Positions 1 through 42,551 of a stretch of 42,551 bases of DNA are shown here, piece by piece. Below the pieces are notes generated by a model, which had not been told where the DNA came from, did not search any database, and worked only from the letters and a program-made list of their open reading frames with translations. Source of the stretch: a virus; IMG/VR virus record IMGVR_UViG_3300025426_000052, positions 1 to 42,551 of that record; one strand, given 5' to 3'. The position numbers and the translations under genes were made by a program. Within the stretch, counting starts at the first letter, position 1. Each line of letters begins with the position of its first letter.

Positions 1-1277
1 GTAAGTGCTGGAATTTGTTCAATAAATTGCGGGCACATGTCTTCAAAAACATGAAGCATTGGGCAAAGTTTTTTACCCTCTAATTTGTGCATTTCGCATG
101 CTGGGCCATCATTCAAATATTGATGAACTCTTGACCAACCGTTTATGCGGTCATTGTTTGCAGGCGAAATACCGCAACCTTCAAGGCCATATATATCTGC
201 AATAGAAAGTGGAGTTCCGCGACTTCCCCACATTGAGGGGTCGGCAATGCGAATTACCTCTTTTTCGTTTGATGCCTTTTCGGTTTCAAGAATAATTTGT
301 GCTTGTTCGTCGGCATTGTGTCCACTCGAACATATTTCACGATAAACCCACATTCGGCTATCGTTATCAACTGCTGCCCAAACGACCGCAAAAGGGTCGC
401 GAAATCCATAGTCAATGCCAGCGTATCTTGGCCATTCTTTAGGAATAGGAAATGAACGGACAACGTGTTTTGAGTATTGCCATTGTTCAAAGAACTGCCC
501 GACCATTGCATCCCAGTCGCCGTCACGCATTGCGGCTCGACGCTGGGGGTCGGGAATTGAATTAAGAACCGCATCATAACCTTCGTTAATGTGAGGGTTA
601 TCTGTAGCCTTTGCAGGTATAAATGCAACGGTTCTAGAAAGTTTTGTTCCTTCAATTTTTTCAGTGTGACGAATTTTGCCACGCTTGGTTGGATTTACAA
701 AACGGTCTTTTAAGTATTTGTGACCTATTCCGCCTGGGTTTGTTGCTAGGCGGAGTCCGACAACGGGAACAAGTCTGTTACCTGAACGAAGACGTTCTTC
801 AATGTGCTGAATAACAGCAGGCATCATAAGAGAGGCTTCGTCAATGTAAAATGCTTGGTATTCACCACCCAAGATACGAGAGGCATCTTGAAGGTTTTCG
901 GCATAAGAAAAATTGATAATTGAACCGTTGGGGAATTTCAAAACCTTTTGAGTTGAGTTCCATTTAGCACCAACGGGGGCACCATATTGCCTTTTTGCGA
1001 GTTCAGCAAGAAATGATTCTTCTAACTCATTGTATGTACGACGGAAACAACCAATTTTCATTCCGGGGAAATTGGCAGCATTCCAAATTGCATCCATAAC
1101 AAATGCACAAGATTTTCCACCACCGGCAGCACCACCATAAAGTATTGCATCAAGACGTTCTCTTGAGGCTTCGTGGAATGCCTTTTGACGGGCTGTTGGC
1201 GTATACCCAAGTAATTCAAATGTGTCCACCTCTGGTGGTACAACCGAATTGGATATAAATTGTCCAAAATTAGACAT
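1..1277 (-). CDS. terL: Terminase large subunit (partial, 3' end outside window)
   Basis: ATPase-nuclease motor that packages DNA into the procapsid. Translated from ATG at 1275-1277, the protein shows a Walker A motif (YGGAAGGGKS, about residues 47-56), an adenine-binding Q-rich stretch just upstream, and a Walker B motif (AFYIDEAS). The next domain has the RNase-H-like nuclease signature IDYGFRDPFAVVWA and a later IADPSMWG acidic motif. About 425 residues are present before the left edge, so most of a usual 450-550 residue TerL is here. The start overlaps the stop of the upstream gene by one base (TAATG), indicating translational coupling. Confidence 0.93.
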   Translation of the reverse strand, partial: MSNFGQFISNSVVPPEVDTFELLGYTPTARQKAFHEASRERLDAILYGGAAGGGKSCAFVMDAIWNAANFPGMKIGCFRRTYNELEESFLAELAKRQYGAPVGAKWNSTQKVLKFPNGSIINFSYAENLQDASRILGGEYQAFYIDEASLMMPAVIQHIEERLRSGNRLVPVVGLRLATNPGGIGHKYLKDRFVNPTKRGKIRHTEKIEGTKLSRTVAFIPAKATDNPHINEGYDAVLNSIPDPQRRAAMRDGDWDAMVGQFFEQWQYSKHVVRSFPIPKEWPRYAGIDYGFRDPFAVVWAAVDNDSRMWVYREICSSGHNADEQAQIILETEKASNEKEVIRIADPSMWGSRGTPLSIADIYGLEGCGISPANNDRINGWSRVHQYLNDGPACEMHKLEGKKLCPMLHVFEDMCPQFIEQIPAL

Positions 1278-1552
1278 TAATTAAACCAAAAGTAAAGTGA
1301 CCAAACAAGCCCCATTACGCAACTAAACAAAACAAAAATAGAAACCGCACCATAAAAAGAAGATATGGAATCAAGGTGTCTTATTTGTGAAACATCTCGT
1401 TTTAGGGTTAAAGTGTTTGCGGTTTCAAAAAAAGCCACAGTTTTTTCATAGCGTTCATCGCCAAGAACGCGCCTTGCTTCAATTTCTTGTTCTCCAACAA
1501 GAGAGCCAAGGCCAGAAATTATTTCTTCAAAGTCTGAATTTTCTTCGTACAT
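1277..1552 (-). CDS. Small membrane-anchored protein upstream of terminase
   Basis: 91 residues, not recognised. The N-terminal two thirds is acidic and predicted helical. Residues about 69-90 form one hydrophobic segment ending in WFN, so it is probably a tail-anchored membrane protein. The stop overlaps the terL start (TAATG) and AAGGA lies upstream of the ATG, so it is probably co-translated with terL. A holin or lysis accessory role is conceivable but nothing shows it. Confidence 0.7.
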   Translation of the reverse strand: MYEENSDFEEIISGLGSLVGEQEIEARRVLGDERYEKTVAFFETANTLTLKRDVSQIRHLDSISSFYGAVSIFVLFSCVMGLVWSLYFWFN

Positions 1553-1561
1553 GGAGGTTCC

Positions 1562-1762
1562 TTAAAAACGAAAGCCATCAACATCGTCATCTGACATTAA
1601 TCGCCTAATAAACTCGTCGTGTGCTTCCCATTGAAGGTCGACAGGAAGTTTTCTCATTATTGAAACCTGCCACTTTTCAAAACCCAATAAATACAATTCT
1701 TCATCTGTGGGTATACAATTACACACCTGACTAGGTGCACAATGGTGGCGACTATTACTCAT
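1562..1762 (-). CDS. Hypothetical small protein
   Basis: 66 residues, unknown. It has three cysteines near the N terminus (HHC, VCNC) and an acidic C terminus (SDDDVDGFRF). A TTGACA / TAATCT promoter lies so close that the -10 box ends 2 nt before the ATG. The true start may therefore be internal (a GTG at VCNCIPTDEE is in frame), or another promoter is used. It lies upstream of the membrane protein and terL on the same strand. Confidence 0.6.
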   Translation of the reverse strand: MSNSRHHCAPSQVCNCIPTDEELYLLGFEKWQVSIMRKLPVDLQWEAHDEFIRRLMSDDDVDGFRF

Positions 1763-1763
1763 A

Positions 1764-1791
1764 AGATTACACGGCTTTTTGGTTCTGTCAA
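1764..1791 (-). promoter_or_regulatory. Sigma70-type promoter for the 1762 gene and terL
   Basis: Minus-strand TTGACA (1786-1791), 16-bp spacer, TAATCT (1764-1769), just past the stop of the preceding gene. The same ACTTGACA context recurs at other minus-strand promoters in the window (near 2445, 8918, 22001, 36409). Confidence 0.6.
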
Positions 1792-1795
1792 GTAT

Positions 1796-2365
1796 TTAGA
1801 ATCGCCGTGGCGGAGGTTGGTCGGTCACAAGAGGAATTCCTTCTGAAGAAGTTAACGCTCTCTTGTAGGCTTTCCATCGAAATCTGTCTGGCGCACCTGC
1901 GTCAACCCATTCAATATAACAAGGAATGCACATCGCTGTTTTAACGGCTGGTAAAACAACGCAAATTTCACAAGGTTCAGAGGTTGGCCTTTTACGCTTT
2001 TTCTCTTCGCCTTCTTTTAAAAAATTAATGCTTTGGTGAATTTTTCGAAGGTTTTCTTCGGATTGAATAATCCATTTTTCAATACTTTTAACTTCTTCTC
2101 GAACTGGGTCTTTTTGAGTTTTTCCTTCAACCTTGGAAATAACTGCTCTTTCTACAGAAGAAGAGCTTGGTTTTCCGCCAGAACGTGCTACTGCAAAACT
2201 TGAACCCCCAGAACCACCATAAACATCAACAGGAATAGCGTCGCGTCTAACCAGTTCTTCTAAATCTTCAATCTTTATACGGTTGGCAAATTTGTTAATG
2301 TTTTCAATGCTTTCCAACATTCGTTTTAGGCGTTGTTGAGAGCGTCGATTTAACTTTTTTGCCAC
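1796..2365 (-). CDS. Hypothetical zinc-binding protein near terminase
   Basis: 189 residues. The N terminus is basic and helical (MAKKLNRRSQQRLKRM), followed by a Gly/Ser-rich linker around residues 50-70, a coiled-coil-like charged stretch (about 90-125), and a CxxC..CxxC pair (CEIC ... CIPC) suggesting a zinc ribbon. The position before terL and the basic N terminus would suit a terminase small subunit, but no homology is visible and this is only a guess. The RBS is GGAGG-type (acggaggaat). An intrinsic terminator lies immediately upstream in its leader. Confidence 0.7.
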   Translation of the reverse strand: MAKKLNRRSQQRLKRMLESIENINKFANRIKIEDLEELVRRDAIPVDVYGGSGGSSFAVARSGGKPSSSSVERAVISKVEGKTQKDPVREEVKSIEKWIIQSEENLRKIHQSINFLKEGEEKKRKRPTSEPCEICVVLPAVKTAMCIPCYIEWVDAGAPDRFRWKAYKRALTSSEGIPLVTDQPPPRRF

Positions 2366-2384
2366 CTGTATTCCTCCGTATTAT

Positions 2385-2406
2385 TAAAAAACACCCTTGC
2401 GGGCGT
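2385..2406 (-). terminator. Intrinsic terminator or attenuator
   Basis: On the minus strand: stem ACGCCC, loop GCAA, arm GGGTGT (one G-T pair), then six T. It lies between the nuclease operon (stop at 2491) and the ATG at 2365. A TTGACA (2443-2448) lies upstream of it, so it could terminate the upstream operon or attenuate a promoter for the 1796-2365 gene. Confidence 0.7.
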
Positions 2407-2490
2407 CAACTTAATACATACTCTTGCAGAAAAAATCATAATTGTCAAGTATTTCGATTGAAATAATCAACTATTTTAAAATAAAAAAAA

Positions 2491-2814
2491 TTACCCTATT
2501 GATTTAAGGAGAATTTTTACAAAGTTTTCCAAAGACATTGTTACATAAGCCTTTGAGGTATTTTTGCGAATGCGTTTGTGCACAACAGCCCAAAGGGTCC
2601 CGGCTTTTTTGCCAGACCTTTCTGCTTGGTCACACCATTCAGATAAAGCCATTGCTTTGTGATTTTTTGCCTCTAATACAATAGGCAAATTTCTAACATC
2701 GCCAAGTCCCATTTCGCTAGAACCCCATCGTTCGGCATCAGGAAAACCATTTTCTTTAAGAAAATTAACAATTGCCGTTTCAAAAGATGTACCCTTTTGA
2801 CGTGCTTTACTCAC
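2491..2814 (-). CDS. Holliday-junction-resolvase-like (Hjc-type) PD-(D/E)XK nuclease
   Basis: 107 residues from a GTG at 2812-2814. That start is chosen because GGGAG lies 6 nt upstream and the codon overlaps the previous stop (GTGAGTAA); a longer reading with a hydrophobic N terminus belongs to the other frame. Visible motifs are KARQKGTSFETAIVNFL (N-terminal helix with E), GLGDV (catalytic D), VLEAKN (ExK) and a WAVVHKR strand. The order matches small Hjc-like resolvases of actinophages, which resolve branched DNA before packaging. Catalytic residues look intact. Confidence 0.75.
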   Translation of the reverse strand: MSKARQKGTSFETAIVNFLKENGFPDAERWGSSEMGLGDVRNLPIVLEAKNHKAMALSEWCDQAERSGKKAGTLWAVVHKRIRKNTSKAYVTMSLENFVKILLKSIG

Positions 2815-3148
2815 TAATATCTCCCAGGACAGAATCAACCGTATCAGCAGACCAATAAAAATTACAGACATAACAACGCCTATGAAGGTGCTCATCCCAG
2901 CGACCACAGACGCATTTTGCGTTTACCGGAAGCTTTACAAAGGTTGAAGCAATTGTTGCTCTAATAATCCTTTTGGAGTCTACCCAGCGTTTTTCCTTGG
3001 GGTCAAAAGTTTGTTCCACGGAAACATTAATCTGGTCATCTTCACACCTTGACCCACATTTGGGGCATTCGAGTACAATTACGTTTCTTGTTCGAAGAAG
3101 TGAGTCTTGAATGTTTATTGAAGGAAATTCGCTAGAAACCCTGTTCAT
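2807..3148 (-). CDS. Zinc-ribbon protein, unknown function
   Basis: 113 residues with several Cys pairs: CPKCGSRC near residue 28-35, then CVCG and CYVC toward the C terminus, enough for two zinc sites. Not recognised beyond that. The 3' end overlaps the GTG of the resolvase-like gene by 8 nt, and the start overlaps the stop of the gene before it (ATGA-type), so it belongs to the same operon. Confidence 0.7.
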   Translation of the reverse strand: MNRVSSEFPSINIQDSLLRTRNVIVLECPKCGSRCEDDQINVSVEQTFDPKEKRWVDSKRIIRATIASTFVKLPVNAKCVCGRWDEHLHRRCYVCNFYWSADTVDSVLGDISE

Positions 3149-3357
3149 TTAAGGTCCTCAATCCATTGTTTTAGACCAAACCAAATAATATACCAAGGCC
3201 ATTTAAGGGCATCTAGGGAGGCGGTTTTTGAAAAAAAACCCTTATTTATTTCAATTTCTTGGTCTTTGTAGACATTAAAATGTTTTACGGCAATAGACCA
3301 ATACCGCAAAAAAACGGCAATAGACACCGTTAAATAGGCAATGCCAATCCAAATCAT
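3145..3357 (-). CDS. Small membrane protein
   Basis: 70 residues from ATG at 3355-3357, with AAGGA 8 nt upstream. Residues 1-20 (MIWIGIAYLTVSIAVFLRYW) form one membrane segment, and a tryptophan-rich C-terminal stretch (KWPWYIIWFGLKQW) may be a second, interfacial one. Function unknown. Upstream in-frame codons overlap the previous gene and lack an RBS, so the shorter start is preferred. Confidence 0.65.
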   Translation of the reverse strand: MIWIGIAYLTVSIAVFLRYWSIAVKHFNVYKDQEIEINKGFFSKTASLDALKWPWYIIWFGLKQWIEDLK

Positions 3358-3359
3358 GT

Positions 3360-3572
3360 TTATATTCCTTCGTTGTATAAATGTTTTATTTCTTCTTGAT
3401 AGGCGTGAACGGTGGACCATGCGGAAGAAAGTCTTTCGCAAAGCCACTCAATGTCTAGGCTTATTTGATTTAAAAGGTCAATGATTAAAGGGTTAATGTT
3501 CTCTAATCCGTAGATTATAGCACTTAACTCAAGTATAGACTCAAGTCTTTTTATTTCTGATTCAGTCGTCAT
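3360..3572 (-). CDS. Hypothetical helical protein
   Basis: 70 residues from ATG 3570-3572 (MTTESEIKR), nested over the stop of the preceding gene (ATGACGACTGA), which implies translational coupling. All-helical and acidic, no recognisable domain. An earlier in-frame ATG exists but would overlap the upstream gene by more. Confidence 0.55.
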   Translation of the reverse strand: MTTESEIKRLESILELSAIIYGLENINPLIIDLLNQISLDIEWLCERLSSAWSTVHAYQEEIKHLYNEGI

Positions 3573-3714
3573 TGGAGTGAACCCATTTCCCATCAAGTAG
3601 GTGGATTATTTTTTGACATATTTGACAAAAGTTTCGAATGTGGTTGGGCGTTAACATTAACTCCACCTCGTGTTCGTGTTCAACCGTTTCAACTTCTGTC
3701 CAAATCTTTTTCAT
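3562..3714 (-). CDS. Small CxxC protein, first gene of the minus operon
   Basis: 50 residues from ATG 3712-3714: MKKIWTEVET start, histidine-glutamate run (VEHEHEVE) and one CxxC (FCQIC). Possibly half a zinc ribbon. It is the promoter-proximal gene of the minus cluster that ends with the resolvase-like gene. The RBS is weak, so the call rests mainly on the coupled downstream start and gene order. Confidence 0.5.
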   Translation of the reverse strand: MKKIWTEVETVEHEHEVELMLTPNHIRNFCQICQKIIHLLDGKWVHSNDD

Positions 3715-3758
3715 GCCACAAACTTACACCCAGTTTTAAAAAAATCAAGGATTAAGCC

Positions 3759-3787
3759 TTGACTTTCTTATTTTTAAAGTGTAATGT
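3759..3787 (+). promoter_or_regulatory. Plus-strand sigma70-type promoter
   Basis: TTGACT (3759-3764), 17-bp spacer, TAATGT (3782-3787), about 40 nt before the ATG at 3828 with AAAGGAG RBS. It sits in the divergent gap between the minus operon and the plus cluster and probably drives the 3828 gene and the tRNAs. Confidence 0.7.
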
Positions 3788-3827
3788 CACGAAAGATTAT
3801 TGTTTTAAAAACACCTAAAGGAGAAAA

Positions 3828-4091
3828 ATGTCAAATACATCATCAATTGTTTCAATTGCAGTTGCCTGGGCCGGTACGGCTGGTGGCGGAGTTGCGATGT
3901 TAAGAAAATACGCAACCAAGGCCGAAAATTATATTTCACACGTTGAGGTTGAAATTAACGACGTTCTTGCAAAACTTGAGTCCCTTGATGTCAAGTTGTC
4001 AGCACTAATTCCAACGCCTGCACCCGCAAAGGCTAGGGCCGCTTCAAAGAAGGCTACCGAAGCACCAACACCAAAGAAGCGTTTGCGTTAA
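3828..4091 (+). CDS. Small protein with hydrophobic N terminus and Ala/Pro/Lys tail
   Basis: 87 residues, good RBS (AAAGGAG). Residues 8-25 are hydrophobic and glycine-rich (SIAVAWAGTAGGGVAML), possibly one membrane segment. The middle is a short coiled coil (ISHVEVEINDVLAKLESLDVKLSAL) and the C terminus is a basic Ala/Pro/Lys tail. Function unknown. It is the first gene after the divergent promoter and directly precedes the two tRNAs. Confidence 0.7.
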   Translation: MSNTSSIVSIAVAWAGTAGGGVAMLRKYATKAENYISHVEVEINDVLAKLESLDVKLSALIPTPAPAKARAASKKATEAPTPKKRLR

Positions 4092-4098
4092 TTCGCAA

Positions 4099-4171
4099 TG
4101 GTCAGTAGCTCAGTTGGCAGAGCATTCGACTGTTAATCGAATTGTCGCAGGTTCGAACCCTGCCTGACCAG
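4099..4171 (+). tRNA. tRNA-Asn (GTT)
   Basis: Cloverleaf readable by eye: acceptor TGGTCAG with CTGACCA, D-arm GCTC...GAGC, anticodon stem-loop TTCGA-CTGTTAA-TCGAA with GTT anticodon, T-arm GCAGG-TTCGAAC-CCTGC, discriminator G. The 3' CCA is not encoded. Confidence 0.93.
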
Positions 4172-4182
4172 CAATGTATAAT

Positions 4183-4253
4183 TGGCAGATGGTGTAATGG
4201 CAACACTAGGGACTTTGAATCCCTCGTTCTAGGTTCGAGTCCTAGTCTGCCAG
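4183..4253 (+). tRNA. tRNA-Gln (TTG)
   Basis: Acceptor TGGCAGA with TCTGCCA, anticodon loop CTTTGAA (TTG), T-arm CTAGG-TTCGAGT-CCTAG, discriminator G. The 3' CCA is not encoded. The gene lies 11 nt after tRNA-Asn. Gln is unusually abundant in this phage's collagen-like fibres (G-x-Q repeats), so a private Gln tRNA may help translate them (inference). Confidence 0.92.
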
Positions 4254-4311
4254 CCAATAAATGAAAAAAAATTATGTCTAAAAGAAAATCTTACAAATAA
4301 AGAGAGAAATT

Positions 4312-4644
4312 ATGAAAAAAGTTACTTTAGACCCCAACGTTGAATTTGAAGCAGTTCTTATAGAACTAAAGGAAATGCACGACCGCAAATCTAAGGATTA
4401 TGGCTCACCAGAAGACAGTTGGGCAAATGTTCTTGCCAGCACCGAATTTGGTGTTCAGGGATGGGTGGGTGCGCTTATTCGCATGAATGACAAACTTCAT
4501 CGCATAAAAAACCATATTCGCTACGGCACACAAATGACCAATGAATCGGTTGAGGACAGCCTTGTTGACATGCCCGTCTATAACATTGGTGCCATTATTT
4601 GTTATCGCCGCGACACCTACGGACCTGACTGGTACAAACGATGA
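4312..4644 (+). CDS. DUF1599/MazG-like nucleotide-metabolism protein
   Basis: 110 residues. The pattern KSKDYGSPEDSW ... GALIRMNDKLHRIKN ... ESVEDSLVDMPVYNIGAI matches the all-helical DUF1599 / MazG-like family seen in many phages. It has a lone KDYG motif, an R-x-x-DK-x-x-R helix and an ExxxDxxxD metal-binding helix. Such proteins are linked to nucleotide pyrophosphohydrolase activity or base modification; the exact substrate cannot be told. RBS GAGAGA is 5 nt upstream, and the stop overlaps the next ATG (ATGA). Confidence 0.75.
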   Translation: MKKVTLDPNVEFEAVLIELKEMHDRKSKDYGSPEDSWANVLASTEFGVQGWVGALIRMNDKLHRIKNHIRYGTQMTNESVEDSLVDMPVYNIGAIICYRRDTYGPDWYKR

Positions 4645-4844
4645 TTGACCGAAAAGAAAATGTTCTTAATTGGGTTAACTTAATGTCTTCAGACAAACCA
4701 CGCTGGTACCGACCATGGCACCGTGGTTATGTTCAAGCAATGAAGGATATTCAACTAATTTTGTCAGATGACTTTGCAGTTGATATAATTCCACTAAACG
4801 AATATCGTGCAATAGAGGGTTTATTAGAAAGAGAAGAAGATTAA
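4641..4844 (+). CDS. Hypothetical small protein
   Basis: 67 residues, unknown. The WYRPWHRGYVQAMKDIQ stretch resembles small actinophage proteins with a conserved G-Y-x-x-A-x-x-D helix. It overlaps both neighbours (ATGA with the DUF1599 gene, TAATG with the GroES-like gene), so the three form one translational unit. Confidence 0.7.
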   Translation: MIDRKENVLNWVNLMSSDKPRWYRPWHRGYVQAMKDIQLILSDDFAVDIIPLNEYRAIEGLLEREED

Positions 4845-5146
4845 TGGTCAACGCAATTCCAACAGAAGACAGAGTAATCCTCAAACTAACCCACGAAGAC
4901 AAGGTAACCGACTCGGGGTTTGTTATTCCTAAAAACGCACAGGAAATTCCAAATCAGGGGGAAGTTGTAGCAGTGGGGCTTGGAAGATACACCAGCGCAG
5001 GAATTCACATTCTAATGGACGTACGGGTAGGGGATATTGTTGTCTTTAACAAAGACATGGCCTACGGCATTAAACTTGACGGCGAAGATTATGTAACCGT
5101 GCCAAGCCTTGGTATATTGGCAATAGTTGACTCCCCGCACTTCTAA
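4844..5146 (+). CDS. groES: GroES-like co-chaperonin
   Basis: 100 residues, the usual Cpn10 length. Key features are PTEDRVILKL (first strand), the mobile-loop region EDKVTDSGFVIPKNAQE that would contact the GroEL apical domain, GEVVAVGLGRY, VRVGDIVVF, and the C-terminal strand LGILAIVDS. Phage Cpn10 proteins such as T4 gp31 replace or modify host GroES for capsid-protein folding. No GroEL is in the window, so it would act with host GroEL. One-base overlap with both neighbours. Confidence 0.88.
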   Translation: MVNAIPTEDRVILKLTHEDKVTDSGFVIPKNAQEIPNQGEVVAVGLGRYTSAGIHILMDVRVGDIVVFNKDMAYGIKLDGEDYVTVPSLGILAIVDSPHF

Positions 5147-5340
5147 TGATTAAAACCTATCGCCGATGGCCCAGAAAATTGAAAAAACAACAATCTAAAA
5201 TAAGTCTTGACTTTACGATTGAAGATTGGGTAAAATTAAAGGCTCAAGCAAAAGCAATGGGTATGCGTCCAACGCAGTACATACATCATGCGCTTTTGTA
5301 CGCAATAGAAAGAGAAGACAACAATGGGCAAAAAACTTGA
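5146..5340 (+). CDS. Ribbon-helix-helix-like DNA-binding protein
   Basis: 64 residues. A basic N terminus (YRRWPRKLKKQQ) precedes ISLDFTIEDWVKLKAQAKAMGMRPTQYIHHALLYAI, which reads as the strand, helix A and helix B of an Arc/CopG/MetJ-type ribbon-helix-helix fold. Such dimers bind palindromic operators, so it is one candidate for the palindrome-binding regulator of the 10.6-20.8 kb region; this link is inference. Confidence 0.65.
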   Translation: MIKTYRRWPRKLKKQQSKISLDFTIEDWVKLKAQAKAMGMRPTQYIHHALLYAIEREDNNGQKT

Positions 5341-5536
5341 CAAGGCTTATTACGAAATTTTAGCAGAAACTCGTCACCATACAAAACTCTCCATTAAAAG
5401 GGGGGACCCTTATGAGATTGGTTTTGCTAATGGTTTTGCCGAAGCTTTACGTATTATTGCAAAGGTTCGAAATGAACTTGAAGACAATTTTGTAATTCAA
5501 GCTATTGATAAACGAATTGCGGAAACAGGTAAATAA
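5324..5536 (+). CDS. Hypothetical helical protein
   Basis: 70 residues, all-helical, ATG embedded in the end of the RHH gene (17-nt overlap). The stretch GDPYEIGFANGFAEALRIIAKVRNELE resembles the G-Y-x-x-G-x-x-x-A-L helix of small actinophage proteins of unknown function. The stop overlaps the next start by one base. Confidence 0.7.
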   Translation: MGKKLDKAYYEILAETRHHTKLSIKRGDPYEIGFANGFAEALRIIAKVRNELEDNFVIQAIDKRIAETGK

Positions 5537-5700
5537 TGACTACAAAGTTCAATGTCGGTGACTCCGTAGCATTAAAAAAAGAAACTGGTAAAGTTGTTGG
5601 TTTTAACGGTCGTGGTTGGCCCATAGTTGAATGGCAAAATAACAACAACGTTCTTGTAGAAGACCCAGAGAACATAACTTTAATCTTAGAGGAAAATTGA
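5536..5700 (+). CDS. Small SH3-like beta protein
   Basis: 54 residues: MTTKFNVGDSVALKKETGKVVGFNGRGWPIVEW... The pattern VGDxV, GxVVGF, PIVEW and the final PENITLIL is that of a small SH3-like/KOW-like barrel. Function unknown. Linked by TAATG and TGATG overlaps to its neighbours. Confidence 0.65.
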   Translation: MTTKFNVGDSVALKKETGKVVGFNGRGWPIVEWQNNNNVLVEDPENITLILEEN

Positions 5701-5768
5701 TGTACAGTTTAATAACACTTGTCTGTATTTGGATACTGGCATTTATGGCTATTAGGCGTAGACCATGA
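5700..5768 (+). CDS. Micro-protein, single membrane segment
   Basis: 22 residues (MYSLITLVCIWILAFMAIRR end RP): a hydrophobic segment with a positively charged tail, the typical form of a single-pass membrane peptide. It starts on the stop of the previous gene and overlaps the next start by 4 nt. Short, so accepted mainly because the spacing fits the overlapping cluster. Confidence 0.45.
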   Translation: MYSLITLVCIWILAFMAIRRRP

Positions 5769-5914
5769 CTGATTGCAAGCACTGTGGTCTAAAGATTGTT
5801 AAATACTCACGCGATGGTACCGACTGGGAAAACATTGGTGATGATGACCCTTGGGTTCACCTATCACCGCACGGTCCGCACAAAGCAGAGCCAGAATGGA
5901 TGGATGAAAAATGA
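5765..5914 (+). CDS. Small CxxC protein
   Basis: 49 residues beginning MTDCKHCGLKIV, one CxxC (half a zinc ribbon), then an acidic tail with GDDDPWVHLSPHG. The same architecture (CxxC, then W-x-H) is common in small actinophage proteins. Starts with an ATGA overlap and ends with another. Confidence 0.65.
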   Translation: MTDCKHCGLKIVKYSRDGTDWENIGDDDPWVHLSPHGPHKAEPEWMDEK

Positions 5915-6009
5915 ACACATTGATTAATTGGGTTGCACACATTGCTTTAGTTGGCGCTATAGCATTTTTCTTATTTGTACTTGCCGGTATTTGTGGAGCG
6001 TGGAAGTAA
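5911..6009 (+). CDS. Micro-protein, single membrane segment
   Basis: 32 residues with one hydrophobic helix (HIALVGAIAFFLFVLAG). ATGA overlap upstream and TAATG overlap downstream. No recognisable function. Confidence 0.5.
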   Translation: MNTLINWVAHIALVGAIAFFLFVLAGICGAWK

Positions 6010-6227
6010 TGACACCCGAGGAACGTCAAGAAATACGAGAAAGGCATTTTCTTTGGAAAGAAAGAGAGTGCAATTATGACGGCGAGTCCTACCCCTGCGA
6101 CGTAATCAAGGTACTTAACTCCTACGACAAACAAGATGCTGACATTCTTGAGATTATTCACACTTACGACCAAGAACCTATTAGCGCAGTTGTTCGCATT
6201 TGGAATCTATTAGGTAACAGAGCATGA
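6009..6227 (+). CDS. Actinophage PCDVIKVL-motif protein 1
   Basis: 72 residues from ATG 6009-6011, where the start overlaps the previous stop. MTPEERQEIRERH, then a short spacer with one Cys, then SYPCDVIKVLNSY. This arrangement (basic helix with His, Cys, then YPCDVIKVLD) is a recurrent small actinophage family, probably a zinc site built from H, C and C. Paralogous to the next gene. Confidence 0.75.
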   Translation: MTPEERQEIRERHFLWKERECNYDGESYPCDVIKVLNSYDKQDADILEIIHTYDQEPISAVVRIWNLLGNRA

Positions 6228-6484
6228 CTGAATCTGAACGCCAAGCACTACGAGACAAGCATCAAATGAACAACAAACGGTATTGCACCTTCTGTTATGA
6301 AAGATTACCATTTGGAATCGACAGGGGTTTAACAGGTACTCCGTACCCCTGCGACGTAATCAAAGTATTGGATGCGTGGGAATCTGAACTAGGCCTTGTT
6401 ATTAAAGCAATGACCCACGAAAAGTTCATGCAAGAACTTACTAAAGCGCAGGAACAAATAGGATTATACAATGAAGGAAATTAA
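6224..6484 (+). CDS. Actinophage PCDVIKVL-motif protein 2
   Basis: 86 residues: MTESERQALRDKHQMNN ... YCTFCYERLP ... TPYPCDVIKVLDAW. Same family as the preceding gene but with a complete CxxC plus the PCDVIKVL cysteine and the conserved His, so a full zinc site is likely. Tandem duplication with divergence is the simplest explanation of the pair. Function unknown. Confidence 0.78.
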   Translation: MTESERQALRDKHQMNNKRYCTFCYERLPFGIDRGLTGTPYPCDVIKVLDAWESELGLVIKAMTHEKFMQELTKAQEQIGLYNEGN

Positions 6485-6487
6485 CTA

Positions 6488-6577
6488 ATGTTCTATATTA
6501 TTTTTGGATTGACTTGGGCTATCGGCGTTGTTACGGGAGCACTGTTTATGCTCATTTGGGACATGTTGGTTGACTAA
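6488..6577 (+). CDS. Micro-protein, single membrane segment
   Basis: 29 residues, hydrophobic throughout (MFYIIFGLTWAIGVVTGALF), ending in WDMLVD. A one-pass membrane peptide whose stop overlaps the next ATG (TAATG). Confidence 0.5.
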   Translation: MFYIIFGLTWAIGVVTGALFMLIWDMLVD

Positions 6578-6786
6578 TGTGGTCTTGGGTTCTTGCCGTT
6601 GTTGGTTCGCTTGGCTTGTTTTTTGTCGGGGGAAAGAAGATTTGGGGATGGGGAATACTCATCCTTAACGAAGGTGTATGGGTTGTGTATGCCATACACA
6701 CACGCCAGTATGGTTTTATTGCGTATAGTATAATGTACGTGGCAATGTACGTACGAGCAATTTTAAATTGGGGTAAAGATGAATAA
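6577..6786 (+). CDS. Small multi-pass membrane protein
   Basis: 69 residues with two or three hydrophobic segments (WSWVLAVVGSLGLFFVGG, WGWGILILNEGVWVVYAI, YSIMYVAMYVRAIL). Similar WVLAVIG...G..GW....NE..W..YAI proteins occur widely in actinophages, function unknown. Linked by a one-base overlap upstream and an 8-nt overlap with the next ATG. Confidence 0.7.
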   Translation: MWSWVLAVVGSLGLFFVGGKKIWGWGILILNEGVWVVYAIHTRQYGFIAYSIMYVAMYVRAILNWGKDE

Positions 6787-6922
6787 CGAACCAAGTGAAA
6801 TAGACAACATTGACACAGTTGTAAGTTTTTGGGCAATTGACGAAACAATGCAACGACTTAGGGGTATTCTTAAAGAAATTGAAAAACTTTGTGACCCCAA
6901 GGGAGATGACTATGTGGATTAG
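6779..6922 (+). CDS. Hypothetical acidic protein
   Basis: 47 residues, acidic (MNNEPSEIDNIDTVV...), one helix likely. It overlaps both neighbours. No known domain; accepted because start, stop and length fit the overlapping cluster. Confidence 0.5.
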   Translation: MNNEPSEIDNIDTVVSFWAIDETMQRLRGILKEIEKLCDPKGDDYVD

Positions 6923-7058
6923 TAAAAAAAGACTGCACAAAAATATTGACGAGTTAGAAGAACAACTGTATCTTAACTACAAAAAATTAAACCTTATGGT
7001 TGTTGATGTACGCCGTCAGCAGCAAATCTTTGAAACCTTTAGAAAAAAATTAAAGTAA
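6912..7058 (+). CDS. Small coiled-coil protein, paralogue of the 7768 gene
   Basis: 48 residues from ATG 6912-6914. MWISKKRLHKNIDELEEQLYLNYKKLN aligns by eye with MWVSKRNLRSKIETLEEYLFLEDRALN at 7768. The matching MW[IV]SK start supports this start codon over longer readings. Probably a short coiled coil. Function unknown. Confidence 0.65.
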   Translation: MWISKKRLHKNIDELEEQLYLNYKKLNLMVVDVRRQQQIFETFRKKLK

Positions 7059-7062
7059 AAAA

Positions 7063-7209
7063 ATGAAAACACCTGACTCTATTAAAATATTTCCCAATGT
7101 AATACCGGATGAATTTTGCAACGAAAAAGACAAAAGGTTTAGTTCTTGGCTTGACACACCACAAAGTTTTGTTATAGATGACCCCGAGAAGTATGGTACA
7201 CTAAGTTAG
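7063..7209 (+). CDS. Hypothetical protein, possibly shortened by a frameshift
   Basis: 48 residues (MKTPDSIKIF...). No domain recognised. After its stop, a second frame stays open from about 7174 to 7302 (...GVSYIEGVPIKDDLSLL...) without a good start, so the gene may once have run on through a frameshift. Alternatively the sequence beyond 7209 is untranslated. Confidence 0.45.
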   Translation: MKTPDSIKIFPNVIPDEFCNEKDKRFSSWLDTPQSFVIDDPEKYGTLS

Positions 7210-7210
7210 T

Positions 7211-7232
7211 ACTCACGTCATATGGCGTGAGT
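7211..7232. repeat. Inverted repeat in a short untranslated gap
   Basis: ACTCACG (7211-7217) and CGTGAGT (7226-7232) are perfect arms around TCATATGG. There is no T tract after it, so it is a poor terminator. It lies between a small gene and the 7308 promoter and could be an operator or RNA element. Confidence 0.4.
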
Positions 7233-7307
7233 TACATAGAAGGAGTGCCGATTAAGGACGACCTCAGCCTTCTGTGTGACTCAGGCCAAATGAAGTTTTA
7301 AAAAAAT

Positions 7308-7336
7308 TTGACACCGGCATCAATATTGTGTATTCT
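7308..7336 (+). promoter_or_regulatory. Leaderless promoter of the MSMEG_6728-like gene
   Basis: TTGACA (7308-7313), 17 bp, TATTCT (7331-7336), then six bases and ATG at 7343. The transcript should begin at the start codon; no RBS is present. Confidence 0.8.
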
Positions 7337-7342
7337 TAAAAA

Positions 7343-7768
7343 ATGCAAACATTTCTTCCTTACTCAGATTACGAAAAATCCGCGTCGGTTTTAGACAGAC
7401 AGCGTCTTGGTAAACAGCGCGTAGAAAACTTGCAAATCATAAAGGCTTTAATTCAACCGGATTACGGGTGGCAGAATCACCCCGCCGTAAAAATGTGGCA
7501 AGGCCACCTTATTTCATTGTTGGATTATCAGACAGCAATCTGTGCTGAATGGGTTGGTCGTGGTTACAAAGATACTTGCCTTGACAAATCATTTGCTTTA
7601 TTAGAAAATTTTAGCGGGGAACTTCGCATCGTAAAACCATACTGGGTGGGGGAAGAAAACTTCCATCGCTCACACCAAAGCAACCTTCTTCGCAAATTGC
7701 CCGAGCACTACGGAAATTTTTTTCCGGGGGTACCGGACAACCTTGACTACGTTTGGCCCGCGGCTTGA
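7343..7768 (+). CDS. MSMEG_6728-like protein, related to pyrimidine-dimer glycosylase family
   Basis: 141 residues. MQTFLPYSDYEKSASVLDRQRLGKQRVE, NHPAVKMWQG, and the C-terminal FHRSHQSNLLRKLPEHYGNFFPGVPDNLDYVWP are hallmarks of the actinobacterial MSMEG_6728 family, which belongs to the endonuclease V / pyrimidine-dimer DNA glycosylase group (PF03013-like). A DNA-repair role fits but activity in this subfamily is not proven. Expressed from a leaderless promoter. The last two bases overlap the next start (TGATG). Confidence 0.82.
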   Translation: MQTFLPYSDYEKSASVLDRQRLGKQRVENLQIIKALIQPDYGWQNHPAVKMWQGHLISLLDYQTAICAEWVGRGYKDTCLDKSFALLENFSGELRIVKPYWVGEENFHRSHQSNLLRKLPEHYGNFFPGVPDNLDYVWPAA

Positions 7769-8055
7769 TGTGGGTCAGCAAACGCAATCTGCGCTCTAAA
7801 ATTGAAACCTTAGAGGAGTACCTTTTCCTAGAAGACAGGGCACTTAATGTTTCAATGCAAGAAGCAATTCGGAACCAACGTATATTTAATGAAATATATA
7901 ATGTTTTAAATTTGGGCGACCCTAATGAATACTTTTTAAAAAGTTTAAAAAACAGGACCTATTCAATACAGCGCACTAAACTAATCACACGACTGGTAGC
8001 GTTCAAAAAATTTTTTTCAAAAATCATTAACTACTTCATTAATAAACCAAATTAA
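7768..8055 (+). CDS. Coiled-coil protein, paralogue of the 6912 gene
   Basis: 95 residues from ATG 7768-7770, chosen because it overlaps the previous stop and matches the paralogue's MW[IV]SK start. It has an N-terminal helix with LEE repeats followed by a basic C terminus with FKKFFSKIINYFINK. Function unknown. Last gene of the plus cluster. Confidence 0.68.
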   Translation: MWVSKRNLRSKIETLEEYLFLEDRALNVSMQEAIRNQRIFNEIYNVLNLGDPNEYFLKSLKNRTYSIQRTKLITRLVAFKKFFSKIINYFINKPN

Positions 8056-8080
8056 TTGCTACGAGTGAATAACCGGCGGA

Positions 8081-8887
8081 CTAGTTTTTCCAGTCTTCTT
8101 CTGGTATCACTGACACTATCTCACCCTCGTGAATAACCAGTACATCTCCGCATAGGCATTCCCATAGCACCTCGCCTAATGAGTCCTCTACAAACAGGGT
8201 CATAAGCATGAGGCCATCGCCATCAATAAAACGACCTACACAAAACTCCCCCGAAATGCGATTAATCCCATCTACTATTTCTTGTAGTTCAATAAGGTCA
8301 TCAGGCTGGAATCCCTCGTGGATAATGTAATACTCTGCGCCCTCTATTTCATCGTCTTCAATGAAGTCTGTAAAGTGGTCTAGAACGGGCCTAAAAGGCG
8401 GTTCTACGGGTGCTGGTGCCATGTCCGATACTGGTGTATCCCCCCGCAAAAATTTTTCTATATCCTCAAATGGGCGTCTAGAACTATTTAGTCTTTGAAA
8501 CGTAGAACTAATGACCTCTCTAGCCTCTTCAACACTTTGAAACTCCGTAAAGGTTTCCTTGCCGTACTGTTTAAGCCAGCTCTCAAAGGCTTCGTCTCCT
8601 TGTCCCCCTGGAAAAAATTCATCTCTAAAAAATCTTGACATAAGCGCCCTTGGCTTTCCCTCTACATTTATAATAAAATCACCAATAAAGGCGTTGACGA
8701 AGAACTCTTTACCAGAGTCACTCCACACTTCTAACTCTAGCATGTTATTTGTACGGCTGATGACAAGTACTTCTCTTGAACCGGTATTTGTTGTTTTGAA
8801 GACTTCCCGGACCTCATTAATGTTTTTGCCATCCCATTTGGTGTACGGAAACTCCACGCCGTCTTTTATTCGAATGCAGGTTTTCAT
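8081..8887 (-). CDS. Actinophage two-copy beta-domain protein, unknown function
   Basis: 268 residues, acidic. The N-terminal part (VEFPYTKWDGKNINEVREVF ... FVNAFIGDFIINVEGKPRAL) has the layout of a widespread phage family that reads 'V-A-WDGTN-x-x-E-V ... G-D-x-I-I...EG'. The C-terminal part (FQPDDLIELQEIV ... LWECLCGDVLVIHEGEIVSVIP) repeats it, so it looks like an internal duplication joined by a Pro-rich linker (APAPVEPP). The function of the family is unknown. Leaderless: ATG lies 6 nt after the -10 box, and an SOS-type box lies just upstream of the promoter. Confidence 0.75.
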   Translation of the reverse strand: MKTCIRIKDGVEFPYTKWDGKNINEVREVFKTTNTGSREVLVISRTNNMLELEVWSDSGKEFFVNAFIGDFIINVEGKPRALMSRFFRDEFFPGGQGDEAFESWLKQYGKETFTEFQSVEEAREVISSTFQRLNSSRRPFEDIEKFLRGDTPVSDMAPAPVEPPFRPVLDHFTDFIEDDEIEGAEYYIIHEGFQPDDLIELQEIVDGINRISGEFCVGRFIDGDGLMLMTLFVEDSLGEVLWECLCGDVLVIHEGEIVSVIPEEDWKN

Positions 8888-8893
8888 AGCATT

Positions 8894-8921
8894 ATCGTAC
8901 TACAGCGATGTAATTTGTCAA
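8894..8921 (-). promoter_or_regulatory. Leaderless promoter of the 8887 gene
   Basis: Minus-strand TTGACA (8916-8921), 16 bp, TACGAT (8894-8899), six bases, ATG at 8885-8887. No RBS. Confidence 0.78.
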
Positions 8922-8943
8922 GTACTTGTAGGCTAAGATATTT

Positions 8944-8957
8944 TGAACATATGTTCG
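8944..8957. promoter_or_regulatory. SOS/LexA-type box 1
   Basis: T-GAAC-ATAT-GTTC-G, matching the actinobacterial LexA consensus CGAAC-N4-GTTCG in all but one outer base. It lies 22 bp upstream of the -35 box of the 8887 gene. Confidence 0.7.
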
Positions 8958-9006
8958 GAATAAGGGACCCAAAATGACCTCGCGTGGGTACCGTGGGGGG
9001 CCGTTG

Positions 9007-9020
9007 CGAACACCCGTTCG
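9007..9020. promoter_or_regulatory. SOS/LexA-type box 2
   Basis: CGAAC-ACCC-GTTCG, a full match to the actinobacterial LexA box. Sixty-three bp from box 1 and 60 bp from box 3, so the three sites are spaced about six helical turns apart. Confidence 0.75.
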
Positions 9021-9037
9021 TATCGCTGTCAATTCCT

Positions 9038-9099
9038 GACCAATTTAGTCGGGATTAGAGCCGGGGCGAACACTTGTTCGATTGTCGACCATTTTAGTC
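9038..9099. repeat. Two GACCA-wTTTAGTC inverted-repeat sites
   Basis: GACCAATTTAGTC (9038-9050) and GACCATTTTAGTC (9087-9099), 49 bp apart, interleaved with the SOS boxes. A third copy in opposite orientation (GACTAAAATGGTC) is at 10517-10529. Candidate operators for a second factor. Confidence 0.5.
9067..9080. promoter_or_regulatory. SOS/LexA-type box 3
   Basis: CGAAC-ACTT-GTTCG, a full match to the actinobacterial LexA box. No gene lies between boxes 1 and 3; the nearest are the minus gene starting at 8887 and the minus gene ending at 9238. Confidence 0.75.
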
Positions 9100-9196
9100 A
9101 TGTTTCGATTTCGATTTTTTTCGTGTGATGAGCCCGAGCCCGAGCCCTGGCATTTTTTAACTTTTTATTGTGTGAGTGATTTTTTATCCAACGAGC

Positions 9197-9222
9197 GAGC
9201 CCGGGCAGTTTCGCCCGGGCTC
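9197..9222 (-). terminator. Hairpin after the 9238-10065 gene
   Basis: GAGCCCGGGC / GCCCGGGCTC, a perfect 10-bp stem with 6-nt loop, 15 nt past the stop on the minus strand. No T tract follows immediately, as is common for actinobacterial terminators. Confidence 0.65.
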
Positions 9223-9237
9223 TCTCATTGTCACCGG

Positions 9238-10065
9238 CTAGAGATTGAACTCTCCCGGTAGTTTACTGGCTCTATCTGCGAGGATTTTAGTAGCCTTGAT
9301 TTCCTCGAAACTGTCACCGTCTGGCTTCCAAATGTTTTTAGCAACTGTTACCTCGTTGTCATGTTGCTCTACCGCTTTACGCTCTTGGAAGTCGGCTTCA
9401 GTTAAGGCGTAGATTTCTACCATCTCTTTGGCCCATACTTTACGGATACCGGCCAACGCTTCAGCGATTGTGAACTCATCAATCTCTAAGGCCTTAGCCT
9501 CTTTGGTAGCAGTCCACAGATTGCCTAGCGTGTACGATTGGGCAACCCTTACACAACCGCATTGGTACTGCACCGAGTGTTTAGGAGATTTCCCTTTAGG
9601 GTATTTCCTAACCATTGGAACTACTGCATCTAGTTCTTCGCTGTATAGGTAGTAACTAGGCAGAACTTGTAGCCAGTAGTCCTTGTGATGGTGTCCGCCG
9701 TCACTAGAACTAAGGGCAACATCTTGCACCATCTTTACTAACTTAGTGCCGCCAGCGATTGGAACTATGCTCTCTAGTTTGAGACTAGTTCCGGCGTAAG
9801 TTCTGGCTAGGTCTACGCTCACCGCATTAACCTTACCGCCTAACGCTAACTGGCGAACTATCCAAGCCGTCTTATCTGTTTCGGTTAGTCCAGTCGTGGC
9901 CGTTTCGATTTCGGCCTTAAACTGCTCTAAGTTATTTAGCGCACCCTGAGCGATAGCACCCATGAAGTCGCCGGCGTATTCTGCAACCTCTACAAGGTCA
10001 CCGCCTAACTCTACCCACTGCTCCGCCTTTAGTGTTTGCTTACACACTCTTACTGAACGTGACAT
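9238..10065 (-). CDS. Hypothetical 275-residue protein
   Basis: Not recognised. Helical N terminus (LGGDLVEVAEYAGDFMGAIAQGALNNLEQF), a central histidine-rich motif SSSDGGHHHKDYWL, and YQCGCVRVAQSYT, where two cysteines and the histidines might bind metal. The C terminus is charged and helical. It is driven by an ordinary TTGACA promoter rather than the palindromic type used by the genes to its right, yet its leader carries the same kind of hairpin (ACCGG-tagag-CCGGT) and GGAAATAAAG precedes the ATG. Confidence 0.75.
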   Translation of the reverse strand: MSRSVRVCKQTLKAEQWVELGGDLVEVAEYAGDFMGAIAQGALNNLEQFKAEIETATTGLTETDKTAWIVRQLALGGKVNAVSVDLARTYAGTSLKLESIVPIAGGTKLVKMVQDVALSSSDGGHHHKDYWLQVLPSYYLYSEELDAVVPMVRKYPKGKSPKHSVQYQCGCVRVAQSYTLGNLWTATKEAKALEIDEFTIAEALAGIRKVWAKEMVEIYALTEADFQERKAVEQHDNEVTVAKNIWKPDGDSFEEIKATKILADRASKLPGEFNL

Positions 10066-10126
10066 CTTTATTTCCTAACTGCTAAACCGGCTCTACCGGT
10101 AGTAAGGTCTTTACCTCACTAATACA

Positions 10127-10155
10127 AGTCTACCATACTTTAGGGGCTCTGTCAA
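10127..10155 (-). promoter_or_regulatory. Sigma70-type promoter of the 10065 gene
   Basis: Minus-strand TTGACA (10150-10155), 17 bp, TAGACT (10127-10132). It has the same -10 type as the palindromic promoters but a consensus -35 box, and no palindrome. Confidence 0.75.
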
Positions 10156-10214
10156 ATCGGCTATTTTTAGGGATTTCTCCGAGGGGTCATTTTGGCCCGA
10201 TTGTGCCGGGAATA

Positions 10215-10492
10215 GGGCTCTATAAATAAGGTGTCTAAATTGGGGCTCCAGTAATCATAAGGGGTTTCGCTTGTGAAACATTTCACAAAGTTTTTTTTCG
10301 GGCATTTTTCAGGTCGGGGATTTTAGGTCGGTTTGGGCTCTAAATAAATAAGGTCAGGGCTCTAGGTCAGGGCTCTTGGATTTTAGGTCAGGGCTCTAAA
10401 TAAATAAGGTCGGGGATTTAAGTTAGGGCTCTGATTTCAGTAATAAATAAGGTCGGTATTTTTAAGTCAATTTGGCTCTAATAAATAAGGTC
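10215..10492. repeat. Iteron-like repeat block, candidate replication origin
   Basis: No gene. Direct repeats of GGGCTCTAAATAAATAAGG-type units followed by TC occur at 10215-10234 (variant), 10335-10355, 10391-10411, 10441-10454 and 10474-10492, with extra RGGTC and GGGCTCT pieces between. The block is AT-rich and gene-free over about 300 bp. One further copy (GACCTTATTTATTA) lies inverted at about 20567-20580, at the far end of the palindrome region. Iterons plus AT-rich DNA suggest an origin or partition site. Confidence 0.5.
10271..10288. promoter_or_regulatory. Perfect 18-bp palindromic site
   Basis: TTGTGAAA-CA-TTTCACAA, inside the iteron block. The sequence is typical of a dimeric repressor or initiator site. 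It does not match the CGCG palindromes or the SOS boxes. Confidence 0.5.
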
Positions 10493-10628
10493 AAAGTTTT
10501 ACCGATTTCTAATCTTGACTAAAATGGTCAGGATTTGGTTTCTTCCTTTTATCGCGCTTTTTAACCCGGGGGGGCTGGTGGTTTTTAAGTTTTTTCTCTG
10601 TGAGCGTTTTTTATTCCGGGCGCAGAAA

Positions 10629-10653
10629 AGCCCGGCTCGCAGTGAGCCGGGCT
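10629..10653 (-). terminator. Intrinsic terminator of the 10993 gene
   Basis: AGCCCGGCTC / GAGCCGGGCT, perfect 10-bp stem with 5-nt loop, followed on the minus strand by TTTTCTG. Confidence 0.85.
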
Positions 10654-10678
10654 ATGTCTGCTCGCAGTTAGGATACGA

Positions 10679-10993
10679 TTACCAGTCGGCGTACAACTTA
10701 ATCTCGTAGCCGTTCTCGAGGGTGCGTTGCAACTGCCAGACCTCATTCCAGTCAAGCGGTACAAGGTCACGAAGGTTGTCATTCTCAGAGTTAAGGTCAG
10801 AGTTCCAAGCGTTCACTATGTCCTCTGTAATCTCGAAACTACCGATACCGCTTGGGTGAGTTTCGTAGAAGTGAGCCATGCTCTCACCAGTCACCGATTC
10901 GATAACCGGGTAGGCACTGCTCTTTCTTAGAACTACCAAAGGTACTTGTGGCTTGTCGTCTTTAACTGCCCAGATGTAAGCGTCTAATCCCAT
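10679..10993 (-). CDS. MGLDAY-type hypothetical protein
   Basis: 104 residues from ATG 10991-10993 with AGGAGG upstream. It begins MGLDAYIWAV, like a family of small phage and bacterial proteins that start MGLDMY. It has a likely Tyr/His patch (MAHFYETHPSGIG) and C-terminal helices. Function unknown. First palindromic-promoter gene counted from the left. Confidence 0.72.
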   Translation of the reverse strand: MGLDAYIWAVKDDKPQVPLVVLRKSSAYPVIESVTGESMAHFYETHPSGIGSFEITEDIVNAWNSDLNSENDNLRDLVPLDWNEVWQLQRTLENGYEIKLYADW

Positions 10994-11042
10994 TTCAATC
11001 CTCCAAGTAATCCACCGGCTTCTCCGGTTTCCTACTACCACC

Positions 11043-11078
11043 AGTCTACTACAAGACCTTTTATCGCGCGTGCGCGAT
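11043..11078 (-). promoter_or_regulatory. Palindromic promoter of the 10993 gene
   Basis: 16-bp palindrome with T/A centre (11063-11078), 14 bp, -10 TAGACT (11043-11048). The leader then folds ACCGG-agaag-CCGGT ahead of the RBS. Confidence 0.75.
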
Positions 11079-11141
11079 GTATACGGCCACGCAGTTTTTA
11101 AGTTTTTTTCGTGTGGGCCTTTTTTATTCCGGACAGCAGAA

Positions 11142-11165
11142 TAGCCCGGGCTTTCGCCCGGGCTA
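11142..11165 (-). terminator. Hairpin after the 11423 gene
   Basis: TAGCCCGGGC / GCCCGGGCTA, 10-bp perfect stem, 4-nt loop, 12 nt past the stop. Followed by ATTCTG on the minus strand. Confidence 0.7.
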
Positions 11166-11177
11166 CCTGCTTTGTCT

Positions 11178-11423
11178 CTAGGCCGGTGTGCTGATTTCTT
11201 GCAGAGCCTCTAGGCCAGCCTTACGGATTTTATCCTTCTCATCATAAAGCGCACCGAACGCAGAGTGTAGGAAAGTTTCCAACTGGTTAGCGTTTCTAAA
11301 GAAGATTGCAAACCCTTCGCTTCTCAGAACTACGGTGTCATTGCTGTCGTCGTATAGGAAGTGAATTGCCTCGAATGGTTGCTCACCTTCTCCAACATGA
11401 ATGTCTGCTCTTACTATTGACAT
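11178..11423 (-). CDS. Hypothetical small protein
   Basis: 81 residues from ATG 11421-11423 with CGGAGG upstream. MSIVRADIHVGEGEQPFEAIHFLYDD... is strand-rich, then a helical C terminus (LYDEKDKIRKAGLEALQEI). No recognised domain. Single-gene unit with its own palindromic promoter and hairpin terminator. Confidence 0.7.
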   Translation of the reverse strand: MSIVRADIHVGEGEQPFEAIHFLYDDSNDTVVLRSEGFAIFFRNANQLETFLHSAFGALYDEKDKIRKAGLEALQEISTPA

Positions 11424-11471
11424 AACTACCTCCGAGATTTCCACCGGCGTTTCCGATTTCCATCTACTAAC

Positions 11472-11508
11472 AATCTACCATAGGGGGGGGGCATCGCGCG
11501 TGCGCGAT
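11472..11508 (-). promoter_or_regulatory. Palindromic promoter of the 11423 gene
   Basis: Palindrome 11493-11508, 15-bp gap containing a run of nine C, -10 TAGATT (11472-11477). A second, nearly complete palindrome starts at 11537, 44 bp upstream. Leader hairpin ATCGG-aaacg-CCGGT (one wobble). Confidence 0.75.
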
Positions 11509-11596
11509 AATAGCAGTTTTATTAAGTTTTTATTTAATCGCGCGAGCGCGAAGTCAGGTTGCCGGAAGTTTTCATTTTTTTCTGCGTGGGGTTTTT

Positions 11597-11968
11597 TTAT
11601 TTCTGACCAGTTCCGCCGGTAGCGATTTCGGTTCCGGTGGTTAGGTCGTAGATAGCAATTTGATTACGCTTCTGCCCTGCTCTGATTGCTGTCATTTTAT
11701 CGGTGAAGGTTTCCACTACATCTAGGTAGACCAAGCCATCACTACGCCAAGCACCTAGATAGTGTGAGGCCTTATCTAATGTCCATCGGTACTGCCAGAG
11801 AAACTTGCTGACTGAACTAGTGTCAAACTCTGCTTCGGGTATTACATCAGAGAAGTCTGTACCCATTGAAACTATGTAGCCGGTAGTCGGGCTAGTTCCA
11901 TCTATTGTGCTGACACTAGCACCGCCCTCTGTCTTTACTGCTTCTACGAACTCTGTCACCTTAAACAT
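11597..11968 (-). CDS. Hypothetical protein
   Basis: 123 residues, RBS GGGGGGC. The N terminus is helical; the rest is beta-rich with many Thr/Ser (TIDGTSPTTGYIVSMG) and a C-terminal TTGTEIATGGTGQK tail. Not recognised. Unusually long leader (about 80 nt) compared with neighbouring units. Confidence 0.7.
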   Translation of the reverse strand: MFKVTEFVEAVKTEGGASVSTIDGTSPTTGYIVSMGTDFSDVIPEAEFDTSSVSKFLWQYRWTLDKASHYLGAWRSDGLVYLDVVETFTDKMTAIRAGQKRNQIAIYDLTTGTEIATGGTGQK

Positions 11969-12046
11969 TTGCCCCCCAATTTTTTTTAGTGGTGGCCCTT
12001 GAAGTTTTGACGCTTACTACCGCCTGCTCCAAGAGCCACTACAACC

Positions 12047-12082
12047 AGAATACCAAACGACCCATTATCGCGCGAGCGCGAT
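12047..12082 (-). promoter_or_regulatory. Palindromic promoter of the 11968 gene
   Basis: Palindrome with A/T centre (12067-12082), 14 bp, -10 TATTCT (12047-12052). Spacing and -10 are the same as at 13395-13430; even the gap sequence gggtcgtttgg is shared. Leader hairpin GCTC-ttg-GAGC. Confidence 0.75.
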
Positions 12083-12141
12083 GCTAACCCACTCGCAGTT
12101 TTTAAGTTTTTTCTGTGTGGCTGTTTTTTGTTTTGGAGGCA

Positions 12142-12188
12142 CAAGGCCAGCCAGCCTACCCGGGGGGGTTTCAGACTGACTGGCCTTG
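12142..12188 (-). terminator. Hairpin after the 12436 gene
   Basis: CAAGGCCAG / CTGGCCTTG plus an inner CAG/CTG, large loop containing a CCCGGG palindrome. No T tract follows; a terminator or transcript-end stabiliser. Confidence 0.55.
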
Positions 12189-12196
12189 CGACCTTA

Positions 12197-12436
12197 CTAC
12201 CTGCGTCTGCGGTAGTAGAACCTTACCCATAGTACTATCGTGTATCCAGTAAGGATACCTACGAGCCCGGCTAAAATGCTAGGGATAATGCTGTCTATCC
12301 ATTGAGTTAGAACGTCACAGTTGTTGAAGGGGATACGGCTCTGTGTCCAGTAAAAAGAACCTACTAGAAACAACAACCCAAGACCCCAAACGAAACAACG
12401 CTCCTCTAATGTACCTTTTTGATTTCTGCGATTCAT
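12197..12436 (-). CDS. Two-pass membrane protein
   Basis: 79 residues, RBS GGAGG. Two hydrophobic segments (CFVWGLGLLFLVGSFYW and IIPSILAGLVGILTGYTIVLWV) separated by a polar loop with one Cys, ending in an RFYYRRRR tail that would face the cytoplasm. Function unknown; could be a superinfection or lysis accessory. Confidence 0.72.
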   Translation of the reverse strand: MNRRNQKGTLEERCFVWGLGLLFLVGSFYWTQSRIPFNNCDVLTQWIDSIIPSILAGLVGILTGYTIVLWVRFYYRRRR

Positions 12437-12476
12437 AACTGCCTCCTTGTTTTTCCGGCTTCAACCGGCTACAAAT

Positions 12477-12512
12477 AATTTATCACAACGGTTTGCATCG
12501 CGCGTGCGCGAT
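12477..12512 (-). promoter_or_regulatory. Palindromic promoter of the 12436 gene
   Basis: Palindrome 12497-12512, 14 bp, -10 TAAATT (12477-12482). A half-site ATCGCGCG begins at 12541, 44 bp upstream. Leader hairpin CCGG-ttgaag-CCGG. Confidence 0.75.
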
Positions 12513-12604
12513 TATACACCATTATCTTTTTTTCTTTTTAATCGCGCGTAGGCTCCGGCTAAAAGCCGAAGTTTTTAACTTTTTTTTGCGTGAGCGTTTT
12601 TTAT

Positions 12605-12796
12605 CTAGTAGCCCAGCCATTGCAACAATTCAGTTGCGTTGTAACTTTTGGTTTCCTCGTCATTGTCTACATCCTCTAAAAAGGAAACAAGCATTTGCCC
12701 TGCTGCCGTCTTGTTGTTCCCGGCGTGTTCTAGGATTATTTTGGCTACCTGTTTTATGTTAAGGGTTACGCCCTCGGCCTGTTCTAGGGAGGTCAT
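12605..12796 (-). CDS. Hypothetical small acidic protein
   Basis: 63 residues, helical and acidic, no recognised domain (VAKIILEHAGNNKTAAGQMLVSFLEDVDNDEET). Its ATG overlaps the stop of the preceding gene by one base (TAATG), so both come from the palindromic promoter at 12992-13027. Confidence 0.65.
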   Translation of the reverse strand: MTSLEQAEGVTLNIKQVAKIILEHAGNNKTAAGQMLVSFLEDVDNDEETKSYNATELLQWLGY

Positions 12797-12954
12797 TATG
12801 CCACCGCCCTTTCCACTACGAAAACATCAGAGCCGTTTCCTGCTTCTTGCCAGTTAATCATTTTGTAAATGAACTTGATGCCCTGCTTGGTGTTTGCTGA
12901 ATCTACTTCCCACTGGAACTTTTCCCCAGTCCTTGTATTCCGTAACTGCCACAT
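12796..12954 (-). CDS. Hypothetical small protein, first of a two-gene unit
   Basis: 52 residues, MWQLRNTRTGEKFQWEVDSANTK..., RBS AGGAGG 5 nt upstream. Beta-rich, unknown. Translationally coupled to the 12605-12796 gene. Confidence 0.65.
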   Translation of the reverse strand: MWQLRNTRTGEKFQWEVDSANTKQGIKFIYKMINWQEAGNGSDVFVVERAVA

Positions 12955-12991
12955 AACTGCCTCCTTGTTTTTCGGCTAACTGCCTATTAAC

Positions 12992-13027
12992 AAGTTATCA
13001 TCTCAGGTTGCATCGCGCGTGCGCGAT
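12992..13027 (-). promoter_or_regulatory. Palindromic promoter of the 12954 unit
   Basis: Palindrome 13012-13027, 14 bp, -10 TAACTT (12992-12997). Half-site ATCGCGCG at 13055, 43 bp upstream. The leader hairpin is weak here (GGC-agtta-GCC only). Confidence 0.72.
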
Positions 13028-13129
13028 TTAATAATGATTAAAAGGTTTAATTTTATCGCGCGAGCAGCACGGGTTGAGCCCAGAGTTTTTAACTTTTTTC
13101 TGCGTGAGAGTTTTTTAATTGGAGGCGGA

Positions 13130-13155
13130 CTGGTAGGGGTTTTACCCCCTACCAG
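13130..13155 (-). terminator. Hairpin after the 13354 gene
   Basis: CTGGTAGGGG / CCCCTACCAG, 10-bp perfect stem with 6-nt loop, 50 nt past the stop. No T tract directly after it. Confidence 0.65.
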
Positions 13156-13204
13156 CCCTGTATGACACTACCCCCGGGAGTTAATACGAGGGTAGCGGTT
13201 CTTT

Positions 13205-13354
13205 TCAACGACCCTTAAGCCGTCTCAATTCTTCAATGGCCTTTTCAAGTAAATCAACTAGACCCCTAGCGAAATCCTTAAGGTCGTCAATGTCCTTAGC
13301 CTGTGCTTCGGCAATTAAATCGTATGCCTCTTGCTGTTTTGTTTTTTCAGCCAT
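13205..13354 (-). CDS. Small helical protein
   Basis: 49 residues (MAEKTKQQEAYDLIAEAQAK...), amphipathic and predicted as one long coiled coil ending LLEKAIEELRRLKGR. RBS GGAGAG is 4 nt from the ATG. Unknown function; single-gene unit. Confidence 0.65.
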   Translation of the reverse strand: MAEKTKQQEAYDLIAEAQAKDIDDLKDFARGLVDLLEKAIEELRRLKGR

Positions 13355-13394
13355 ACTGCTCTCCTTTGTTTCCGGCTCTTAACCGGCTACCACC

Positions 13395-13430
13395 AGAATA
13401 CCAAACGACCTATCATCGCGCGTGCGCGAT
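13395..13430 (-). promoter_or_regulatory. Palindromic promoter of the 13354 gene
   Basis: Palindrome 13415-13430, 14 bp, -10 TATTCT (13395-13400). Leader hairpin CCGG-ttaagag-CCGG. Confidence 0.77.
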
Positions 13431-13578
13431 ACGTATGGGCTGGTGGTTTTTAACTTTTTTCTGCGTGGGTGTTTTTTATTCCTTTTGCGGTATCTACGTT
13501 GCCATTCTCGTCACTCAAATACTTTGGCAATACCTAGGTATACCCCCTATGTCATCGCGCGTTAGGAGAGCCGAGAGC
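13431..13578. other. Gene-free stretch, possible decayed unit
   Basis: Contains a copy of the A-tract element (from 13446), a half palindrome at 13554, and short blocked reading frames on the minus strand (a piece reading YLSDENGNVDTAKGI without a start). No intact gene. It may be the remains of a unit whose gene was lost. Confidence 0.35.
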
Positions 13579-13597
13579 CGAGAGCGCATGGCTCTCG
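13579..13597 (-). terminator. Hairpin after the DUF3846 gene
   Basis: CGAGAGC / GCTCTCG, 7-bp stem with 5-nt loop, 17 nt past the stop, preceded by further GAGAGCC repeats that allow alternative pairings. No T tract. Confidence 0.5.
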
Positions 13598-13613
13598 ACT
13601 CCCGAGGTAAAAC

Positions 13614-13958
13614 TTATGCTGGCTGGTATTCAAGCAGGTACTTAACCTGCTCGTCAGATAGTCCAAGGGTATTGCCCTCGTCATCTGTACCGCTAGTAAA
13701 TACTGCGTTGCCTACAATTATGTCAGTCTTGTCGTAAATGTTTTCCCATAGACCTGTGGCTGTTACGTTGAAAGGCAGTCTTTCCAACTTTCCTTCCTCA
13801 TTAACCCATAAGTCCAGTTCTCCGAGTGGCACACATTGAACCCACCCTTCGACCGCTTCCTTGATTGTCTCGTAGCAACTCTCGTTGGTAAACTCCACGA
13901 CCTCTTTAAGACCGTTTGTTCTGATGATTACCGCCTTTTGTATTGGCAAGGTTGTCAT
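13614..13958 (-). CDS. DUF3846 family protein
   Basis: 114 residues. AVIIRTNGLKEVVEF ... GWVQCVPLGELDLWVNEEGKLERLPFNVTATGLW ... DIIVGNAVFTSGTDDEGNTLGLSDEQV fits DUF3846. In that family a strand repeat precedes a dEeGk-lp-N-AT core and a GNAV motif. The family is frequent in plasmids and phages, often near ArdC antirestriction genes as here. Molecular function unknown. Confidence 0.8.
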   Translation of the reverse strand: MTTLPIQKAVIIRTNGLKEVVEFTNESCYETIKEAVEGWVQCVPLGELDLWVNEEGKLERLPFNVTATGLWENIYDKTDIIVGNAVFTSGTDDEGNTLGLSDEQVKYLLEYQPA

Positions 13959-13999
13959 GTCATTCCTCTCTCTCTCCGCACCGCTTTCGGTACATACCC

Positions 14000-14034
14000 A
14001 GTTTATCGTTTTGGTTTAATCGCGCGGGCGCGAT
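14000..14034 (-). promoter_or_regulatory. Palindromic promoter of the DUF3846 gene
   Basis: Palindrome with GG/CC-side centre (14019-14034), 13 bp, -10 TAAACT (14000-14005). Leader hairpin GTACCG-aaag-CGGTGC with one wobble. Confidence 0.75.
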
Positions 14035-14079
14035 GTTGGGCCCCACGCAGTTTTTAACTTTTTTCTGCGTGGAACTTTT

Positions 14080-14952
14080 TTATTTCGTTATTGCTTTGCC
14101 CTCTATGACGAACGTAGCCGCCTTCTGCGCTCTGCCCACTGCCTTAATTAACAGTTTGGGGTCATTCTTTAGTACCTTCAGCCAACTGGCTATGTAACTG
14201 GCAGAATTGTCTAGTGTCGCCGGGGCAATACCTGTCTCCGAGGATAAGAACGCCGAGGTGAACTCTGCAACTAATTCCTCTTCTGAATACAGTTCCGAAC
14301 CGAAGTAGTGGTTTTCAGTAATCCACCCTCTGTCTAGTCTGTCCTTGTGTCCAGTTGAGTGTGCTATTTCGTGGAAGGAAGTTGCGTAGAAGGCTTCTGC
14401 GCTTGTAAAACCCGCCGGGTGTGGCAGGGTGATGGTGTCTGCCTTTGGTGAGTAGAACGCTCTGTCGCCCTTAAAGAATACTGACAGTTTCTCCCTTTCG
14501 TAGTAATCATTCACCAACTTTTGGGCGGTGTCAATAATTTTGACGCTATCCCTGTCCTTTAACTTTTCGTATTCCGGGGCGGTTTCCCACTCTGCTTGTT
14601 CTGCATTGAATACCGTAAAGTATCTAAGGACTACGGCTTTCTTTGTACCGCCCTCATCATCAACGGTGCTGTCTACCTCTCTCCATAGAACTACTGCTGT
14701 ACCCTTTTCGCCCTTGCGTACGTTTCCACCTTGCCCTTTGATTTGAGCGAATGTTCCCCACCAAGGACTTTCGTAACCGGCACTCTCCGCCGAAAACGAC
14801 AGTAGCCAATGGTTAATGCCGTTATAGCGTTTCTTGCTACTTAGCGACTTAGGTGCATACCCACTAGATACCCACTCTTTTCGCCAAGGTGCTGTTCCCT
14901 TTTCCAACTGGTCAATAATTGTCTTTGCAACAATGTCATAGGCACTTGCCAT
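14080..14952 (-). CDS. ardC: ArdC-type antirestriction protein with metallopeptidase domain
   Basis: 290 residues, typical ArdC length. The N-terminal ssDNA-binding domain (DUF1738-like) includes GTAPWRKEW, YNGINHWLL and the strand motif VRKGEKGTAVVLWRE. The C-terminal zincin domain carries HEIAHSTGH (HExxH) followed by EELVAEFTSAFL, whose Glu is the third zinc ligand in this fold. ArdC proteins protect incoming DNA from restriction in conjugative plasmids. Active-site residues are intact. Preceded by GAGGGAGAG and a palindromic promoter. Confidence 0.88.
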   Translation of the reverse strand: MASAYDIVAKTIIDQLEKGTAPWRKEWVSSGYAPKSLSSKKRYNGINHWLLSFSAESAGYESPWWGTFAQIKGQGGNVRKGEKGTAVVLWREVDSTVDDEGGTKKAVVLRYFTVFNAEQAEWETAPEYEKLKDRDSVKIIDTAQKLVNDYYEREKLSVFFKGDRAFYSPKADTITLPHPAGFTSAEAFYATSFHEIAHSTGHKDRLDRGWITENHYFGSELYSEEELVAEFTSAFLSSETGIAPATLDNSASYIASWLKVLKNDPKLLIKAVGRAQKAATFVIEGKAITK

Positions 14953-14988
14953 ACTCTCCCTCTTTCTACCGGCTTAACCGATACCAAC

Positions 14989-15024
14989 AAACTAGCATGT
15001 TAGTTGGCATCGCGCGTGCGCGAT
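14989..15024 (-). promoter_or_regulatory. Palindromic promoter of ardC
   Basis: Palindrome 15009-15024, 14 bp, -10 TAGTTT (14989-14994). Half-site at 15051, 42 bp upstream. Leader hairpin TATCGG-ttaag-CCGGTA with one wobble. Confidence 0.77.
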
Positions 15025-15110
15025 TAATGTGGGTCTAAATGTTTTTTTTAATCGCGCGTACATAAGGCGTAAGCCTCGTAGTTTTTAACTTTTTTCTTTG
15101 TGAAAGATTT

Positions 15111-15719
15111 TTATTCTTTAGAGGCTTCGTAAAGTTCAAGAACTATTTTGTTTGCTTCTATTTGGTCTGCCTTTTTAGGGCAGTCATCAAACCAATGTTC
15201 GGGGTCTACTTCCCAGTCCTCGAAACAAACACATTCCAACCTACCTCGTTTTACATAGTCAGCGTGGCTATTTGGTATGTCCCAATTTTCAGTAGAAATA
15301 CTTGGCTCGCCATCAGGTAGGTAGTTCAACTTAACTTCACCACCCCAACCTTGTTCTTCCTCGAACCACCAGTTAAGAACTAATGAGTTGTCTACACAAT
15401 AATCTACAAGCCAGTCCATAACTTTGTCCGGGATACCCCAGGGGGTGTCAAAGTTAAGGTACAGGTCGCCATCTCGGTCAATGCCACTTTCACCTTCGGA
15501 AGCGTCCCATTTAACACCCCAGTTTTCTATGTTCCACTCATACCAACCATCAACGTATTCCTCTATGTCGGTAGGGCTAATAACGTTGTAAAACGTTAAT
15601 TCACCTTCACCTTTTGTTTTGTCTGCTAAGGGGTGCGGAGAGCATAACTTACGGTACAGCCTCTCTACGTCATTAAGTCCACCGCTTACGGTCACTTTAT
15701 TTGTTACCCAGTTCGGCAT
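15111..15719 (-). CDS. YubB/DUF1281-like ferredoxin-fold protein
   Basis: 202 residues from ATG 15717-15719 with GGGAG 7 nt upstream. MPNWVTNKVTVSGG, NVISPTDIE, WNIENWGVKWDASEGE, FDTPWGIPDKVM and EEQGWGGEV match the YubB ferredoxin-like family of plasmids and phages (MPNW start, ENWGTKWDA core, W-x-P, E-x-G-x-G). Function unknown; in plasmids such genes lie in leading regions with antirestriction genes, as here next to ardC. The C terminus adds a CVCFEDWEVDPEHWFDDCP segment. Confidence 0.8.
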   Translation of the reverse strand: MPNWVTNKVTVSGGLNDVERLYRKLCSPHPLADKTKGEGELTFYNVISPTDIEEYVDGWYEWNIENWGVKWDASEGESGIDRDGDLYLNFDTPWGIPDKVMDWLVDYCVDNSLVLNWWFEEEQGWGGEVKLNYLPDGEPSISTENWDIPNSHADYVKRGRLECVCFEDWEVDPEHWFDDCPKKADQIEANKIVLELYEASKE

Positions 15720-15747
15720 TTGCTTTCTCCCTTGTTTGCCTACAACC

Positions 15748-15783
15748 AATCTACACTTCAACCCGGTATCGCGCGGGCGCGAT
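15748..15783 (-). promoter_or_regulatory. Palindromic promoter of the YubB-like gene
   Basis: Palindrome 15768-15783, 14 bp, -10 TAGATT (15748-15753). Leader hairpin TTGT-aggcaa-ACAA. Confidence 0.74.
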
Positions 15784-15828
15784 ACTATGCCCAGCCGGAT
15801 TTTTTAATAATCTCGGCGTGGACATTTT

Positions 15829-15993
15829 TTAATCTTTAGCGTAACCGACTAAGGCAATTCCAAAGTAATCGTCTAGTCCTTCGGAAGTTCCACAAGGCGA
15901 ACAGATTTCCGTCTTGTTGTCCACCCGACCTAGAGCCGGGTGTCCAGTCCAAACTTCTAAACAACGTGGACACTTGAAAGTCTTGACTGTCAT
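15829..15993 (-). CDS. Actinophage zinc-ribbon protein (WTGHPALGRVDN motif)
   Basis: 54 residues with CPRC and CSPCG pairs. The core sequence WTGHPALGRVDNKTEICSPCGTSEGL is close to a very common actinophage zinc-ribbon motif (HPALSRxDNxTEICSxCG). Likely binds one zinc; function unknown. ATG overlaps the stop of the 15993-16322 gene (TAATG), so the two are coupled. Confidence 0.78.
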   Translation of the reverse strand: MTVKTFKCPRCLEVWTGHPALGRVDNKTEICSPCGTSEGLDDYFGIALVGYAKD

Positions 15994-16322
15994 TATTCCT
16001 CTATTCCATCAAACAAGCCATCAAGCGAACCCTTGTGGCGACTCTCTGCCTCGGCGAACAATGCCTCTCGTTCTTCTTCGGGCAACTCCTCGATAGTCTG
16101 TGCTACTTCAAGTAACTTGCTCTGAAAGCCTATTGAGTAAGGTGCTAACTTCATCAACAAGTCTCGAAACTCCTCGGCGTGTAATTGCTTTTCAAGGTCG
16201 TTCACATCTTCTTGCCACTCATTATAAAAATACTGTGACACTTGAAAGACCGCAAATGTTATTGCTTCCATCTCTTTCTGATGAAACTGAGGCCCCTCAA
16301 CTAGTTCATGATTTTCTGCCAT
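15993..16322 (-). CDS. Hypothetical helical acidic protein
   Basis: 109 residues, Glu-rich and helical throughout (NDLEKQLHAEEFRDLLMKLAP, ELPEEEREALFAEAESRHKG). No recognised domain. RBS GGGGAG. First gene of a two-gene unit with the zinc-ribbon protein. Confidence 0.7.
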   Translation of the reverse strand: MAENHELVEGPQFHQKEMEAITFAVFQVSQYFYNEWQEDVNDLEKQLHAEEFRDLLMKLAPYSIGFQSKLLEVAQTIEELPEEEREALFAEAESRHKGSLDGLFDGIEE

Positions 16323-16365
16323 ACTTCTCCCCTTTGTTAGGACACCGGCTTTTCCGGCTACTAAA

Positions 16366-16400
16366 AATCTACCACATTGATGCTATCGCGCGCGCGCGAT
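16366..16400 (-). promoter_or_regulatory. Palindromic promoter of the 16322 unit
   Basis: Uninterrupted alternating CG palindrome (16385-16400), 13 bp, -10 TAGATT (16366-16371). Half-site ATCGCGCT at about 16418. Leader hairpin CCGG-aaaag-CCGG. Confidence 0.75.
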
Positions 16401-16482
16401 TATTTAAAGAAACTATGTATCGCGCTAGCAGCCCGCAGTTTTTAACTTTTTTCTGTGTGGAACTTTTTTATCTTGCGGACAA

Positions 16483-16508
16483 CCCCCCACCCTTTTCAGG
16501 GTGAGGGG
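16483..16508 (-). terminator. Hairpin after the VWA gene
   Basis: CCCCCCACCC / GGGTGAGGGG with one mismatch and a 6-nt loop, about 30 nt past the stop. No clear T tract. Confidence 0.5.
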
Positions 16509-16540
16509 CGAGAAAGGGAATACTCTTTACTGTCCTGACC

Positions 16541-17968
16541 TTACCAGCCTCTCGGTGTCACCGTCTTACCATCTTGACCGCCGAGGTGCTTAGGCAGTAA
16601 TGCGCCGACTACACCGATAGCCTTGCTTTTAGCAGTTCTAGGATTACTAAGAACCTTAACCGCTTCACCTAGTGTCGGAACCATTATTACCTTGTGTCGT
16701 TTTACCATCTCGGCACAAGCCTTAGCACCTTCTTGGAATAGTTGGTCACGTTTGTTAGTAACCATTCCATCACACACCCAGATAATCGGCTCTGAACCTC
16801 TGCGCTGACCAATAGCCCAGTCAAGTGCCGGGCCGTCTACACCGTTACCCTGACCCTTTGTTACATTCTTTAGGCTACTGACCCTCTTACCTCTATCGGC
16901 AAGAATAGTCATGTTGTACTTATTCTTTTGACTGTGTGAGTATCCAGCAATTAGAGCCCCGGGTGCTTTTTCTACCATTGTCTCTATGTCATCTATGGAT
17001 AGGCTCATTGAGCCCGATAGGTCAAGCAGTAGAATACCGCCATTGTTGCGTGGCTTCTGACTAAAGATACGCTTCTCCGGGTCGGTCAGTAGTCGGCTTG
17101 GGTAGGCAATACGTTTGCCAGTAGAACTAGCCTTCTTACGCCTAGCCAAGTGACCCTTTACCTGTGTATCTAATTTTATTCCCGAGTGTATTTTTAATGT
17201 TGCCCACCCATCTTTTCCATAGTCAAGCGGTACACCAGTATTTTCCGGTTTGTAGCCCTGATTAGACTTAAAATAACTACTAATTACGTTGGCTATGTTG
17301 TGAGTGAACCGCATGAACCCCCACGAAAGTTGTTCTTTAACTTGGCCTTCATCATCATACTCATAGGTAGTAGGTTCATTTTCCGATAAGTGCGTAGCGG
17401 AATAGCCTCTGGTTTGTCTTAGAATAGCCAGTTCCATCTGTCGTAAGTCTTTAGCCCATTCTTTATTTACCGAACGTACCCCGGCAATAAAGTTCCTAAA
17501 TGCCTTACCGCCGATTAAGCCAGCACCAAAGGCTATGGCTTGGTCATAAGCCTTGTCACTACCTTCTCTTGCTAGTCGCTTACCGCTTTCTTTTTCAGAG
17601 CCATCAACTAGGTTGTTAATGTCATAGTCGCCAGTTGCTTTGAGGATAGCGTTAATGCGTATTTCCTCTGCGCTGATAATGGCTTCCGGCTCTAGGCCTG
17701 ACCATTCTGCGTACCTTGATAATTGGTCGGGGTCATTGGGCGAAACCTTTGCGTGGACAAGTTCATGGGCTCGTACAGTTCGGGCTGTCTCGTCATCTGC
17801 TAAAGGCACTTTAATCTTGTGGTCAATAAAGTTAGTCCATGCTTCACCTCGTAAGGCTTGACCTTCTTGAACTTCCCATCTCTCGGTGTCACCGTCTTTT
17901 CTTGAACCATAAACAAGTTCAGGATAAGCAACTGACCTCTCTACTTTATCTTTTTTACTCTGTGCCAT
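16541..17968 (-). CDS. VWA-domain protein (CobT-like partner of MoxR ATPase)
   Basis: 475 residues from ATG 17966-17968; AAAGGGAAAA precedes it, favouring this start over an ATG 15 nt earlier. The N-terminal part has ARTVRAHELVHAKVSP, a zincin-like HExxH-type motif. The C-terminal half has a von Willebrand A domain with the MIDAS motif LLLDLSGSMSLS (DxSxS) and later DGPALDWAIG and IIWVCDGMV. VWA proteins of this kind pair with MoxR/CobS AAA ATPases to remodel or metallate target proteins. The MoxR-type gene is the next gene upstream. The target is unknown. Confidence 0.83.
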   Translation of the reverse strand: MAQSKKDKVERSVAYPELVYGSRKDGDTERWEVQEGQALRGEAWTNFIDHKIKVPLADDETARTVRAHELVHAKVSPNDPDQLSRYAEWSGLEPEAIISAEEIRINAILKATGDYDINNLVDGSEKESGKRLAREGSDKAYDQAIAFGAGLIGGKAFRNFIAGVRSVNKEWAKDLRQMELAILRQTRGYSATHLSENEPTTYEYDDEGQVKEQLSWGFMRFTHNIANVISSYFKSNQGYKPENTGVPLDYGKDGWATLKIHSGIKLDTQVKGHLARRKKASSTGKRIAYPSRLLTDPEKRIFSQKPRNNGGILLLDLSGSMSLSIDDIETMVEKAPGALIAGYSHSQKNKYNMTILADRGKRVSSLKNVTKGQGNGVDGPALDWAIGQRRGSEPIIWVCDGMVTNKRDQLFQEGAKACAEMVKRHKVIMVPTLGEAVKVLSNPRTAKSKAIGVVGALLPKHLGGQDGKTVTPRGW

Positions 17969-18012
17969 AATTTTCCCTTTCATTGGCAGTAGGGGCTTTT
18001 CCCTACATCAAT

Positions 18013-18048
18013 AATCTAGCACCGGGGGGGTTATCGCGCGGGCGCGAT
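18013..18048 (-). promoter_or_regulatory. Palindromic promoter of the VWA gene
   Basis: Palindrome 18033-18048, 14 bp with a run of seven C, -10 TAGATT (18013-18018). Leader hairpin GTAGGG-aaaagc-CCCTAC: a different sequence from the CCGG stems, but the same position and shape. Confidence 0.77.
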
Positions 18049-18080
18049 AATAGCCACAACCGGATTTTTTTAAGAAAAGC

Positions 18081-18109
18081 GAGGGGGGTGGATTTCTCCA
18101 ACCCCCCTC
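18081..18109 (-). terminator. Strong terminator after the MoxR gene
   Basis: GAGGGGGGT / ACCCCCCTC with inner GGA/TCC pairing and 4-nt loop, 11 nt past the stop, followed on the minus strand by GCTTTTCTT. Confidence 0.78.
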
Positions 18110-18119
18110 TAGGGTGAAC

Positions 18120-18851
18120 TTACAAGGTCAAGCGACCAATACGTAGTGCTTCAACAATTCCTTCGGCCTTCTTGCGACCAAAGGTGAGGATAGCCGAGCG
18201 TTCCTCTGACAACCCTGATTGAACAAGTTGCTGATAGGCGTAGAAGCCTCTTAGCGATACTCGGCGTTCAGGTTCGGCAGAAACTACGGACTCTGCTACT
18301 TTACGTAAGTTCTCTGACAGTAGAGACAATGCTTCGGGGTGCGGAGCGTTAATCTCAATAGCAACTGGGAAACGGTCACGAATTGCTACCGGCAAGTCGT
18401 CAGGGTGTTCAATGTTGCTAGTAATTACTGCCGAGAAACCGGGTTGCGGTGTAACGACCTCGCCTGTATCAGGGTTCTGCCAACTAGAACTGGCGTGGCT
18501 ATCAAGGAAGTTAAGCAACTGTCCAAGAACATCACCACTAGCCTTGTCACCTTCGTCTACTACCAAGCGACCACCGGCTCGCCAAGCCTGAACTGCTACG
18601 CCTTCTGCGAATGTCCAGTTGTCGCCGTTAGGCTTCCAAGTACCTGATACGTCTGCCGTAGTCATGTCCTCTGAACACACAAGGCGGTAACTACCGCCAG
18701 TAATGTTGCCGTAGAACAGACCAGCATAAGTTTTACCAGTACCCGGGGGGCCGTATAGTAATACTCGGTCAATACCTGCGTTGATTACATCAGAGAAGTC
18801 TTGCCAACATTGAGGCAACCTTACTCCGCTATTTGTTAATACATCAGTCAT
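18120..18851 (-). CDS. MoxR-type AAA+ ATPase
   Basis: 243 residues from ATG 18849-18851 with AAGGGTG upstream. Walker A LLYGPPGTGKTYAGL (about residues 30-44), Walker B GGRLVVDEGDKA, sensor-1 AVITSNIEHP and arginine-finger region LPVAIRDRFPV define a MoxR/CobS-like AAA+ ATPase. It precedes the VWA gene, each with its own palindromic promoter. The pair resembles CobS/CobT and MoxR/VWA chaperones, which need both partners. It is shorter than bacterial MoxR (about 300+) but the core is complete. Confidence 0.86.
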   Translation of the reverse strand: MTDVLTNSGVRLPQCWQDFSDVINAGIDRVLLYGPPGTGKTYAGLFYGNITGGSYRLVCSEDMTTADVSGTWKPNGDNWTFAEGVAVQAWRAGGRLVVDEGDKASGDVLGQLLNFLDSHASSSWQNPDTGEVVTPQPGFSAVITSNIEHPDDLPVAIRDRFPVAIEINAPHPEALSLLSENLRKVAESVVSAEPERRVSLRGFYAYQQLVQSGLSEERSAILTFGRKKAEGIVEALRIGRLTL

Positions 18852-18904
18852 ACTTTCACCCTTTCGTGAAGTCGTGTCCGGCTTGTCCGAACTCCGACAC
18901 ATCT

Positions 18905-18940
18905 AAACTACCACCCGGAGTGCTATCGCGCGTGCGCGAT
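18905..18940 (-). promoter_or_regulatory. Palindromic promoter of the MoxR gene
   Basis: Palindrome 18925-18940, 14 bp, -10 TAGTTT (18905-18910). Half-site at 18970, 45 bp upstream. The leader can pair GTGTC with GACAC around a nested CGG/CCG stem. Confidence 0.76.
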
Positions 18941-19018
18941 AGTATCGTGCTTCGTTTTTTCTAAAAATTATCGCGCGGAGCCCCCGCAGTTTTTAACTTT
19001 TTTCTGCGTGGGTGTTTT

Positions 19019-19300
19019 TTATACTGTAAAACTCCTAAGGTAAACCATCAAGTCATTTGTGATTTCTTGGTCTCTTTCAACTAAGCCTGCTTCGTCTGGT
19101 GTTATCCACTGACCAGAATAGTTGTCGTAAATGTAGCCATCACTAAACTTATTTTCTAAGTCGTCTTGTGCCACTTCATAGCCATTTGCATCTGAAAACT
19201 TTACGAGAAAGTAGTGCTCATACTGTGGACACTTAGGGCAACGACCGGTACAGCAATTACAATAACTTTCGTAAATGTGGTCTGTACAACATTTGCCCAT
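19019..19300 (-). CDS. Cysteine-rich N-terminal zinc-binding protein
   Basis: 93 residues. Seven cysteines in the first 25 residues (GKCC, YCNCC, RCPKC) imply one or two zinc sites; the rest is an acidic, aromatic domain (DGYIYDNYSGQWITPDE). Function unknown. Its ATG overlaps the stop of the preceding 45-residue gene (TAATG). Confidence 0.7.
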   Translation of the reverse strand: MGKCCTDHIYESYCNCCTGRCPKCPQYEHYFLVKFSDANGYEVAQDDLENKFSDGYIYDNYSGQWITPDEAGLVERDQEITNDLMVYLRSFTV

Positions 19301-19437
19301 TAGAAGCCTACTAGTGATAGGTACTCCGTAAAAGCGTCTGAAGGCGTTTTCCCAGTTACTTGGTTACCCTTGTCATCAAAGATAGCCCACTCTCCATGAG
19401 CGTTTGCCGTCAATGTAAAGTTCAGTTCAGTTTCCAT
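19300..19437 (-). CDS. Small hypothetical protein
   Basis: 45 residues: METELNFTLTANAHGEWAIFDDKGNQVTGKTP..., beta-hairpin-like with a D-x-x-G turn. The ATG is embedded in the end of the preceding gene (ATGGAAACTGA overlap). Middle gene of a three-gene unit. Confidence 0.65.
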   Translation of the reverse strand: METELNFTLTANAHGEWAIFDDKGNQVTGKTPSDAFTEYLSLVGF

Positions 19438-19555
19438 TTTCTCTCTCTTCTAGTAATTGCTCAATGGGATTGTTTAAGAACGGATTTCCGGGTATGTTTC
19501 CCCAGACTTCATTCAGAAGTTGCTCCCATGCTTCGTACGTTTTATCCTTGGGCAT
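19427..19555 (-). CDS. Small hypothetical protein, first of a three-gene unit
   Basis: 42 residues: MPKDKTYEAWEQLLNEVWGN..., helical, ends in LLEERENGN. RBS TTAGGAG 6 nt from the ATG. Overlaps the next gene by 11 nt. Unknown. Confidence 0.62.
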   Translation of the reverse strand: MPKDKTYEAWEQLLNEVWGNIPGNPFLNNPIEQLLEERENGN

Positions 19556-19591
19556 TTCTGCTCCTAACTTTTGTGGCGTTTCCACAACAAA

Positions 19592-19637
19592 ACTGTATCA
19601 CAACGGGCCGCGGCCCAACACATCGCGCGCGCGCGAT
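19592..19637 (-). promoter_or_regulatory. Palindromic promoter with longer spacing
   Basis: Alternating CG palindrome (19622-19637), then 24 bp instead of 14 before -10 TACAGT (19592-19597). The extra 10 bp (one helical turn) includes a GGGCCGCGGCCC palindrome. Serves the three-gene unit starting at 19555. Confidence 0.6.
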
Positions 19638-19674
19638 TTGGGAAACTCCAAAAAAATCTTGGATTATTTCCCTC

Positions 19675-19689
19675 GCCGCCAACGGCGGC
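19675..19689 (-). terminator. Short hairpin after the 19968 gene
   Basis: GCCGCC-aac-GGCGGC a few bases past the stop at 19693. No T tract; a weak terminator candidate. Confidence 0.45.
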
Positions 19690-19692
19690 AGA

Positions 19693-19968
19693 CTACTTGA
19701 TTATTCCCAACTTTCGGGCTTCCTCAACATACTTCAATGTAATGCCCCTAGAACCCAAAGAGACCGACTTCTCGACCTCGTAAAAAGGCGAGTTAAGTTT
19801 CTTGCCATCTATTTGCACACCAAAAACCCAACCCCAAAGACTTTCACCCTTGTCCAGCGTTTCATTTAAGTTCTTAATGTCGTAATCGCTTAATGCTTCT
19901 AGGTCAAAGACCAACATGTTTTCGGCGTTTCCGTAATTTCCTTCTCTGTCAATGTAGACCAATGCCAC
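19693..19968 (-). CDS. Hypothetical protein (GTG start)
   Basis: 91 residues from a GTG at 19966-19968; AAGGAG lies 6 nt upstream and no ATG fits. Strand-rich start (MALVYIDREGNYGNAENMLVF), acidic middle, basic C terminus. Not recognised. Single-gene unit. Confidence 0.66.
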   Translation of the reverse strand: MALVYIDREGNYGNAENMLVFDLEALSDYDIKNLNETLDKGESLWGWVFGVQIDGKKLNSPFYEVEKSVSLGSRGITLKYVEEARKLGIIK

Positions 19969-20012
19969 TAGGCACTCCTTCTTGCAAAACTAGGCTTGTT
20001 CCCAGTACTAAT

Positions 20013-20045
20013 ACTTTATCACATCACTTTTATCGCGCGCGCATT
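20013..20045 (-). promoter_or_regulatory. Palindromic promoter with truncated site
   Basis: ATCGCGCGCGC (from 20032) keeps the promoter-side arm and loses the distal arm. It is followed by 13 bp and -10 TAAAGT (20013-20018). Leader hairpin ACTGGG-aacaag-CCTAGT with one wobble. Confidence 0.65.
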
Positions 20046-20048
20046 ATT

Positions 20049-20096
20049 AAAAAAACGAGAACCGCTCTCGGCGGGAAAAGTAGCAGACCCGCCGAG
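20049..20096 (-). terminator. Intrinsic terminator after the AT-hook gene
   Basis: CTCGGCGGG / CCCGCCGAG (20067-20096), then 11 nt and TTTTTTT on the minus strand (20049-20055). The nearby GGGGG/CCCCC pair at about 20101-20120 can form a second hairpin. Confidence 0.75.
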
Positions 20097-20141
20097 AACG
20101 TGGGGGAAGGTGAACCCCCCAAATCTCTGACCTATTAACCC

Positions 20142-20435
20142 CTACTTATTAGAGGGGCGACCACGTTTGCTACCTGCGCTGGGCTCAAGTATGTTACCGA
20201 CATAGCGGACATAGACCCTGAACTCTCGCTTATCGCCTACCCATACCGTTCGGTATGCTCGCTCGAACTCCTTACCGGAGAAGCGTGGATTGGCAGTAGT
20301 AGGGCGACCATAAGTACCAAGCAGAGCCCACTTTAGGGGATTAGCCCTAAGTTCTTGTTCTACTATGGCAACATACGTTCTCCCATTTCTGGTTCTGTTT
20401 GTTACTGCCTCTGGTTGTTTCCAAGTAACTTTCAT
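20142..20435 (-). CDS. Small basic protein with C-terminal AT-hook
   Basis: 97 residues, strongly basic. The N-terminal beta domain (TWKQPEAVTNRTRNGRTYVAIVEQELRANPLKW) is not recognised; the C terminus SKRGRPSNK contains an RGRP AT-hook core, which binds the minor groove of AT-rich DNA. As the first gene transcribed in the palindromic series, it could bind the A-tract elements found between units (inference). RBS AAAAGGTG. Confidence 0.68.
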   Translation of the reverse strand: MKVTWKQPEAVTNRTRNGRTYVAIVEQELRANPLKWALLGTYGRPTTANPRFSGKEFERAYRTVWVGDKREFRVYVRYVGNILEPSAGSKRGRPSNK

Positions 20436-20486
20436 AGATAGTCACCTTTTCTTTGCTTTACTTCAACGGCACTCGCCGACATAAAA

Positions 20487-20521
20487 AAGTTATCACATGG
20501 GTACCATCGCGCGGGCGCGAT
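20487..20521 (-). promoter_or_regulatory. Palindromic promoter of the AT-hook gene
   Basis: Palindrome 20506-20521, 13 bp, -10 TAACTT (20487-20492). A further full palindrome lies at 20607-20622. Leader hairpin CGGC-gagt-GCCG. Confidence 0.75.
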
Positions 20522-20566
20522 AATAACACATTCGGGGCTTTCGGGGTTTTTAAGGTTTTTCCCAGA

Positions 20567-20893
20567 CGACCTTATTTATTACGTGCGTGGGGGGCTCAAA
20601 ATTGGCATCGCGCGCGCGCGATTACCTGTGCGGTTAGCGGGGAACCCTTCCGGTTTTTGATTATTCTTGTGTGTGAGAAAATTATATTTTGGATTTTAAG
20701 GAATTGAATCGCGCGTGTATAGGCGTTTATACGGGGATTTCCCTGCGGTTTTTAATTCATTCTTGTGTGTGAGAAAAATATTTTATTCATTAAGGGCAAA
20801 AAAGGTACCATATACGCGCGTAAAGCACCATTTATGGGGGCGTAAGCATGCTCTCCTCACCAAACCCTTGAAATTATAGGCTTTTAATTGTGA
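20567..20893. other. Gene-free regulatory stretch at the right end of the palindrome region
   Basis: Holds an inverted copy of the iteron (GACCTTATTTATTA near 20567-20580), a full palindrome without a -10 box (20607-20622), a half-site near 20708, an ACGCGCGT near 20813, and two direct repeats (20651-20690 and 20746-20787). A five-codon frame with a GAGGAG RBS near 20845 is too short to call. Confidence 0.5.
20651..20787. repeat. Two direct copies of a GGTTTTT..TTCTTGTGTGTGAG element
   Basis: Copies at 20651-20690 and 20746-20787 share CGGTTTTT, ATTCTTGTGTGTGAGAAAA and a trailing TTTT run. They look like diverged forms of the A-tract element found after most genes between 10.5 and 19 kb. Confidence 0.6.
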
Positions 20894-20959
20894 CTAGCGA
20901 TGCCTATCAGCAAATGCACCGAGCAAACAGAGCACCATAATGGTAATAAGTATAAACAT
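20894..20959 (-). CDS. Micro-protein, membrane segment
   Basis: 21 residues (MFILITIMVLCLLGAFADRH end R), hydrophobic with a charged tail. ATG overlaps the previous stop (TAATG). Accepted on context only. Confidence 0.4.
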   Translation of the reverse strand: MFILITIMVLCLLGAFADRHR

Positions 20960-21036
20960 TAGTCAATAAACAGGGCCATAATTGCTATTAAAAAACATAC
21001 TACTGTCATTGCCAATGCTTCTCGCAGTAGGTTCAT
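20959..21036 (-). CDS. Micro-protein, membrane segment
   Basis: 25 residues (MNLLREALAMTVVCFLIAIM...), one hydrophobic helix. Its ATG overlaps the stop of the 21033-21323 gene (ATGA). Pairs with the following micro-protein. Confidence 0.45.
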   Translation of the reverse strand: MNLLREALAMTVVCFLIAIMALFID

Positions 21037-21323
21037 TCGTCTTCCCCTTCATCTTCAATAAACATGTAGATTTCGTCTATTCGTTCTTCAAGTTGACTCA
21101 TCTCTTGGCGTAGTACATCTTTTGCCATGTTCATACCTTTAGCAACGTCACCCTTCATACCCTGTGCAATCATTAAATCAAGTATGTCATCTGCTAATCG
21201 TTCAACCATAAAGAAACGGTCTTCAAATAGGTCTAGATTGAACTTAAGGGCATCTTGAGGCATGTTTGCTAGCATCTCTAGCCTTTGTAGGGTGTGTTTG
21301 TTTTCGTCGCTTATTTCAAACAC
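21033..21323 (-). CDS. Hypothetical acidic helical protein (GTG start)
   Basis: 96 residues from GTG 21321-21323 with CGGAG 6 nt upstream. Helical with Met-rich middle (LDLMIAQGMKGDVAKGMNMAKDVLRQEM) and acidic end (FIEDEGEDE). Not recognised. Part of the operon starting at 21936. Confidence 0.65.
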   Translation of the reverse strand: MFEISDENKHTLQRLEMLANMPQDALKFNLDLFEDRFFMVERLADDILDLMIAQGMKGDVAKGMNMAKDVLRQEMSQLEERIDEIYMFIEDEGEDE

Positions 21324-21341
21324 TTTTAACTCCGGGTTCCG

Positions 21342-21584
21342 CTATTCATCGGTTTCTTCCCCCGCCAAATTTTTTGGGTCGAGTCCTTCAATGGCTTCAG
21401 ATACAGGGCTACCCTGCTCTGCCATTTGCTGTGAAAAACTGCTTAAAAGTTCCCACAGTGCATCCATGTCATCAAATTCCGCGCCTTGTTCAGTAGTGGC
21501 TGTTCTCATGCCGTCAAGTACGGCAATTAGGCAACCAATTGTCATTAGGGCTTGTTCTTCTTCTAGGTTAATGTTGATGCTCAT
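21342..21584 (-). CDS. Hypothetical acidic protein
   Basis: 80 residues, helical, acidic C terminus (NLAGEETDE). Starts MSININLEEEQALMTIGCLIAVLDGM, a pattern resembling small actinophage proteins that begin with a strand followed by 'LT..E...L...L'. ATGA overlap with the preceding gene. Confidence 0.68.
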   Translation of the reverse strand: MSININLEEEQALMTIGCLIAVLDGMRTATTEQGAEFDDMDALWELLSSFSQQMAEQGSPVSEAIEGLDPKNLAGEETDE

Positions 21585-21787
21585 GTGTTTAGTCCTGTCT
21601 GTTCTTTAATTTGTTGATAAATGTCTCTTATCTGCTTAATGGATTCTAGCAGTTTTTCTTCCCCGTATTTTTTGTAAGACTCTTCCGAAAGGAATTCGGT
21701 TATGGATAGAGCCCCAAGCACGGCCAATACATCATTGGGTTTAAGAATGATGGCAAGTTTGTTTTCTGTAGTTACTTCTTTTTGCAT
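21581..21787 (-). CDS. Hypothetical helical protein
   Basis: 68 residues from ATG 21785-21787, with GGAGG 9 nt upstream inside the preceding gene. It contains the same kind of N-terminal layout as its downstream neighbour (strand, then LKPNDVLAVLGALSITEFL), so the two may be diverged paralogues. Confidence 0.65.
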   Translation of the reverse strand: MQKEVTTENKLAIILKPNDVLAVLGALSITEFLSEESYKKYGEEKLLESIKQIRDIYQQIKEQTGLNT

Positions 21788-21936
21788 GTGCAATTTCCTC
21801 CGCATGGGCAAGCCTTTTTGGGTGCCTTGGATTTTTGGTAAATACCGTTTTTAACGCCTTGACTAAACATGTGGATAAAGAAACCCACTGCCATAAAGAA
21901 TAAAGCCGGTAATAGGAATACTAACAAAACGTGCAT
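21772..21936 (-). CDS. Small membrane protein with Cys-rich tail
   Basis: 54 residues from ATG 21934-21936 with AGAAGGAC RBS. Residues 1-25 are a membrane helix (MHVLLVFLLPALFFMAVGFF); the C terminus ACPCGGNCTCKKK has four cysteines that may bind metal. First gene of the operon, 16-nt overlap with the next. Confidence 0.65.
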   Translation of the reverse strand: MHVLLVFLLPALFFMAVGFFIHMFSQGVKNGIYQKSKAPKKACPCGGNCTCKKK

Positions 21937-21975
21937 TTTGTCCTTCTTTCTGGAGGTGCTTTCCCCCGCCAAAAA

Positions 21976-22004
21976 AATGTACCAGGGTTTTTTACTGCTG
22001 TCAA
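21976..22004 (-). promoter_or_regulatory. Sigma70-type promoter of the 21936 operon
   Basis: Minus-strand TTGACA (21999-22004), 17 bp, TACATT (21976-21981), about 40 nt before the ATG. Confidence 0.75.
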
Positions 22005-22060
22005 GTACCGGATGCTAAAGACCAAAACACGAGTACCATGAGCGAAAATTGGTAAAAAGT

Positions 22061-22085
22061 AAAACCCTTGAAAAATAAGGGTTTT
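22061..22085. terminator. Bidirectional terminator
   Basis: AAAACCCTT / AAGGGTTTT, 9-bp stem with 7-nt loop, T run on either strand, 40 nt past the stop of the 22125-22640 gene. A second hairpin (AAGTAC...GTACTT) lies between. Confidence 0.7.
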
Positions 22086-22124
22086 TAAAGTACTGGGTAG
22101 GTTAAATTTACCTGGTACTTTTTG

Positions 22125-22640
22125 TTAAATCTCTACCTTTCTAATAGGTAATGTAGTATTTAACAATTCTGAAACTGGGACCAAACGACCATGAGAAGGG
22201 TAGACATTTCCATTGCCCAAATCTGTATGTGTTAAAAACCCCCTAAAACGATTTGGTCTTGAACTTAACTCTTTAATAAACCACTCTCTGGTTTTGACAA
22301 AGTTAAAAACGTAAAGTTCACCTGATTCAACAAAAAAATAGGCTAAAAGGTCTGCTTTTGACCTCATAAAACAACCTGGCGTACCCTTAATTTCATTACT
22401 TACGGTTTCAAAGGCAAAATTACCAGTTTCATGGCCCTGGGTGTCAACTTTTACTTCAATGGTTTTAACCCCATTGTCGTATTCCCAAATAAAATCAATG
22501 TCCATTTCAATTTGCACCTTTGCAGGAGCACCAATTATGGACACGGTTTCTTTAAGTTCCGCAAAATAATCTTTAACTTTGAGTATTCCTAAATTTTCGG
22601 TACCTTGACGTTCTTTAAACGTTGCTATGCCTTTTTCCAT
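22125..22640 (-). CDS. Putative PD-(D/E)XK nuclease
   Basis: 171 residues. The core MDIDFIWEYDNGVKTIEVKVDTQGHETGNFAFETVSN reads as D-x(10+)-E-V-K-x-D, the metal-binding pattern of restriction-type nucleases, followed by a conserved-looking CFMRSKADLLAYFF segment. Similar proteins occur in phages without assigned roles. Leaderless: TAACTT ends 6 nt before the ATG. Divergent from the 22677 gene with overlapping promoters. Confidence 0.65.
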   Translation of the reverse strand: MEKGIATFKERQGTENLGILKVKDYFAELKETVSIIGAPAKVQIEMDIDFIWEYDNGVKTIEVKVDTQGHETGNFAFETVSNEIKGTPGCFMRSKADLLAYFFVESGELYVFNFVKTREWFIKELSSRPNRFRGFLTHTDLGNGNVYPSHGRLVPVSELLNTTLPIRKVEI

Positions 22641-22646
22641 GATGCA

Positions 22647-22675
22647 AAGTTAGCACATTTGTGGTATAATTTCAA
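22647..22675 (-). promoter_or_regulatory. Leaderless promoter of the nuclease gene
   Basis: Minus-strand TTGAAA (22670-22675), 17 bp, TAACTT (22647-22652), six bases, ATG at 22640. Overlaps the plus-strand promoter. Confidence 0.75.
22665..22670 (+). promoter_or_regulatory. Leaderless extended -10 promoter
   Basis: TGG-TATAAT with six bases to the ATG at 22677. The -35 box is poor, so the extended -10 TG probably matters. It lies face to face with the nuclease promoter within 36 bp. Confidence 0.75.
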
Positions 22676-22676
22676 C

Positions 22677-23015
22677 ATGCTTTTAGTAGACAAGATGCTG
22701 GCAGAAATGACCGAAGAAGAAACCGAATTTTTGACTCCAGGCGACTATGAAGCCTTAAAAGGCTACTTTTTTGAAATGGAATACGTTGGAAATAACGGCA
22801 ATTGGGTAGGTTACGTTATTTTGCCTAATGATGAAGAAGTAAAAATTATTTATTACAACGATACTGGCAACCTTAAGTACGAGAAAGGAACTGCTTACTA
22901 TCAAATGGTAGAGGACGCTAATCGTGCGTTCCCAATGAATAGTTGCGCCATTGATACTATGTCAGCACTTTTAATGATTGCTGAGGCTCAGGGATGGGAT
23001 GATGGAAATGACTGA
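22677..23015 (+). CDS. Hypothetical protein divergent from the nuclease
   Basis: 112 residues from the leaderless ATG at 22677. Acidic, with a beta-rich centre (EYVGNNGNWVGYVILPNDEEVKIIYYND) and helices at both ends. No family recognised. The divergent promoter arrangement suggests it is regulated together with or against the nuclease. Confidence 0.68.
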   Translation: MLLVDKMLAEMTEEETEFLTPGDYEALKGYFFEMEYVGNNGNWVGYVILPNDEEVKIIYYNDTGNLKYEKGTAYYQMVEDANRAFPMNSCAIDTMSALLMIAEAQGWDDGND

Positions 23016-23502
23016 CATTTGGCTGGATAAAGACCAGGTATGGGTTATAGGCCTTTATTCTAAAAATGGTAGGTCTTATTCAGAAATAGGCGTTTTTTAC
23101 GAAGGGGAATTACCGCCTGTTGAGGCTTACGAAATATTTTCTCAAATTTGTTCCGCCGAACCAACCTGGCAAGCCGTTGAACATGCTTTGAACTCAGAAA
23201 TTACTGGTGAGTACGAAGTTAGACTTTGGAGCGAGACTCAAAAACGTTGTTTAGCAACTTTTATTTGGGACCTTCAAACGATGCAAGAGGCAATAAACAA
23301 CATTCCTGATAGGAAAAGTCATATTTTAACTATTGAGGTTGACCTTTTTGAAGACGAACAAGAAGAAGACCCAGAATTTTGGGATTGGGAAGAACTTGTT
23401 GCCACCCAAAGATTAAGAGTTCTTGCTATTGAAGAGTCATCTGCTATAATGGTAGAAAGTGCTTCAGAAGGAGAAGACAATGAAAACATGGATTTGCCCT
23501 AA
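23008..23502 (+). CDS. Hypothetical protein
   Basis: 164 residues from ATG 23008, overlapping the previous stop (ATGACTGA). Acidic, mixed alpha-beta, with a highly acidic stretch DLFEDEQEEDPEFWDWEEL. Not recognised. The negative charge is reminiscent of DNA-mimic inhibitors, but that is speculation. Confidence 0.65.
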   Translation: MTDIWLDKDQVWVIGLYSKNGRSYSEIGVFYEGELPPVEAYEIFSQICSAEPTWQAVEHALNSEITGEYEVRLWSETQKRCLATFIWDLQTMQEAINNIPDRKSHILTIEVDLFEDEQEEDPEFWDWEELVATQRLRVLAIEESSAIMVESASEGEDNENMDLP

Positions 23503-23599
23503 ATGCAGTGCCGAAGTTAAGGCTAATGCTAAAGAAGTTGCTCATAAATGTCCAAACAACAAAAGCAAAATGACAAATTTTGAGGAAATTTCAAAATAA
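23480..23599 (+). CDS. Small zinc-ribbon protein
   Basis: 39 residues: MKTWICPKCSAEVKANAKEVAHKCPNNKS..., CxxC plus one Cys and one His, enough for a single zinc site. RBS AGAAGGAG 7 nt upstream. Overlaps the end of the preceding gene by 23 nt. Confidence 0.62.
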   Translation: MKTWICPKCSAEVKANAKEVAHKCPNNKSKMTNFEEISK

Positions 23600-23600
23600 G

Positions 23601-23629
23601 TTGACAATAGTCTATAAAAGTGGTAGGGT
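23601..23629 (+). promoter_or_regulatory. Promoter of candidate small RNA
   Basis: TTGACA (23601-23606), 17 bp, TAGGGT (23624-23629); predicted start near G23636. Placed directly after the stop of the last plus gene. Confidence 0.65.
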
Positions 23630-23635
23630 TTTAAC

Positions 23636-23806
23636 GGACGAGAGCGACCCCTTCCGTCCCAACTTTCCGGGTCGTTTGTCCGCTGGGTTTTCCTTGCTTT
23701 CTCCCAGCTCGCTTGATGGGGTGGTGTGAGTAGGGTTTTGGAACTAACTCAACCACCCCGTCAGCAATAAAAAAACCGGCCCCCTTTCGGAGGCCGGTTT
23801 CTTTTT
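23636..23806 (+). ncRNA. Candidate structured small RNA
   Basis: About 170 nt with no credible protein. Stem 1: CGGAC (23635-23639) with GTCCG (23678-23682), internal loop, then CGACCC (23645-23650) with GGGTCG (23669-23674). Stem 2: CTGGG (23683-23687) with CCCAG (23703-23707). Stem 3: GGGGTGGT (23718-23725) with ACCACCCC (23752-23759) and inner GAGT/ACTC. It ends in an intrinsic terminator. The stems account for most of the sequence. Not recognised as a known RNA class. A minus-strand frame across it lacks an RBS and crosses the terminator. Confidence 0.6.
23773..23806. terminator. Strong bidirectional terminator
   Basis: AAACCGGCC / GGCCGGTTT with 10-nt loop; CTTTTT follows on plus, seven T on minus. 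Ends the small RNA and the convergent 23827-24531 operon. Confidence 0.9.
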
Positions 23807-23826
23807 GTTGTTTTTGTTTTTGACTC

Positions 23827-24531
23827 TTAATCAACAATTTCGCCATCGATAATATTCGCGGCCCAAGTTGGGTTTAAATCTGCACCCATTTCGTTAAGTT
23901 TTTTAGCAAACATATCACGAGCAGTTTCAATTTGTGCTTCAGATAACTTTAAGTCTTGACTTAAAATAATTGCCATAAATGCTGTTCCAACTAAATTTGC
24001 TTGATGTTCTTCAAGTTCAATAACTCTTTTACGCAAATCGTATTTCATCATAAACTCAAGAGCACCTTGATATCTTTCCCATGCTCTTTCAACTATTTCA
24101 ATCAATGCCCTAACGTGTTCAACGCCAGCCTTGTCTGTTACCTCAAGAATACCATTTAACTCGTTTAACTTGTCTTCTAAAATTAATGACCAAGCCTTCA
24201 TTTTTGAAGCAAGTAAAAATGCTTCAACTTCTGGTGGTCCCATTGGTTCTGGTTGACCCAATCTTTCCGAAAGGGTTGCTAATTCTTTTTTCATTTGAAC
24301 TTGAACTGCACCACGAACATGACTAGGTGAATTACCTAAATGCCATTTACATTTTCCTTCGCCAAAATGGTCTGTTCCCATGCCTGCAGTTTTAATGCAA
24401 TACCGTTCTAGTTCTAGTTCTTTAAGTTCTTTGTTGCGCAATTTTGCGCCACATTTTCCCTCAATAGGTGCGTCACTGCCAGGAACTTTTTGTCCAGGAT
24501 ATCTATTTTCCCAAATTTCTTGGTCAGTCAT
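23827..24531 (-). CDS. Zinc-binding helical protein, possible terminase small subunit
   Basis: 234 residues. N terminus KCGAKLRNKELKE...YCIKTAGMGTDHFGEGKCKWHLG has C, C, H, C, H arranged as in actinophage proteins reading CGA-x-x-R...C...AGxGTxHxGxGxCxxHGG. Helices follow, with a leucine-rich middle (LEDKLNELNGILEVTDKAGVEHVRALIEIVERAWERY). In several actinophages such proteins lie near packaging genes and are called terminase small subunits; that assignment is uncertain here because terL is 22 kb away. Overlaps the preceding small gene. Confidence 0.62.
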   Translation of the reverse strand: MTDQEIWENRYPGQKVPGSDAPIEGKCGAKLRNKELKELELERYCIKTAGMGTDHFGEGKCKWHLGNSPSHVRGAVQVQMKKELATLSERLGQPEPMGPPEVEAFLLASKMKAWSLILEDKLNELNGILEVTDKAGVEHVRALIEIVERAWERYQGALEFMMKYDLRKRVIELEEHQANLVGTAFMAIILSQDLKLSEAQIETARDMFAKKLNEMGADLNPTWAANIIDGEIVD

Positions 24532-24649
24532 TTTTCTTCTTTTTTTGTAAATTTGATGTGTCTACCCAAATGGTAGCCCAATTTGTTTTGATGAACTTCA
24601 AACTTTTTTCTGTTGTCCAAAAACTTAAAAATGTTTTCCCTTTAAACAT
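24524..24649 (-). CDS. Small basic protein
   Basis: 41 residues (MFKGKTFLSFWTTEKSLKF...), basic C terminus with KKKKND. Overlaps the stop of the gene before it and the start of the gene after it. Unknown; accepted on overlap context. Confidence 0.45.
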   Translation of the reverse strand: MFKGKTFLSFWTTEKSLKFIKTNWATIWVDTSNLQKKKKND

Positions 24650-24839
24650 TAAACCACCAATCGGGAAGAGCCCAATCTTCTGGTGTTCCCAATCTTACAA
24701 CATGACAACAAGGGTCACTACCCTCTTCCCACGCGCGTTCTTCCGTTTCATGTTGAGGAGATGAATCGTGAGTCATGCAAAATTGTTGCGTGCAAAACCC
24801 ATTTTCCATTCCGTATTTTATCCATTCATCAAAGTTCAT
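24642..24839 (-). CDS. Actinophage GFC-x-x-x-C-x-TH family protein
   Basis: 65 residues: MNFDEWIKYGMENGFCTQQFCMTHDSSPQHETEERAWEEGSDPCCHVVRL. The motif W-x-x-x-G-x-x-x-GFC-x4-C-x-THD, then E-x-x-x-(W)-x-x-G-DPC-x-x-VVR, is a common small actinophage family with probable zinc binding. Function unknown. Confidence 0.78.
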   Translation of the reverse strand: MNFDEWIKYGMENGFCTQQFCMTHDSSPQHETEERAWEEGSDPCCHVVRLGTPEDWALPDWWFNV

Positions 24840-24856
24840 TTATTTGCCTTTTTTAT

Positions 24857-25333
24857 TTACCAGCCGCGACCGCAACCAAATTGGTCAGGGACGTATTCTG
24901 GTATTCCTGCTGTTGCTTGTATTTTTCTTGCGATAAAAACTTGTTGTTCAGGACTTGCAGCGTACAACGGTCCAAACAACTTTAATCCACCATACTGTAC
25001 CCAGTTGGTTTCTAGTATTCCTAAACCACCTGAATAAACAGGTCCCCTAGCATGCCAATTACCACCTTGTTCACATTGAGCAACTTTTTCCCATTTAGCC
25101 ACAATTTCCGGAGAAACAAGTGGTGGTGGAAAAAGTGTTGTCGTCGTCGTTGACTCATTAATGTGAGTTAAAGAAGGCGGTGCAACGGGTGGTGTTAGTA
25201 ATGATGCTGGGTTCCATGATGCCCCCACTTCTGTAGTTGTAGTTAAAGTTGCGTCTGCCGAACTTTTAGTTGGCAATGCTGTACCTAAACCAAAACTACT
25301 TACGGTCAAAAGGACAATTGATAGATATTTCAT
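24857..25333 (-). CDS. Secreted Rpf-like transglycosylase
   Basis: 158 residues. A signal peptide (MKYLSIVLLTVSSFGLGTALPT) and a Thr/Pro-rich linker (about 27-80) precede a C-terminal lysozyme-like domain, WEKVAQCEQGGNWHARGPVYSGGLGILETNWVQYGG ... SPEQQVFIARKIQ. The QCEQGGNW motif carries the catalytic Glu of resuscitation-promoting factor domains, which cleave actinobacterial peptidoglycan. It could aid lysis or entry. RBS AGAAGGGA. Upstream of the protease gene's stop by a short gap. Confidence 0.85.
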   Translation of the reverse strand: MKYLSIVLLTVSSFGLGTALPTKSSADATLTTTTEVGASWNPASLLTPPVAPPSLTHINESTTTTTLFPPPLVSPEIVAKWEKVAQCEQGGNWHARGPVYSGGLGILETNWVQYGGLKLFGPLYAASPEQQVFIARKIQATAGIPEYVPDQFGCGRGW

Positions 25334-25343
25334 CTATTCCCTT

Positions 25344-25838
25344 CTACTTCGACCCACAGTGAAGATTTTTCACTGGGCCAACCACGCTCGGGGAGTATTT
25401 AATTGCTACTTCCACGGCGTAGTTAAGTTCTTCTGGGCCTATTTCTTCGCAACCTTCAAGGTAGCCAAGTGAATAGGGGGAACCTGAACCAATCGCTAAA
25501 TACGGCGATTCCATTTCAATCATCGCAAAGTCACCTTGAATAATGACTAATGGACGACCTGGCCAAGCGCAAATAATTTCCATCTCTTTGATGGACTCAT
25601 CTTCACCCTTGACTTCTTTGAGCATAGAAACAATAGTCTCTGGGCTCACTTTTCTTGCCTTTAACTTCGACAAGAGATTTATAACGCGCCAAGAACCGGC
25701 TGCGCCAATAATTCCATTACCCGCGTGAATAATTGCTTTTGGAGTGCGGGCAGCAAGTACCATGTCGTCATCGCTTGATGCCGAGTCATAATACATCCAA
25801 CAATCTGTTTCGTTTGTATAGGCTACGACTACTGTCAT
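25344..25838 (-). CDS. HslV/proteasome-like Ntn-hydrolase
   Basis: 164 residues from ATG 25836-25838 with GGAGGG RBS. MTVVVAYTNETDCWMYYDSASSDDD places a threonine at position 2, which becomes the N-terminal nucleophile after Met removal as in HslV. AIIHAGNGIIGAAGSWRVINLL and YLAIGSGSPYSLGYLEG are the strand and Gly-rich loops of the Ntn fold, close in length to HslV (about 175). A partner ATPase is not visible. Phage copies may process virion proteins or host regulators. Overlaps the helicase stop (ATGA). Confidence 0.8.
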   Translation of the reverse strand: MTVVVAYTNETDCWMYYDSASSDDDMVLAARTPKAIIHAGNGIIGAAGSWRVINLLSKLKARKVSPETIVSMLKEVKGEDESIKEMEIICAWPGRPLVIIQGDFAMIEMESPYLAIGSGSPYSLGYLEGCEEIGPEELNYAVEVAIKYSPSVVGPVKNLHCGSK

Positions 25839-27046
25839 ATAAGCCCTCCATCCCAAGCGCCTTCAACCAACCAGTTTTTGTCACGCATAATGCGGTCTGG
25901 CCAGTTTACACCCTGCAAACGGTCGCCTCTATAGCGCTTTACGTGCATGGTCGTTGGGTCTCTATTGTCTTTATACAATGATATACCAATTTCGGGCCAT
26001 GCCATCCAACGTTGAGAACCCATAGGAGAAAGCTCGCGTTTTTCACCGGCCTTACCTTTTGCAGCATGGTGCTCCATAATAAGAGCAAACTCATGTTTTG
26101 TTCTTAAATCATCAAGAACCGCCATTGCTTCATCAGCAGAATCTTCGTACGACTCACCTGTTTGTCTACGATACATTTTGTAAATAGGACCAATACAAAC
26201 AAGTTCTGGTTTGTGAAATGCAATCTCTCGTTGCAACTCTGCCCTGTCAGACAAACTACGAATTTCAATACCACCAGGTCGCCTAAAAAAACGAAGCCGC
26301 TCTGCATCAAACGATGCGCCATCTAATTCACGAAGCATGTTCATGTATGGAACTGCGGTTTGAGTAATTGCTTGCGTAGGGTTTTCAAGGTCAATAATTA
26401 AAGCGCGAACCGGTTCAATTCTTTGATGGCTAAATGGGTGATAACCCTGAGAAGCAGACATTGCTATTGTTCTAAGCAAAAGTGATTTACCAGCGCCTTC
26501 TTCGGCAACAACAATAGTTCTATAATCTCTGTGCATCATTCCCGGAATAACAACCGGCGCAATGGCCTCTGCACGGTCAGCCAACTCGTAAAGTGTTAAT
26601 GACTCTGGACCTGTGGCGTGAATGTTTCCAATAGTAGAAACAGATTTTTCTACCAACTTAGCCTGTTCGTAAGGGTCTAAACCAATACGAATATTTTTTA
26701 CAGCATCGCTAAAGTCCTTAATCAGTTTTCTAGAAACAGAATGTTTATAGACAATCGATGAATAATTTGCAACGTTGTTCCATGTTGGAACGTTAATGCA
26801 AATGCCCATAAGTCTTTCAACCGCCGATGGGTCATTTGCTTCTGAAGAAACAGTTATTGCATCAATTGCCACCCCTTTTTTGTAAAGAGATGTAATAGCA
26901 GAAAACATCCTTGCGTGAAAAGGGCTGTAAAAATCTGCCTCATTAACTAAATCAATAGCAACCATAACTGCTTCACGGTTTAAAACCATTGAACCAATTA
27001 CAGAGTCTTCAGCCAATAAATCGTAGGGAATCTTTTCTTCGCCCAT
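25835..27046 (-). CDS. Replicative helicase: DnaB N-domain joined to RepA-like ATPase
   Basis: 403 residues. Residues about 5-110 fit the DnaB N-terminal domain (LLAEDSVIGSMVLNREAVMVAIDLVNEADFY...HARMFSAITSLYKKG). The C-terminal half is a RecA-fold ATPase with Walker A VVAEEGAGKSLLLR, Walker B ALIIDLENP and a CIGPIYKMYR strand, more like RepA/AAA_25 hexameric helicases than canonical DnaB_C. LIMEHHAAKG may correspond to a sensor/H4 region. Such a mix would unwind DNA at the fork. It lies after the replication initiation-like gene. Confidence 0.83.
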   Translation of the reverse strand: MGEEKIPYDLLAEDSVIGSMVLNREAVMVAIDLVNEADFYSPFHARMFSAITSLYKKGVAIDAITVSSEANDPSAVERLMGICINVPTWNNVANYSSIVYKHSVSRKLIKDFSDAVKNIRIGLDPYEQAKLVEKSVSTIGNIHATGPESLTLYELADRAEAIAPVVIPGMMHRDYRTIVVAEEGAGKSLLLRTIAMSASQGYHPFSHQRIEPVRALIIDLENPTQAITQTAVPYMNMLRELDGASFDAERLRFFRRPGGIEIRSLSDRAELQREIAFHKPELVCIGPIYKMYRRQTGESYEDSADEAMAVLDDLRTKHEFALIMEHHAAKGKAGEKRELSPMGSQRWMAWPEIGISLYKDNRDPTTMHVKRYRGDRLQGVNWPDRIMRDKNWLVEGAWDGGLI

Positions 27047-27936
27047 TAAATAATGTACCTTCGCTTCCCGTCCGCTGTGTTGATTTCGTATGGCTTGCCA
27101 AATTGGTCAACTAATCGACCCTTGCCGTCGACTGGTCTACTGTAGCCGTGTTTAGCAGGATTGTCAAGAAGCATCTCTCCATTGCCATTGGTCCAACAAG
27201 AAAAATCATCGTAATCGTCGTAAATAATTGCTGATTTGTACTCATCACCCTCGAGAGAATGGGTAGACTCCTCTGAGGTTGAAGGCAAGAAATCACGCCA
27301 TCGTTCGTCGGGACCAAAAAATGTTGCGGGGTGCATAATAAACTTTTGCTCTTGTCCACGCTTTTCTTCAGCGTAATTTTTGCAAGCAAGGAGCATCTCG
27401 TCCTGCGAACAACCTCTATTGACAGAAGCGCTATATGCCCTAAAAGCACCGGCCTTGTTTACATGCCTTGGGTAAATCTTCCAAATGGCTTTAAACTCTT
27501 CGCTAAACTGATTTTTCTTAGGTTTTTCAACACGTTCGTTATTATCATTATTCTTTATATTTATATATTCATTAGTGTTGGATTTGCCTGCGCCGGGAAA
27601 ACCTGCGCCGGATAATCCGTCTGTGGTTGCGGATAATCCGTCTGTGGTGGGCTCCTCGTAAACCTCTGTGGTCATGCTGTCGTAAGAACCTGAAGCACCA
27701 CGGGTTCTGCTTCTCTGAATGTAACCAGCCTCTTCCAACTCCCTAAGACCCGCTCTGACGGCATCTCTGCCATCAGGACCCTGGGTAATCAAATGCTCAA
27801 TAACAACTTCCCAGTTGTCAGGTTTTGACATTAAATAGGCATGAAGACCTCTTGCCTTCCATGACAAACGACTGTCCTCAAGTGGCACCTTTGAAATAAT
27901 GACGTATCTGTCTCGGTTGGGCGTGCGAATAATCAT
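27046..27936 (-). CDS. Winged-helix replication protein (replisome organiser-like)
   Basis: 296 residues. N-terminal winged helix: VIISKVPLEDSRLSWKARGLHAYLMSKPDNWEV...GPDGRDAVRAGLRELEEAGYIQR. A low-complexity linker with a duplicated TTDGLSATTDGLSGAGFPGAG segment follows, then a DnaD/DnaC-loader-like C domain with FKAIWKIYPRHVNKAGAFRAY and FIMHPATFFGPDERWRDFL. It probably recruits the adjacent helicase to the origin. One-base overlap with the helicase and ATGA-type overlap with the SNF2 gene. Confidence 0.8.
   Translation of the reverse strand: MIIRTPNRDRYVIISKVPLEDSRLSWKARGLHAYLMSKPDNWEVVIEHLITQGPDGRDAVRAGLRELEEAGYIQRSRTRGASGSYDSMTTEVYEEPTTDGLSATTDGLSGAGFPGAGKSNTNEYINIKNNDNNERVEKPKKNQFSEEFKAIWKIYPRHVNKAGAFRAYSASVNRGCSQDEMLLACKNYAEEKRGQEQKFIMHPATFFGPDERWRDFLPSTSEESTHSLEGDEYKSAIIYDDYDDFSCWTNGNGEMLLDNPAKHGYSRPVDGKGRLVDQFGKPYEINTADGKRRYII
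27610..27648. repeat. 21-bp tandem repeat inside the winged-helix gene
   Basis: GGATAATCCGTCTGTGGT at 27610-27627 and 27631-27648, in frame (21-bp period), encoding TTDGLSA twice. Length change here would alter only the linker. Confidence 0.75.
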
Positions 27937-29984
27937 TTCGTTTGACCACGCTTTACGAAGTCACTAATAAGCCCGTCGATGATACTCTCCCCCTCAGTAA
28001 CATCAATGCCATCCGTTACAGCATCAATGATTTGCTTCTTGTTTTGTAAAAGCTCGTAAATCTTTTCGTCAATAGTCTTCGGCGCTAGCAAATACCAAGC
28101 GGTAGCACCGTGCATGTCGTTTGCTCTAGCGTAACAACGACTAACACATTGTTCGTGCATAGTCGGAGTCCAGGCAAGCTCACAAAAGATTACATCACTA
28201 GCAGCGGTCAATGTCAAGCCTTCTGACGCTGCGGTCATATTGGCAACAAAAACCCTGCAATCGGGGTCATTTTGAAACCTGTCAACGGCTTCTTGGCGGT
28301 CCTTTACAGACACTCCACCACGAACCTTAACAGCCTTGTCTTTATATCGTTCGTACAGTTTTTCAACAAAGTCAATGTGCTCAGCAAAAATAATTACTTT
28401 TTCGCCGTCACTTGACTCTAGAAAATTATCAATCCATTGGGCGATGGTGTCGTATTTTATTTCAGAAACAACGTTACGCAAACCAGTAATACGAACAAGA
28501 TTTTCTGCGCGCTCAAGTCGAATTTTTTTCTGCCAGTAGGCATCCGTGCCATCACTGCCGTCTTCTTCAGCAATTTCCTCCGCCCTACGAGCAAAGTATT
28601 CAATAATGTCGTTTTCTACTTCCCTGTACCGACTCATTGATTTTTCATCAATCGTCAAGTATTGCAAGGCATTTCGCAACTCAGGAAGTTCCGTATAAAC
28701 ATCGGACTTAAGTCTTCTGACAAAACACAATTCTCTTAGTTTTTGATTCAACTCTGTTGTGTTAATGGCAACATTACGTTTCGGGGCGTAACGATTCTTA
28801 AACCGCCACGAACCACCAAACTTATCAAGCCTGCCAACTGCTTCAAGTTGAGGAATAAGTTCTTCGGGTCTGTTGGTAATCGGAGTACCGGTTAGTAATA
28901 AAACAAAATCTTCAGGTCCGAGGGACTTAGCCAACTTCATAACCGCGCTAGTTCTTTTTACGCTCCAGTGTTCCTCGGGTTTGGAAAAGTTGCGTAAACA
29001 CGAGCCGCATTGTTTTGCGTTTGCACGACAAGACACATGGCAATTGGGACAACGGTGAGACTTCCTGCCATTTTTTATTGCGTGGGATTCGTCAACAATA
29101 AGTGAACAAAATCCATGTTCAAACAAATCATTTAAACGCTCATAGCAAATGTCATAATTAACTATTACAACGTCACTTTTCTCTATGGAAGAACTCTTTG
29201 TTCCATTGAGAATAGTAATGCTTAATTTTGGAAAAAATTTTTGAACTTCCCTCTGCCAGTTGAGCTTAAGAGTATTTGGGCATACAACCACTACTGGCAG
29301 AGAGTTCTCTGTCATAATTGTGGCTATGGCTTGTGCTGTCTTACCGAGGCCCGGCTGGTCACCTAAAATTCCTTTACGGACTTGTTTCAGGTAAGACACC
29401 CCGGCTTTTTGGTATGGCAAAAGGGGTATAGCAATGCCGGGTATGTCAATGTTTGCATCAGTAGCAACTGAGGCTCTAGATAGTTTTTGCGTTTTTAAAG
29501 CAATGCTTTCTGCTTCACGCATAAGGCTTGGGGAGATAGAAAGGCCGTAATTAACGGCAAAAGCCAAAATATCAATAGCGTTATTTGTTGGTGCTCTCCA
29601 GCACTTGGTCTCCCCGCCCCAATAAACATTAGGAACAAACATCCTAATTGCTTCAATAAGTTGGGGGTTATAACTAAAAGAGACGGTAACTTCGTCACCA
29701 TCTATATTTACCTGAAATTCCTGGTCAGGTTGCTTTTCTTCCTCAGAATTAAATAATTTATTAAATTCTTCCGGAAGCGTGATTCTGTATTTTTGGGCTA
29801 AAGCCTTTACCATTGGGGCCGCGGTTAATGGAAATGAGTTTGTCTTTGTTGTTGCGTTCCATCGACGACCTTCAATCTGCCGACAGTCCTCAACAAAAAC
29901 TCTGCTGAACCTACAAACGACGTGGATTTCACCCCTGTCAATGTAAGCGTAGTTTTTCTGTATAAATGAAAATTTCCGTCCCAT
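27933..29984 (-). CDS. SNF2-family helicase with zinc-finger insertion
   Basis: 683 residues from ATG 29982-29984. An earlier in-frame ATG would lie inside the -35 box. Residues about 1-145 contain two HARP/SMARCAL1-like repeats (W-x-P type, VYWGGETKCWRAPT). The ATPase follows with motif I GDQPGLGKTAQAIA, motif II VDESH and motif III LLTGTP. A CPNC...CGSC zinc finger is inserted before motif III. C-terminal motifs V-VI are AASEGLTLTAASDVIFCELAW...QCVSRCYAR. Such phage enzymes anneal or remodel forks. Promoter divergent from recA; leader only about 2-3 nt. Confidence 0.87.
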   Translation of the reverse strand: MGRKFSFIQKNYAYIDRGEIHVVCRFSRVFVEDCRQIEGRRWNATTKTNSFPLTAAPMVKALAQKYRITLPEEFNKLFNSEEEKQPDQEFQVNIDGDEVTVSFSYNPQLIEAIRMFVPNVYWGGETKCWRAPTNNAIDILAFAVNYGLSISPSLMREAESIALKTQKLSRASVATDANIDIPGIAIPLLPYQKAGVSYLKQVRKGILGDQPGLGKTAQAIATIMTENSLPVVVVCPNTLKLNWQREVQKFFPKLSITILNGTKSSSIEKSDVVIVNYDICYERLNDLFEHGFCSLIVDESHAIKNGRKSHRCPNCHVSCRANAKQCGSCLRNFSKPEEHWSVKRTSAVMKLAKSLGPEDFVLLLTGTPITNRPEELIPQLEAVGRLDKFGGSWRFKNRYAPKRNVAINTTELNQKLRELCFVRRLKSDVYTELPELRNALQYLTIDEKSMSRYREVENDIIEYFARRAEEIAEEDGSDGTDAYWQKKIRLERAENLVRITGLRNVVSEIKYDTIAQWIDNFLESSDGEKVIIFAEHIDFVEKLYERYKDKAVKVRGGVSVKDRQEAVDRFQNDPDCRVFVANMTAASEGLTLTAASDVIFCELAWTPTMHEQCVSRCYARANDMHGATAWYLLAPKTIDEKIYELLQNKKQIIDAVTDGIDVTEGESIIDGLISDFVKRGQTK

Positions 29985-29993
29985 GGAGCAATC

Positions 29994-30022
29994 AGGGTAC
30001 CAGGAAAAAGTTGTTAAGTCAA
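29994..30022 (-). promoter_or_regulatory. Promoter of the SNF2 helicase, near-leaderless
   Basis: Minus-strand TTGACT (30017-30022), 17 bp, TACCCT (29994-29999), nine bases to the ATG. Divergent from recA. Confidence 0.72.
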
Positions 30023-30025
30023 CAG

Positions 30026-30054
30026 TTGTTTTAAACATTTGTTTATGGTACGCT
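30026..30054 (+). promoter_or_regulatory. recA promoter with inverted repeat in its spacer
   Basis: TTGTTT (30026-30031), 17 bp, TACGCT (30049-30054). The spacer contains TAAAC-ATTT-GTTTA (30032-30045), which has the same half-site spacing as the SOS boxes at 8.9-9.1 kb. A repressor bound there would block the promoter. Confidence 0.62.
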
Positions 30055-30081
30055 CAAGGCACAAATAAACAAGGAGAAGTC

Positions 30082-31113
30082 ATGGCTAAAAAATCTTCGC
30101 CATCAACCGTTGGGAATTCCCTAGAATCAATAATTCAAGACATAAATAAACAATTTGGTGCTGGTTCAATTATGCGTTTAAACAGCAATGAAGTTTTGCC
30201 AGTCGAAGTTATTTCTACTGGAATTTTGCCACTTGATATGGCTCTTGGGGCAGGTGGTCTTCCAAAGGGAAGAATTATTGAATTTTATGGACCACCTTCA
30301 AGCGGTAAATCTACCCTTGCTATGCACGCTGTTGCAGAAGCGCAATCCCTTGGCCTTGCTTGTGCTTACGTTGACGCAGAACACGCTTTAGACCCTATAT
30401 ACGCCAAAGCAGTGGGGGTAAACCTAGATGAATTGTTGTTGTCTCAACCCAGCACTGCTGAAGAAGGTCTTGAAATTACTCTTCGTTTAGTTGAGAGTGG
30501 AAAAATTGCTATGGTTATTATTGACTCTGTTGCTGCTTTGGTTCCCCGGGCTGAAATTGAAGGAGAAATGGGCGACCATCATGTTGGTCTTCAGCCAAGA
30601 TTAATGGGTCAAGCACTAAGAAAACTTACGGGCATTGTTTCTAAAACTGGAACAATTGTTATTTTTATCAATCAACTTCGTGAATCCATTGGAAAACTTT
30701 ACGGGCCTAGTGAATACACACCGGGTGGAAAAGCACTCCCTTATTACGCATCAATTCGCTTAGATGTTCGTCGTATTCAAACTATAAAAAAGGGTGACGA
30801 AGCCACCGCTAATCGCACTCGAGTAAAAGTTGTTAAAAACAAAATTGCTGCGCCGTTTAAAGAAGCAGAGTTTGACCTTGAGTATGGTGTAGGCGTTCCT
30901 AAAGCAAATGCTTTGTTGGATTGTGCTATTGATTTTGGCGTTTTGCGCCAAGCCGGAGCATGGATTTATTATAACGGTGAACAATTTGCAAATGGTCGTT
31001 TAAAGGCTAAGGCAAAACTTGAAGAACAACCAGAACTTTACGAAGAAATTTACGAACAAGTTATTGCTCTTACAGGAACGGTTCCAACGGAGATTATTGA
31101 AAATGAAATCTAA
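30082..31113 (+). CDS. recA: RecA recombinase
   Basis: 343 residues from ATG 30082-30084 with AAGGAG. All RecA blocks are visible: FGAGSIMRLN, Walker A GPPSSGKST, the ATP-hydrolysis Glu in AYVDAEHALD, Walker B VIIDSVAALVP, L1 EIEGEMGDHHVGLQPRLMGQALRKL, INQLRE and L2/ETTPGGKAL-like YTPGGKALPYYASIRLDVRR. Full-length bacterial-type RecA, here for phage recombination. It heads an operon with a LexA-like protein and YqaJ. Confidence 0.96.
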   Translation: MAKKSSPSTVGNSLESIIQDINKQFGAGSIMRLNSNEVLPVEVISTGILPLDMALGAGGLPKGRIIEFYGPPSSGKSTLAMHAVAEAQSLGLACAYVDAEHALDPIYAKAVGVNLDELLLSQPSTAEEGLEITLRLVESGKIAMVIIDSVAALVPRAEIEGEMGDHHVGLQPRLMGQALRKLTGIVSKTGTIVIFINQLRESIGKLYGPSEYTPGGKALPYYASIRLDVRRIQTIKKGDEATANRTRVKVVKNKIAAPFKEAEFDLEYGVGVPKANALLDCAIDFGVLRQAGAWIYYNGEQFANGRLKAKAKLEEQPELYEEIYEQVIALTGTVPTEIIENEI

Positions 31114-31336
31114 AAATCAAAAAATTGCCAACGAAAAGGCTATTGTTCAATCTGTAAAAAAGTGGTATCGTACTCGTAATTATGGGCCAAGTTACCGCGA
31201 CCTTTCTGAAATAACAGGAATGTCACTGGGTACGGTGTATAATGTTTGCCATGAGCTTCGGGATTTAAAGATTCTCGAATTTCAAGACAATGTAGCAAGG
31301 ACAATTAAGTTAAGAGAAGGTTATGAAAAAAATTAA
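31103..31336 (+). CDS. LexA-like winged-helix protein without protease domain
   Basis: 77 residues from ATG 31103. AIVQSVKKWYRTRNYGPSYRDLSEITGMSLGTVYNVCHELRDLKILEFQDNVARTIKL follows the LexA DNA-binding domain (GYPPSxREIA...S-x-x-TV...L-x-x-L...RAI). The C-terminal autoprotease domain is absent. The start overlaps the recA stop by 11 nt, so it is made with RecA. It may bind the SOS-type boxes found in the window and escape RecA-stimulated cleavage (inference). Confidence 0.7.
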   Translation: MKSKNQKIANEKAIVQSVKKWYRTRNYGPSYRDLSEITGMSLGTVYNVCHELRDLKILEFQDNVARTIKLREGYEKN

Positions 31337-32348
31337 AATTATTCCAGTTTGGGACAAAACAGAAGAAGAATGGCTAGAAATACGCAAAGGTGGCATTGGT
31401 GGTTCTGATGCAGGAACCGTTTGCGGTGTAAACAAGTACAAATCCCCATATGCATTGTGGACAGAAAAAACGGGCATTGTACCAACTGATTTTACTGGCA
31501 ATGAAGCAACTAAATGGGGTAATCGATTAGAACGTGTTGTTGCCGAGGGTTACGCAGAAGACTACAACAAGGCTGTTGTTGAATGGCCAGTTATTCTTTG
31601 GTCAGAGGAGCCTGGGCAAGAGTTTATGTTTGCAAATCTTGATTTTCTTATTGTTGAACCAAGTGATGAGTTTCCTGCTGGAACAGTACAAACATGGCGT
31701 TTTGATTATGCACCGCCAAACATTCTTGGAATTTTGGAAGTAAAAACAGCAGGTATTGCAAGTCCAGGAAATCCAAGTTCATGGTCCAACAATCAAGTTC
31801 CTCAAAGTTACATGCTCCAGGGGTATCATTATGGAATTGTAACTGGTATAGAAAAACTTACTTTTGCTGCCCTTATTGGTGGACAGGGTCTTCAGGTTCG
31901 CGAAATGGAATGGGACGAACAAATTGCCGAAAATCTTGTAATTCTTGAGTCACAATTTTGGGACCACATACAAAACGTAATAGCCCCCGAAGTGGATGGT
32001 AGCGATGCAACAGAATCTGCTCTTTCTGCTCGTTATCCACGCCATGAAGATGGTAAGGGTGTTGAAGGTGGTCAAGAACTTGGTCAAATTTGGGATGATT
32101 TTCAAACTGCCAAAGAAAATGCCGCAAAAGCAGAAGCCGAACAAAAAGCTCTTCGTTCACGCATACTTGAAATAATTGGTAATGCTGAATTTGCAACCGT
32201 AAATGGCGAAACTATACTAACCTACAAGACCAGCAAGGATTCCGAAGCCCTGGATGCGGACCGACTTAAAAAAGAAGCACCAGAGATTTGGGATACTTAC
32301 AAGAAGGTAAAACCAGGTTTTCGTACGCTTCGTGCCGTAAAGTCTTGA
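31323..32348 (+). CDS. YqaJ-type viral exonuclease
   Basis: 341 residues. TEEEWLEIRKGGIGGSDAGTVCGVNKYKSPYALWTEKTG opens the YqaJ fold; the catalytic elements are NLDFLIV (D) and ILEVKTA (E-x-K), followed by WSNNQVPQSYMLQGYHYG. The C terminus is a charged helical region. As in lambda Red, a 5'-3' exonuclease supplies ssDNA for the annealing protein (next gene). Overlaps the LexA-like gene by 14 nt. Confidence 0.88.
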   Translation: MKKIKIIPVWDKTEEEWLEIRKGGIGGSDAGTVCGVNKYKSPYALWTEKTGIVPTDFTGNEATKWGNRLERVVAEGYAEDYNKAVVEWPVILWSEEPGQEFMFANLDFLIVEPSDEFPAGTVQTWRFDYAPPNILGILEVKTAGIASPGNPSSWSNNQVPQSYMLQGYHYGIVTGIEKLTFAALIGGQGLQVREMEWDEQIAENLVILESQFWDHIQNVIAPEVDGSDATESALSARYPRHEDGKGVEGGQELGQIWDDFQTAKENAAKAEAEQKALRSRILEIIGNAEFATVNGETILTYKTSKDSEALDADRLKKEAPEIWDTYKKVKPGFRTLRAVKS

Positions 32349-32373
32349 CACAAGGTTAAAACATCTGTACAAT
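32345..32373 (+). promoter_or_regulatory. Promoter of the ERF-SSB operon
   Basis: TTGACA (32345-32350), overlapping the yqaJ stop, 17 bp, TACAAT (32368-32373); AAGGAGG RBS before ATG 32400. Confidence 0.82.
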
Positions 32374-32399
32374 TAAGTTAACCCTTAAGGAGGGATAAA

Positions 32400-33062
32400 A
32401 TGAAAAGCAATGAAATAAACGAATTAGCAACCGCCTTGGTTGGTGCTCAAGCAGAGTTTTCTGCTGTGCCAAAAAGTTCGGTAAATCCATTTTTTAAAAG
32501 CAAATATGCACCATTGCCAGAAGTTATGGCTAGCGCCACACCAATTTTGTCAAAGTGGGGACTTGCAATTAGTCAGTTCATTGGCGTTGATGAAGAAGGT
32601 CGCGACATTCTGACTACATATTTACTTCACAAATCAGGACAATACATATCTCAAGACATGCGTTTGCACCTTGGAAAAGACGACACTAGTCAAGCATTGG
32701 GCTCAAGCGTTACATATGCTCGTCGTTACCAAATTTTGTCTGTACTTGGAATGGTTGCAGATGAAGACGACGACGGCAATGCGTCTACTCAGTCATCGCT
32801 GCAGTCTGTTCAAAGAAAACCAAGCAATAATCTTGGAGAAAAATTAGCAACAGCAGCAGGAAAGTCTGGTAGTAAAATGGCTACCGAAGGAATGACCCGA
32901 ATGATTTGGGCTATTACACATCAAAGTCTTAATTGGAACGACGGAGAAATGTTCGACAGGGTCGACGAAATCGCCGGTCGTAAAGTTGAGAAATTAGCAG
33001 ACCTTACCTTTGACGAGGCTAAGGCCGTTATCGACAGCCTGAAAGAACTTCAGGGAGCATAG
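32400..33062 (+). CDS. erf: ERF-family single-strand annealing protein
   Basis: 220 residues. ELATALVGAQAEFSAVPKSSVNPFFKSKYAPLPEVMASATPILSKWGLAISQ and the later DTSQALGSSVTYARRYQILSVLGMVADEDDDGN are diagnostic for the ERF superfamily. With YqaJ and SSB this makes a complete recombination set. C-terminal region helical. Own promoter. Confidence 0.92.
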   Translation: MKSNEINELATALVGAQAEFSAVPKSSVNPFFKSKYAPLPEVMASATPILSKWGLAISQFIGVDEEGRDILTTYLLHKSGQYISQDMRLHLGKDDTSQALGSSVTYARRYQILSVLGMVADEDDDGNASTQSSLQSVQRKPSNNLGEKLATAAGKSGSKMATEGMTRMIWAITHQSLNWNDGEMFDRVDEIAGRKVEKLADLTFDEAKAVIDSLKELQGA

Positions 33063-33073
33063 AAAGGAATCTT

Positions 33074-33481
33074 ATGGATTCAACAATTACAATTGCGGGT
33101 AACCTCACTCGAGACCCCGAACTTAAATTTACAGACAGCGGAATGGCAACTGTTCGATTCGGAGTAGCAACTTCTCGTAAGATTAAAGAACGCGAAACAA
33201 CGTCTTTTTACGAAGTTATTGCATTTGGCAAAACCGCTGAAAATGTTCAAGCATCTTTGTCAAAAGGTAATCGTGTTTTGGTTACCGGCCGCCTAGAAGT
33301 ACGTAATTGGGAAAAACAAGATGGAACAAAAGCCACCACTGTTGAAGTAGTTGCTGATGAAGTTGCTGCTGACCTTAAATTTGCTACAGTTACAATTATG
33401 AAGAACGAACGCAAAGAATTTGCAAAAACTTCAGCTCCTTCTGGTAAAAACTTTATGCAGGACTTTGAAGAAGACTTTTAA
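33074..33481 (+). CDS. ssb: Single-stranded DNA-binding protein
   Basis: 135 residues with the SSB OB-fold (TIAGNLTRDPELKFTDSGMATVRFGVATSRK ... FYEVIAFGKTAENVQASLSKGNRVLVTGRLEVRNW) and an acidic tip MQDFEEDF that would contact partner enzymes. Shorter than bacterial SSB (about 165) because the linker is short. RBS AAAGGAA. Confidence 0.93.
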   Translation: MDSTITIAGNLTRDPELKFTDSGMATVRFGVATSRKIKERETTSFYEVIAFGKTAENVQASLSKGNRVLVTGRLEVRNWEKQDGTKATTVEVVADEVAADLKFATVTIMKNERKEFAKTSAPSGKNFMQDFEEDF

Positions 33482-33861
33482 TGGGTCAATACATTGACTA
33501 TTCATCTCCCATTGGTTATGGTGAAATTGAGCGTTCAATGCTTCACGCCATTGAACAAATGGAAGGTTTAACAAAAGATTTTTCTGTAACCGCTGATGAA
33601 TACGCCGATGCTGAATCAACTTTTAAAATTGCTTTTGCTAAAAGTCGCCTTATGGCTCGAGCAGGAAATAATTATGAAGGAAAAAAAGTCACTGCAGATT
33701 TAGCAGATGACATTGCAACAGTTGAAACCGAGAAAGAAAGGATTGCCATGGAGGCATCAAAAGCAAAACACGATGCCACCAGGCAAGCCTTGCTTTCAGT
33801 TAGAAGTCGTTTAGAAGCACTGCGAAGTCTTATGGCTTCCTACCGAGATGCAGGAGCGTAA
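33481..33861 (+). CDS. Hypothetical helical protein
   Basis: 126 residues, long amphipathic helices with a coiled-coil character (ADDIATVETEKERIAMEASKAKHDATRQALLSVRSRLEALRSLM). One-base overlap with ssb (TAATG). Similar helical proteins follow recombination genes in other actinophages; function unknown. Confidence 0.72.
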   Translation: MGQYIDYSSPIGYGEIERSMLHAIEQMEGLTKDFSVTADEYADAESTFKIAFAKSRLMARAGNNYEGKKVTADLADDIATVETEKERIAMEASKAKHDATRQALLSVRSRLEALRSLMASYRDAGA

Positions 33862-33863
33862 TA

Positions 33864-34019
33864 ATGTCTTATGATGCAGAAATAGCAACGTATGTTCTCG
33901 AACTTGAACGTAAGGTTTCAAAACAAAACGAAAAAATCGAACAATTAGAATCTCAATTAAAAGTTGCTCATCGTTTAATTGCAATTCTTGATACACAGCA
34001 ACAACACGTAGACCTTTAG
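33864..34019 (+). CDS. Small coiled-coil protein
   Basis: 51 residues: MSYDAEIATYVLELERKVSKQNEKIEQLESQLKVAHR... with a clear heptad pattern. TAG overlaps the next GTG start by one base. Unknown function. Confidence 0.68.
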   Translation: MSYDAEIATYVLELERKVSKQNEKIEQLESQLKVAHRLIAILDTQQQHVDL

Positions 34020-34411
34020 TGGAAAGAAAAAAACGCCTTGTAGCGCGTACATCTTTACAAAGCAAAAAACCTTTGAAGATTCGTAGCGTTTTAAAAAGCA
34101 AAAAAGGGCTTGTAACGAAATCATCGCTCAAGCCCCGTTCTAAAAAAATGACGGAAATTTACAAAAAACGTTCTGTTTTTGTAAAAAGATTCCTTTCACT
34201 TCATCCACAATGTCAAGCAGTGTGGGATGAAAATTGTTATACTCTATCCGTTGACGTTCACGAAATTATTCCTCGTGGTGTTGGCGGCAAAATAATAAGT
34301 GATGATTGGTCTAATTTTATGGCAGTATGTCGGTATTGCCACACTATGATTACTGATAATCCAGCAGAAGCTCAAAAGAGAGGGTTAAGAAAATGGTCTT
34401 GGGAGAAGTAA
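34019..34411 (+). CDS. HNH endonuclease (GTG start)
   Basis: 130 residues, GTG start coupled to the preceding stop (TAGTG). A highly basic N terminus (residues 1-45) precedes an HNH core: C near HPQC, C in ENCY, VDVHEIIPRGVGG (first His pair), DDWSNFMAVCRYCHTMITDNPAEAQKRGL (N and last H, plus CxxC zinc). Could be a homing, recombination or packaging nuclease; the position in the recombination operon favours a repair role. Confidence 0.82.
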   Translation: MERKKRLVARTSLQSKKPLKIRSVLKSKKGLVTKSSLKPRSKKMTEIYKKRSVFVKRFLSLHPQCQAVWDENCYTLSVDVHEIIPRGVGGKIISDDWSNFMAVCRYCHTMITDNPAEAQKRGLRKWSWEK

Positions 34412-34554
34412 AACACTACATTGAGTTTGTGTTTGTAAATGGCGTTTTTCAAACGCATTGCACTTGTGGATGGTCTTCAAAAGCAAAAAATAGAAATGTT
34501 ATTCTTGCTTTTTCGCATCTTCACATTGCTTCTTCTCAGGTTGGCATTAGTTAG
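34393..34554 (+). CDS. Small CxC protein
   Basis: 53 residues: MVLGEVKHYIEFVFVNGVFQTHCTCGWSSKAKNRN... with HCTCGW and SHLH, resembling half zinc-ribbon actinophage proteins. Overlaps the HNH gene by 19 nt and the whiB start by one base. Confidence 0.65.
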   Translation: MVLGEVKHYIEFVFVNGVFQTHCTCGWSSKAKNRNVILAFSHLHIASSQVGIS

Positions 34555-34871
34555 TGGAAGAATTTGGTCTTAGTGATTATGAATCACTTGAATTTGTTAA
34601 CTTTTTTTGGTCTACTCGTCCTAATTTTTATGACAAAGCACGTTGTAAAAACGAAGGTTTTGATAAATTTTTTCCCAAAAAAGGTCAATCAAAAACAGCA
34701 AAAATTGCCATTGAAATTTGTAAAGGTTGCGCTTCACGTTTTGAATGTTTACGTTATTCAATGGACAAAAAAATAGAATATGGTATTTGGGGTGGTTCAA
34801 CACCGCAACAAAGAGAACAGTGGTTTCTTTCTAAAATTAGCGTTGAGGAAATATGGAAAAATCTAAAATAA
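34554..34871 (+). CDS. whiB: WhiB-family Fe-S transcription regulator (GTG start)
   Basis: 105 residues. ARCKNEG, then FFPKK, CKGCASRFEC and GIWGGSTPQQRE match WhiB: first Cys, CxxC and C about 6 later for the [4Fe-4S] cluster, and the GIWGG turn that contacts sigma region 4. WhiB proteins are found almost only in actinobacteria and their phages, so it identifies the host phylum. Since WhiB works at the -35/sigma region, it could take part in control of the palindromic promoters, whose -35 boxes are missing (inference). Confidence 0.88.
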   Translation: MEEFGLSDYESLEFVNFFWSTRPNFYDKARCKNEGFDKFFPKKGQSKTAKIAIEICKGCASRFECLRYSMDKKIEYGIWGGSTPQQREQWFLSKISVEEIWKNLK

Positions 34872-35120
34872 AGAAGATTTTTCTTCTTCTGCTCTTTGTA
34901 TTCTTGCTTTTTTAGCTAAAGATTTATAATTTGGTTCATACTTACACGTTAGATGAACTTCATCCAGGTCTTTATAACGTTCATCTTGTGTTGATTGGGG
35001 ACATAAATCACCACAAACAATGCAAGGAACCCATTTAATACCCTTATAGGATTCTTTGTACATGCGTCGCATTTTTGCAACATGTTTAACATTCATTGGT
35101 TCTTTGTTTCTTTTTATCAC
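34863..35120 (-). CDS. Small zinc-binding protein
   Basis: 85 residues from GTG 35118-35120, overlapping the phosphoesterase stop (GTGA); an internal ATG (MNVKHVAKM) is an alternative. CIVCGDLC plus a later LTCKYE could bind zinc; basic N terminus and C terminus. Convergent with whiB, ends overlapping by 9 nt. Confidence 0.6.
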   Translation of the reverse strand: MIKRNKEPMNVKHVAKMRRMYKESYKGIKWVPCIVCGDLCPQSTQDERYKDLDEVHLTCKYEPNYKSLAKKARIQRAEEEKSSLF

Positions 35121-36109
35121 AATATTTGTAGGTCACTCCAGCCAAATGGACCGCAACCCGTCCCAACTAAAAGGGTTAACATTCCTGGGGGACAATTGCT
35201 TCCTGTGGTGCTTGTAAACCATTTTGAACCACCATCAGCAGCAGGAGACATAAACACTTGACGACCCGTAGCACTTGAGGCTACAAAGTGGTGAAGGTGT
35301 CCGCAAAATAAAATATCAGCTTGTGCAATTGGCTGACGACCCATTGCCTGACCAAGCCACCATGACTCAATCTTTCCAATAGAACCGTTAGTCTTTGTCC
35401 AATTCTTATTAGAACCGTGACGGAAACTGTGACCGTGGGCAAATCCACAAGTAACACCAGAGATGTCCAATGTCATTGTAAGGTCTTCAGCAATAGCACC
35501 AAGAGGAATCTCTACATTGCCATAGCGTTCTTTATTGTGACTAATGATTTCTGCAACGCCATCAAAAATAGCGAGGTCGTCATTGTCGGTCCATGTTGTG
35601 TAAGCTTTGCCCATTGAATTACGGTTTTCACCGTGGTTTCCTGGAACAGCACCAAGAACAACGTTGTATCCTTCATCAACCATAAGGTCAACAAAACGCA
35701 TAACAAGTCGTCGTGCCAAGCGCATTTGCTCTCGGCGGTCTAGGTCTGTATTAAAAGCTTGCATGTCATAGTGACCTGAGCACTGCTCAATAAGGTCACC
35801 AAGTCCAACACCATATACGGTATTGATTTCACGTCCGGTTTTCTTGAGGTCTTTAAGACGCTCAACAAGTCGGTCTTGGAATGTAATGATGCGTTCTGCA
35901 ATCATTGGGCTTCCGCCACCTTCGTTTTTACCTGCCTGCCAGTCACTTAAAAGTACAAGCATTGAAGTATTACCAGTTGGTTTTGTTTGCTTGCCAGGTT
36001 TTCTTTTGGCAACGTTCTTACAAAGTTCGGTAAGGTCTTCTGGTTCAACCACTTTTGGCTCAAGACGGTGACGATAAAATTCACTAATATCAATTTTAGA
36101 TTTTGACAT
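35117..36109 (-). CDS. Calcineurin-like metallophosphoesterase
   Basis: 330 residues. Metal ligands are visible in order: LLSDWQAG (D), VYGVGLGDLIE (GD), GAVPGNHGE (GNH), CGFAHGHSFRHG (H) and LFCGHLHH (GHxH). A helical N-terminal segment MSKSKIDISEFYRH precedes the domain. Phage versions are often DNA-related phosphoesterases, but the substrate is unknown. RBS GAGGA. The N terminus resembles that of the next gene upstream. Confidence 0.85.
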   Translation of the reverse strand: MSKSKIDISEFYRHRLEPKVVEPEDLTELCKNVAKRKPGKQTKPTGNTSMLVLLSDWQAGKNEGGGSPMIAERIITFQDRLVERLKDLKKTGREINTVYGVGLGDLIEQCSGHYDMQAFNTDLDRREQMRLARRLVMRFVDLMVDEGYNVVLGAVPGNHGENRNSMGKAYTTWTDNDDLAIFDGVAEIISHNKERYGNVEIPLGAIAEDLTMTLDISGVTCGFAHGHSFRHGSNKNWTKTNGSIGKIESWWLGQAMGRQPIAQADILFCGHLHHFVASSATGRQVFMSPAADGGSKWFTSTTGSNCPPGMLTLLVGTGCGPFGWSDLQIL

Positions 36110-36124
36110 GGGGTTCCTCGTCCC

Positions 36125-36349
36125 TTATTTCCCGCAGCAGCATAGGCCGCGTCGGTGTTCAGAAAGGGTGGTCCTTTTTACAGGAAAACCCCATTTGTCC
36201 AAAACCTCCATAATGGTTGCGGTTTGAACTTCTTTGTTAGTCATTTTTAAAACAGTGTTTATTTTTTCCCACTGTTCTTCATTTAATGGAAGCGAACCAA
36301 TAGCGCACTTCTTTGTTGAATAAAATTCAGACAAATCTACTTTTGACAT
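36125..36349 (-). CDS. Small helix-turn-helix-like protein
   Basis: 74 residues: MSKVDLSEFYSTKKCAIGSLPLNEEQWEKINTVLKMTNKEVQTATIMEVLDKWGFPVKRTTLSEHRRGLCCCG. The pattern resembles the short HTH terminase-small-subunit-like proteins in actinophages (helix, TATIMEVLDKWGFPVKRTTLSEHRRG). The CCC tail is unusual. Has its own promoter. Not certain. Confidence 0.58.
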   Translation of the reverse strand: MSKVDLSEFYSTKKCAIGSLPLNEEQWEKINTVLKMTNKEVQTATIMEVLDKWGFPVKRTTLSEHRRGLCCCGK

Positions 36350-36383
36350 TTTGACACTCCTTGGTTAATCCTCCGTTGTATGA

Positions 36384-36412
36384 AGGTTACACCAGTGTTA
36401 TTTAAATGTCAA
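36384..36412 (-). promoter_or_regulatory. Promoter of the 36349 operon
   Basis: Minus-strand TTGACA (36407-36412), 17 bp, TAACCT (36384-36389), beginning 5 nt after the stop of the 36417-36788 gene. It separates structural genes from the phosphoesterase operon. Confidence 0.8.
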
Positions 36413-36416
36413 GCAT

Positions 36417-36788
36417 TTAGCCCATAGGAAAGTCAGGAGCCAATACAACTAACTCACCCATTGCTCGAACTTTGGTCTTGGTTTGGTCGTGATTAATTGC
36501 GTCATCCGGCTCACCCAAAAACGAGTAAACCCAAACACCATCGTTATACAAACTGGTGTCAATGCTGGCAACGTAAAGGCCAAGACCAATGCGAACAATT
36601 GTAGATGTTACGTCACCTACGCCATAAGTGTAATTAAATATTTGTGGTGTTCCACCATTGATTTGAAAACCAAAATAAACTTGGTCCGGGTCAATAATAG
36701 TTACATTGTCTTGAGCCAAAAATGGCTTAGAGGTAAAGAACTGAATGGTAGTTCCTTGAACGTATGTGTTTGGAATGAATGTTCTCAT
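36417..36788 (-). CDS. Putative virion-associated beta protein
   Basis: 123 residues, strand-rich (VQGTTIQFFTSKPFLAQDNVTIIDPDQVYFGFQINGG...YTYGVGDVTSTIVRIGLGLYVASIDTSLYNDGVWVYSF), an immunoglobulin- or jelly-roll-like profile. Position after the fibre gene suggests a tail or decoration protein. Not recognised. Confidence 0.65.
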   Translation of the reverse strand: MRTFIPNTYVQGTTIQFFTSKPFLAQDNVTIIDPDQVYFGFQINGGTPQIFNYTYGVGDVTSTIVRIGLGLYVASIDTSLYNDGVWVYSFLGEPDDAINHDQTKTKVRAMGELVVLAPDFPMG

Positions 36789-36791
36789 GGC

Positions 36792-36995
36792 CTATTCCTC
36801 TGGGTTAATGCCCAAGTAATCTAAAACTGCTTCCCAATTACCTACGTCCATAACTTCAAGTGTTGCTGATGAGGCGCTAACTTCCAGGCTTCCTGGTTGT
36901 GGAGTAAAATATCGAATGTTTGTGCCGGAAGAAAAACCTGTTGATTTACTGTTTCCGGTGTTGTCAAAATACGTGTGGTTTGAAAATTGTGGCAT
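36792..36995 (-). CDS. Small structural-cluster protein
   Basis: 67 residues: MPQFSNHTYFDNTGNSKSTGFSSGTNIRYFTPQPGSLEVSASSATLEVMDVGNWEAVLDYLGINPEE. Beta-rich N terminus and acidic C terminus; joined to the fibre gene by a one-base overlap (TAATG). Possibly a fibre accessory. Confidence 0.62.
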   Translation of the reverse strand: MPQFSNHTYFDNTGNSKSTGFSSGTNIRYFTPQPGSLEVSASSATLEVMDVGNWEAVLDYLGINPEE

Positions 36996-39900
36996 TAAAT
37001 TGCCCCCATGTATCGCATGGTAAGTATGTCATTGTTTGAAAATGCACCAGCAGTTTGAAGAACTAGTGTAGTTCCAGTCATTGTGACCGTTCCAGTAAGT
37101 GTTGGTGATGCTGAAAGAACATTGTTTCCTGAACCCGTAGAAGTTGTAACGCCAGTTCCACCGTTGGTTACAGCAAGGGTTCCACTTACTTGAGTAGCAA
37201 GAGCAGCAGTTCCACTTATTTGTGAGAAAGAATAATCACCCGAAGTTGGCGCCACCGTTCCTGAACGACCATTAAATGTTGTAACCGTTGACGAGGTTGT
37301 ATTTACTGGACCGCCACCTACAACAATGTGTAGGTTGTAAACCATAGCGGTAGCACCTGATGAGGTGTAACCCATTGTGTATTGAATTGCGGTAGAGGCT
37401 TTGGCGTAAACTGTAATTGTGCCTGAGATGAAACCAGTTGTGGTTGAGTTCTGTGTTGACGATGTACCAACGGAAGTTATGGCGTTATTGTCTGGGTCAG
37501 TTGAAAGAACTGAAAACAATCCAAGCGTTGATGACGTGGTTGCTGCGGTTGTTATTTTACCGTAGTATTGAATGGTGTAAAGACCAGCAATGGAAGGCGT
37601 GTAGAGCGTAGTTGCCGAAATAGCCGCCGACTGTGCCGTAAGGTCAACTGTTGCATACGCACTGGCGTATGGACCTTGTGTTCCTTGAGTTCCCTGATTG
37701 CCTTGATTACCCTGGTTGCCTTGAAATCCTTGATTACCCTGTGCACCCTGGGGAATTGTAAAGTTAAATGTAGCGGCAGAAGAAGTACCAGAGTTGGTAA
37801 CGCTTGCTTGAGTGCCTTGCGCACCTGTTGTAGTTGTACCAACGGCAATAGTTGCTGCTGAACCTTGGTTTCCCTGGTTACCCTGAGGACCGGTTGAACC
37901 CTGTGAGCCCTGTGAGCCAGTATTTCCTTGGTTACCTTGGTAGCCCTGCGTTCCCTGTGCACCTGTTGAACCTTGCGCGCCGGTTACACCCTGGAAACCT
38001 TGGTTTCCTTGATTGCCTTGGAATCCTTGATTGCCTTGAGGTCCTTGAGGAAGGTTAAAGTTAAGAATTGCGGCACCTTGAGTACCTGAATTGCTTACAG
38101 AAGCGCCAGTTGCATATGAAACGGTAGAAGTTGTTCCAATTGTGATTCCTGCTTGGTAACCTTGGAATCCTTGATTACCTTGGAATCCTTGATTGCCCTG
38201 CGAGCCTTGTACACCTTGTAATCCTTGTGCTCCAGTGGCGCCTTGCGCTCCTTGAGCACCCGTTGAGCCTTGCGCACCGGTAGAACCCTGATACCCCTGG
38301 GGGCCTTGTGCACCAGTAGAGCCTTGGGCACCTGTTGAACCTTGGGCTCCAGTGCTACCTTGAGAACCCGTAGAACCCTGAGCACCCGTACTTCCTTGAG
38401 AACCAGTTGCACCCTGACTTCCTGTTGCACCCTGTACGCCTTGAGGTCCTTGAGCGCCTGTTGAACCTTGCGAACCTGTTGAACCCTGTACGCCCTGTGT
38501 GCCTTGGTATCCCTGTGAACCCTGTGCCCCAGTTGAACCCTGCGCACCCGTGGCTCCTTGTGAACCTGTTGCACCCTGTGAACCAGTTGTTCCTTGGTAA
38601 CCCTGTGGGCCGACCTGGGTATACATAACCTGCTGTACGGTGACAATCATTGAAGGCGCTGCTGGCGCCTGTGAACCGGCAGCAATATTAACTATTTGAA
38701 TAGCAGTGTCATCTGTTAACCAAACAAATTTTACGTACTCATTAGCAGTTGTGGTAGTAATTAGGTAATTCCACGATTGAATAATTGCGTAGTTGTTACC
38801 TGTTAGTTGAACGTCACCGGCTGATGCCGCAATGTCTGTACCATTTTGGTTAATCCAAATAATAGCGTTTCCGGTACCACCAGAATTGCGTTTAAGTTGC
38901 GCAGAAAACTGTACGTTGTACACACCTGGGTTAGCAATAACAATGTGTGAACCTGAAGAAACGTCTACGCCACTTCTGTCACCCTTGCTGTTAAGAGTAA
39001 TGTCGTACTTTGTATTTGTTGCAGAAGCACTTTGCGTTGTGGTGTCCCAAAAAGAACCGTAGTATCCTTGAGCACCACCGGCACCTTGAGCACCTTGATA
39101 ACCCTGGGCACCCTGACCAGAAACTTGTGCAAAAAGAATGTTGTCGGTTCCAATAATAATGGAACCGTCGGAATAGGAACCAAGTTCTGTTTCCATGTAC
39201 GTTTTACCAATGTTGGCAGAACCGTAAATGACTAAAACATAGTCACCTTGGTTAACGTCAGAGATTACGCTGTCGTCATAGTCGGTAGCGCGGGTAAGAA
39301 CCCAATAAACACTTCCCGTTCCTAAAGTGCTTAGTTGATAAATACCATTGTATTTAGCGTTGGTGTTGGCGGCAACAAGTACACGTTCGTGTAGGGCCAC
39401 CGTGTGACCATCAATTACAAGTGCGCCATAAGAGGTGGCAGTAAGTTTTGCACCAATACCAGTACCGCCATTAAGGTCTGTTGTACCAGCAGTGTATGTA
39501 GATGCATTAGTTGTACCGAATGTATCGGCAACTGCTACTGCGTTGTGAGCGTTGTTTGTGCTTGCACGACCCTGAAAACCTTGATAACCTTGCGTTCCTT
39601 GAAATCCTTGATTGCCTTGCGTGCCTTGATTACCTTGATAACCTTGGTTACCTTGAAATCCCTGGGTGCCTTGTGTGCCTTGCGAACCAGTAGAACCCTG
39701 TGAACCAGTAGAACCCTGTACGCCTTGATACCCTTGGTTTCCTTGGTATCCTTGATTGCCCTGTGCACCAGTTGAACCCTGCGTACCAGTAGAACCTTGA
39801 GAGCCGGTTGCGCCTTGGTATCCTTGGTTTCCTTGCGAGCCAGTTGCGCCTTGCGCTCCGGTTGAACCCTGGGAACCAGTCTGTCCTTGATATCCCTGTT

Positions 39901-40333
39901 GTCCCTGTGCTCCTGTAGAGCCTTGTGTTCCTTGAGGGCCTTGAGAACCTGTGTCGCCTTTAAACCCTTGATAACCTTGGTTGCCTTGAACGCCCTGCGT
40001 TCCTTGAACGCCTTGGTTTCCCTGCGAACCTTGTGAGCCAGTAGAACCTTGTGAACCTGTTTGACCCTGGACACCTTGTGTTCCCTGCGAGCCTGTTGTT
40101 CCTTGTGCGCCAGTTTCTCCCTGGAATCCCTGTGCCCCTTGAGCACCTTGAGCACCTGTGGTTCCTTGCGGTCCTTGATATCCTTGAGAACCCGTAGAAC
40201 CCTGGGTGCCTTGATTACCAATGTAACCTTGAGTTCCTTGGTTACCTTGATAACCCTGGTTGCCTTGAAATCCTTGTGCGCCAATAACGGCGTCAACCCA
40301 AGAGGAGCCATTCCAGTATTTTAACTGTGCCAT
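36995..40333 (-). CDS. Long collagen-like tail-fibre protein with C1q-like domain
   Basis: 1112 residues. N-terminal MAQLKYWNGSSWVDAVIG attachment motif; collagen-like G-x-Q repeats (about 20-265); a globular domain with NGIYQL and GDYVLVIYGSANIG (about 265-410); more repeats; a C1q/TNF-like jelly roll (VDVSSGSHIVIANPGVYNVQFSAQLKRNSG, about 435-565); a long repeat block (about 575-875, broken by two short beta inserts); another beta domain (ASAYATVDLTAQSAAI...); and a C-terminal FNGRSGTVAPTSGDYSF / TNGGTGVTT tail typical of fibre tips. It should form a trimeric collagen-like shaft. RBS AAGGT. Confidence 0.9.
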   Translation of the reverse strand: MAQLKYWNGSSWVDAVIGAQGFQGNQGYQGNQGTQGYIGNQGTQGSTGSQGYQGPQGTTGAQGAQGAQGFQGETGAQGTTGSQGTQGVQGQTGSQGSTGSQGSQGNQGVQGTQGVQGNQGYQGFKGDTGSQGPQGTQGSTGAQGQQGYQGQTGSQGSTGAQGATGSQGNQGYQGATGSQGSTGTQGSTGAQGNQGYQGNQGYQGVQGSTGSQGSTGSQGTQGTQGFQGNQGYQGNQGTQGNQGFQGTQGYQGFQGRASTNNAHNAVAVADTFGTTNASTYTAGTTDLNGGTGIGAKLTATSYGALVIDGHTVALHERVLVAANTNAKYNGIYQLSTLGTGSVYWVLTRATDYDDSVISDVNQGDYVLVIYGSANIGKTYMETELGSYSDGSIIIGTDNILFAQVSGQGAQGYQGAQGAGGAQGYYGSFWDTTTQSASATNTKYDITLNSKGDRSGVDVSSGSHIVIANPGVYNVQFSAQLKRNSGGTGNAIIWINQNGTDIAASAGDVQLTGNNYAIIQSWNYLITTTTANEYVKFVWLTDDTAIQIVNIAAGSQAPAAPSMIVTVQQVMYTQVGPQGYQGTTGSQGATGSQGATGAQGSTGAQGSQGYQGTQGVQGSTGSQGSTGAQGPQGVQGATGSQGATGSQGSTGAQGSTGSQGSTGAQGSTGAQGSTGAQGPQGYQGSTGAQGSTGAQGAQGATGAQGLQGVQGSQGNQGFQGNQGFQGYQAGITIGTTSTVSYATGASVSNSGTQGAAILNFNLPQGPQGNQGFQGNQGNQGFQGVTGAQGSTGAQGTQGYQGNQGNTGSQGSQGSTGPQGNQGNQGSAATIAVGTTTTGAQGTQASVTNSGTSSAATFNFTIPQGAQGNQGFQGNQGNQGNQGTQGTQGPYASAYATVDLTAQSAAISATTLYTPSIAGLYTIQYYGKITTAATTSSTLGLFSVLSTDPDNNAITSVGTSSTQNSTTTGFISGTITVYAKASTAIQYTMGYTSSGATAMVYNLHIVVGGGPVNTTSSTVTTFNGRSGTVAPTSGDYSFSQISGTAALATQVSGTLAVTNGGTGVTTSTGSGNNVLSASPTLTGTVTMTGTTLVLQTAGAFSNNDILTMRYMGAI

Positions 40334-40385
40334 AATTTACCTTAGTCGGTAGCGAAATAATATATTAATTGTACTGCAAACCTGA

Positions 40386-40416
40386 GTGCCGCGGGTCCAT
40401 TACAGACCCGCGGCAC
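40386..40416 (-). terminator. Hairpin between the two fibre genes
   Basis: GTGCCGCGGGTC / GACCCGCGGCAC, a perfect 12-bp stem with 7-nt loop, 16 nt past the upstream fibre gene's stop. No T tract. Confidence 0.7.
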
Positions 40417-40432
40417 AGAAAAGGTTTAGTTG

Positions 40433-42292
40433 TTACAGAGTTGTTGGGGTCCAAACACCACTGGTGAAGACAAGAACTTGTCCTTCAGTTGGCGTAATTG
40501 GACTAACTGGGAATCCCTGTAGTTCTGTTGAGTTTGGTGGAGATGCGGTTGCGGTCTCGTCAAGCCAAAGGATGTTAGTGTCCATTGGTGGAACGCCGTC
40601 ATTTGACTCGTAGATACCTGGGTCACCGATGTTACCCTGTGAACCTTGCGTTCCGTCGTTACCTTGTGAACCCTGGTAACCTTGGAATCCTTGGTCACCT
40701 TGGTAACCTTGATTTCCTTGGTATCCTTGTGTTCCCTGGTCACCTTGGTATCCCTGTGTACCCTGAGCACCAACTGAAGTAAACTTGTACCAGTTAGCCG
40801 TGTCGGTTACCGGGTTGGTCATTGCTCCTGTGACACCGTTGCTGTCGGTGATGTATGTTGAGCCGTCTGAACCAGTTACAACATCGTATGCGTTGTATGT
40901 AGCAGATGAAGACCAGTTACCTTGGTAGGTAAATCCTTGTCCTTGGTAACCTTGGTCTCCTTGTGGTCCTTGGTAACCCTGAGGACCTTGGTCTCCCTGG
41001 AATCCCTGGTTTCCCTGGTCTCCTTGGAATCCTTGAGGACCATCGTTACCTTGGAATCCTTGGTCACCTTGTGGTCCTTGGTATCCCTGAGGACCCTGGT
41101 CTCCTTGAAATCCTTGGTTTCCGTCGTTTCCTTGGAATCCCTGCGGACCTTGGTCGCCTTGGAATCCTTGGTTTCCTTGGTCGCCCTGGAAGCCTTGTGG
41201 GCCTTGGTCTCCTTGGAAACCTTGCGTACCCTGAACACCAACAGCACCGTTAAGGTTTACTGTCCATGATGTGAATTCGCCAGAACCAACAACGTCACCC
41301 GGTGTGGTGCCAACTGTAAAGGCAAGTGCTCCGCCTTCTGGGTCGTATGAGTCAACAGTAGCAACTACATAGTGCGTGCTGTCGTTAGCAATAACAATTT
41401 CTTGTCCAGGTGTGTATGAAAGACCTGCTGCAACTGTAATGTCACCAGAACCGGTAGCAAGTGTGTAGTCGCTTGAACTTGTTGTAGCGTACTTGTCAGA
41501 TTGTCCTTGGTATCCCTGGTAACCCTGAGGTCCCTGGTCTCCCTGGAAGCCTTGTGGTCCCTGGTCTCCTTGGAATCCTTGTGGCCCTTGGTCACCCTGG
41601 AAGCCTTGATTGCCTTGGTCTCCCTGGAAGCCTTGTGTTCCGTCTTGTCCCTGTGAACCTTGGTAGCCTTGGTAACCCTTTTCACCCTGGAAGCCTTGGT
41701 CACCTTGAAATCCTTGAGGCCCTTGGTCACCTTGAAAACCCTGCGTACCTTGGTCACCTTGGTTGCCTTGGTTACCCATTTGTGCAATGAGCGTCCAGTC
41801 ACCAGTGTAGGTGTTTGGCTCTTCGGCTATGTTTGTGTTGATAGCAACGTATGAAGAACCTAGGTAAGAAACAACGTCATTCGGGTTGTAAGTTACGTTT
41901 ACAAGCCATTCACCTTGTGGAGTGAATCCTAGACCTTGGTAACCCTGATTACCCTGTGGTCCTTGGTCACCTTGGAAACCTTGATTACCTTGATCACCTT
42001 GAAAACCTTGCGGTCCTTGGTCACCTTGGAAACCCTGAGGTCCGTCATTTCCTTGTGAACCTTGGTAACCTTGTGGTCCAGTTTCACCTTGGTTACCTTG
42101 ATTACCCTGGTCACCCTTAGAACCTTGTGGTCCTTGGTAGCCTTGACTACCTTGGTTTCCTTGTGAACCCTGCGTACCAGTTTCACCTTGGGTACCTTGA
42201 TTACCTTGATAACCTTGATCTCCTTGGAAACCCTGAGCACCGACTACTGCGGTAACCCAAGCGGATCCATTCCAATACTTTAATTGTGCCAT
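40433..42292 (-). CDS. Collagen-like tail-fibre protein
   Basis: 619 residues from ATG 42290-42292 with AAGGA. It starts MAQLKYWNGSAWVTAVVGAQ, nearly the same as the other fibre, so both probably attach to the same site. Repeats of G-F-Q-G-D-Q-G-P-Q type make up most of the length. They are broken by two short domains with the shared motif 'W.....Y..NDVVSYLGSSYVA' / 'W.....YNAYDVVTGSDGSTYI' and by a YTPGQEIVIANDSTHYVVATVDSYD insert. The C terminus has DPGIYESNDGVPPMDTNILWLDETA, a fold typical of fibre C-terminal regions. Confidence 0.88.
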   Translation of the reverse strand: MAQLKYWNGSAWVTAVVGAQGFQGDQGYQGNQGTQGETGTQGSQGNQGSQGYQGPQGSKGDQGNQGNQGETGPQGYQGSQGNDGPQGFQGDQGPQGFQGDQGNQGFQGDQGPQGNQGYQGLGFTPQGEWLVNVTYNPNDVVSYLGSSYVAINTNIAEEPNTYTGDWTLIAQMGNQGNQGDQGTQGFQGDQGPQGFQGDQGFQGEKGYQGYQGSQGQDGTQGFQGDQGNQGFQGDQGPQGFQGDQGPQGFQGDQGPQGYQGYQGQSDKYATTSSSDYTLATGSGDITVAAGLSYTPGQEIVIANDSTHYVVATVDSYDPEGGALAFTVGTTPGDVVGSGEFTSWTVNLNGAVGVQGTQGFQGDQGPQGFQGDQGNQGFQGDQGPQGFQGNDGNQGFQGDQGPQGYQGPQGDQGFQGNDGPQGFQGDQGNQGFQGDQGPQGYQGPQGDQGYQGQGFTYQGNWSSSATYNAYDVVTGSDGSTYITDSNGVTGAMTNPVTDTANWYKFTSVGAQGTQGYQGDQGTQGYQGNQGYQGDQGFQGYQGSQGNDGTQGSQGNIGDPGIYESNDGVPPMDTNILWLDETATASPPNSTELQGFPVSPITPTEGQVLVFTSGVWTPTTL

Positions 42293-42317
42293 TATAATTC
42301 CTTTATATATAGATTTT

Positions 42318-42337
42318 AAAAGCTTTGGCAAGCTTTT
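42318..42337. terminator. Bidirectional hairpin before the fibre operon
   Basis: AAAAGCTT / AAGCTTTT, 8-bp stem with 4-nt loop, T runs on both sides. About 25 nt upstream of the fibre ATG and downstream of the right-edge gene on the minus strand. Confidence 0.6.
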
Positions 42338-42413
42338 TTATTTGGGTTACTACATGAGAACTGCCCAGATTTTACCATGAATTCTCAAAAATTCCAGTGT
42401 TTAACTGGGTTTT

Positions 42414-42427
42414 GCTGTTATTACAGC
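42414..42427 (-). terminator. Small hairpin after the right-edge gene
   Basis: GCTGT-tatt-ACAGC, followed on the minus strand by AAAACC. Weak; a neighbouring CCAGT/ACTGG pair (about 42394-42408) could also fold. Confidence 0.35.
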
Positions 42428-42433
42428 GTTTTA

Positions 42434-42551
42434 CTACCTTGCAATTTCTGTAATCTTGACGTAGAAAGCACCGTCGGCAAGAACTACTAAGTTGTCATCT
42501 GCGGTTCCACGTTTTCCATTAACGGCAAGCGTGTATCCGGTTGTACTTCCG
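42434..42551 (-). CDS. Right-edge partial gene, probable virion protein C terminus
   Basis: Last 38 residues and the stop (GSTTGYTLAVNGKRGTADDNLVVLADGAFYVKITEIAR). The 5' end is outside the window. Strand-rich with VLADGAFYVKI, suggesting a structural protein upstream of the fibre genes. Too short to identify. Confidence 0.55.
   Translation of the reverse strand, partial: GSTTGYTLAVNGKRGTADDNLVVLADGAFYVKITEIAR

Follow-up and report, generated by a model that had tools for sequence, protein, structure and literature searches.

A repeated palindrome at the -35 position of accessory-gene promoters in an uncultured freshwater phage family

In a 42,551-nucleotide contig of an uncultured lake phage (the window, that is, the whole stretch of DNA analysed here), we found that the 16-bp palindrome ATCGCGC-NN-GCGCGAT is present in 15 perfect copies between positions 11063 and 20622, with a degenerate copy at 20032 as the 16th site, and that nearly all of these sites lie at a fixed distance upstream of a -10 box, where a -35 element would normally be located. 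The dyads themselves, the fixed spacing, the missing -35 element and the conservation of this arrangement across relatives are direct observations; from the sequence, a dedicated DNA-binding factor for the palindrome promoters is the best inference. The reading that we favor, with some reserve, is that a dyad-binding protein would replace the contact between sigma and the -35 element, so that the whole block would come on as a single class; this protein would presumably be homodimeric and phage-encoded and would exert positive control over a separate time class of genes.

The palindrome and the promoter layout

The initial annotation of this DNA had described about 16 palindromes at 11.06-20.62 kb, confined to that block. 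Both statements hold, the latter within the contig: a scan of the whole 42.5 kb yielded no copies elsewhere, and since the contig is incomplete (relatives span 78-96 kb), the confinement applies to the sequenced part only. Allowing up to three mismatches in the 14 fixed bases of the palindrome added just two sites, and a related 14-base pattern with two mismatches allowed gave 19 matches, compared with 0.49 expected from shuffled sequences (maximum 3). The annotated 8-1-7 dyad with a single centre base, on the other hand, has to be replaced by a 7-2-7 structure; read on the minus strand, which is the transcribed one, the second of its two centre bases is invariably C. The 7-bp half-sites, including the outer AT pairs, are invariant. 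This invariance bears on the possibility that DNA shape (Z-DNA or a cruciform under supercoiling), and not recognition by a protein, accounts for the action of the CG-alternating palindromes. Although several copies are fully alternating and one relative (G008) has long CG/TG/CA arrays, we give this explanation almost no credence, given the invariant half-sites and outer AT pairs and the centres CC and TC, which break the alternation in five window copies and in many of the copies in another relative, G002.

The sites are tightly coupled to the promoters. Fourteen of the 16 sit 13-15 bp upstream of a minus-strand TANNNT box, and one lies at 24 bp; for the perfect sites alone, the box is found at a spacing of 13-15 in 13 of 15, against a random mean of 0.63 and a maximum of 4 in 2000 trials, and it hardly ever occurs on the opposite side. 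The annotated spacing of 13-15 bp in nearly all cases thus stands, except for the site at 19622, the sole one in the window with a -10 box elsewhere, 10 bp (one helical turn) further out, and for the site at 20607, which has no such box. Most of the -10 boxes are TGNTANNNT, an extended -10 that is present in 10 of the 13 perfect sites with a spacing of 13-15 and that the initial annotation does not mention. The dyad centre falls at about -34.5, and the -35 hexamers of these promoters show a mean of only 1.15 matches out of six to the consensus, in agreement with the initial annotation, which saw no consensus -35 in the block and TTGACA promoters in the neighboring genes. The latter were recovered with 6/6 matches at 10132 and 21981, both outside the block; the first of these, TTGACA-N17-TAGACT (10127..10155, minus strand, with the -10 beginning at 10132), lies upstream of gene 9238-10065. 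More generally, extended -10 promoters that lack the dyad carry TTGACA in the window (G000; p = 9e-4) and in the relatives G001 (p = 2.5e-5) and G002 (p = 1.4e-4).

The sites and genes of the block

All assigned sites are oriented on the minus strand; the -10 box, its position and the spacing are given in parentheses. The perfect palindrome at 11063..11078 (TAGACT, 11043-11048, spacing 14) drives 10679-10993; that at 11493..11508 (TGGTAGATT, hexamer 11472-11477, spacing 15), beside which a second near-perfect site lies at 11537-11552, drives 11178-11423; that at 12067..12082 (TGGTATTCT, 12047-12052, spacing 14) drives 11597-11968; that at 12497..12512 (TGATAAATT, 12477-12482, spacing 14), with a half-site at 12541, drives 12197-12436; and that at 13012..13027 (TGATAACTT, 12992-12997, spacing 14), with a half-site at 13055, drives the pair 12796-12954 and 12605-12796. 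Further along, perfect copies at 13415..13430 (TGGTATTCT, 13395-13400, spacing 14) and 14019..14034 (TAAACT, 14000-14005, spacing 13) drive, respectively, 13205-13354 and the DUF3846 gene 13614-13958, and ardC (14080-14952) is served by the copy at 15009..15024 (TGCTAGTTT, 14989-14994, spacing 14; half-site at 15051). The copy at 15768..15783 (TAGATT, 15748-15753, spacing 14) drives 15111-15719; the one at 16385..16400 (TGGTAGATT, 16366-16371, spacing 13; half-site at 16419) drives 15993-16322 together with 15829-15993; the one at 18033..18048 (TGCTAGATT, 18013-18018, spacing 14) drives 16541-17968; and the one at 18925..18940 (TGGTAGTTT, 18905-18910, spacing 14; half-site at 18970) drives the MoxR-like AAA gene 18120-18851. 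The exceptional copy at 19622..19637 (TGATACAGT, 19592-19597, spacing 24) lies upstream of 19427-19555, and the degenerate copy at 20032..20047, with its promoter-proximal half CGCGCGAT intact (TGATAAAGT, 20013-20018, spacing 13 by inspection), drives 19693-19968. Finally, the perfect copy at 20506..20521 (TGATAACTT, 20487-20492, spacing 13) drives 20142-20435, and the perfect copy at 20607..20622, to which no strand is assigned, has no -10 box at the usual distance on either flank and is probably an auxiliary site, located 101 bp upstream of the copy at 20506.

Additional elements, absent from the initial annotation, accompany these promoters. Half-sites occur 34-45 bp upstream of six palindrome sites. 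An A-tract, such as GTTAAAAAC (minus-strand letters) at 14050..14058 on the minus strand, lies at a fixed distance upstream, starting 24 nt from single-site palindromes; in two-site promoters, its distance from the reconstructed outer site is about 23 nt in three cases and about 12 nt in two. Covarying stem-loops in the leaders begin at the predicted +1, which supports the predicted start sites.

Among the functions proposed in the initial annotation, ArdC, DUF3846 and the AAA/MoxR-like ATPase found family matches, whereas the 'YubB-like' and 'VWA' genes had no match in Pfam; the supposed VWA-like gene, 16541-17968, corresponds to PHROG 33218. The small protein encoded by 20142-20435 has a KRGRP AT-hook-like tail and was considered as the regulator but set aside, given that its predicted fold is uncertain (pLDDT 71.6) and has no convincing PDB match, and that it is also found in contigs without the dyad. 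Gene 9238-10065, for which the family search gave no convincing match, adjoins the palindrome block here and, where found, in palindrome-bearing relatives. Altogether, there is strong support for the block being a single regulon of some 15 transcription units of one or two genes each, in which the palindrome brings together accessory genes, one of them for anti-restriction.

Relatives and the candidate regulators

A scan of relatives revealed the same palindrome 6-30 times per contig in divergent phages, again within the accessory block. The core proteins of the dyad-sharing relatives are about 45-80% identical, whereas the genes of the block are largely different and the intergenic sequences around the shared dyad are unrelated between the window and the divergent relatives. 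The original interpretation of a regulon built on one palindrome covering the -35 position is strengthened by these unrelated surroundings, whereas the alternative sigma contact that it also envisaged is not required, because the -10 is of the ordinary extended type and the same phages use TTGACA elsewhere. The family encodes WhiB, which makes its members probable actinophages, that is, freshwater phages that probably infect Actinobacteria. Contigs G019-G037, with the LexA-like gene discussed below but no dyads, at first resembled counter-examples. Two of these assemblies, G023 and G025, however, stop at the counterpart of gene 9238-10065 or close to it, so that they may simply lack the block.

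Each phage keeps its dyads at a nearly constant distance from the -10 boxes, but this distance varies between phages (10-12, 12, 13-15, 14-16 and 24-27 bp). It is 12 in G001, 13-15 in G000 (the window) and 24-27 in G012, with 10-16 bp across five contigs, and the phage's own spacing is found at 13 of 15 sites in G000, 23 of 30 in G002, 19 of 20 in G001, 18 of 19 in G012 and 7 of 7 in G009, far more often than at random and with very few boxes on the opposite side. The dyad positions found range from -31 to -52 (about -45 in G012). An extended -10 promoter does not necessarily need a -35 element or an activator (PMC4390567), and therefore the dyad could be an operator for a phage protein that denies sigma access to the -35 region and silences the accessory genes jointly, the promoters otherwise firing at once with the host RNA polymerase. 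The strong, extended -10 boxes are compatible with this possibility, as is the location of all dyads inside the usual polymerase footprint, and so are the promoters of G008, which look fully competent without help, with a full TTGACA and a variant dyad 33 bp upstream of the -10. Nevertheless, we consider repression a tentative, secondary option: it would tolerate variable positions, yet the spacing is 12 in 19 of 20 G001 sites and 13-15 in G000; the -35 is mostly poor also in G012, where the dyad leaves the -35 slot free; and no tyrosine integrase was found in seven contigs, some of them incomplete, which may make a lysogeny repressor less likely.

Under the favored activation scenario, each unit would consist of a host-type extended -10 promoter, with the perfect dyad centred at about -34.5 standing in for the -35; a homodimeric, sequence-specific and probably phage-encoded protein would bind the dyad and supply the upstream contact normally made by sigma region 4 at TTGACA, and the whole block would be turned on together. 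Weighing against this scenario are the full TTGACA that G008 retains, the mixed picture in G012 and the steps in spacing between phages, which are not whole helical turns. Binding to region 4 of sigma-A is known for members of the WhiB family (PMC10245118, PMC3905903), and a more speculative and rather improbable elaboration is that the phage WhiB loosens the -35 contact and a separate dyad-binding phage protein steps in, so that the palindrome promoters are activated jointly. This would be a novel type of sigma appropriation among actinophages, with each lineage having shifted the dyad to a fixed register of its own.

That the phage borrows a host transcription factor appears unlikely. No phage gene could be assigned as the dyad binder, and alphaproteobacterial phages are reported to borrow CtrA (PMC9437464). 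Against this, the dyad gave six single hits in 298 genomes, in one actinobacterial order, and was associated with a promoter in none of 246 genomes of the phylum, although the host may lie outside either set; furthermore, the half-sites differ between related phages (ATCGCGC compared with TCGCGT in G008 and TACGCGA in G011). Very unlikely, too, is regulation by the LexA-like winged-helix protein encoded at 31103-31336, beside recA. Each of the seven long contigs in the first comparison encodes this protein, its confidently predicted model (pLDDT 89.5) resembles LexA DNA-binding domains among others, and one residue of the putative recognition helix co-varies with the half-site in seven phages, a small sample in which phylogeny is not controlled. 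However, about eleven relatives have an SOS-type box, either GAACANNTGTTC or a closely similar GAACN4GTTC sequence, immediately upstream of recA, which precedes the LexA-like gene; the box marks the protein's own operon, so that this box is its likelier target and we set the protein aside; in the window, boxes of the GAACNNNNGTTC type occur only at 8945, 9008 and 9068, and none at the dyad promoters. Zalpha domains among the matches in the fold search of this protein were dismissed on contact residues, as the key Asn, Tyr and Trp of Zalpha appear unmatched.

Comparison with known systems

This promoter class was defined from sequence alone in an uncultured phage family. The exact dyad offers a bait for the regulator, and its occurrence at differing fixed distances from the -10 provides a natural series on how the register of an upstream factor on RNA polymerase evolves. 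Literature searches returned no description of this promoter system, nor of any transcriptional control in this freshwater phage family, and neither a megablast search with the first 25 kb nor tblastn with two of the proteins gave a match in INPHARED.

Working precedents for a replaced -35 are Mor of phage Mu (PMC4390567) and MotA of T4 (PMC2988021). At the Mu Pm promoter, a dimer-binding inverted repeat within a 16-bp element likewise replaces the -35, with the host sigma-70 polymerase, a -10 box and a contribution of upstream A/T sequence (PMC4390567). The Mu element, however, has 5-bp arms and is centred at -43.5, whereas here perfect 7-bp arms are centred at -34.5 in the window and at about -31 to -47 in relatives, of which only G012 comes near the Mu location, and they recur at many promoters; a homologue of Mor was not recognised. 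In T4, nearly 60 promoters likewise have a phage box, the MotA box, in place of the -35, at 12 +/- 1 bp from the -10, and TGn is present in about half of them; unlike the invariant dyad, the MotA box is asymmetric, centred at -30 and tolerant in sequence, and it works with AsiA (PMC2988021). Its sequence is (a/t)(a/t)(a/t)TGCTTtA, compared with ATCGCGC-NN-GCGCGAT here, and neither MotA nor AsiA was seen among the proteins scanned against Pfam and PHROG. Cluster K mycobacteriophages have inverted repeats (ESAS) and a 13-bp GGG...CCC sequence (SAS) near 11-19 gene starts, proposed to control expression (PMC3203893, PMC12699233); ESAS has imperfect 17-bp arms at variable spacing, in contrast to the short, exact dyad tied to a -10, and SAS (GGGATAGGAGCCC) at the start codon has no counterpart in the leaders listed here, which carry other, covarying stem-loops near +1. 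The stoperators of cluster A phages share the presence of many copies of one phage operator per genome, but are asymmetric, distributed genome-wide and bound by a monomeric repressor, which also stops elongation (PMC9283540).

Palindromes and -10 boxes in the accessory gene block

The palindrome ATCGCGC-NN-GCGCGAT occurs in 15 perfect copies between positions 11,063 and 20,622 of the window, and a related 14-base pattern with two mismatches allowed yields 19 matches where 0.49 are expected. The mismatch distribution is unusually sharp, with 15 sites showing none, one site showing one, another showing three, and none showing two. The initial annotation had placed about 16 palindromes in the 11.06-20.62 kb block, and this number holds when the degenerate copy at 20,032, which retains the promoter-proximal half, is counted; the single-base centre it had assigned does not hold, the dyad symmetry being 7-2-7, with C as the second centre base on the transcribed strand of all copies.

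In 13 of the 15 perfect copies, a TANNNT box lies 13-15 nt past the dyad on the minus strand (0.63 expected by chance; maximum of 4 in 2000 trials), as had been proposed, and 10 of these 13 promoters carry the extended -10 form TGNTANNNT (0.05 expected). For the degenerate copy at 20,032, inspection shows TGATAAAGT at 13 nt. Of the two remaining perfect copies, the one at 19,622 is separated from its -10 box by 24 nt, an extra helical turn, and the one at 20,607 lacks a -10 box. Taking the -10 box as -12 to -7, the dyad spans -42 to -27, with its centre at -34.5, and is followed by the start codon after some 60 nt (range 48-98). The -35 slot of these promoters matches TTGACA at a mean of 1.15 of six positions, below the background of 2.46, whereas TTGACA is matched at all six positions in two of the three other extended -10 promoters of the window (10,132 and 21,981), which bears out the contrast drawn originally.

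The dyad in related phages

The window comprises the 42,551 bases of one IMG/VR virus record and encodes a WhiB protein, which makes an actinophage origin very probable. The lengths of its relatives, 78-96 kb, with terminal repeats in two of them, show it to be an incomplete genome. Judged by their core proteins, the window and the virus contigs G001, G002 and G012 form one family, with 65-80% identity to the window in the terminase, 44-65% in the helicase and 55-71% in RecA. No tyrosine integrase was found in the seven contigs searched. The window also contains two collagen-like (QG-rich) tail fibre genes (36995-42331), the repeats of which probably explain its many CCTTGGT-type words.

Pattern scans of IMG/VR, in which the reversed pattern had no matches, and whole-contig searches revealed 30 dyads in G002 (78.9 kb), 20 in G001 (95.9 kb), 19 in G012 (78.4 kb), seven in G009 and six in G003; G016, G017 and G004, near-identical to the window, were not counted as independent. 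The accessory genes beneath the dyads are mostly different in G001 compared to the others, which indicates that the dyad is conserved while its surroundings are not. The -10 spacing varies little within any one phage, being 12 nt in 19 of the 20 G001 copies, 14-16 nt in G002, 10-12 nt in G009 and 24-27 nt in G012, and few -10 boxes occur at such spacing in random controls or on the other side of the dyad. G008 has a variant dyad, TCGCGT-ACGCGA, located 33 nt from the -10 box in seven of eight cases, upstream of full TTGACA promoters, and G010 and G011 have variants of mixed TCGCGT or TACGCGA forms. Long alternating CG/TG/CA stretches that could favour Z-DNA adjoin the variant palindromes of G008 (L069; 833-8200).

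Elements flanking the dyad

A further site, mostly a half site in the CGCGCGAT orientation, lies upstream of six dyads, at a start-to-start distance of 42-45 bp in five and 34 bp in one. An A-tract element, GTTAAAAAC/CTTAAAAAC, begins exactly 24 nt upstream of the dyad in the four cleanest single-site promoters, where it occupies approximately -66 to -58; in two-site promoters, measured from the reconstructed outer site, it lies some 23 nt upstream in three cases and 12 nt in two. At its single-site position, the A-tract could be occupied by the alpha C-terminal domain upstream of an activator; by inspection, the element is absent in G001 and G002. Just upstream of the block are two near-duplicate 51-bp segments (20645-20695 and 20741-20791), and five iteron-like direct repeats of the AATAAATAAGGTC type (10303-10501) separate it from the gene at 9238-10065.

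The predicted transcripts open with a small stem-loop (z-scores against mononucleotide shuffles of -7.7 in the window, -10.4 in G002, -6.5 in G012 and -4.2 in G009); the shuffle test detected none in G001, and none was seen in G025. Among 20 G002 leaders, aligned after exclusion of those without an evident stem, four of the five pairs show two-sided changes that preserve pairing, and the loop is AAACG-like. The position of these stem-loops at the predicted 5' end lends support to a transcription start about 6-7 nt past the -10 box. Because TTGACA promoters of the same phages also have them, the stem-loops are a general leader feature and not part of the switch. G008 and other contigs likewise show such stem-loops behind palindrome and TTGACA promoters alike, with covariation among the copies.

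The binding protein and the mode of regulation

No dyad-binding protein was found among the candidates considered. The LexA-like winged-helix DNA-binding domain encoded after recA (31103-31336), a core gene product without a peptidase domain, has a likelier target in the SOS-type boxes, GAACANNTGTTC or closely similar, that lie directly upstream of recA in about 11 relatives. An AT-hook-tailed protein gave no convincing match in a fold search. In those palindrome phages that yielded it (the window, with homologues in G001, G002, G003, G005 and G012), the gene at 9238-10065 adjoins the block; its product has GGHD-like and CGC motifs and no convincing Pfam or PHROG family match. A host factor is unsupported, given six single dyad hits in 298 genomes of one actinobacterial order and none with a promoter in 246 genomes of the phylum, although the actual host may lie outside these sets. 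The gene at 8081-8887, to which no function is assigned, is preceded by three GAACNNNNGTTC boxes at intervals of about 60 bp (8945, 9008 and 9068).

Promoters that have lost the -35 element and carry a dyad at a fixed register are laid out as activated phage promoters are. Activation through the dyad is favoured by the fixed spacing, by the shift of one turn at 19,622 and by the -35 sequences of G012, which are mostly poor although dyad overlap does not force this. Repression, which we consider the less likely alternative, would be feasible in that extended -10 promoters can function alone; the complete promoters of G008 and the non-integral helical turns by which the spacing differs among phages speak against activation. 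The promoter class itself is real and coherent, and no description of it came up in the literature searched. Its layout has parallels in Mu Pm, whose 16-bp element at -43.5 is bound by a dimer of Mor in place of the -35 (PMC4390567), and in the middle promoters of T4, in which the -35 gives way to a MotA box 12 +/- 1 bp from the -10 and TGn is present in about half (PMC2988021).
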